Origin: Chlorobiaceae bacterium
GTDB taxonomy: Bacteria; Bacteroidota; Chlorobiia; Chlorobiales; Chlorobiaceae
DNA length: 35,465 nt
Assembly (NCBI GenBank): GCA_013334435.1
Contig: JAAXXP010000005.1
Coordinates: 1 to 35,465 of the forward strand
Direction: 5' to 3'
In this document: piece by piece, positions 1 to 35,465 of the stretch
Position numbering within the stretch: the first letter of the stretch is position 1
Layout of the letters: the number at the start of each line of letters is the position of its first letter
Program-made: the position numbers and the translations under genes
The notes under the pieces: model-generated
Told to the model about the DNA's origin: nothing
The model's input: only the letters and a program-made list of their open reading frames with translations
The model's database searches: none

Positions 1-1746
1 GGTCTGATCGATCCAGTGGCCGATCATGCCGATGGTACGGGCCAGAACGAAGAAGCCGTTGAGCGACTGTTCCGGGAAGTCCAGATCGACAAGAATACAG
101 CCGATGGTTCCGTCCACGTTGAGAATCAGGTTGTCCTTTTTCGACGTGGTGATCTTTTCGACCTCGAGCGCATAGTCGAGACAAGGCGTGTGCAGCGAGG
201 TGTGGTTCTTCACGTAGTCCACCAGGTACTTCACCCGCTTGTCGGGATTCTTGACGCTTTTGACGCGGTGGCCGATTCCTGGTACGGGGCCGACGTTCTG
301 CTTCATCCATGAAAGGAATCCTGCGATGTCGTTCGGGTACTCCTTGACGCCGTACTTGAAGTACTTGCCGGCGTTGGTGACCGCTCCGCCGAAACGGGGG
401 CCGATCATGGTCATGCCTGCCGAAACCGCCTGGGGCAGATCGATGCCGGCACAGGCGCCGATAATGGCTCCGAATGCACCCGACACGGCCGGACCGTGAT
501 CGGCGGAGATCATGATGATGCGTTTGATGATTTCCGACTCTTCACGCGAAGGCAGCCTCTTGCTCCAGAGCAGGCTGAGGACATCCTCGATGCCGTAACC
601 CTTCTCGCAGAGCTCCGAAGCGGCATAGCCGACATAACGGGGCTCTTCGCCGCGGTCGTCGGAAATGGTGGTGCGGATGAGCGGTTCGACGATAACTTCG
701 CCCTGCTTCATGATTTCCTGAACTTTCAGCGGCAGCTCGGGCAGCAGCGCCTCGTCGATCTCCGGTTCCGGCTTGATGCTTCCGTCGGCGAGCAGCTCTT
801 CGTAAACCTGCCTGATGCATTTTGAAAGACCGCCGAAGGTGTCGGGCACCAGAGCGCCGGCTTCACGCAGCGCGTTCATCTTGGCGCGTGCCGAACCGAT
901 GCCTTTCTTGCCCTCTTTGGCGCCGGCGTGGCCGAATTTCATGCCCTGGGGCAGAACCTCCTGGCAGGTGCCTCCGATGGTGGCGATAAGACGGATGCGG
1001 CGCTTTTCTGCGGCCAGCCACTCTGCGGCTTCATCTTCAAGGGTTCCGCCGACCTCGCCGACAATGACGACGGCTTTGGTTTCAGGGTCCTTTTCGAACA
1101 TTTCCAGATAGGTGACGAAATCGGTGCCCGGATAAGCGTCGCCGCCGATGGCTACGGCCGTGGTGATGCCGTTGCCGTTCTGGGCGCAGAGCCACATCGC
1201 TTCGTTGGACAGGCCGCCCGATTTGGTGATGACGCCGAATGAGCCCGAACGGTAGAGGTTGCAGAGCTTGAGGTTCTTGAACTCTCCGCCGATGACGCCG
1301 AGGCGGCACTCCCCTGCCGACATGATGCCGATCGAAGATGGTCCGTTGAAGAGTTTGCCGTTTGCAATGGCAAGTTTTCTCAGTCTTTTTGCATCCTTTT
1401 CCGGAACGCCTTCGGTAATCATCGAAACCAGCTGGATGTTTTCGGCCTCGATGGCTTCCTTTGCCGCCAGGTATGCGCGGTTTGCCCCTATATAGATAAG
1501 GGCCGTGTTGATGCCCGGATTTTCAGCCAGCGCATCGTCGAGCGAGGAATATACCGGGACGTTTTTCAGTTCGCCGCCGCGATAGATCTCTTTCTGCTGG
1601 CCCTCTTCGGGGGGATAGACGAATGCCTGAACGGAGAGCGGCCGGTTGACCAGAAAGTCGAACTGCGCCATCCTCCTTGCGGCATTCAGGCCGGCAACAC
1701 CGCCAATGATGACAACCTGTGTATCCCTGTTTGCTAATATACTCAC
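1..1746 (-). CDS. aclA: ATP-citrate lyase alpha subunit, 3' end cut by window edge
   Basis: This is the larger subunit of ATP-citrate lyase, which cleaves citrate with ATP and CoA to acetyl-CoA and oxaloacetate, a key step of the reductive TCA cycle. The 582 readable codons open with a GTG preceded by AGGAAAGA and run off the left edge; the family is about 610 residues, so roughly 25-30 C-terminal residues are missing. Visible parts are an N-terminal CoA-binding Rossmann segment (VIIGGVAGLNAAR, residues 12-24), a succinyl-CoA-synthetase-like ligase region with the phosphohistidine motif GHAGAKEG (His273), and a C-terminal citrate-synthase-like domain containing RFGGAVTNAGKYF and GIGHRVKSV. 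It lies 63 bases downstream of aclB on the same strand, clearly one operon. The protein reads very much like Chlorobium AclA. No frame disruption is seen. Confidence 0.96.
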   Translation of the reverse strand, partial: MSILANRDTQVVIIGGVAGLNAARRMAQFDFLVNRPLSVQAFVYPPEEGQQKEIYRGGELKNVPVYSSLDDALAENPGINTALIYIGANRAYLAAKEAIEAENIQLVSMITEGVPEKDAKRLRKLAIANGKLFNGPSSIGIMSAGECRLGVIGGEFKNLKLCNLYRSGSFGVITKSGGLSNEAMWLCAQNGNGITTAVAIGGDAYPGTDFVTYLEMFEKDPETKAVVIVGEVGGTLEDEAAEWLAAEKRRIRLIATIGGTCQEVLPQGMKFGHAGAKEGKKGIGSARAKMNALREAGALVPDTFGGLSKCIRQVYEELLADGSIKPEPEIDEALLPELPLKVQEIMKQGEVIVEPLIRTTISDDRGEEPRYVGYAASELCEKGYGIEDVLSLLWSKRLPSREESEIIKRIIMISADHGPAVSGAFGAIIGACAGIDLPQAVSAGMTMIGPRFGGAVTNAGKYFKYGVKEYPNDIAGFLSWMKQNVGPVPGIGHRVKSVKNPDKRVKYLVDYVKNHTSLHTPCLDYALEVEKITTSKKDNLILNVDGTIGCILVDLDFPEQSLNGFFVLARTIGMIGHWIDQT

Positions 1747-1809
1747 GATTCTTTCCTGATTAAAAAGTTATAAGTTCCTTTATAATTGGTAGTTAAGGAT
1801 ACCGTCACC

Positions 1810-3006
1810 TTACGAATTCAGTGCGAGGTCGACAATATCGGTCATCGGCATACTGCGGTCGTACACATGGATGTCAAAGCCCTCGTCCTGCAGTTTTCTG
1901 ATGGCGGCAAGTCCCTGATTTTCGTTCGGGCCGCCCCTTCTCACCCAGATTTTCACATGTTCGAGATAGCCTTTCGATTTGCTTTCGCGGAATCCGTTGA
2001 TAATACCGTTGAAGGTCGCCTTGACGTCGGTGAAGTTCGCGATGGCGCCGCCTACAATGATATGCCTGATGTTCGGAAGGGCGCATACGGTTTCCGTCAG
2101 GGCTTCAACCGCCCAGTCGGACGGATCGCCTGAATATTCGGCATAGTTGGCGATGGTTCCGCCTCTTGCCACGACGGCATCGGAATAGAATACCGAAGCG
2201 CCGCCGCCTGCCGTCAGAAGGGCGACTTCGCCGCCGGGCACCTCGACGAACTTTACCGATCCCTTGATGCGGGCATCGATCTCCATGATCTGCAGTTCAG
2301 CATCGGTGAAGGGACGGCCGATTTCCGAAACCGGTTTGAAGTCCCAGTCGGCATGGCGGAAACGGGCATCGTAGTCCACATTCATGACCGCATCGAGTGC
2401 GGCAAAGCGCATGTCGCTTTTGCGGATCACGAGCGGGTTGATCTCGATGGACTGGGCGTCCTCGTTGTCGAAACAGAGGACGAGCCGCGATACGATCTTG
2501 CCGACACGTTCCGCGATTTCGCCGCTGAAACCGGCTTCGCAGGCAAATTCCGTGAGTCGTTCGATGGAGGGGTTCTCATCGATGGGTATGAAGAGACGGC
2601 GAACCGTATCCCAGTTCTCCTCGATATCGACACCGCCCCGGTTGGACAGCAGCACTTCTGCGCCGTCACGGTTGCCGTTTATGCAGACGTAGTACTCCTC
2701 ATCGTGCTCGAGCATCTCGGCTACAATGACCTGACGGACGGCAGCGGTGCCGATCTCGCGTCCGATCATCTCACGGGCTGCCTCTACGGCCTCCCTGAGA
2801 TTCAGGCCGAGCTTGACAAGACCCAGTTTGAAACGTCCGCCGACAGCCTCGTGAGCTTTGACAACAAGTTTTGATTCTCTCAGCCATTTATTAGCTTCAC
2901 CAAGTTGTTCAAGCCGGTTGGGGTCCATGATAACCACATAGTTGGGCACAGGAATGCCCCACTTATTGAAAAGTTTCATAGCCGGCCCTTCAAGTATCTT
3001 AGCCAT
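1810..3006 (-). CDS. aclB: ATP-citrate lyase beta subunit
   Basis: This is the smaller, ATP-grasp-type subunit of ATP-citrate lyase (398 residues, the usual length), partner of AclA in the cytoplasm. The N-terminus has the ATP-grasp fold as in succinyl-CoA synthetase beta, starting MAKILEGPAMKLFNKWGIPV. The C-terminal part carries the glycine-rich LLTAGGGASVFYSDAV segment expected of the citrate-binding domain, then IIVGGAIANFTDVKATF. The start is the first ATG after an AT-rich leader and no clear Shine-Dalgarno sequence is present. It is the promoter-proximal gene of aclB-aclA, and the 137-base gap to divergent lgt must hold the promoters of both. The order beta-alpha matches known green sulfur bacteria. 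Confidence 0.96.
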   Translation of the reverse strand: MAKILEGPAMKLFNKWGIPVPNYVVIMDPNRLEQLGEANKWLRESKLVVKAHEAVGGRFKLGLVKLGLNLREAVEAAREMIGREIGTAAVRQVIVAEMLEHDEEYYVCINGNRDGAEVLLSNRGGVDIEENWDTVRRLFIPIDENPSIERLTEFACEAGFSGEIAERVGKIVSRLVLCFDNEDAQSIEINPLVIRKSDMRFAALDAVMNVDYDARFRHADWDFKPVSEIGRPFTDAELQIMEIDARIKGSVKFVEVPGGEVALLTAGGGASVFYSDAVVARGGTIANYAEYSGDPSDWAVEALTETVCALPNIRHIIVGGAIANFTDVKATFNGIINGFRESKSKGYLEHVKIWVRRGGPNENQGLAAIRKLQDEGFDIHVYDRSMPMTDIVDLALNS

Positions 3007-3143
3007 ACTATTGGTTTGTTTATATGTTTTGGGTAAATGAAATAAACAAAGAAAAGCGCAAGATTTTAAGTTAACTATATTTCTATGTAATCCAACAGTT
3101 TAGAATTGTTAATTTCGGGAAACTTTACGAAAATCCAGTTTAT

Positions 3144-3998
3144 ATGAATGATTTTCTCTTCTGGTGGCAGCACCTGCCTTCACAGATGAATCCGGTGATT
3201 ATCTCATTGGGAGGATTTGCCGTTCGGTGGTATGGCATGATGTACATCATCGCCTTTGCGATAGTCTGGCTGCTTACGCTTTATCGCCTGAAAACCGAAA
3301 AAACCGGCTTCGACCGCCAGTTCGTCGGAGACGCCCTTACCTGGGCCATGGTCGGCGTCGTGCTCGGGGGCCGGCTGGGCTATATCTTTTTCTACGGGCT
3401 GGACAGCTTTTTTGCCGATCCGCTCGGAACGCTCATTCCGTGGTCTTTTGCATCGGGCGGCTGCAGCTTTGCCGGCATAACGGGAATGTCCTATCACGGC
3501 GGGGTGATCGGCGTGGTGCTTGCCATGTGGTTTTTTTCCCGAACGCAGAAGAAAGGATTTCTGGAAATTTTCGACCTCTTCCTTCCCGCCCTTCCCCTCG
3601 GCTACACCTTCGGACGGCTCGGCAATTTCATCAACGGCGAGCTCTACGGAAGGGTAACCGATGCGGCTGTCGGCATGTACTTTCCCATGGCTCCCACGGT
3701 GGAGCTGCGTCACCCCTCCCAGCTTTACGAAGCGTTTTTCGAGGGAATCGTGATGTTTGTCATTCTCTGGGCCCTGCGCAAAAAGTCTCCGTATCCGGGG
3801 TTTCTTTCGGGACTCTACCTTCTGGGGTACGGATTCGTCAGGTTTTTCATAGAGTTTTTCCGTGAGCCGGATGCCCATCTTGGCTTTGTTTTCCTGGACT
3901 TTTCCATGGGCCAGGTGCTCTGCTTCGTCATGATGATCGCCGGAGTTGCCGTCATGGTGCAGGCAAGAGGAGCCAAGGATTCACCGGGAAGAGAGTAA
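3144..3998 (+). CDS. lgt: Prolipoprotein diacylglyceryl transferase
   Basis: Lgt is an inner-membrane enzyme that moves diacylglyceryl from phosphatidylglycerol to the lipobox cysteine of prolipoproteins. The 284 residues contain several hydrophobic segments and the family motifs: SYHGG with the conserved His118, and the signature GRLGNFINGELYGR (residues 157-170), followed by HPSQLYEAFFEG. Length is normal. The start is the ATG at 3144; no strong ribosome site is visible. The gene is divergent from aclB and its last 18 bases overlap the 3' end of the oppositely oriented fetB-like gene. At least two predicted lipoproteins occur in this window (the PstS-like protein and possibly the Ctp protease). 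Confidence 0.95.
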   Translation: MNDFLFWWQHLPSQMNPVIISLGGFAVRWYGMMYIIAFAIVWLLTLYRLKTEKTGFDRQFVGDALTWAMVGVVLGGRLGYIFFYGLDSFFADPLGTLIPWSFASGGCSFAGITGMSYHGGVIGVVLAMWFFSRTQKKGFLEIFDLFLPALPLGYTFGRLGNFINGELYGRVTDAAVGMYFPMAPTVELRHPSQLYEAFFEGIVMFVILWALRKKSPYPGFLSGLYLLGYGFVRFFIEFFREPDAHLGFVFLDFSMGQVLCFVMMIAGVAVMVQARGAKDSPGRE

Positions 3999-4766
3999 CA
4001 CCTCTTCCCCGCTGCCGAAACAGCGTTTGCGCACGATCAGCATGACGATAATCGAGGTTACGGCGGTCGATCCCACCAGCATGAACATCACGACGATCTG
4101 GTAGCGGATGGCGACAAGAGGATCCGTACCGGAAAGTATCTGGCCGGACATCATACCGGGAATGAACACCAGTCCAACTCCCATCATGGCGTTGATCGAA
4201 GGGATCATGCCCGACGTGACGGCATTTCTGAAAACATCGTCGCTCGCCTCCCTGAAATCGGCTCCCAGGGCGAGCTTCATCTCCACCACCTCCCGTCGCT
4301 GGCGCATCTCGCTGAACAGCCGTTCGAGAGCGATGGCGATTGCCGACATCGAATTGCCGATAACCATGCCGCCCGTAGGAATGAAGTAGCGGGGCTCCCA
4401 CCATGGTGTGGAATCGACTATGATGCCGGAAACAAAAAATGCCGTCGCGAAGTAGGTGACCAGCATGGTCAGAAAGGTCGGCAGGATGTAGGCGACCTGT
4501 TTTTCCTTCACCCGCCCCTTTATGATGGACATTGCCGAAATCACCATGATGGCAAATATGGCGATGGTCAGCGGCAGATTTTCGGAACCGAGAATGAAGG
4601 TGAGCACATACCCCATCAGAAAGAGCTGCGCGAAGGTGCGAAGCGCCCCGATGGCAATGTCCCGGCCGAGTCCCAGATGGTAGAAGATCGAGCTGGCCTG
4701 CGCCACGATGATGAATACAAAGGCGAGCAGCAGCTTTCCTGTGGAAATATCGATGATACGGTTCAT
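3981..4766 (-). CDS. fetB: FetB-type (UPF0014) ABC transporter permease
   Basis: This 261-residue polytopic protein of the UPF0014/FetB family is the membrane partner of the ATPase encoded just upstream. In E. coli FetAB (YbbL/YbbM) is linked to iron export and resistance to oxidative stress; here the substrate is inferred only from family. Hydrophobic segments lie around residues 10-60, 65-85, 95-125, 190-215 and 220-250. The family-typical stretches GLGRDIAIGALRTFAQL near the N-terminus and FIPGMMSGQILSG in the second half are present. The start ATG overlaps the stop codon of the ATPase gene (ATGA), so translation is probably coupled. The 3' end overlaps convergent lgt by 18 bases. Confidence 0.85.
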   Translation of the reverse strand: MNRIIDISTGKLLLAFVFIIVAQASSIFYHLGLGRDIAIGALRTFAQLFLMGYVLTFILGSENLPLTIAIFAIMVISAMSIIKGRVKEKQVAYILPTFLTMLVTYFATAFFVSGIIVDSTPWWEPRYFIPTGGMVIGNSMSAIAIALERLFSEMRQRREVVEMKLALGADFREASDDVFRNAVTSGMIPSINAMMGVGLVFIPGMMSGQILSGTDPLVAIRYQIVVMFMLVGSTAVTSIIVMLIVRKRCFGSGEEVLLSSR

Positions 4767-5440
4767 TCCTCTCTGAGCTGAAGGGTTCTGTTTTCAAGCC
4801 GGTAAACGATTCCCCGGAGGGTTTCCGGACGGTAATCGCTGTGTGTTACGGTCATGATGGTCATTTTTTCCGTACGGTTGAGCCGTTCCATGATCGAAAA
4901 AACCATGGCGGCGCTTTCAGGATCGAGCGCCGATGTGGGTTCGTCGAGGAGCATCATTTCAGGTTCCTGGAGGATCGAGCGCATGATGGCCAGCCGCTGT
5001 TTCTGGCCGGCGGAGAGTTTCAGGGCCGACTGTTCGAGCGTGATGCCGCCGAGATAGAACTCGTCGAGCATCCGGTAAAGCGTTTCCGGTTGCGGCGCCC
5101 TCTTTTTGCTGTTCGCCCTGAAGGAGAACGGCAGCAGCAGATTCTCTCCCACCGGAGCGTCGATCATCTGCGGAAGCTGGGCCACATAGCTTATCGACGA
5201 GCGGAGCGCGGCCGGAGGGATGACGGTGATGTCGCGTCCCCTGAAAAGGACGGTGCCGCCCTGCGGCTGGTTCAGACGGCAGATAAGGCGGAGCAGCGTG
5301 GACTTGCCGGTTCCCGAAGGGCCCTTTATCAGAATGAACTCTCCGCTCCGGACGGCAAGATCGAGCCTCTCGAATACCGGTAAGGAAGCGCCCGGATAGG
5401 TGAAAGCGAGGTTTCTGATTTCAAGCAGCGACTGGTTCAT
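4763..5440 (-). CDS. fetA: FetA-type ABC transporter ATP-binding protein
   Basis: Cytoplasmic ATPase subunit (225 residues) of a two-gene ABC system with the FetB-like permease. Visible motifs are Walker A GPSGTGKST, the ABC signature LSAGQKQRLAIMRS, Walker B MMLLDEPTSALD and the switch His in TVTHSD. I chose the ATG at 5440 (MNQSLLEIRN), which puts the first beta strand directly at the N-terminus as in most ABC ATPases. The open frame continues upstream to 5557, but those 39 residues look like leader sequence rather than protein. The gene is divergent from the large ATPase at 5563, leaving about 120 bases for two promoters. No substrate-binding protein is encoded nearby, consistent with an exporter. 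Confidence 0.85.
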   Translation of the reverse strand: MNQSLLEIRNLAFTYPGASLPVFERLDLAVRSGEFILIKGPSGTGKSTLLRLICRLNQPQGGTVLFRGRDITVIPPAALRSSISYVAQLPQMIDAPVGENLLLPFSFRANSKKRAPQPETLYRMLDEFYLGGITLEQSALKLSAGQKQRLAIMRSILQEPEMMLLDEPTSALDPESAAMVFSIMERLNRTEKMTIMTVTHSDYRPETLRGIVYRLENRTLQLREE

Positions 5441-5562
5441 ATCCGGGTTTCGGTATCTTGAAAAGATCGATAAATAGATGTTTATTAAAGGAAACATCGT
5501 AAGTAAACGCAGGCAGAACGACGGCGTCAGGCCCTCGGGAAAATATAACCAGAACAAAGCTT

Positions 5563-8118
5563 ATGCAGGCACCCGAAGAACGACTCGGCTCTTTTTATCT
5601 CGGCGCTGAATATGACCTTGCCTCGTCGCAGCGCCTCGAGAAACCCGTGCATTACGACGCGCGGGACCTTACAACCCATGCCGTCTGCGTCGGCATGACC
5701 GGAAGCGGCAAAACCGGTCTCTGCATCGGTCTGCTCGAAGAGGCGGCGCTGGACAAGGTTCCGGTTATTCTGATCGATCCCAAGGGGGACATGACCAATC
5801 TCCTGTTGCAGTTTCCGGATCTCCTGCCGGAAAATTTCCTGCCCTGGATCAATGAGGACGACGCCCGCCGCAAGGGAAAAAGCTCCGAGGAGCTTGCGGC
5901 ATCGACCGCCGAACAGTGGAAAACCGGACTTGCCGACTGGGGAATAGCTCCGGACAGGATACGGCAGCTCGGGCAGAGCGCCGACTATACCATATACACA
6001 CCCGGTTCCGAAACCGGCGTGCCGGTCAGCATTCTCGGAAGTCTGGCCGCTCCCCCTCTCGATTTCGAGGAACATGCCGAAACCATCCGTGAACGCATCG
6101 GCGGCACGGTAAGCGCCCTGCTCGGGCTGGCAGGCATCAAGGCCGATCCCACCCGAAGCCGTGAATCGATTCTGCTGGCCGGCATTTTCGAACACTTCTG
6201 GAAAAAAGGCCAGGATCTCGATCTTGCGGCCCTGATCACCTCGATCCAGAATCCTCCCATGCGACAGGTCGGCGTGTTCGATGTCAACACGTTCTATCCC
6301 GAAAAAGAGCGATTCGAGCTTGCCATGGCCTTCAACTCCCTGATAGCCTCCCCTTCCTTCCAGAGCTGGCTCGAGGGAGACCCGCTCGATATCGACCGGA
6401 TGCTCTATACCGCCGGGGGAAAGCCTCGCCACAGCATCTTCTATCTGGCCCATCTTTCGGAGAGCGAACGGATGTTTTTCGTCACGCTGCTCCTTGAAAA
6501 CATACTGACCTGGACCCGCGCGCAATCCGGAACCTCCAGCCTCAGGGCGCTCCTCTACTTCGACGAGGTTTTCGGATATCTTCCTCCCGTTGCCGAGCCG
6601 CCCTCCAAACGCCCGCTTCTCACGCTGCTCAAGCAGGCCCGCGCTTTCGGCGTTGGCTGCGTGCTGGTTACCCAGAACCCGGTCGATCTCGACTACAAGG
6701 GTCTGACCAATACCGGGACCTGGTTCATCGGAAAGCTTCAGGCCGAACGCGACAAGCAGCGGGTGCTCGAAGGGCTCAAAAGCGCCATTTCAGAGGCCGG
6801 AGGATCGGGCGGCTCCGTCGATTACGACAGCATCATCAGCCAGCTGGGCAACCGGGTTTTTCTGCTCCACAATGTTCACGAAGACCGTCCGGTCGTCTTT
6901 CAGACCCGATGGGCGATGAGTTACCTCTCCGGACCGATGACAAGACCGCAGATCAGGAAACTCATGGACCCCCGCAAAGCCCCAGGAGAGGCCGGGCCGG
7001 CGGTTGCCACCGCGGCAGCGGCAACTCCGGCTGCGGCCGCAAAAGATGCCCGTGAAGGCGGCGGCACACTGCCCTGCGGATTCAGCCCGAACCCTCCGGG
7101 ACTCGATCCTTCGATGAAGCAGGTGTTCGTTCCGGTCCGTTTCGACGCCAGGGCGGCTCTTGAAAATCATGCCCGGAATTCGGGAAGCCTGCCGTCGGTG
7201 AGTGCCGAACAGCTGGTCTACGAGCCGGCGGTTATCGGTTCGGCTTCGGTGGCCTTTTCCGACCGCAAGCGAGCCATCAGTGAAAACCGGCGTCTGGTAA
7301 TGGCAGCCTTTCCCTCTCCGTCCTCGGCCGGAACGGCTTCATGGGAAGAGAGCGAAACGCTTGGCATGGCGCAGTCGTCCCTGTCCGGCATGCCGGACAG
7401 CCGCGCGGCGGCATTCGCGTCGCTTCCGGAAAACCTCAGTACGCCACGCAATCTCGCGGCTTTCGGCCAGCCCTTTGCCGACTGGCTCTACCAGCACTCC
7501 CGTTTTCAGCTGACCGTTCATCCCGGAACCGGACTTTTCCGTCGCAGCGGCGAGAGTGAACGGGATTTCACCATCCGCCTGCAGCAGGCGGCAAGGGAAA
7601 ACCGCGACCGGGAGGTCGATGCGCTTGAAAAGAAGTTTGAGCCCCAGCTCGAGCGCATCAGTGAAAAAATCAGACGGGAGGAGCGGGAGCTTGCCCAGGA
7701 CGAAGCCGAACACAGGAGCCGCAAAACCAGCGAACTGGTCGGGCTTGGAGAAAGCGTGCTTGGTTTCTTTCTCGGCAGAAAAAGCACGCGGGGCATCGGC
7801 AGCGCCCTTACCCGCCGAAGAATGACCTCAAACGCGAAGGCCGATATCGAGGAGTCAACCGAAACCATAGAGGAGCTGCAGCGGGAACAGGAAAAGGTCG
7901 GTGCGGAAATGCAGGACCGGGTCCGTGAGATTTCCGCAAGGTGGGAAAATCCTGAAGCCGCCCTGACGAGCGAAGAGCTGGTTCCGCGCCGCAGTGACGT
8001 GTCGGTCGATTTCGTTGCCCTCGGCTGGCTCCCCTCCTGGAGGCTCTCCGTTGACGGCCCTGACGGAGCGACAACACTTACCCTGCCGGCCTACGCGCTC
8101 GCCGACGGCGAAACCTGA
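5563..8118 (+). CDS. Large HerA/DUF87-type P-loop ATPase
   Basis: An 851-residue ATPase resembling the HerA/FtsK-related DUF87/DUF853 group, whose members are often annotated as helicase HerA-like ATP-binding proteins. Walker A is GMTGSGKT (residues 44-51), followed by VILIDPKGDM. Walker B is LLYFDE (330-335), then TQNP (370-373) as a sensor-like motif. After about residue 475 an Ala/Pro-rich linker leads into a C-terminal region. Two highly charged, probably coiled-coil stretches (about 683-721 and 760-793) flank a glycine-rich GLGESVLGFFLGRKS segment there. No membrane anchor is obvious. It stands alone, without nurA or other repair genes. The substrate, DNA or protein, cannot be told from the sequence. 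The start ATG at 5563 is followed almost at once by the conserved core. Confidence 0.8.
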   Translation: MQAPEERLGSFYLGAEYDLASSQRLEKPVHYDARDLTTHAVCVGMTGSGKTGLCIGLLEEAALDKVPVILIDPKGDMTNLLLQFPDLLPENFLPWINEDDARRKGKSSEELAASTAEQWKTGLADWGIAPDRIRQLGQSADYTIYTPGSETGVPVSILGSLAAPPLDFEEHAETIRERIGGTVSALLGLAGIKADPTRSRESILLAGIFEHFWKKGQDLDLAALITSIQNPPMRQVGVFDVNTFYPEKERFELAMAFNSLIASPSFQSWLEGDPLDIDRMLYTAGGKPRHSIFYLAHLSESERMFFVTLLLENILTWTRAQSGTSSLRALLYFDEVFGYLPPVAEPPSKRPLLTLLKQARAFGVGCVLVTQNPVDLDYKGLTNTGTWFIGKLQAERDKQRVLEGLKSAISEAGGSGGSVDYDSIISQLGNRVFLLHNVHEDRPVVFQTRWAMSYLSGPMTRPQIRKLMDPRKAPGEAGPAVATAAAATPAAAAKDAREGGGTLPCGFSPNPPGLDPSMKQVFVPVRFDARAALENHARNSGSLPSVSAEQLVYEPAVIGSASVAFSDRKRAISENRRLVMAAFPSPSSAGTASWEESETLGMAQSSLSGMPDSRAAAFASLPENLSTPRNLAAFGQPFADWLYQHSRFQLTVHPGTGLFRRSGESERDFTIRLQQAARENRDREVDALEKKFEPQLERISEKIRREERELAQDEAEHRSRKTSELVGLGESVLGFFLGRKSTRGIGSALTRRRMTSNAKADIEESTETIEELQREQEKVGAEMQDRVREISARWENPEAALTSEELVPRRSDVSVDFVALGWLPSWRLSVDGPDGATTLTLPAYALADGET

Positions 8119-8125
8119 AGACCTG

Positions 8126-8160
8126 TTCCGGCGGGGGTTGCCCCTGCACTCCCGCCGGAA
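8126..8160. terminator. Inverted repeat between convergent genes
   Basis: A perfect 10-bp stem (TTCCGGCGGG at 8126-8135 pairing with CCCGCCGGAA at 8151-8160) with a 15-base loop sits eight bases after the large ATPase gene and before the end of the convergent GDT1-like gene. A run of eight A follows on the plus strand, so neither strand has a U-tract directly after the hairpin. It may still stop or stabilise transcripts from one side, but it is not a textbook intrinsic terminator. Confidence 0.45.
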
Positions 8161-8187
8161 TAAAAAAAACGCCGGATCGGGTTTCTC

Positions 8188-8823
8188 TCAGGACTTGCGC
8201 AAAAAGAAAAAACCGACAGCGGCAATCACCGCAAGAGCGACACCCCAGACCCCGGGCGGAAAAGCCGCACCGCCCTGATACATGCTGACAGCGCCGAACA
8301 GGAAGAATATGACTGCGGCTCCGACCTGAATGGTTTTTTCGGGCAGTCTCTTGCCGAGCATTTTTCCCACTACGATAGCCAGGCCGTCGGAGATCACCAT
8401 GCCGATGGTCGAGCCGATCCAGACCGGCAGAAACGGGTTGTTTGTAGCAAGCGTTATGGTCGAAAGCATGGTTTTATCGCCAAGTTCGGCCATGAAGAAT
8501 GTTGTAAAGACAAGCCAGAACGGGTGGATGGTTCTTTTGCAGCTGGCATCTTCATCGTCGAGATGATCCCCCCGGAGTGTCCAGAAACCGAAAATGACAA
8601 AGGCTGCGCCGGCGATGAAGCCTATCCAGTCGGCAGGAAGCCTTTCACCGAGGAACCAGCCGATGCCGGCGGAAAAAACATGAATGGCGAGGGTGGCCCA
8701 GAAAATGCCCCAGAGAACGGTTTTCGTGTTGTAACAGGTGGCGAGCGTCAGGGCGACAAGCTGCGTTTTGTCGCCGAGTTCAGCCAGAAAAATCATGACG
8801 AGCGAGAGCCAGAAAGCGTCCAT
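8188..8823 (-). CDS. TMEM165/GDT1 (UPF0016) family cation transporter
   Basis: A 211-residue inner-membrane protein of the UPF0016 family, whose characterised members move Mn2+ or Ca2+ across membranes (MntX/Mnx in bacteria, Gdt1 in yeast). The family hallmark E-x-G-D-(K/R)-T occurs twice, as AELGDKTQ (Glu15-Thr20) and AELGDKTM (Glu113-Thr118), once in each of two homologous halves. Six hydrophobic segments are visible, with a short charged loop near residues 86-99 linking the halves. The ATG at 8823 places the first motif in the first membrane helix. A Mn2+ exporter role is the likeliest reading, but substrate cannot be read from sequence. Confidence 0.88.
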
Positions 8824-8974
8824 AGCCGGTTGTTAGCATTGCCTGAATCCTCAAGGGCATCTGTTCCATAAACAGCGATGCCCGTAACCTGCGGATGAAA
8901 GAGGACAAGTATAGCGGAAAAACGGGGGTTTTAAAAGCCGGAAACACTGTTTTTCGGGGAAAATTCCCCATGCA

Positions 8975-9490
8975 TCACTGAGCGGTTTTCTCTATTCCCG
9001 AGGTTTCAATGCCCCGGCTCCGCAGCTTTTCCATGATGCCGTCATAAACGGTCCTGTCCGGATAGGGCGTGCGGCTGAGCACCCAGAGTCCCGATCCGGT
9101 AGTATTGGAAACAACGGCCCAGGAGTAGTCCGCAGCAAGTTCGATGACCCGGTAATCGGCATTGATGATGCCGAAAAACCGCACCTTCAGCCATGCGTTG
9201 CCGCTGCCGGACACCGGAGATCCCAGAGCCTTTATCGAAACCGTTTTTCCATGCCTGCGGCAGGAGTTGACGACGCGAACCTTGCCTTCCGGCGTGAGGG
9301 TGTACTCCGCCTTGGTGTTGGCGCATCTTTTCTGGCGTTTACGGGGAATCGAAGCGGCTTCATACCAGGTGCCGCAGTAACGGGCGACATCCACAGCTTC
9401 TACGGTATGCAGTGACGCAGGGATACGGGTTTTCTTTCTGAAAAACGACATGGCGATATGGCTTGTGACTAAAATCCTTGGCCGCAGCAT
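8975..9490 (-). CDS. Lipocalin family protein (Blc-like)
   Basis: A bacterial lipocalin, a small beta-barrel protein that binds hydrophobic ligands. The N-terminal lipocalin motif is RYCGTWYEAASIPR. The later Blc-type segments are ADYRVIELAADYSWAVV and the LWVLSRTP strand. Three starts are possible: GTG 9526, ATG 9490 and ATG 9451. I chose 9490 because AGGAG lies directly before it, although the spacing is short (3 bases); 9451 would still keep the whole barrel. Unlike E. coli Blc there is no lipobox or clear signal peptide, so the protein may stay in the cytoplasm or the true start may differ. The nearest neighbours are unrelated, and the gene is divergent from the GNAT gene. Confidence 0.8.
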   Translation of the reverse strand: MLRPRILVTSHIAMSFFRKKTRIPASLHTVEAVDVARYCGTWYEAASIPRKRQKRCANTKAEYTLTPEGKVRVVNSCRRHGKTVSIKALGSPVSGSGNAWLKVRFFGIINADYRVIELAADYSWAVVSNTTGSGLWVLSRTPYPDRTVYDGIMEKLRSRGIETSGIEKTAQ

Positions 9491-9670
9491 ACGCTCCTGG
9501 AGCTGTCGCCGCTTTTTTTCTTTCACTTCAGTGAAACCCGGAACTCCGCCGATAAGTTTCAGAATTTTCCACCCGGCTTTTCCCCGCTTTGCGTCCCGCC
9601 CTGAAATGTTAACTTAACGGCAATGCACTTCTTGTGGAGATCGTCATTTTTTCAACCAGAACCTGTGTCT

Positions 9671-10144
9671 ATGGCGCATATGAGAATCAGAGAGGCCGTA
9701 ACCGCCGATATCGGACGATGCGCCGAACTGCTCGGCATGCTGTTTGCGGCGGAACGGGAATTCACTCCGGACCCGGTTGCCCAGAGACGGGGCCTGGAAC
9801 TCGTTCTCGACAGCCCGCAGACCGGCCGGGTGTTTGTCTGTGAAACCGGCGGCAGGATAGCCGGCATGGTGATGCTGCTCTTTACCGTCAGCACCTTTCT
9901 CGGCAAAAAAGTCGCCCTGCTCGAAGACATGATTGTCGATCCGGCGTTCCGCGCACAGGGAATCGGCGCCCGACTTATCGCCCACTCCGTGGAGTTTGCC
10001 CGGCATGAGGGGCTGGGCAGAATAACCCTGCTGACGGATCACGACAATACCGCCGCCCGGAATTTCTATCACCGGGCTGGCTTTACGCCATCATCGATGG
10101 TGGTGCTCAGAAAACAGCTTGACAATCAGGGAGAAACCCCGTGA
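9671..10144 (+). CDS. GNAT family N-acetyltransferase
   Basis: An acetyl-CoA-dependent acyltransferase of unknown substrate, 157 residues from the ATG at 9671 (MAHMRIREAVTADI). The acetyl-CoA-binding motif A appears as LEDMIVDPAFRAQGIGARLI, and the C-terminal part has the usual N-x-x-A-x-x-F-Y-x-x-x-G-F pattern (NTAARNFYHRAGF). An upstream in-frame ATG at 9623 would add 16 residues that do not look conserved, and ATG 9680 is also possible; no start has a convincing ribosome site. The stop codon overlaps the GTG of the rubredoxin gene, so the two are probably co-translated. Confidence 0.82.
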   Translation: MAHMRIREAVTADIGRCAELLGMLFAAEREFTPDPVAQRRGLELVLDSPQTGRVFVCETGGRIAGMVMLLFTVSTFLGKKVALLEDMIVDPAFRAQGIGARLIAHSVEFARHEGLGRITLLTDHDNTAARNFYHRAGFTPSSMVVLRKQLDNQGETP

Positions 10145-10311
10145 ACGGGTGCTGGCAGTGCCGTGAGTGCGGCTATCTTTACGATCCTGCCGACGGCGAT
10201 CCCGAAAGCCGGATCCGTCCGGCAACAGCGTTCGAACAGCTTCCCGGCAACTGGTGCTGCCCGGTATGCAGCGAGCGGAAAAGCGGCTTCGATCCTATGG
10301 TTGCCGCCTGA
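10141..10311 (+). CDS. Rubredoxin
   Basis: A 56-residue iron-sulfur electron carrier that binds one Fe by four cysteines. The first ligand pair is in WQCRECGYLYDP (Cys7, Cys10) and the second in NWCCPVCSERK (Cys40, Cys43). Between them lie the conserved DGDPE, the aromatic core residues and TAFEQLP. The start is GTG, overlapping the GNAT stop, with AGGGAG seven bases upstream, which supports it strongly. Two extra cysteines (Cys4 and Cys39) are not part of the usual ligand set. The gene is easily missed because it is short and begins with GTG. It ends only four bases before the stop of the convergent LolC-like permease gene. Green sulfur bacteria commonly carry rubredoxins for anaerobic redox and oxygen or peroxide reduction; the partner here is unknown. 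Confidence 0.92.
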   Translation: MNGCWQCRECGYLYDPADGDPESRIRPATAFEQLPGNWCCPVCSERKSGFDPMVAA

Positions 10312-10315
10312 ACGG

Positions 10316-11569
10316 TTAGTTGGCCTTGCTGTCGAGCGAATGGTTTACGGCGATAGCCGCAGCCTTGCGGGCGGGATAGAGGCTCACCAGAAAACTCAGG
10401 GCGACGGCGGTCAGGCCTACGGCAAAAAAGTCGGAGGCATGCATGCTTACGGGATATGACTGGATGACGAATGCGCTTTGCGATGGCAGGCGGACGAGAC
10501 CGTAGGCCTCCTGAAGCCGGCAGACGATCCATGCCAGCAGCGATCCGGCGGCGGTTCCGGCTATGCCGGTCATGGTGCCCTGGATCAGAAAAATTCCCAT
10601 GAACTGAGGCCGTTCCAGCCCGAGACACCGGAGGTAGAAAAGCTCTTTCTGCTTGTCGATTGCCGTCATGGCAAGGGAGCCGGTAAGGCTGAGCGCGGCG
10701 ACAAGCACCACCAGCATCAGGACGCTGAAGCTTGCCCATTTCTCCAGCTCCATGACCGCGAAGATATCCCCGTACTTTTTTTCCAGAGGCCTCAGGGTGC
10801 AGCTCCGCCCGAGAGGCGTGCCGGCAATCCTCGCTTCGAGACGTTTCAGGAGTTTGCGGCCCGAGACGCCCTTTTCGGCCCTGATATCGATGCCGCTGTA
10901 CCGGTCGCCGCCAAGAAGCAGCACTTTGCGGGCAAATTCGTTGGGCGCGAGCACATAGCGGTCGTCGAAGAGTTTCTGCAGGGAGAATGTCGAGGAAACC
11001 TTCGTTTCCGGGATTCTCAGAGCGGCCAGCATGTAGGGCTCCGAAAGCAGTTCAAGGCCGACGCTGATCAGTTCGGGGCTGAACAGCCTGACCTCGCTGA
11101 AGGGCGAAAGCTCCAGGCGTCCGGCAAGCAGATCGCCGGCGGAAACCGTCTCTCCGCTGAAAAAGGGCTTGATGGCCGAGGTCCTTCGCATCAGTTCCCG
11201 CTGACCCTCCCCGCTGAGTCCTCTGATCATGACCAGTTCGCTTTTTCCGCCGCCCGACGACATGATTGCCTCCCCTTCGGCAAACGGTTCGGCAGCCGCC
11301 ACCCCTTCGACCGATGCCAGGGCCTGAAGCAGGCTGTCGCTGACGCTGATGCCGCCGTCGCTGCGGGAAACCAGCTGAACCTCGCCTTCAATGGTGGTGA
11401 ACATGTCGTATGCGAGCTTCTGAAAGCCGTTCAGGACGCTCATCACGATAAGGAGGGTGCTCACTCCCACGATGATCCCGGCAAGGCTGATTGCAGAGAT
11501 CACATTGATAATCCTGAAGCGTTTGCGGGCAAAGCTGAACCTGCGGGCAATCCATAATGCTGTTTTCAT
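10316..11569 (-). CDS. LolC/LolE-type (FtsX family) ABC permease, second copy
   Basis: A 417-residue permease of the lipoprotein-release type: one N-terminal membrane helix (about residues 20-48), a large periplasmic domain, then three helices in the C-terminal FtsX domain (about 278-303, 328-352, 380-405). In other bacteria LolC and LolE with the ATPase LolD move lipoproteins from the inner membrane toward the outer membrane. The start [13 protein letters not shown] is typical of the family. It follows its paralogue by 15 bases and is the last gene of a four-gene minus-strand operon. No LolD-type ATPase is encoded in this window, so the ATPase must come from elsewhere if the complex is active. 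Confidence 0.85.
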
Positions 11570-11584
11570 ACGGGAAAAATTAGA

Positions 11585-12856
11585 TCAGGTAGTCAGCGCC
11601 GTTCCGGGATTGAGCGATGATGCGATTCTTGCCGGTATGAAGGCGAAAAGCATGGTCAGAAAAATGACGGCGAGGCCCACCATAAGATAGTCGAGTGGAT
11701 CGATCATCAGCGGCACATACTTGATGAAATAACTCTTCTCGGGAAGGGTTATCAGATGAAATCGCTGTTCGAAAAGGGTCAGCGAGAGGGCGACTGCGGC
11801 TCCTGCGGCCACTCCTGCCAGCGAGATGAGGATGGACTGGCCTAAAAAAATCAGCCTGATTTTCCTGGGCTCGAGCCCCAGGGCGATCAGCATGCCGATT
11901 TCGCGCGTTTTTTCGATAACCAGCACCAGGAGCGTCGAGATGATATTGAATACCGCAACGACGGTAATGGTTATGATGAGCAAGGGAGAGATGTTTTTCT
12001 GGAGCTTGAGCCACTCGAAAAGGTTCGCATAGCGCTCGAACACCGTATAGGTGTAGAACGGAAATCCGAGTTGCCGGGCCAGCTCTCCCGAAATCGTGCC
12101 GATCTTCGACAGATCCCCCACCCGCACATCGTAACCGCTGATCATGTCGGGATGAAAGCGCTTCTGAACCTCGTCGAGCGAGGCGATAACCACCACATCG
12201 TCGAACCCGTCCTGCAGCCCGGTGTCGTAAATGCCGCTGATCCTTGCGGCTTCAAGATCGAGGGAGGCGAAAAGGTCCACGATATCCCGGTTTCCGCTGC
12301 TGATGCCATCTTTCACCTCACGGTCCAGTCCGGCAAGCAGAACTTTCTGGCCGCTTTTCACGCCGAGCTGTTCGGCAAGCGTTTTTCCGATATAGAGGGA
12401 GAGTATCCCGTTTTCCGTCGGCTGCCGACGTCCCTCACCGCCGATCAGATACTGTTTCAGGAACGCCTTGCGCTCAAGGGCGGTTATCCCCTTCAGCACG
12501 ACGGGGCGTACCGCCGCCGACCCTTTTCTCTCTCCGGGACGGCTGCGGAGAATGAAGCTTTTTTCAAGAAAGGGCGAGGCCGAGACGACACCCGGAAAAC
12601 CCGCGATGAGGCCCTGTTCGTATCGGCTTGCGGGAAAGTACTGTTCGTCTCCCTGACGCACCTGTATGTGCGAGGTAAAGCTGATCAGCTTGCCCTCGAC
12701 GCTTCCGGCAAACCCCTTGACGATGGAAAGCGTCAGAATCAGAGCCGCCGTGCCTACGGCGATGCCGATGACCGATGCCAGCACGATAAACGCCGGCCTT
12801 GATCCGGTGCGCTCCCGGAAGGCGAAGCGCCGGGCTATATAGAGAACCGGTTTCAT
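11585..12856 (-). CDS. LolC/LolE-type (FtsX family) ABC permease, first copy
   Basis: A 423-residue paralogue of the next gene with the same one-plus-three helix plan: N-terminal helix around residues 21-48, periplasmic domain to about 265, then the FtsX helices. The start MKPVLYIARRFAF closely parallels [13 protein letters not shown] of its neighbour, which fits an ancient tandem duplication giving a LolC/LolE pair. Its ATG overlaps the stop of the diguanylate cyclase gene (ATGA), so translation is probably coupled. Which of the two corresponds to LolC and which to LolE cannot be decided by eye. A MacB-like exporter role is a weaker alternative. Confidence 0.85.
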   Translation of the reverse strand: MKPVLYIARRFAFRERTGSRPAFIVLASVIGIAVGTAALILTLSIVKGFAGSVEGKLISFTSHIQVRQGDEQYFPASRYEQGLIAGFPGVVSASPFLEKSFILRSRPGERKGSAAVRPVVLKGITALERKAFLKQYLIGGEGRRQPTENGILSLYIGKTLAEQLGVKSGQKVLLAGLDREVKDGISSGNRDIVDLFASLDLEAARISGIYDTGLQDGFDDVVVIASLDEVQKRFHPDMISGYDVRVGDLSKIGTISGELARQLGFPFYTYTVFERYANLFEWLKLQKNISPLLIITITVVAVFNIISTLLVLVIEKTREIGMLIALGLEPRKIRLIFLGQSILISLAGVAAGAAVALSLTLFEQRFHLITLPEKSYFIKYVPLMIDPLDYLMVGLAVIFLTMLFAFIPARIASSLNPGTALTT

Positions 12857-14121
12857 TTGCCTTCATCTCCGCTCTTGATTGCCGAAAATGCGCATACGTT
12901 GTTGCGGCCGGCGGATTTGGCATGATAGAGCGCCCGGTCGGCATTGTTGACCAGGGTATACCAGTCCTGTGCATCGTCAGGAAAGGTTGCAATGCCGATA
13001 CTTACCGTCAGGCGTCCACCCGGCTGTTTTTTTTCATGCGCAACCGGTTCGGCGCTGATGATCATGCGCAGACGGTCGGAAATCTGCATGGAGGTGTCGA
13101 TTCCCGTTCGGGGAAAGAGCACGGCAAACTCCTCCCCTCCGAACCTCGAGGGCATGTCGGATGTGCGGCAGGTGGTGCCGATAATGCCGGCAAGCTGCTC
13201 CAGCACCTGGTCTCCGGCCACATGTCCGTTCTCGTCGTTATAGTGCTTGAAGTGATCGATATCGATCATGGCTATCGATACCTTGTCGTCGAGCCGTTTC
13301 GAACGTTCGATTTCCATGATGAGATGTTCCTTGAAGTGCCGGTAGTTGTACAGATTCGTTTTCTCGTCGCGAATGTAGAGCTCGTCGAGTTTCTTGTTTT
13401 TCGCTTCGATATCCCGGCAGAAGTCCACCATGGTGTCGGTGATGCGGGAGATCTCCCAGGAGTGCGGCGTCAGGGCCAGGTCGTTGCGGATATCATCGGC
13501 CGTATCATGAATGCTTTCCGGAATGTTTTTGTTGATGAGGCTGACTTTGCCTGAAAGCCGCGAGAGCGGTATCAGCGTCATGGTATAGATTATGTAGAAC
13601 CGTCGCCATGCGGCGATGACGAATCCCGCAACGAGAAGCGAAAGCGTCATGACAAATACGTTGCTGACCCATACACTGGCATCGAGTGCTCCCTGCAGCT
13701 CCTTGTCGGCCTTCCGGGTGCTGTTGTCGAGCGCGAGCAGGAAAACTTCACGGTTGGCCGCCGAAAAGTAGCCGCGATCGTTCCGCTTCCGGATCAGTAC
13801 GCCCGGAATATCGGGTTTGCCCGCTATGGCGGCACTCTCCAGTACCTCATCGAGCATGAACTGCATGACCTTGATCGTCGCGTCGTCATCCCTGCTTGAA
13901 AGTTCGCGGTTTTTTTCGAAACCGGCCACTTTTCCCTTCAGTTCGACCAGGTTGCGGTAGAGCGCCTGCTTGTGCTGCATATCCTCGACAAGCATGTTCC
14001 GGTAGAGCATGAATCCCCCGATCACGAGCCCGAGGAGCAGGAGAAAGAGCGCTGCGCCGAGAGTGATGCGTTTCAGGTGAACCGGCTGATTCAGGGGTAT
14101 CTCGCTGCTCATGCTTGTCAT
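12853..14121 (-). CDS. Membrane-bound diguanylate cyclase (GGDEF)
   Basis: This 422-residue protein makes cyclic di-GMP from two GTP. It has a membrane helix near residues 19-40, an unassigned periplasmic region of about 110 residues, a second helix at 152-171, then a HAMP-like linker and a GGDEF domain. The active site is GGEEF (328-332), an accepted active variant, with metal-binding aspartates in IDIDHF (285-290). An inhibitory I-site RxxD (Arg319-Asp322) lies five residues before GGEEF, so product inhibition is expected. Both ends overlap neighbouring genes by four bases: the PstS-like lipoprotein gene upstream and a LolC/E permease gene downstream. The context suggests the periplasmic domain senses something handled by the lipoprotein, but this is inference. 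Confidence 0.9.
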   Translation of the reverse strand: MTSMSSEIPLNQPVHLKRITLGAALFLLLLGLVIGGFMLYRNMLVEDMQHKQALYRNLVELKGKVAGFEKNRELSSRDDDATIKVMQFMLDEVLESAAIAGKPDIPGVLIRKRNDRGYFSAANREVFLLALDNSTRKADKELQGALDASVWVSNVFVMTLSLLVAGFVIAAWRRFYIIYTMTLIPLSRLSGKVSLINKNIPESIHDTADDIRNDLALTPHSWEISRITDTMVDFCRDIEAKNKKLDELYIRDEKTNLYNYRHFKEHLIMEIERSKRLDDKVSIAMIDIDHFKHYNDENGHVAGDQVLEQLAGIIGTTCRTSDMPSRFGGEEFAVLFPRTGIDTSMQISDRLRMIISAEPVAHEKKQPGGRLTVSIGIATFPDDAQDWYTLVNNADRALYHAKSAGRNNVCAFSAIKSGDEGK

Positions 14122-14993
14122 TTCAGGATTATGGTTCTCGGCAACTGACGCAGCGGCGCAAGATAGTTCCGCTCAAAGCCTTTCTGTCCCTCCCTGGAGA
14201 GCCAGGACCCGAGACCTGCGGCAAGAGGATTGCCGGGAATATAGATGTAATACACAAGGGTGGCAAGCGGGTACTGCCCGTCATAAATATGCTGTTCGGA
14301 AGGCATTACGGCTCCTGAGCCCTCTTTTTCGGATGCAACCGGAAGCATGCGGATCCGGCTCCGTGTCGTTTCGGAAAGGGAGAGGGTGTTCCAGGCCGAA
14401 AGATAGAGCAGGCCGGCGGCCCTGGGGTCGACGGCTGTTTTTTCGACAAGCAGCGAGTCGGAATCGGTCTGCATGGCATGAAGCGCTGCGTCTCCCGTAT
14501 CGAGCAGATGGCGCAGGGTTGCAAGCAGGCGGTAGTCGTTGCGTGCAGTCCATACAACGAACCCCGTCTTCGAGGGGTTCCTGCCGGAAAGCGCTGCTCC
14601 GAGCGCTCCGGTGGAGACCGAATCGAGCGGACTCAGGCGGCTGACAATGCAGATGAGCGCGTCACGGGCCACAGGCTCCTTCCGGCCGCCGAGCTTCGGA
14701 CGCGCAAGCAGTGAGTCCTCTTCCGGCAGGAGCGAGCCGTTGACGAGCACGGCATCGGATTCCCTTTTAAGCAGTGTGAGCAGGGTTTTTCCCGTCAGCT
14801 CCGGCGTGACGGCTACGGACGCTTCCGGATAGTGCGCGGAAAATATTTCCGTCTGCGAAACCGCGGCTTCGGCAAGGGATGCGTCGACGGCAAGGCGAAG
14901 CGTTCCTTCCGTGGCCGACGTGCGCGCATCCCCGCCGGCGCCGCACCCCGACATCGACAGGACGAGCAGGGCCGCCGCCAGTGATGAGCGCAT
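14118..14993 (-). CDS. PstS-like periplasmic substrate-binding lipoprotein
   Basis: A 291-residue extracytoplasmic solute-binding protein of the phosphate-binding (PstS-like) type. From the ATG at 14993 a hydrophobic stretch ends in SMSGC, a lipobox with Cys17, so it is probably a lipid-anchored product of the Lgt pathway. The body has the alternating pattern of a PstS-like fold and ends with YPLATLVYYIYIPGN, close to the typical PstS C-terminus. An in-frame ATG at 15050 would add 19 residues with basic RKR and is possible. No pstA, pstB or pstC genes are nearby. It is instead followed, with a four-base overlap, by a diguanylate cyclase, so a sensory rather than transport role is worth considering. 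The ligand is unknown. Confidence 0.75.
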   Translation of the reverse strand: MRSSLAAALLVLSMSGCGAGGDARTSATEGTLRLAVDASLAEAAVSQTEIFSAHYPEASVAVTPELTGKTLLTLLKRESDAVLVNGSLLPEEDSLLARPKLGGRKEPVARDALICIVSRLSPLDSVSTGALGAALSGRNPSKTGFVVWTARNDYRLLATLRHLLDTGDAALHAMQTDSDSLLVEKTAVDPRAAGLLYLSAWNTLSLSETTRSRIRMLPVASEKEGSGAVMPSEQHIYDGQYPLATLVYYIYIPGNPLAAGLGSWLSREGQKGFERNYLAPLRQLPRTIILK

Positions 14994-15150
14994 GAAAGCT
15001 GCGCCTGCGGACCGTTTACGGTCTCCGCTGTTCTTATTACCTGTAATCATAAAGCATATGATAGCAATACCCCGCGAGAATTGCAGATGAAAAAGCTTTT
15101 CCAAAAAAGAGAGATCCGGTTACGGAAAGGGAAAAAAGCCCGCAATGCTC

Positions 15151-15178
15151 TTGATAATTCCCTTGAAAAGTGTAATAT
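15151..15178 (+). promoter_or_regulatory. Candidate arg operon promoter
   Basis: TTGATA (15151-15156) and TAATAT (15173-15178) are spaced by 16 bases and fit a sigma-70 type promoter (5/6 and 4/6 matches). Transcription would start inside or next to the ARG boxes, the arrangement expected for repression. A second possible promoter lies downstream: TTACTT at 15252-15257 and TAGAAT at 15274-15279, also with 16-base spacing. The sequence does not decide between them. Confidence 0.4.
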
Positions 15179-15189
15179 ATTCACTTTAT

Positions 15190-15222
15190 TGAATATATAT
15201 TCAGGTACTGAATGAATATTCA
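15190..15222. promoter_or_regulatory. argO: Tandem ARG boxes (ArgR operator)
   Basis: Two adjacent palindromes match the ARG box core TGAAT-N4-ATTCA: TGAATATATATTCA at 15190-15203 (perfect, with an all-A/T centre) and TGAATGAATATTCA at 15209-15222 (both arms perfect, one G in the centre). Their centres are 19 bases apart, about two helical turns, close to the spacing of paired ARG boxes in other bacteria, where one ArgR hexamer binds both. A further ATTCA half-site lies at 15179-15183. The pair sits about 110 bases upstream of argC, and argR is the fifth gene of the operon, so feedback repression by arginine is the natural reading. Confidence 0.85.
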
Positions 15223-15329
15223 TGGCCCGTATCCTGTTTTTTCTCTGTTAATTACTTTTAAATATCCTTAAAATAGAATATCATCGCAGGTTTCAGGCGG
15301 TATGTTCATCCAGCACGCAGATAAAGGTT

Positions 15330-16361
15330 ATGACACATTCAAAGGCGCCCTCCGGGGCACTCCATTCGGTTGCGGTTATCGGGGCCTCCGGCTATTCGGG
15401 CGCAGAGCTTGTGCGCATCATTCTCCGCCACCCCGCCCTGCGCCTCGACTCGCTCTACGCTTTCTCGCAGGCCGGGAAGCGATTTTCGGATCTCTATCCT
15501 TCCGTCTCCTGCGACATGGAGCTCCTGCGCTATGCAGGCGAATGCGACGCCGATATCTGCTTTCTTGCCCTTCCTCACGGCGAAGCCCTGAAGCTTGTAC
15601 CCGAACTGATCGGCAGGGGAAAGATGGTTATCGATCTTTCCGGCGATTTCAGGCTGAAAAATACGGATGAACATGAACGCTACTACCTGCAGCCGAAGAC
15701 GGCAGGCTCCTCGATGACCTATGCCATGCCCGAACTGTTCAGGAACGAAATTGCGCAGGCAAAGGCCGTGAGCAATCCCGGCTGCTATGCGACAAGCATC
15801 ATTCTCGGACTCGCTCCGTTCTTTCATGGCAATGATCGTCCCTTCAGGGTGAGTTCGGTCAACTGCACGGCGATCTCGGGCATTTCGGGGGCCGGACGCA
15901 CCAGCAAGACCGAACTTTCGTTCTCGGAAATGAGCGAAAACATGCGAGCCTACAAGGTCGGGTGCCACCAGCACACGCCGGAAATCATGCAGGCGCTCGG
16001 CTCTTCGGTTTCCGAACCCGCGTTTGATTTCACCTTTACCCCGGTTATCGGGCCGTTTACCAGAGGAATCTATTCCGTGCTGAACGTTTCGCTCGATGGC
16101 GAAGCTTCCGGCAGCGCCATCGACGATCTTTACAGGAATTTTTATGCCGGCGCACCGTTTGTGAGATTGCGCGACACCATGACCGAAGTGCGCCATGTCG
16201 CCCTGACGAACTTCTGCGACATCCATATCGCCAGCGGGCCTGAAAACGGCCGGCTGGTGATTGTCAGCGCCATCGACAATCTGCTCAAGGGTGCGGCCGG
16301 TCAGGCCGTGCAGAACATGAACATCATGCTCGGCCTTGAAGAGACGCTCGGACTGTCCTGA
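15330..16361 (+). CDS. argC: N-acetyl-gamma-glutamyl-phosphate reductase
   Basis: ArgC reduces N-acetylglutamyl phosphate to the semialdehyde with NADPH, the third step of arginine synthesis. The 343 residues begin with a Rossmann nucleotide-binding motif [14 protein letters not shown] (residues 16-29). The catalytic cysteine is Cys152 in SNPGCYATS, and the conserved His lies in [10 protein letters not shown]. The length is standard for the long-form enzyme. The ATG at 15330 has a short AAGG just before it. It is the first gene of argCJBFRGH, and the only large upstream gap carries the ARG boxes. Confidence 0.96.
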
Positions 16362-16389
16362 TTACCAGAAAAAAACATACCGTACTGCC

Positions 16390-17676
16390 GTGACGCCTAA
16401 CCTGCACAAAGCACTCGATACCATAAGGGAACTTGCCGCAGCCACCCGGTGGCCCGAATCCGTAACTCCCCTGCTCCCCTCAGGCCTCGACGAGGCGGGA
16501 TTCTGGCCCGACGGATTTCGTTCCGCCGGGGTTTCGGCCGCCATCAGATACGACAAGAGGGATCTCATGATCCTGCTTGCCGACAATCCGGCATCGGCAG
16601 CCGCTCTGTTCACGACCAATCTCTGCTCCGCCGCACCGGTCATGCACTCCAGAGCCAGTCTGCTGGAAAGCCGCGGCTGCATGAGGGCGATTATCTGCAA
16701 CAGCGGCAACGCCAACGCGGCAACCGGCCCGGAAGGTCTCGCCGATGCCGCGGCTATGGCCGTGGCGACCGCCGCCCTGTTCGGCCTGAAACCCGAAGAG
16801 GTGCTGGTGGCTTCCACCGGAGTGATCGGCCAGCCCCTGCCGATGCCGAAAATTCTCGGAGCCATGCCGGAGCTTCCTGCGGCTCTTGCAAGGAACTCCA
16901 GCCTCGATGCCGCCGAAGCCATCATGACCACCGATACCTTTCCGAAGTTTTTTTCGCTCGACGTCCGCCTTTCCGGCGGCACGGCCAGGGTGAGCGGCAT
17001 CGCCAAGGGTTCCGGCATGATCTGCCCGGATATGGCCACCATGCTGGCATTTCTCTGCACCGATGCAGCAATCGAACCGGCGCTCCTGCAGCGGATGCTC
17101 GAGAACGCCAACCGGAACAGCTTCAACGCCATAACCGTCGATGGCGATACCAGCACCAACGATATGGTGTCGATTCTTGCCGGAGGAAAAGGACCCTCCA
17201 TCGCGGAAAAAAGTCGGGATGCTGAAATTTTCGCCGGGGCTCTCGAACTGCTCATGACCTTTCTTGCCAGGCTTATCGTCATTGACGGCGAAGGCGCCAC
17301 GAAACTTGTTGAAATTCGCGTAGAGGGAGCCCTTTCGGACCGGGACGCCGCGATTGCGGCTAAAACCATAGCGAACTCGCCGCTCGTCAAGACCGCCCTG
17401 CATGGCCAGGACGCCAACTGGGGCAGGATCATCGCCGCCGCCGGCCGATCCGGGGCTTTTTTCAGGCAGGAGGATGTCGCGATTCTTTTTGACGGCCTCT
17501 CCATTCTCGAACCGGGCCTGAAGGCTGTTTTTTCCGAAGAGGATGCCGCGGAGATTCTGAAAAAACCCTCCTATACCATGACCGTGCGTCTCGGAAACGG
17601 TCCGGGAAAGGCCGCCGTCTGGACCTGCGACCTGAGCAAGGAGTACATCGAAATCAACGGCAGCTACCGAAGCTGA
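16390..17676 (+). CDS. argJ: Ornithine acetyltransferase / N-acetylglutamate synthase
   Basis: ArgJ transfers the acetyl group from N-acetylornithine to glutamate, which gives ornithine and recycles the acetyl group; some family members can also use acetyl-CoA. The protein is a self-cleaving Ntn-type precursor. The conserved cleavage region [14 protein letters not shown] is present, with Thr217 as the expected nucleophile that starts the beta chain. I chose GTG at 16390 ([10 protein letters not shown]), giving 428 residues. A TTG at 16336 would overlap argC and add 18 residues of unlikely sequence, and the first in-frame ATG is too far inside. No argE deacetylase or separate argA appears in the window, consistent with the cyclic pathway. 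Confidence 0.94.
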
Positions 17677-17711
17677 TTTTTTTACCTGTTAACGCAACCG
17701 TCATCAAAAGC

Positions 17712-18623
17712 ATGAATCCTCTGTGCAGCGAATTCGAATCCGCAAGAAAGGCTCCGGAAGCGGCTATCGGCCAGGTGCTCATCGAGGCACTGCCCTATAT
17801 CCGCAAGTTCGAGGGCAAGACATTCGTCATCAAGTACGGCGGCTCCGCCATGAAAGATGAGGTGCTCAAGAACAGTTTTGCCCAGAACGTCACCCTTCTG
17901 AGAAAGGTAGGCATCAATGTCGTCCTGGTGCATGGCGGAGGAGACGCCATCACCCGTACCGCCAGGAAACTGGGGCTTGCATCGCAGTTTGTCCACGGCA
18001 AGCGCGTCACCGACAGGGAGATGATCGATGTCGTGCAGATGACCCTTGCCGGCAAGGTGAACCAGGATATCGTGCGTCTCCTGAGCGAACACGGCGGCAA
18101 GGCCGTAGGGGTTACCGGTCTCGATGCCGATACCATCCAGGCCCTTCCCGGCCCGAACGCCGAAACGCTGGGGCTGGTGGGCGACGTCGAGGCGATCAAC
18201 ACCGGCTATATCGATCTGCTCTGCCATGCCGGGCTCATTCCGGTTATTGCTCCCATCGGATACGATCACAACGGCAACATCTACAATATCAACGCCGATG
18301 ATGCGGCAAGCAGCATCGCCATCGCGCTCAAGGCGGAAAAACTCATCTATGTCAGCGACGTCGAGGGAATACAGGTCGGGGAGCGGATACTGAAAACCAT
18401 CTGCAAGTCGGAAGCCGCAGATTTTATCGAACAGGGCATCATTTCCGGCGGCATGATCCCGAAAGTGCTTTCGGCTTTCAAGACCCTCGACGGCGGCGTC
18501 GGAAAAATCCATCTGATCGACGGTAAATTCACGCACTCCCTGCTGCTTGAGATCTTTACCCATGAGGGGGTAGGAACCCAGTTCATCGCCGAACAGGATA
18601 ACGATCAACCAGAAAACAGCTAA
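17712..18623 (+). CDS. argB: Acetylglutamate kinase
   Basis: ArgB phosphorylates N-acetylglutamate with ATP, the second and usually controlling step of the pathway. The 303 residues show the amino-acid-kinase fold motifs: [10 protein letters not shown] near residue 40 with the catalytic Lys, [12 protein letters not shown] for substrate, and IYVSDVEG followed by ISGGMIPKV near the C-terminus. The N-terminal extension before the first strand (about 35 residues) resembles the helix that lets hexameric, arginine-inhibited kinases assemble, so allosteric inhibition by arginine is plausible. It follows argJ by 35 bases and precedes argF by 10. Confidence 0.96.
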
Positions 18624-18633
18624 TACAACCGTT

Positions 18634-19650
18634 ATGGAACAGGCTAAGAAACACGCTAATGCCGGGAAACGTGATTTCCTCGGGTTTTCCCGGCTCGATA
18701 TGGCCAAAGTCATCGAACTTTTCGACTACTCCCTTCATATCAAGCGGAAAAGGGAGGAATTCACGGCGAACAATACCTTTCAGCCACTTAAAAACAAGAC
18801 GGTTGTCCTGATTTTCAGCAAACATTCGCTGAGGACAAGGGTTTCCTTCGAGCTCGGCATTCACGAACTCGGAGGTTATGCCATAATCCTCGAAGGAAAG
18901 GCGATCGGAGTCGGTTCCAGGGAGTCCGTAGAGGACGTTGGCCGGCTGCTTTCCCGCTACAACGACGCTATCGTAGCCCGGCTGCATGAGCACAGCATCA
19001 TCGAGGGTCTTGCGGAGAACTCCTCCATTCCCGTCATCAATGCCCTGACCGACCTGTCGCACCCCTGTCAGGTGCTTGCCGACGTCTTTACCCTCTACGA
19101 AAGGGGTTTGTGGCACGAAGGGATCAAGGTTGTCTTTGTCGGAGACGGCAACAATGTCGCCAACTCGTGGATCGAGCTTGCCGGCATACTCCCCTTCCAT
19201 TTCGTGCTGGCCTGCCCTGAAGGGTACACCCCCGACGCAGGGATCCTTGAAGCCGCGCGGGCAGCCGGCATCAGCCGTATCGAGGTCACCCACGATCCTG
19301 AAGCCGCCGCCCTGGATGCCGACGTGCTCTATACCGACGTCTGGACGAGCATGGGCCAGGAGGATGAGCATGAGAGCCGGCTGAAAATTTTCGCCCCTTT
19401 TCAGGTCAACAGCCGCCTGCTCTCTCTGGCCAAACCCTCCGCCGTGGTCATGCACTGCATGCCGGCTCACCGCGGCCAGGAAATTACCGCAGAGGTGATG
19501 GACGGACCGCAGTCGCTGATATTCGACGAAGCCGAAAACCGGCTCCATGTGCAGAAAGCCCTTCTGGTGAAGCTGCTCAATCACGAGGAGTACCGGAAAT
19601 TCCATCTTACGCACCGTCTGCTCAATGCGGCCAAAAACATCAAGGCCTGA
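18634..19650 (+). CDS. argF: Ornithine carbamoyltransferase
   Basis: ArgF joins ornithine and carbamoyl phosphate to citrulline (338 residues). The carbamoyl-phosphate loop reads FSKHSLRTR (residues 61-69), where most enzymes have STRTR. HPCQ (143-146), the ornithine loop DVWTSMG and the HCMPAHRG cysteine motif are all present. The SLRTR variant is reminiscent of N-acyl-ornithine carbamoyltransferases, but the intact DVWTSMG loop and the presence of argJ, which supplies free ornithine, favour a standard ornithine enzyme. It starts 10 bases after argB and argR follows 7 bases later. Confidence 0.93.
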   Translation: MEQAKKHANAGKRDFLGFSRLDMAKVIELFDYSLHIKRKREEFTANNTFQPLKNKTVVLIFSKHSLRTRVSFELGIHELGGYAIILEGKAIGVGSRESVEDVGRLLSRYNDAIVARLHEHSIIEGLAENSSIPVINALTDLSHPCQVLADVFTLYERGLWHEGIKVVFVGDGNNVANSWIELAGILPFHFVLACPEGYTPDAGILEAARAAGISRIEVTHDPEAAALDADVLYTDVWTSMGQEDEHESRLKIFAPFQVNSRLLSLAKPSAVVMHCMPAHRGQEITAEVMDGPQSLIFDEAENRLHVQKALLVKLLNHEEYRKFHLTHRLLNAAKNIKA

Positions 19651-19657
19651 ACCGGCG

Positions 19658-20104
19658 ATGAACAAACAGGTACGGCAACTGAAAATCCGGGAGACGCTGC
19701 GCCTTCATGAGGTCGGCAACCAGCACGATCTTATCCGTCTGCTCGAGGAGGCCGGCATCAAGGTGGCGCAGGCGACACTGTCGCGGGACTGTACGGAAAT
19801 CGGCGTTGTACGCTCCAGGGGCGCCGGCGGCTACCGGCTGGTTCTGCCCGAGGAAAATCCCGGCAACATCATCAAGGGGCTGGTCGGGGTCGAGGTGCTC
19901 TCCATCGAATCGAATGAAACCGTGGTCATCATCAAAACCCTTCCCGGAAGGGGGCATGGGGTGGCTTCGTTTTTCGACCAGATGAAAAATTCTCCCATTC
20001 TCGGCACCGTTGCCGGTGACGACACCGTTCTGGTGATTCCCCGATCGGTATCGCAGATTTCCCAGGTGATATCCTATATTCAAGAAAATCTTTCCAAAAA
20101 CTGA
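19658..20104 (+). CDS. argR: Arginine repressor
   Basis: ArgR is the arginine-responsive DNA-binding hexamer that shuts off arginine genes. The 148 residues (from ATG 19658, MNKQVRQLK) contain an N-terminal winged helix including HEVGNQHDLIRLLEEAGIK and ATLSRD. The C-terminal oligomerisation domain has GTVAGDDTVLVIPRS, whose GDD aspartates bind arginine in the family. An upstream in-frame frame extension overlaps argF and is not needed. It sits inside the operon it is expected to control, with ARG boxes at 15190-15222, which implies autoregulation. Confidence 0.96.
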   Translation: MNKQVRQLKIRETLRLHEVGNQHDLIRLLEEAGIKVAQATLSRDCTEIGVVRSRGAGGYRLVLPEENPGNIIKGLVGVEVLSIESNETVVIIKTLPGRGHGVASFFDQMKNSPILGTVAGDDTVLVIPRSVSQISQVISYIQENLSKN

Positions 20105-20122
20105 TAATCAATCACGCAACGC

Positions 20123-21325
20123 ATGAGTAAGGAAAAAATCGCACTTGCCTATTCCGGTGGTCTGGACACCTCCGTGATGATCAAATGGCTTAAAGACAAA
20201 TACGACGCCGAAATCGTTGCCGTCACCGGCAACCTCGGCCAGCCCAAAGAGATCGAGAATCTCGAATCGAAAGCCCTCACGACCGGCGCTTCGGCGTTCA
20301 GGTTCGTCGATCTCCGCAAGACCTTCGTCGAGGAGTATATCTGGAGAGCGCTGAAAGCCGGCGCGCTTTATGAGGATGTCTATCCTCTGGCCACCGCTCT
20401 CGGCAGGCCGCTGCTCGCAAAGGCGCTTGTCGATGTGGCGCTTGAGGAGAACTGCACCATGCTTGCGCACGGCTGCACCGGAAAAGGCAACGACCAGGTA
20501 CGCTTCGAGGTCACCTTCGCCTCTCTGGCTCCCCATCTGAAGATGCTCGCTCCCCTGCGCGAATGGGAGTTCACCTCGCGTGAAGCGGAAATCGCCTATG
20601 CCCTCGAACACAACATACCGGTATCGGCCACAAAGAAGAGCCCGTACTCGATCGACGAGAACATCTGGGGCATCAGCATCGAATGCGGCGTGCTTGAAGA
20701 TCCCATGGTAACCCCTCCGGAGGATGCCTACCAGATCACCACCTCACCGGAAAATGCGCCCGATACCCCGGCATCAGTTGAGATCGAATTCGTCCAGGGT
20801 GTGCCGGTTGCGCTTGACGGCCAGCGCATGAGCGGGCTCGACATGATCCGGAAACTCAACGAAACCGGCGCAGCCAACGGTATCGGACGTCTCGACATGA
20901 TCGAAAACAGGGTTGTAGGCATCAAGTCGAGGGAGATCTACGAAGCTCCCGCGGCAACCATCCTGCACTTCGCGCACAGGGAACTCGAACGACTGACGCT
21001 TGAAAAAACCGTCTTCCAGTACAAGAAGAACATCAGCCAGGACTACGCCAACATCATCTACAACGGCACCTGGTTCTCCCCGATGCGCAAGGCGCTCGAT
21101 GCGTTCGTTGATGAAACCCAGAAGCCGGTGACCGGCGTGGTGCGCCTGAAGCTCTACAAGGGCAGCCTTTCGCTGCTTGGCAGGAATTCGCCGAACTCGC
21201 TCTACAACGAGGAGCTGGCAACCTATACCGAAGCCGATACCTTCAACCACAAGGCGGCTGCAGGGTTCATTCACCTGTACGGCCTCGGCATGAAAACCTT
21301 CAGCCAGGTCAATCCGGGCCTCTGA
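20123..21325 (+). CDS. argG: Argininosuccinate synthase
   Basis: ArgG condenses citrulline and aspartate with ATP to argininosuccinate. The 400 residues begin with the ATP pyrophosphatase P-loop AYSGGLDTS (residues 8-16), followed by the conserved [14 protein letters not shown] segment. The length and both halves are normal. The ATG at 20123 follows argR by 18 bases. A hairpin lies in the 103-base gap to argH. Confidence 0.96.
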
Positions 21326-21342
21326 GGCCGGAAAACCGCGTC

Positions 21343-21376
21343 TGCGCTCCCCTCAGGCAATTCGTCGGGGAGCGCA
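21343..21376 (+). terminator. Hairpin between argG and argH
   Basis: A perfect 10-bp stem, TGCGCTCCCC (21343-21352) with GGGGAGCGCA (21367-21376), and a 14-base loop follow argG by 17 bases. A short T-run (CTCTTTTTCCC) begins only about ten bases later, so it is a weak terminator at best. It may lower argH expression or protect the upstream message from decay. Confidence 0.5.
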
Positions 21377-21428
21377 CCTGACGGCTCTTTTTCCCATTCG
21401 AACGATCTTGCAAAAACACGACTTTTTC

Positions 21429-22811
21429 ATGAGCAACAAGAAAGAACTTCTCTGGCAGAGCCGCTTCTCCCTGCCGTTCGACCGTGATGCCCTGCGTTTC
21501 TCCTCATCGGTGCATGTCGACAAGGCTCTCTTCAGGGAGGATATCCAGGGGTCCACCGCCCACGTCACCATGCTGGCCGAAGAGGGAATCATCACTCCGG
21601 AGGAGGCCCGACAGATCATAGCCGGACTCAGGGAGATCGAAACGGAACTTGAAACCGAAGCGCTCGTGCCTCACTGGGAGGATGAGGATATCCACACGGT
21701 GATCGAAAACCGGCTGAAAGAAAAAATCGGAGCTGCTGCAGGAAAGATTCACTCGGGAAGAAGCCGGAACGATCAGGTGGCAACCGATACCCGTCTTTAC
21801 CTGCGCCGGCAGATCCGCACGCTTGACGCGGCGCTGCATGGACTGCAGAAAATCCTCGTTTCAAAGGCCGACGCCTGCAAGGAGACCATCATTTTCGGGT
21901 ACACCCATCTGCAGCGAGCCCAGCCGATCTCCGCAGGGCACTACTATCTGGCCTATTTCAACATGTTCCGCCGCGACCGCGACCGGCTGGCCGATCTCTT
22001 CAGGCGGGTGAACATCTCCCCTCTCGGCGCAGCCGCGTTTGCCGGAAGCACGCTTCCGCTCAATACCGAAAGAAGCGCCGTACTGCTCGACTTCGACGGA
22101 GTTTTCTCCAACAGTATCGATGCCGTAAGCGACAGGGATATCGTGATCGAGTTCATTTCAGCCTGTTCGATGATCATGATGCACCTTTCGCGCTTTGCCG
22201 AAGACCTGATTCTCTGGAGCTCCTACGAGTTCGGCTACCTTGAAATCAGCGACGCCTTCGCTACCGGTTCATCGCTCATGCCGCAGAAAAAGAACGCCGA
22301 CATCGCGGAACTGGTAAGGGGAAAAACCGGCAGGGTCTATGGCAGTCTGGTCTCCATGCTCACCATCATGAAAGGACTCCCCCTCTCCTACAACCGCGAC
22401 ATGCAGGAGGACAAACCGCCGCTTTTCGACAGCGCCGAAACGACCATCGAGTGTGTCTCGATTTTCGGAAAGCTGCTCGAGCACACAACCCTCAGGGAGG
22501 AGCGGCTTGCAAAACTGACCGCCGAGGACCTCAGCCTCGCCACGGAAATCGCCGAGTATCTGGTCCGCAAGCAGATGCCTTTCAGGGATGCCCACCGCGT
22601 TACCGGCAGGATCGTCTCACACAGCATCGCTTCAGGCAAAACCCTTCCGAACATAACGCTGGAAGAGTACAGAACCTTTTCCACGCTTTTCGAAAACGAC
22701 ATCTACCTTTCGCTCAAACCCGAAGCGAGCATCAGGGCCAAAAAGAGTCGCGGCAGCTGCTCCTTCAGTTCCGTGGAAGCGCAGCTTGAAGAGGCCAGAA
22801 AGCTGCTCTGA
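21429..22811 (+). CDS. argH: Argininosuccinate lyase
   Basis: ArgH splits argininosuccinate to arginine and fumarate, the last step of the pathway. The 460 residues carry the fumarase/aspartase superfamily signature [19 protein letters not shown], the [19 protein letters not shown] segment and the [12 protein letters not shown]-type block (here [13 protein letters not shown]). I chose the ATG at 21429 ([14 protein letters not shown]); a TTG seven codons upstream is less likely. It ends the arg operon and is followed at once by a strong hairpin. Confidence 0.95.
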
Positions 22812-22827
22812 AGAGATCATGGGCAAC

Positions 22828-22874
22828 ACAAAACAGAAAAGGCTGCCGGGTGAGGGCAGCCTTTTCTGTTTTGT
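22828..22874. terminator. Bidirectional terminator of argH and ctp
   Basis: A perfect 20-bp stem (22828-22847 with 22855-22874) has a 7-base loop. The GC-rich inner part GGCTGCC/GGCAGCC is followed by AAAA/TTTT and AAAA/TTTT pairs, so either strand ends in a T-rich arm. It lies 16 bases after argH and 12 bases after the convergent protease gene, and should stop transcription from both sides. Confidence 0.85.
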
Positions 22875-22886
22875 TGTGCGGACCGT

Positions 22887-24977
22887 TCAGTTCACCGACA
22901 GCGTTCTCTTCGGAGGAGCGCCGGCCTGTCTGGATTTTTTCAGTTCCACCAGCCGGGTTACGATTTCAGCGGAACGGTTCAGCATGAAATCACGGCTGCT
23001 GTCCCTGATGCTGTCGGGTTCGATCATCCATCGCTTTTCTATTCTCTTCAGCTCGTCATTTTCCGCCTTGTAGGCTGCCTCGCTGAGGGCGACCACCTTT
23101 CTTTTCCTGATACGGTTCAGAATGCCCAGATCGCGGAGATACTCCCGGCTCGTTTTGTTCTGAAGCGATGCCGCATGGTAATTCTGGCGCAGATGCAGGA
23201 TATCGTCACGTGAAATATCGGAAACGGGACGGTAGAAGGTTCTTGATATCGTGCTCCATGGAAGACTGCTGGTATAGGTGTCCTCTCCGACCGAGGAGTT
23301 GTCGATCAGTGAGGGAATCGCAATGTCCGGTGAGACTCCCTTGTGCTGGGTGCTGCCTCCGGAAATCCGGTAAAATTTCGCAATCGTCAGCTTCAGCTGG
23401 CCGAGATCGGTCTGCCTGGAGAGAAAGCCGAAAGGCCGGCTCAGCTTGACCAGACTTTGCACCGTGCCTTTGCCGAAAGTCTGCTCGCCGACAATGACCC
23501 CCCGGCCGTAGTCCTGAACCGCGGCGGCGAAGATTTCCGATGCCGAAGCGCTGTACCGGTTGACCAGCACGGCCAGCGGGCCCTCATACATTATCCGTTT
23601 GTCCTCGTCGCGCAGCACCATTTTTCCGCCCGAAGAGTTACTGATCTGCACCACCGGGCCAGCCGGAATAAACAGTCCGGTAACGTTTACGGCCTCTTCA
23701 AGCGAGCCTCCGCCGTTGTCGCGCAGATCGATGATCACGCCGTCGACACCTGCGCTGTTGAGATCCTGGAGGATACGGGCGACATCGCGTGTCGTACTGT
23801 TGAAGTTGTTGGCATTGAGCTTCTGTGCCTCGAAATCGAGATAGAAGGAAGGAATGGTGATGACGCCGATTTTACGTCCGTCCACGTCAATGAAGCTCTT
23901 GCGGGCCGCCTGCTCCTGGAGGTTCACCTTGTCGCGCACCAGCTGAATGACTTTTGCCGGTCCCCTGCCTCCCTGGCTTGCCGGATAGATTTTCAGGCGG
24001 ATCAGGGTTCCCTTGCTGCCCCGGATAAGCTTGACGACATCATTGATCCTCCATCCCCTCACATCGACGATTTCACCGGCGGCGCCCTGGCCGACACCGA
24101 TAATGCGGTCCGATTTTTTCAGAAGATTGCTTTTGAAGGCCGGCCCGCCGGGAATGATCTCATTGACCACCGTATATTCGCTCTCCATCTGCAGTTTCGC
24201 TCCGATTCCCTCCAGCGAGCGGCTGAGATCGATCTGGAAGTTCTCGAACTCGTCAGGCGAAAAATAACTGGTATGCGGATCGAAGGAGGTCGTTACCGCA
24301 TACATGTAAGCCTGGAAGGCATCGTCGGATTTCTGCCGGCTGAGGAGCCTGAGCCGGTTTGCATAGGTTTTGGAAAGTTCCGTGCGAATGGACTTTCCGC
24401 TGCCTTCCGAGTACTTCATGCTCAGCCACTGGTATTTGAGCTCTTTTCTCCAGAGAGCCCGGAGCTGACGGAAGTCCGCCGGCCAGGGGTCGTTTTTGCG
24501 GTCGAGATCGAGAGATTCCGGTCTGGTGAAGTCGAAACGCACGGTATCGACGGTGGCTTTCATGAACCTCATTTTCTCTCTCGAGCGGCGCAGAAACTGG
24601 TTGTAAATGGCAAACCCCGCAGTCGAGCGGCCTTCGAGCAACTCGTTGTCGAGGCGGTTTCCGTAAGCTGTCCTCAGTGCGGCAACCTCTCCGGAAAGGA
24701 AATGGCTTTTCGAACCATCGAGATTATCGATATAACGGCGGAAAATCTGCTGGGAGAGCGAGTCGTTCACCGCAACCCTGCGGTAGTGGTTCTTCTGGAG
24801 ATACTGCGTTACATATCTGCCGGCTGCCAGTTGCGTTTCCGTCGGCCTGAGTGGTACAACAGCTACGGCAGGCTTGAAGGGGAAGGGGTTTTTGCCGAAG
24901 GTCTGAGCTGAACAGCCTAAAGAAACGATGACGACAATCAGACCTTTTCTGATGATTGCCGGTGTATGATAATCCAT
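22887..24977 (-). CDS. prc: Carboxy-terminal processing protease (Prc/Ctp, S41)
   Basis: A 696-residue periplasmic tail-specific protease like E. coli Prc, with a PDZ domain around residues 250-335 and an S41 protease domain. The catalytic pair is Ser478 in RYSASASEIF and Lys503 in FGKGTVQ, with the 25-residue spacing seen in Prc (Ser430/Lys455). The N-terminus has a hydrophobic signal ending in VSLGC (Cys22), a lipobox-like site, so it may be a lipoprotein. The N-terminal helical part (40-240) and C-terminal tail match the long Prc form rather than short CtpA. The gene is divergent from fba, and its likely substrates are envelope proteins or penicillin-binding protein precursors. Confidence 0.93.
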   Translation of the reverse strand: MDYHTPAIIRKGLIVVIVSLGCSAQTFGKNPFPFKPAVAVVPLRPTETQLAAGRYVTQYLQKNHYRRVAVNDSLSQQIFRRYIDNLDGSKSHFLSGEVAALRTAYGNRLDNELLEGRSTAGFAIYNQFLRRSREKMRFMKATVDTVRFDFTRPESLDLDRKNDPWPADFRQLRALWRKELKYQWLSMKYSEGSGKSIRTELSKTYANRLRLLSRQKSDDAFQAYMYAVTTSFDPHTSYFSPDEFENFQIDLSRSLEGIGAKLQMESEYTVVNEIIPGGPAFKSNLLKKSDRIIGVGQGAAGEIVDVRGWRINDVVKLIRGSKGTLIRLKIYPASQGGRGPAKVIQLVRDKVNLQEQAARKSFIDVDGRKIGVITIPSFYLDFEAQKLNANNFNSTTRDVARILQDLNSAGVDGVIIDLRDNGGGSLEEAVNVTGLFIPAGPVVQISNSSGGKMVLRDEDKRIMYEGPLAVLVNRYSASASEIFAAAVQDYGRGVIVGEQTFGKGTVQSLVKLSRPFGFLSRQTDLGQLKLTIAKFYRISGGSTQHKGVSPDIAIPSLIDNSSVGEDTYTSSLPWSTISRTFYRPVSDISRDDILHLRQNYHAASLQNKTSREYLRDLGILNRIRKRKVVALSEAAYKAENDELKRIEKRWMIEPDSIRDSSRDFMLNRSAEIVTRLVELKKSRQAGAPPKRTLSVN

Positions 24978-25007
24978 GGTTTATCGGTATCTGCCGCTTG
25001 AGTGTTC

Positions 25008-25035
25008 TTGAATGAGTTCACAAATATATTATATT
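25008..25035 (+). promoter_or_regulatory. Candidate fba promoter
   Basis: TTGAAT (25008-25013) and TATATT (25030-25035) are spaced by 16 bases in the 142-base gap between ctp and fba, leaving a leader of about 75 bases. The match is fair, and the region is AT-rich in general, so a chance fit is possible. Confidence 0.4.
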
Positions 25036-25119
25036 GGAGGACAGTCAACCCGCTGAAATCTCCTGATGCAGGGAAAGTAAAAATTCGCTCAGACAATAAC
25101 AATTAAGCAAAACCTTTCT

Positions 25120-26094
25120 ATGGAAAAGATATCCGTAAGCTATAAAGAGCTCGGACTTGTCAACAGCCGTGAACTTTTCGCCAAAGCCGTCAAGGGCGGT
25201 TATGCCATTCCGGCCTACAACTTCAACAACCTCGAGCAGCTCCAGGCTATTATCATGGCCTGCGCCGAAACCGCCTCTCCGGTTATTCTTCAGGTATCCA
25301 AGGGAGCCCGCAGCTACGCAAACGAAACCCTGCTCAAGCACCTGGCACGGGGCGCCGTGGAGTTCGCAGCGGAACTGGGAACTCCTGTCCCGGTTGTCCT
25401 TCACCTCGATCACGGCGACACGTTCGAACTCTGCAAGGATTGCATCGAATCCGGTTTTTCCTCTGTCATGATCGACGGATCGCATCTGCCCTATGAAGAG
25501 AACGTCGCCCTTACCAGAAAAGTTGTCGAATACGCCCACCAGTACGATGTGACCGTCGAAGGCGAACTCGGCGTGCTGGCCGGCATCGAAGACGAAGTTT
25601 CCGCTGCCCACCACACCTATACGCAGCCGGAAGAGGTGGAGGACTTCGTTGCAAAAACCGGTGTCGACAGCCTTGCCATCTCCATCGGCACCTCACACGG
25701 CGCATTCAAGTTCAAACCGGGTGAAGATCCTAAAATCCGTCTCGACATCCTCGCCGAAATCGAACAGCGCATACCGGGTTTCCCCATTGTCCTGCACGGA
25801 GCCTCCTCCGTCCCTCAGGAGCTCGTTCAGACCATCAACGAACACGGCGGCAAACTGAAGGATGCCATCGGCATCAGTGAAGACCAGCTTCGTCTGGCAG
25901 CCAAGTCGGCGGTCTGTAAAATCAATATCGATTCCGACGGACGTCTTGCCATGACGGCGGCAGTGCGGAAGGTGCTCGATGAAAAACCCGAAGAGTTCGA
26001 TCCGCGCAAGTATCTCGGACCTGCAAGGGATTCCCTGAAAAAACTCTATATCCACAAGATCCTGAACGTACTGGGTTCCAACGGCAAAGCCTGA
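25120..26094 (+). CDS. fba: Class II fructose-bisphosphate aldolase
   Basis: This zinc-dependent aldolase interconverts fructose-1,6-bisphosphate with dihydroxyacetone phosphate and glyceraldehyde-3-phosphate. In an autotroph it works mainly toward sugar synthesis. The 324 residues show the class II core: LHLDHGD with catalytic Asp97 and zinc ligand His98, the GELGVLAGIEDEVS block (148-161), zinc ligands His193 in TSHG and His226 in LHGASS. The start MEKISVSYKELG is at the first suitable ATG. It is a single-gene unit with a good terminator directly behind it. Confidence 0.95.
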   Translation: MEKISVSYKELGLVNSRELFAKAVKGGYAIPAYNFNNLEQLQAIIMACAETASPVILQVSKGARSYANETLLKHLARGAVEFAAELGTPVPVVLHLDHGDTFELCKDCIESGFSSVMIDGSHLPYEENVALTRKVVEYAHQYDVTVEGELGVLAGIEDEVSAAHHTYTQPEEVEDFVAKTGVDSLAISIGTSHGAFKFKPGEDPKIRLDILAEIEQRIPGFPIVLHGASSVPQELVQTINEHGGKLKDAIGISEDQLRLAAKSAVCKINIDSDGRLAMTAAVRKVLDEKPEEFDPRKYLGPARDSLKKLYIHKILNVLGSNGKA

Positions 26095-26120
26095 TTCAGG
26101 TTCCGAAGCATTTAACGCAG

Positions 26121-26152
26121 AAGGCGCTCTTTTCCGGGAGCGCCTTTTTTTT
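26121..26152 (+). terminator. Rho-independent terminator of fba
   Basis: AAGGCGCTC (26121-26129) pairs perfectly with GAGCGCCTT (26138-26146) and runs into a stretch of T to 26152. This is a textbook intrinsic terminator 26 bases after fba, active on the plus strand. Confidence 0.93.
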
Positions 26153-26185
26153 GTGCTTCAGGAACGCAGCTTCCGGAAAAGCACC

Positions 26186-27436
26186 CTACCTGCCGGAGAG
26201 CAGGTCGAGAAACCTCCATGCCGAATAGGCAAGGAGCCCGCTTCCGGTTTCCAGAGCCCGTTCTTCAGGGTTGAACGTAGGTGAATGCAGGGTGTTGCCC
26301 TTTTCCTGTTCAGGGGTGCCGGTCCCTATCTGCCAGAAGGTTCCGGGCCGTTCGAGGAGGTAGTAGGCGAAATCCTCTGCCGTCATGAGCGGCTCGCTCT
26401 GGAGCACGTTCCCGCTTCCGAGGTACTCGGTGCATGCCGCCACGGCCTGCAGGGTGACTTGAGGATCGTTGACAAGAGCCGGGTAACCGTTCCTGATTTC
26501 CAGTTCGGCCTGAACGCCGAAAGCTTCGGCGACATGCATGACCGTCTGGCGGAGCCTGTCCTTCAGGAGCGTGCGCAGTTCCTCGTTCATGGTTCTCATG
26601 GTGCCGGACATGCTCACTTTTCCCGGAATGACGTTTGGGGCATTGCCGCCGTGAATGGAGGCTATCGAAACAACCGCCGGTTCATGCGGGGGAGCCACCC
26701 GGCTGACGAGATGCTGAACCGCCGTGATGATATGGGCGGCGGCGAGCACGGGGTCCGCGGCCTTGTGGGGCGCGGAAGCGTGGCCTCCCTGCCCTGATAT
26801 CGTGAAATAAAGCTCATCGGTGGCCGCCATGAAGCTGCCCTTGCAAAGCGCCACCTTTCCGGCTGGAACGTTCGGAAAGCAGTGCTGGCCAATAATGACC
26901 GCAGGGTTGAAGCGCCGGAAAAGGCCGGCTTCGATCAGGGGTTTTGCCCCTCCGGGCGTTTTTTCTTCGGCGGGCTGAAAAATCAGCAGGACATCCCCGT
27001 GAAGTTCATCTTTCATGCCGGAAAGAATCCTGGCCGCACCGAGCAGCATTGCCGTATGCATGTCGTGGCCGCAGGCATGCATTTTTCCGGGCTCGAGCGA
27101 GCAGAATGCGTGGCTGTTCTCCTCGGTTACCGGAAGCGCATCGATATCCGCCCGGAGAGCGACCAGATTGCCGCTGCCCCGCTTCCCTTCCCCCCTGAGA
27201 AGGGCTACGACGCCGGTTTCAAGAAAAGGAGGCTCCGGTTCGATGCCCAGCGAGCGCAGATACCCATCGATCAGCGCAGTGGTTTTCACCTCTTCATAGG
27301 AGAGCTCCGGATGAAGGTGTATCTCACGGCGCAGTGAAACCGTTTCCGGAAAAATCTCCGATGCCCGCTCCCGGATACGCCGTGCAAATCCGGAAGAATA
27401 GTCTGTATTCATAAACAAGTGATTGACAGCGTTCAT
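26186..27436 (-). CDS. M20-family amidohydrolase (N-acyl amino acid hydrolase-like)
   Basis: A 416-residue metal-dependent amidohydrolase of peptidase family M20D, the group that removes acyl groups from amino acids (hippurate hydrolase, N-acetyldiaminopimelate deacetylase, IAA-amino acid hydrolase). The metal site shows in MHACGHDMHTAML (His120, Cys122, His124) and the catalytic PAEE (Glu157/Glu158). The dimerisation domain contains GQGGHASAPH. I chose the ATG at 27436 because GAGGGA precedes it; the open frame extends further to 27568 without conserved content. The exact substrate cannot be told. It is divergent from the S24 regulator gene. Confidence 0.88.
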   Translation of the reverse strand: MNAVNHLFMNTDYSSGFARRIRERASEIFPETVSLRREIHLHPELSYEEVKTTALIDGYLRSLGIEPEPPFLETGVVALLRGEGKRGSGNLVALRADIDALPVTEENSHAFCSLEPGKMHACGHDMHTAMLLGAARILSGMKDELHGDVLLIFQPAEEKTPGGAKPLIEAGLFRRFNPAVIIGQHCFPNVPAGKVALCKGSFMAATDELYFTISGQGGHASAPHKAADPVLAAAHIITAVQHLVSRVAPPHEPAVVSIASIHGGNAPNVIPGKVSMSGTMRTMNEELRTLLKDRLRQTVMHVAEAFGVQAELEIRNGYPALVNDPQVTLQAVAACTEYLGSGNVLQSEPLMTAEDFAYYLLERPGTFWQIGTGTPEQEKGNTLHSPTFNPEERALETGSGLLAYSAWRFLDLLSGR

Positions 27437-27620
27437 GCTCTTCCCTCGACGTCGGGATGCATGAAGCCCGACCGGTGGTTTTTGTTCTCTGGAGTGAAGT
27501 TTCAAGGTACAAATATCGCAACGAAAGGAAAAACCGGAGGTCGCCGGAAACGGATTTGTCCCGGCCACACAGTGCGGATCCCGCGAAGTGTTGGAGATTG
27601 TCGGAATTTTTTCATAAATT

Positions 27621-27666
27621 CGGATAATAGTGAATTTTTTCCCTGAAATTACCGATTATCCGATAA
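27621..27666. promoter_or_regulatory. Candidate operator upstream of the S24 repressor
   Basis: A palindrome TTATC-C-GATAA lies at 27656-27666, and a matching CGGATAAT half-site lies at 27621-27628, in inverted orientation to ATTATCCG at 27655-27662. The GATAAT inside the first copy also resembles a -10 box. The pair lies 34-79 bases before the repressor start and could be its own binding site. Nothing in the sequence proves binding. Confidence 0.4.
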
Positions 27667-27699
27667 CGGACTCCCGGTAAAAAGAAAACATGAACAGCT

Positions 27700-28428
27700 A
27701 TGGAAACGGTGCTTTCGCTTGGCCGGAGAGTCAGGCTCCTTCGGGATCATTTCGGGCTTCGCCAGGATGAGTTCGGAGCGAGAGCAGGTATTTCAGGAAA
27801 CAGGGTTTCGGAAATCGAAAACGACAAGGGAGGCACAACGGCGTCCGTACTGATGTCGCTGTGCAGGGAATTTCCCGTCAATCCGGAATGGGTGCTCTCC
27901 GGGAGGGGCATGATGCTCAAAGGCGACCCCGAAAGCGCCCTGCCGGCTGTCGATTTCAGTGTCCGGATCAATGTGCTTGAACGGCAGATGCGTCGGGTAC
28001 TGGAAGCCGAAACGCATCGTGAGCCCGGCGAGGCCATCGCAAGAGTTCCTCTCTATATCGGCGCGGTGCCGGCCGGGACGCCCGATATGGCCGCCGGAGA
28101 GATCGAAGAGTACCTCGATATGCCCGCCTCATGGGTTCGGGGTAAAAAAAACATTTATGCGCTCAAGGTCAACGGCGACAGCATGATCGATATCGGGATC
28201 ATGCATGGAGACACCCTGCTTGTCGAAGCGCGCGAAAAAGCCAAACACGGCCAGGTGGTCATCGCGAGCATCAACGGGGAGGTTACCGTCAAGACCCTCT
28301 CCATCAGCGGGGGTGGAGCGGTTTCGCTGATTCCGGAAAACCCCGCCTACCGGCCGATAGCCATAACACCCGATATGGATTTCCGCATTCTCGGCATCGT
28401 GCTTGCCGCCCTCCGGCATTACGGATAG
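27700..28428 (+). CDS. XRE-family HTH repressor with S24 (LexA/CI-like) domain
   Basis: A 242-residue regulator with an N-terminal XRE helix-turn-helix (about residues 5-65, LRQDEFGARAGISGNRVSEIE) and a C-terminal S24 domain as in LexA and phage CI repressors. The catalytic Ser161 (NGDSMID) and Lys198 (TVKTL) are 37 residues apart, as in LexA (Ser119/Lys156). A possible self-cleavage site is Ala125-Gly126 in GAVPAGTP. A charged linker near 85-110 may help dimerisation. Self-cleavage after RecA activation, and so a damage-inducible switch, is possible. No phage genes are nearby, so it looks chromosomal rather than prophage-borne. Its targets are unknown. Confidence 0.85.
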   Translation: METVLSLGRRVRLLRDHFGLRQDEFGARAGISGNRVSEIENDKGGTTASVLMSLCREFPVNPEWVLSGRGMMLKGDPESALPAVDFSVRINVLERQMRRVLEAETHREPGEAIARVPLYIGAVPAGTPDMAAGEIEEYLDMPASWVRGKKNIYALKVNGDSMIDIGIMHGDTLLVEAREKAKHGQVVIASINGEVTVKTLSISGGGAVSLIPENPAYRPIAITPDMDFRILGIVLAALRHYG

Positions 28429-28434
28429 CAACGG

Positions 28435-29115
28435 CTACATATCCATGTACCTGATGAATTCAAGCGCCTTTTCCCTCAGTTCGTCATATTCGGATGCGGA
28501 GAGGGGCGAGGCGTAGCGGATCGCATAGCCGTATTTCTCCATATTCTTGACCAGGCGGAACTGGTCGTGGGTCTGAACCCTGAAAGCGAGCACAACGCTC
28601 TCTTTTTCAGGATCGGCATAGTAGGAACCGAAACTCAGGAGCGTCGCGTCGTTTTTCTCGATGGTGGCAATGATCTCCGAAAGCTTCAGCCCGTGCGATG
28701 GCAGATCGAGCTCAAGGGTCGTGGCATCCTGACCGAGATGGAATACCATGGCGATTTTTTCGAGAACCCTGCTCTTTTCAACAACGCCGGCATATCGCCC
28801 ATCTTCATCCGATACGGGAATGATCGAATCGGACGAGGCGCGGAACCGCTCGAAAAGGTTGAAGAGATGTTCGTTGTATGCGACGCTTTTGACGGGTGTT
28901 GAGGAGAGATCGCCGAGGCGCAGGCCCTCCTTTTTTTTCGACCCCGCCAGATCCTCCGGCCTGACGACGGCCACAACCCTGCCCTCATGCAGGATAGGAG
29001 CGCACTGAAGGCCTTTCTCCTGCATGAGGGCAAGAACCTCCCCTGCCGGCGAATCGTCGGCAAAAGAGGGATATGTTCTGTCAAGACAGTCTTCTATACA
29101 CTCGTTCAGCAGCAT
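28435..29115 (-). CDS. CBS-domain protein with ACT-like C-terminus
   Basis: A 226-residue cytoplasmic protein with a pair of CBS motifs in the first 130 residues (MQEKGLQCAPILHEGRVVAV, then SDSIIPVSDEDGRYAGVVEK), which usually bind adenosine nucleotides. The C-terminal part (about 135-210) has an ACT-like alpha-beta pattern. Such proteins are common in Bacteroidota/Chlorobiota, with no assigned role known to me. Its start overlaps the end of rpiB by 10 bases, so it is the last gene of fthC-ppk-rpiB-CBS. An energy- or nucleotide-sensing role next to polyphosphate kinase is an attractive but unproven idea. Confidence 0.82.
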   Translation of the reverse strand: MLLNECIEDCLDRTYPSFADDSPAGEVLALMQEKGLQCAPILHEGRVVAVVRPEDLAGSKKKEGLRLGDLSSTPVKSVAYNEHLFNLFERFRASSDSIIPVSDEDGRYAGVVEKSRVLEKIAMVFHLGQDATTLELDLPSHGLKLSEIIATIEKNDATLLSFGSYYADPEKESVVLAFRVQTHDQFRLVKNMEKYGYAIRYASPLSASEYDELREKALEFIRYMDM

Positions 29116-29540
29116 GGTTCGATTTTATTGACCCGCCGTTCATGCCTTCCGCCTTCAAAATCCGCAGCAAACCAGTTTTCAAGACTTCTGGCTATGGTTT
29201 CCCTGTCGGTAAACCTTGCGGAGAAACAGATAATATTCGCATTATTATGCTGACGTGCAAGCGTGGCGAATTCCGGGCTGCAGGCCAGGGCGGCTCGTAT
29301 GCCCTTCACCTTGTTGGCGGAAATCGAAACGCCGATACCTGTTCCGCATAAAAGAACCCCCTGCTGGACGGTTCCGGCCACAACGCTCAGGGCGACTTTT
29401 CTTGCGTAATCGGGATAATCGACCGATTCCTCACTGAACGGACCCATATCGACGGCATCATGGCCGTTTTCCCGGAGCCACTCGACGACATAGTTTTTCA
29501 GCTCGAAACCGGCATGATCGCTTCCTACGGCAATCTTCAT
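29106..29540 (-). CDS. rpiB: Ribose-5-phosphate isomerase B
   Basis: RpiB interconverts ribose-5-phosphate and ribulose-5-phosphate in the pentose phosphate pathway. The 144 residues are standard length, starting [15 protein letters not shown], with the active-site cysteine in [17 protein letters not shown] and the [10 protein letters not shown] block. The gene overlaps ppk upstream by four bases (ATGA) and the CBS-protein gene downstream by ten, so it lies inside a tightly coupled operon. Confidence 0.95.
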
Positions 29541-31675
29541 AACTCTTCTGCTTTAAATTTATTGGAAATTTTCTTTCTGGCCGACTGATTCAAAAAAACA
29601 CTCTGGCTGTTGATCTCCGTTTTTCCGTCGCTCACTTTCCTGTAGGAGCCCTCCGGGAGCATCTCCCATGACTTGACATTGTCGAGAAGCATCAGTTCGA
29701 GATCGGATTTGACCAGCTGGACGATCTTTCTGTCGGGCACGGGAAAGAGCGTTTCAACCCGGTGATCGAGATTTCTCGGCATGATATCGGCGCTTCCGAG
29801 ATAGAGCTCGCCTGAGCCGCCATTGGAAAAATAGTAAGCCCGGCTGTGTTCGAGAAACCTTCCGATAATGCTGACAACCCGGATGTTCTCGCTGATGTCG
29901 GGAATGCCGGGTTTCAGGCAGCAGATGCCTCGCACAAGGAGGTCGATCTGCACGCCGTCCCTGGACGCCCGGTAAAGCGCCCTGATGGTCTTGTCGTCCA
30001 CAAGGGCGTTCATTTTCATGATGATGCGCCCGCCACCCTTGCTCCGGTGCTGTTCCGCCTCCCTTTCGATCATGCCGATGATCCGCTTCCTGGTGTTGAT
30101 CGGCGATACCAGCAGCTTTTTGTATCCGGTGTACTTCGAATATCCGGTCAGCGCGTTGAACAGTTCGGCCACCTCGCTTGCAAGCCGCTCGTTGACGGTA
30201 AAGAGGCTGTAGTCGGTATAGATTTTACCGGTTGCCGGATTGTAGTTGCCCGTACCCAGATGAAGGTAGCGTTTCAGCTTGTGATGTTCCCGCCGGACAA
30301 TCAGGGTAAGCTTGGCATGGGTTTTCAGGCCGGGAAGGCCGTAGATCACATGAGCGCCGACCTCTTCAAGCGCCCTTGCCCATACGATATTGTTCTCCTC
30401 ATCGAACCGGGCCTTCAGTTCCACCAGCACCGCCACCTGCTTGCCATGTTCGACGGCGGACATCAGCGCCTTGACGATAGGCGAATTGCTGCCTACACGG
30501 TAGAGCGTCTGCTTGATCGAGAGCACATCGGGATCGCTGGCCGCCTGCCGGATGAAATCCACGACCGGCTTGAACGAGTCGTAGGGGTGGTACAGGAGAA
30601 TATCCTGCGCTTTCGCCGCTCTGAATATATCGCCCTGAAACTGTTCCTCGATCCGGTTTACCGGCACGAACGGCTCATCCTTCAGCTCCGGACGGTCTAC
30701 CTTGAGCAGGTCGATCAGGCACCCGAGGCCCAGAACCCCTCCGATCTCATAGACGTTGCGCTCCGTTACGTCGAGATTGTTCATGAGCAGCTTTCTGACC
30801 GAGTCCGGCATTTCAGGACCGATGTCAAGACGCACGACCTTTCCGTAGCGGCGGGAACGGATCCCCTGCTCTATGGTTTCCAGCAGATCGCCGGCCTCAT
30901 CCTCTTCTATCTCGATATCGGCATTGCGTATCACCCTGAACAGATGCGACTTGATGATCTGCATTTCAGGAAAAAGCTGACCGAGATTGTTGGCGATAAG
31001 ATCCTCGAGCCAGATGAAACGGGTAATCCCGTCATCGAAAACGATATTTTCGATACTCCCCAGATTGAGCATGCGCGGCAGGATGCTCGGCACCTTGACC
31101 CTGGCGAATTTATGCGTACGGGTCTCCCTGTCCTCAAGCTCGATGGCGAGATTGAGCGAAAGGTTCGACAGAAAGGGAAAGGGATGGCCGGTATCGAACG
31201 CCAGAGGCGTAAGCACGGGAAATATCTCCTGACGGAAATAAAGACGGAGCAGCTCCTGGTGTTCGGGGCTCATATCGGTAAACCGGACAAACTCCACGCT
31301 CTTTTCTTTCAGCGCCGGCAGAATATCGTTATAGAAGCAGTCGTTCCTCTGGCGAAGCTGCAGCAGAATCCTCGATCGGATTCGTTCAAGCTGTTCGCCC
31401 GGCGTCAGACCGTCGATGGTGCGCTCCTGAATGCCGGCGTCGAGCTGATCTTCGATACCGGCAACGCGAATCATGAAATACTCGTCGAGATTGGAGCTGA
31501 ATATCGAGATGAACTTGGCGCGTTCGAGCAGCGGATGCCCGTCCGGGGCCAACGCCTCTTCAAGCACTCTCTGGTTGAATTCGAGCCAGCTCAGCTCCCT
31601 GTTGATGTAATATGCCGGATCACGGAGATCCGGAAGAATCTCGGCCGACTCGGTATCGATATGCTGTGGTTCCAT
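29537..31675 (-). CDS. ppk: Polyphosphate kinase 1
   Basis: PPK1 reversibly builds polyphosphate from ATP. The 712 residues (from ATG 31675, [12 protein letters not shown]) match the family length of about 700. [18 protein letters not shown] opens the N domain. The two phospholipase-D-like C domains include [10 protein letters not shown], the phosphohistidine motif [11 protein letters not shown] (His453, equal to E. coli His435) and HLGTGNYNP. The open frame extends upstream to 31888, but that stretch overlaps the fthC coding region and has no PPK character. It is 16 bases after fthC and shares a four-base overlap with rpiB. No ppx gene is adjacent. Confidence 0.95.
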
Positions 31676-31691
31676 ACTGGTACAAAAAAAA

Positions 31692-32279
31692 TTAGGTGAA
31701 TCGCATGACGCCGCCCTCATGCACCGTGTAATCAAGCCGTTCATCCCACACATCACGGGGAAGCAGCGGCACGATCTGGAGGCGGAACGCCAGTCCGACA
31801 CGACAGGGAAAATGCCCGTCCGCCGCGAGTTCCGAAAGAAAACGGTCGAAGTACCCCCTGCCGTAACCCATCCGGTTCCCCTCTTCATCAGCCCCGACGA
31901 GGGGGATGATCACGGCATCGATCCCGGAAGGATCGACGGGACGGAACAGCGCGGGCTCCGGCTGACCGAACATGCCTTTCCCGAGCTTTTCTCCGGGCAG
32001 ATAGGTGCAGGCAGCAAGCCTGTCATCACGGATAACCGGCACGGAAACTTTCCGGCCGGAGCCGCACAGGCGGCTGATGATCTCTCCGGTGAAGACTTCG
32101 CGGGTTTCGGCAATGGAAAGATACGCAAGGACATGTTGCGCCCCGGCAACTTCCGGTATCCCGGAGATCCTCGCCGCAATCGCCGCACTTTTTTCGAGCC
32201 ACTCCTCCTGGCGCAGACTTCTCCTGAGGGCAAGAAGCTTTTTCCTTACCGCCGGTTTCGATTCCGAAGGGGTGCTCAT
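31692..32279 (-). CDS. fthC: 5-formyltetrahydrofolate cyclo-ligase
   Basis: This enzyme converts 5-formyl-THF to 5,10-methenyl-THF with ATP, a folate salvage step. The 195 residues contain the family signature [12 protein letters not shown], with the basic N-terminal helix [12 protein letters not shown]. The ATG at 32279 (MSTPSES) is preferred over a TTG three codons upstream. It is the first gene of the minus-strand operon with ppk, rpiB and the CBS protein, and divergent from the FAH-family gene. No 6S RNA (ssrS), often next to ygfA, is evident in the adjoining gap, though I could not fold it. Confidence 0.88.
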
Positions 32280-32449
32280 GACTCGCAAATCCGCCGTTGA
32301 TGACCGTAAATTTCTCCCTGATCAGCAAGATAAAAAACTTGTCCGTCTTTCGGCACCAGTCTTTCCTCAGGCCGGCAAGTTGTAGTTCACCCCGAATGAT
32401 TTTACATTACTGCAATAAACCCTTTTGAACAAACAAGCCTTTCTCCGAT

Positions 32450-33184
32450 ATGACGCCCCTTATCGATGTTTCATCCATCGCTCCCGGAACAATCTACTGC
32501 ATCGCAAAAAACTATCGCGATCATGCACGCGAAATGCAGCTCTGGGAAGAACCGCGCGAGGGGAACTCCCCGGAAGAGCGGGAACCGGTTGTTTTTCTCA
32601 AACCGCCATCCGCACTTGAAACCGGAGGGATAACCATGATTCCCGTGTTCGAGGGCCGTCCTCTTTCGGAAAACCTGCACTATGAAGCGGAGATCGTGCT
32701 GCTCATGGGCGCGGACTGCGACGAATGCACCGAAGAGGAGGCGATGAAAGCCGTCAAGGGTTACGGCGTAGGTCTCGACATGACCCTCCGGGATGTTCAG
32801 CTCGAAGCGAAAAAACAGGGCAATCCCTGGCTGAAAAGCAAGGGGTTCAGAAAAAGCGCCCTTGTATCCGATTTCGTTCAGCGCAGCGAAGCCGGAAGCT
32901 GGCGCGACCTTGAACTGTTCCTGGACTGCAACGGCAAAAGGGTTCAGCACGGCTCGTTCGATGAAACTGTTTTTTCACCTCCGTTTCTCGTACACTATCT
33001 TTCGTCCGTTTACGGACTGCGCAGGGGTGACCTGATCTTTACGGGAACCCCGGCCGGAGTCGGGCGGGTTGTAGCGGGCGATGTGCTCGAAGCGAAGCTT
33101 TGCAAGCGAAGCAGTCTCGAAAACGAGTCCTATGAACTTGCCGCACTCCGGGTTTCGGTTCTTCAGGATTTTCCGGAAAAATGA
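32450..33184 (+). CDS. Fumarylacetoacetate hydrolase family protein
   Basis: A 244-residue enzyme of the FAH family, which includes acylpyruvate hydrolases, decarboxylases and oxaloacetate tautomerases. The metal site shows in HYEAEIVLLMG (two glutamates) and GLDMTLRDVQ, and the C-terminal GTPAGVGRV motif is present. IAKNYRDHAREM near the N-terminus is typical of the short FAHD1-like forms. In a green sulfur bacterium an oxaloacetate-directed role would fit central carbon flow, but this is inference. It precedes pyrC by 47 bases on the same strand. Confidence 0.88.
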   Translation: MTPLIDVSSIAPGTIYCIAKNYRDHAREMQLWEEPREGNSPEEREPVVFLKPPSALETGGITMIPVFEGRPLSENLHYEAEIVLLMGADCDECTEEEAMKAVKGYGVGLDMTLRDVQLEAKKQGNPWLKSKGFRKSALVSDFVQRSEAGSWRDLELFLDCNGKRVQHGSFDETVFSPPFLVHYLSSVYGLRRGDLIFTGTPAGVGRVVAGDVLEAKLCKRSSLENESYELAALRVSVLQDFPEK

Positions 33185-33231
33185 ATCGCACATAACGGCT
33201 CCGCCAATTTTTCATCAATCATTCTTTTACC

Positions 33232-34557
33232 ATGAGCATTATTTTTCAAGGAGCCCGTCTCCTGAGTCCCGCAGATAATCTCGATACAGCCGCATCGCTG
33301 AAGGTTTCCGGTTCCGGCGTCATCGAAACCCTTGCCCTCGGTAACGAAGCCATTGCGCAGAACGCCGACGACCGGGTTGTCGACCTTGGAGGAAAAGTGC
33401 TTGTGCCCGGCCTCTTCGACATGCACTGCCACTTCCGGGACCCTGGTCAGGAGTACAAAGAAACGCTTGCAACAGGCTCTGCGGCCGCTGTAGCCGGAGG
33501 TTTTACCGGCGTGGCGCTCATGCCCAACACCCGCCCGGTCATCGACAGCCCTCTCGGAGTGGCCTATATCCGCCATCATGCCGCCGAGCTGCCGATAGAC
33601 CTCGAAGTTCTCGGCGCGATGACCCTCGAAAGCCGGGGAGAAACCCTCGCCCCTTTCGGCAAATTCCGCTCATACGGAGTGAGGGCCGTTTCGGACGACG
33701 GCACCGCCATCCAGAACACACAGATCATGCGCCTTGCCTTTGAATATGCCTCGAATTTCGACCTGCTGGTCATCCAGCACTGCGAAGACAGGACGCTGAC
33801 GCAGGGCGGCATCATGAACGAAGGTCGCTTTTCCACCATGCTTGGCCTTAAAGGCATTCCCGACGCCGCCGAAGCCATAACGCTTGCCCGTGACCTTGAG
33901 CTCATGCGCTATCTGCAGGAACACAAACTGCATGATCCGCTCAACCCTTCCCGATACCATGTCGCGCACATCAGCACCAGAGCCGCCCTCGACCTTGTCC
34001 GGCAGGCAAAGGCGGAAGGGCTGCAGGTTACCTGCGAAGTAACCCCCCACCACTTCACGCTGACCGATGAAGACCTCTTCAGGGCGGAGGCCAAGGGTAA
34101 CTTCATCATGAAGCCGCCGCTCTGTTCCGCGAAAAACCGCCAGGCCCTGCTTGACGCCATCGCCGACGGCACCATCGACGCCATCGCTACCGATCATGCG
34201 CCCCATGCCGCCCACGAAAAAGAGTGCCCTCCCGATCAGGCCGCATTCGGCATAACCGGACTGGAGACCTCCGTAGGCCTGACCATGACGGAGCTTGTAT
34301 GGAAAGGCGTGATCACGCTTGCAAGAGCCGTCGAGATGCTCTCCGTCAACCCGAGAAAGATCATGCATCTCGATCCAATCCGGTTCCGCGAGGGAGAAAT
34401 CGCGAACTTTACCGTTATCGATCCCGATCTGGAGTGGACGGTTACAAAGGAAAATCTGCACTCCAGATCCCTGAATACCCCCTTTATCGGACGCCGTCTC
34501 AAAGGGAAGGCCGCCGGCATCTGCCACAGGGGAAAATTCATCGAAAACCAGCTGTAG
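33232..34557 (+). CDS. pyrC: Dihydroorotase, class I
   Basis: PyrC closes carbamoyl aspartate to dihydroorotate in pyrimidine synthesis. The 441 residues form an amidohydrolase barrel, with metal ligands in DMHCHFRDPGQEYKE (His65, His67), the Asp of AVSDDG, QHCED, VAHISTR and DHAPH. The length and DPGQ motif are of the class I type (as in Bacillus and Aquifex) rather than the short E. coli type. The start ATG 33232 gives MSIIFQGARLL. It is 47 bases behind the FAH-family gene and may share its transcript. Confidence 0.94.
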   Translation: MSIIFQGARLLSPADNLDTAASLKVSGSGVIETLALGNEAIAQNADDRVVDLGGKVLVPGLFDMHCHFRDPGQEYKETLATGSAAAVAGGFTGVALMPNTRPVIDSPLGVAYIRHHAAELPIDLEVLGAMTLESRGETLAPFGKFRSYGVRAVSDDGTAIQNTQIMRLAFEYASNFDLLVIQHCEDRTLTQGGIMNEGRFSTMLGLKGIPDAAEAITLARDLELMRYLQEHKLHDPLNPSRYHVAHISTRAALDLVRQAKAEGLQVTCEVTPHHFTLTDEDLFRAEAKGNFIMKPPLCSAKNRQALLDAIADGTIDAIATDHAPHAAHEKECPPDQAAFGITGLETSVGLTMTELVWKGVITLARAVEMLSVNPRKIMHLDPIRFREGEIANFTVIDPDLEWTVTKENLHSRSLNTPFIGRRLKGKAAGICHRGKFIENQL

Positions 34558-34592
34558 CGCAAATGGGCGGGGGCGGTTTGGAGCTTGTATAG

Positions 34593-34612
34593 AGGTAATT
34601 TTTTTATTACCT
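34593..34612 (+). terminator. Possible weak terminator after pyrC
   Basis: AGGTAAT (34593-34599) pairs with ATTACCT (34606-34612) around a loop of six T, followed by TCAAGTTCTTTT. The stem is short and AT-rich, so this is a weak signal in the 120-base gap before the small basic protein gene. Confidence 0.4.
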
Positions 34613-34639
34613 TCAAGTTCTTTTAAGCGAAAGTATAAT
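34612..34639 (+). promoter_or_regulatory. Candidate promoter of the small basic protein gene
   Basis: A perfect TATAAT (34634-34639) lies 38 bases before the ATG, with TTCAAG (34612-34617) as a poor -35 element at 16-base spacing. The strong -10 supports independent transcription of the 64-residue gene. Confidence 0.5.
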
Positions 34640-34677
34640 TACGTTACGAAACAACCACAAGAACCAGCGTATCAGTC

Positions 34678-34872
34678 ATGGCAAAGAAACAAACGTTCGG
34701 CGATAAAGGAAAGAAAACCGGCGGCAGCGACTTCAAGGTAGCCAAACTCGTGCTTTCCGTCCCGTCGGGAAAAAGCAAGGCATGGAAATTCGTTGAAAAA
34801 AACGTCCGCATTCCCAACGGCGAAAATGAACAGGCTATTCTTGCAAAAGCCGTCAGCGATGCGGTAAAATAA
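34678..34872 (+). CDS. Small basic protein of unknown function
   Basis: I do not recognise this 64-residue protein. It is lysine-rich, opening MAKKQTFGDKGKKTGG, with a basic, flexible N-terminus. Beta-like strands (FKVAKLVLSVP, SKAWKFVEKNVRIP) follow, and the end AILAKAVSDAVK is probably helical. No cysteines, membrane segment or known motif are visible. The composition resembles a small nucleic-acid or ribosome-associated protein, but that is only compositional. It has its own TATAAT promoter and a hairpin behind it, good codon continuity and the same GC content as its neighbours, so it is likely real and possibly well expressed. Confidence 0.75.
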   Translation: MAKKQTFGDKGKKTGGSDFKVAKLVLSVPSGKSKAWKFVEKNVRIPNGENEQAILAKAVSDAVK

Positions 34873-34885
34873 GCTGTTTTCCTCT

Positions 34886-34926
34886 TGCGCGGGGCATCCG
34901 GGCGTTACCCCGCGCATCCTCTTTTC
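34886..34926 (+). terminator. Terminator after the small basic protein gene
   Basis: TGCGCGGGG (34886-34894) pairs perfectly with CCCCGCGCA (34908-34916) around a 13-base loop, and TCCTCTTTTC follows. The T-run is interrupted but the position, 13 bases after the stop codon, fits an intrinsic terminator. Confidence 0.7.
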
Positions 34927-34947
34927 ATCATACGATCTCCCTCATTC

Positions 34948-35465
34948 ATGCCAGAAAGCGGTAACTCTTCCGGTCACGATGCCCGCCCGTCCTGGTTTGC
35001 GGAATGGTTCAATCATCCGCTCTACCTCAGGGTCTACAGTCATCGCGATACAGGGGAGGCAGCCCGCTGCATCCGAACCATCATCGATCGCACACAGCCC
35101 GCAAACCGGCAGCCATCTTCGGTCAGCGTGCTGGATATCGCCTGCGGCGCAGGCCGCCATGCGCTTGAACTCGCCCGGCTCGGCTACTGCGTGACCGGCA
35201 ACGATCTCTCTCCCTTTCTGCTCGATACCGCACGCAGGGAGGCCCTTGCCTGCAGCATCGAACTTGTACTGAGCTGCTGCGACATGCGTATGTTTCCCGA
35301 AAAGGATCGTTTCGACCTGGTTGTGCAGCTCTTTACCAGTTTCGGATATTTCGAATCGGAAGAGGACGACCGCAGGGTGCTTGCAAATGCTTTCCGGGCA
35401 CTCAACAGCGGCGGATGGTATGTGCTCGATCTCATCAATCCTCAGCATCTGAAGCGGAATCTCGT
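34948..35465 (+). CDS. Class I SAM-dependent methyltransferase, 3' end cut by window edge
   Basis: The first 172 codons of a Rossmann-fold methyltransferase. The SAM-binding motif I is VLDIACGAGRHALELAR, then motif II with the acidic residue in VTGNDLSPFLLDTAR. Motif III is around CCDMRMFP and motif IV is FDLVVQLFTSFGYF. The N-terminus (WFAEWFNHPLYLRVYSHRD) is typical of a common group of small methyltransferases with unknown substrate. The ATG at 34948 is the first in-frame start after the preceding terminator. The end lies beyond the right edge, so the C-terminal substrate region is not visible. Confidence 0.88.
   Translation, partial: MPESGNSSGHDARPSWFAEWFNHPLYLRVYSHRDTGEAARCIRTIIDRTQPANRQPSSVSVLDIACGAGRHALELARLGYCVTGNDLSPFLLDTARREALACSIELVLSCCDMRMFPEKDRFDLVVQLFTSFGYFESEEDDRRVLANAFRALNSGGWYVLDLINPQHLKRNL

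Follow-up and report, generated by a model that had tools for sequence, protein, structure and literature searches.

The present study analyzes four minus-strand genes in a 35,465-nucleotide stretch of DNA from a Chlorobiaceae bacterium, referred to here as the window. Open reading frames and inspection of the sequence place them in the order PBP, DGC, permease A and permease B: a lipoprotein of the PBP_like_2 family with a predicted PstS fold (PBP, 14118–14993, 291 aa, with an ATG at 14993), a membrane diguanylate cyclase with a PF00990 domain (DGC, 12853–14121, 422 aa), and two LolC/LolE-like permeases of 423 aa (permease A, 11585–12856) and 417 aa (permease B, 10316–11569) that match TIGR02212 at 1e-55 and 9e-56, respectively. 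ATGA overlaps join PBP to DGC at 14118–14121 and DGC to permease A at 12853–12856, much as an earlier, sequence-only reading of this DNA had described four minus-strand genes with such overlaps at the first two junctions. That reading also gave 15 bases for the last junction, in wording that could be taken for an overlap; the length is right, but the permease genes are separated by a 15-bp intergenic gap (11570–11584). Between the operon and the divergent argC gene lies an intergenic region (14994–15329) whose arrangement is kept in Chlorobiaceae. A consensus scan found no minus-strand promoter in 14994–15329, and there were no Rfam matches within the window.

PBP matches PF12849 (PBP_like_2) with 84 bits (1.9e-23) and, in a profile search, the PstS chains 4pqj and 4omb at 1e-19. 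Its AlphaFold2 model (pLDDT 90) is predicted to have the bilobal PstS-like fold, and its best Foldseek matches in the PDB were members of the PstS family, with TM-scores by query of 0.55–0.68. The lipobox (LSMSG/C, Cys17; 14943–14960, minus strand) was located from the sequence and an alignment of homologues, in all 35 of which the Cys is invariant. This bears out the earlier observation of a lipobox with no adjoining pst transporter genes; a PstC/PstA pair is encoded elsewhere in the window genome (G000:C68). The SGT/GSGT phosphate-binding motif of PstS is absent at the aligned position in PBP homologues, where Chlorobium has (N/D)D(Y/F)R and outgroups have NDGQR-like residues. Replacement of this stretch, together with a genuine PstC/PstA pair at another locus, suggests that PBP is an orphan of the binding-protein fold whose ligand, if it has one, is something else, and phosphate sensing, which the earlier reading had offered as an example, was rejected as unsupported on these grounds. 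It could still be argued from the PstS fold and the PstS-family matches that PBP is an ordinary transport protein for phosphate or another oxyanion, serving an ABC permease elsewhere and placed here incidentally, but the lost motif, the separate PstC/PstA and the fixed place beside DGC or permease A make this highly improbable. Remote relatives of PBP adjoin TonB-ExbD genes in one genome (G038, locus L068) and MlaE/ABC/MlaD genes in another (G026, locus L055), the latter genome being presumably that of Chloroherpeton thalassium.

DGC scored 142 bits against PF00990, the GGDEF domain spanning 12898–13371 on the minus strand. The protein is laid out as a first transmembrane helix (residues ~18–40), a periplasmic helical region of ~107 residues (residues ~41–149, at 13675–14001 on the minus strand, with approximate boundaries taken from the AlphaFold2 model), a second transmembrane helix (~150–172), connecting helices and the GGDEF domain; the model has a mean pLDDT of 82 and a pTM of 0.48, and its helix arrangement is of moderate confidence. 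On the same strand lie the GGEEF motif (13126–13140) and an RTSD I-site (13156–13167), an RxxD five residues before GGDEF, and the guanine-binding ND..GH..GD residues are present. Sequence and model thus agree with the earlier description of a periplasmic domain of about 110 residues between two helices, with GGEEF and an I-site. Among DGC orthologues, RxxD-x5-GG[DE]EF and ND..GH..GD occur in 68 of 68 complete copies, or 68 of 70 overall, the other two being a frameshifted copy and a contig-end fragment. With its motifs intact, DGC would be expected to make c-di-GMP with normal product inhibition at the I-site.

The window genome (99.55% complete) encodes no other GGDEF protein (genome-wide count 1), nor do most Chlorobiaceae. 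Sorted by genome content, the 74 Chlorobiaceae loci comprise 54 with the operon DGC only, six with it and another GGDEF gene, 13 with another GGDEF gene only, and one with none, and DGC is, on domain content, the only recognised candidate source of c-di-GMP in most of these bacteria. Pfam profiles found EAL, PilZ and above-cut-off MshEN in none of a set of 25 related Chlorobium genomes, some of them drafts, and in the same set 17 genomes, that of the window among them, had no HD-GYP (HD_5) match; each control search was positive in known genomes, and receptor types were sampled only in part. All 17 genomes in which none of the four domains was found carry the operon DGC. No c-di-GMP-I riboswitch was found in 41 genomes, but the control search also had no match and the result is uninformative. 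Missing hydrolases and receptors would be accounted for if the GGDEF protein did not signal by diffusible c-di-GMP but, say, bound nucleotide as a scaffold and regulated the permeases directly, and the 4-bp coupling to permease A could be read in the same way. This is nevertheless improbable, as every complete copy keeps catalytic, guanine-binding and I-site residues that a scaffold would not need, and the receptor survey was partial.

Both permeases contain FtsX and MacB_PCD domains and align with TIGR02212 (lolCE) over nearly its full length (4–409 of 411 for the 1e-55 match), scoring 189 bits each. The curated cut-off of 362 bits is reached by neither, nor by any protein in 41 Chlorobiota-side genomes, and it is reached in two of 14 controls. 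Profile matches were to LolF, LolE and LolC chains for permease A (1e-26 to 1e-21) and to LolE chain 7arh_E for permease B (4e-25), and permease A is single copy in nearly all Chlorobiaceae (82 of 86 genomes). The two are probably a LolC/LolE-type pair and the main lipoprotein-release permeases. There is no LolD gene within the operon; LolD-like ATPases occur elsewhere in the genome (best G000:C19, 274 bits, below cut-off), and these best matches suggest that the partner LolD may be encoded away from the operon. A role in anti-phage defence was considered and rejected, since the permeases match CARF-LolE models only weakly, and only in the LolE portion.

The window genome is that of a Chlorobium, its named relatives including Chlorobium ferrooxidans DSM 13031 and 'Candidatus Chlorobium antarcticum'. 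The order PBP-DGC-permease A-permease B is seen again and again in Chlorobiaceae, with argCJBFRG running divergently from it. A single-contig genome that we take to be Chlorobaculum tepidum TLS (G060) also carries the operon, the C. tepidum cyclase orthologue lying at 7997–9256 of locus L144. DGC lies upstream of permease A in 60 of the 74 loci, with a 4-bp overlap in 39 of these 60, and PBP is present at 71 of the 74 permease A loci. The three loci without PBP are two contig ends and one 66%-complete draft (G063) with unrelated sequence in that place. Save in that draft, wherever sequence was available in Chlorobiaceae loci, PBP is directly upstream of DGC, mostly at a distance of −4 to +17 bp; larger negative distances reflect ORF starts called too far upstream. 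Outside Chlorobiaceae, in the order's other families, DGC, permease A and permease B are together or within ~1.3 kb in 11 of 12 genomes, the exception (G031) having no DGC-permease block, and PBP, often as a tandem pair, is upstream of DGC in eight of the 12. In the remaining four it is away from DGC: elsewhere in the presumed C. thalassium genome, in G031 and in G033, while in G029 it is 4 kb distant, beyond genes of the opposite orientation. The order is therefore not peculiar to one strain, nor do the lipoprotein and cyclase genes usually lie apart in Chlorobiaceae, where the only exception is the incomplete draft. With its order conserved across the family, the four-gene arrangement is beyond chance.

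Conserved order could reflect co-regulation only, with the four genes forming an envelope house-keeping transcription unit whose products have no direct contact. Operons often gather related, non-interacting genes. In the Chlorobaculum/Prosthecochloris-like genus 0.2–5 kb may separate DGC from permease A, and permease B has moved in some lineages, not being nearby in 12 of 74 loci, both of which would suit such a unit; the PBP-DGC and DGC-permease A junctions stay within overlap distance throughout Chlorobium, however, and we regard this explanation as unlikely, with some small chance of being right.

Loss of the cyclase gives a different perspective on the operon. In 14 Chlorobium operons DGC is lacking and PBP still stands beside permease A, with a gap of 2 bp in 10 and the genes also close in the other four; G047 was left out of this count as its permease gene is at a contig end. 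Because outgroups carry DGC, these operons represent losses, and the permease A tree requires about three changes, at least two of them on well-supported branches, so that DGC was lost independently two or three times. Other GGDEF genes occur in 13 of the 14 genomes, an association that appears strong over genomes (Fisher p 3e-9) but is not significant after phylogeny is considered, with ~3 DGC changes and 2–3 independent pairs; two or three independent events do not support a statistical claim. In the operons without DGC, dN/dS for PBP is 0.22–0.29, compared with 0.14–0.50 in related Chlorobium pairs, with no sign of relaxed selection. Since PBP stays beside permease A after the cyclase is lost, it is not there for DGC alone.

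The main competing explanation pairs PBP with the permeases. PBP might assist the Lol-type permeases in lipoprotein release, whether as an accessory, as an acceptor or in quality control, with DGC a passenger that senses separately. Adjacency of PBP and permease A outlasts every loss of DGC, usually with the 2-bp gap, the lipobox Cys is universal and is followed by T or S in most homologues (a single one has Asp), and the periplasmic parts of PBP and permease A co-vary with a partial r of 0.54 when permease B is controlled for, although controls were unequal between the co-variation comparisons. Countering this, the genes are apart in G026, G031 and G033, permease B is missing from the vicinity in the 12 loci noted above, and we know of no role of PstS-fold proteins in Lol sorting. 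On balance service to the permeases is less likely than not, though more probable than co-regulation only.

Patterns of selection were consistent with a sensor placed before a conserved output. In most related Chlorobium pairs, dN/dS was lowest of the four genes for DGC (0.06–0.08, highest 0.12), intermediate for the permeases (0.07–0.21) and highest for PBP (0.14–0.50), and the periplasmic part of DGC was the fastest-evolving stretch of the operon; fast evolution of PBP and of this periplasmic region, with tight constraint on DGC as a whole, is what such a sensor would be expected to show. In Chlorobaculum-type pairs DGC is less constrained (0.20–0.25), and in one single-contig genome (G056, locus L140) the sole GGDEF gene is frameshifted. 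A mirror-tree comparison of PBP and DGC gave a partial r of 0.20 with the periplasmic part compared with 0.16 with GGDEF, a weak and unspecific signal of co-evolution.

The explanation we favor, to which we would give an even chance, is that a PBP-gated DGC is co-expressed with lipoprotein-release permeases in a conserved envelope operon. With PBP and DGC genes adjacent in an order that is not strain-specific, a PBP-to-DGC signalling pair is reasonable, and, as is typical of PBP-sensor pairs, the PBP gene has a conserved position next to one for a membrane protein whose putative input region is periplasmic. Gating of DGC by PBP agrees with the unvarying junction between their genes, with the contrast of rapidly changing periplasmic and constrained catalytic parts, and with the way binding proteins are known to act on membrane sensors, c-di-GMP enzymes among them. 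Retention of PBP without DGC and the unspecific mirror-tree signal weaken this reading. The sequence-only reading had likewise proposed that the lipoprotein acts as a sensor through the cyclase, and conserved adjacency favors that proposal, with the 14 operons that keep PBP without DGC and the four of 12 other-family genomes with the two genes apart counting against it. It had also suggested that the pair might be linked to lipoprotein release; here co-transcription speaks for the link and is its one basis.

Under PBP gating of DGC, a PstS-fold lipoprotein that has given up its transporter role would be anchored in the periplasm and would dock onto the helical periplasmic domain of DGC, setting cyclase activity by the logic of TorT-TorS, LuxP-LuxQ and NspS-MbaA. 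DGC, judging from its motifs, would synthesize c-di-GMP and be inhibited by its product at the I-site, permeases A and B would release lipoproteins with a LolD ATPase from another locus, and translational coupling would join the sensor pair to lipoprotein export. Given translation-coupled expression with lipoprotein export, the signal is likely to be a ligand, or a state of the envelope or of lipoprotein sorting, sensed by PBP. A bolder extension, which we offer as speculative and rather doubtful, is that most green sulfur bacteria have a one-enzyme c-di-GMP system, in which one cyclase, under the control of the orphan PstS-like lipoprotein and co-expressed with the permeases for lipoprotein release, would report lipoprotein or envelope status to a new kind of receptor and be shut off by an unrecognised hydrolase.

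Networks of c-di-GMP usually contain many cyclases and hydrolases, masking individual roles. Chlorobiaceae as a rule have just one cyclase; in Chlorobium it is under strong purifying selection, and most Chlorobium genomes showed none of the hydrolase or receptor domains searched for. In such a family, deletion of one gene should abolish all c-di-GMP, and a pull-down should bring out a receptor or a hydrolase of a new kind. The operon thus offers an unusually simple and testable signalling system, with standard c-di-GMP partner domains not found in most Chlorobium genomes examined, and a way to test, in a model phototroph, whether second-messenger signalling is tied to lipoprotein export.

Binding proteins are already known to act on membrane sensors (PMC6321045), and PBP-type input into c-di-GMP networks has precedent too (PMC8846402), NspS-MbaA being a further case (PMC8967002). 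A 2005 census included C. tepidum signalling proteins, and its main-text passages considered here do not mention the operon or a function of c-di-GMP in this group (PMC1183210). In open PubMed Central papers we found no description of the operon, of a PBP-cyclase-Lol combination or of what c-di-GMP does in green sulfur bacteria, in keeping with the earlier remark that the combination was not recognisable as a described system. Each component is of a known kind; what is new, to our knowledge, is the combination, the PstS-like putative cyclase partner and the economy of one cyclase. PBP shares with PstS and PBP_like_2 proteins (PF12849; PDB 4pqj, 4omb, 4gd5) the predicted fold, the lipoprotein anchor and a C-terminal YPL...GQ region, but differs in having (N/D)D(Y/F)R for SGT, no pst neighbours and a place before a cyclase. 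The Bacteroidota-type PstS-like protein near TonB-ExbD (L068) is a remote homologue also without adjoining Pst transporter genes, but its partners are different, with no cyclase or Lol permease nearby. Permeases A and B resemble LolCDE and LolF in that almost the whole of each permease aligns to LolE, LolC and LolF chains, whereas the operon lacks LolD, the scores fall under the curated LolCE cut-off, and PBP and DGC genes stand in front. CdgH and RmcA also bring a PBP fold into c-di-GMP signalling, but there it shares a single chain with the enzyme (SBP_bac_3 in RmcA), while the operon PBP is separate and of a different family. TorT-TorS, LuxP-LuxQ, XylFII-LytS and, for c-di-GMP, NspS-MbaA share with the operon a separate periplasmic binding protein gene beside that of a signalling protein that sits in the membrane and has its input domain in the periplasm; unlike them, the operon pairs a PstS-like PBP, by putative contact, with a plain GGDEF cyclase that is usually the cell's only one, and has Lol-type permease genes downstream.

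The genes argCJBF-argR-argGH (window 15330-22811, plus strand) are divergent from the operon of the PstS-fold lipoprotein (PBP), the diguanylate cyclase (DGC) and the two LolC/LolE-like permeases. This arrangement is fixed within Chlorobiaceae but not in other families, and it is therefore probably without functional meaning. At the other end of the operon, a small ORF (10141-10311, plus strand) with the pattern CRECGYLYDP...CCPVC is convergent with permease B and is a probable rubredoxin. The gene lgt, for prolipoprotein diacylglyceryl transferase (3144-3998, plus strand), lies approximately 6 kb past permease B on the strand opposite to it.

In two genomes of the f2 group of relatives, a protein with a cNMP-binding domain is encoded in or near the block. 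In G030 the domain is fused to a SpoIIE phosphatase and the gene sits between permeases A and B, and in G025 the gene is downstream of permease B (L058:5421-6641 and L061:2398-3177, both minus strand). These proteins are candidate effectors for the messenger of the DGC in those relatives. A frameshift splits the sole GGDEF gene of G056, a single-contig Chlorobaculum-type genome (L140:7777-9272, minus strand), and therefore this organism may make no c-di-GMP.

The operon itself has been interrupted in G052, where approximately 5 kb of genes inserted between DGC and permease A (L136:2848-7905, minus strand) look, by eye, like an ABC transporter of branched-chain amino acid or urea type. One assembly, G008, contains the entire operon with its arg neighbors twice, in diverged versions (L040, L054), and may be a mixture of two species; its contamination is 7%.

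Homologues of the PBP also occur in other settings. In G026 the PBP gene is approximately 20 kb away from the DGC-permease block and comes after genes for MlaE, an ABC ATPase and MlaD (L055:4135-10105, plus strand). At locus L068 (9347-12713, minus strand), TonB and ExbD genes directly adjoin a remote homologue, which is likewise PstS-like and has no genes of the Pst transporter next to it.
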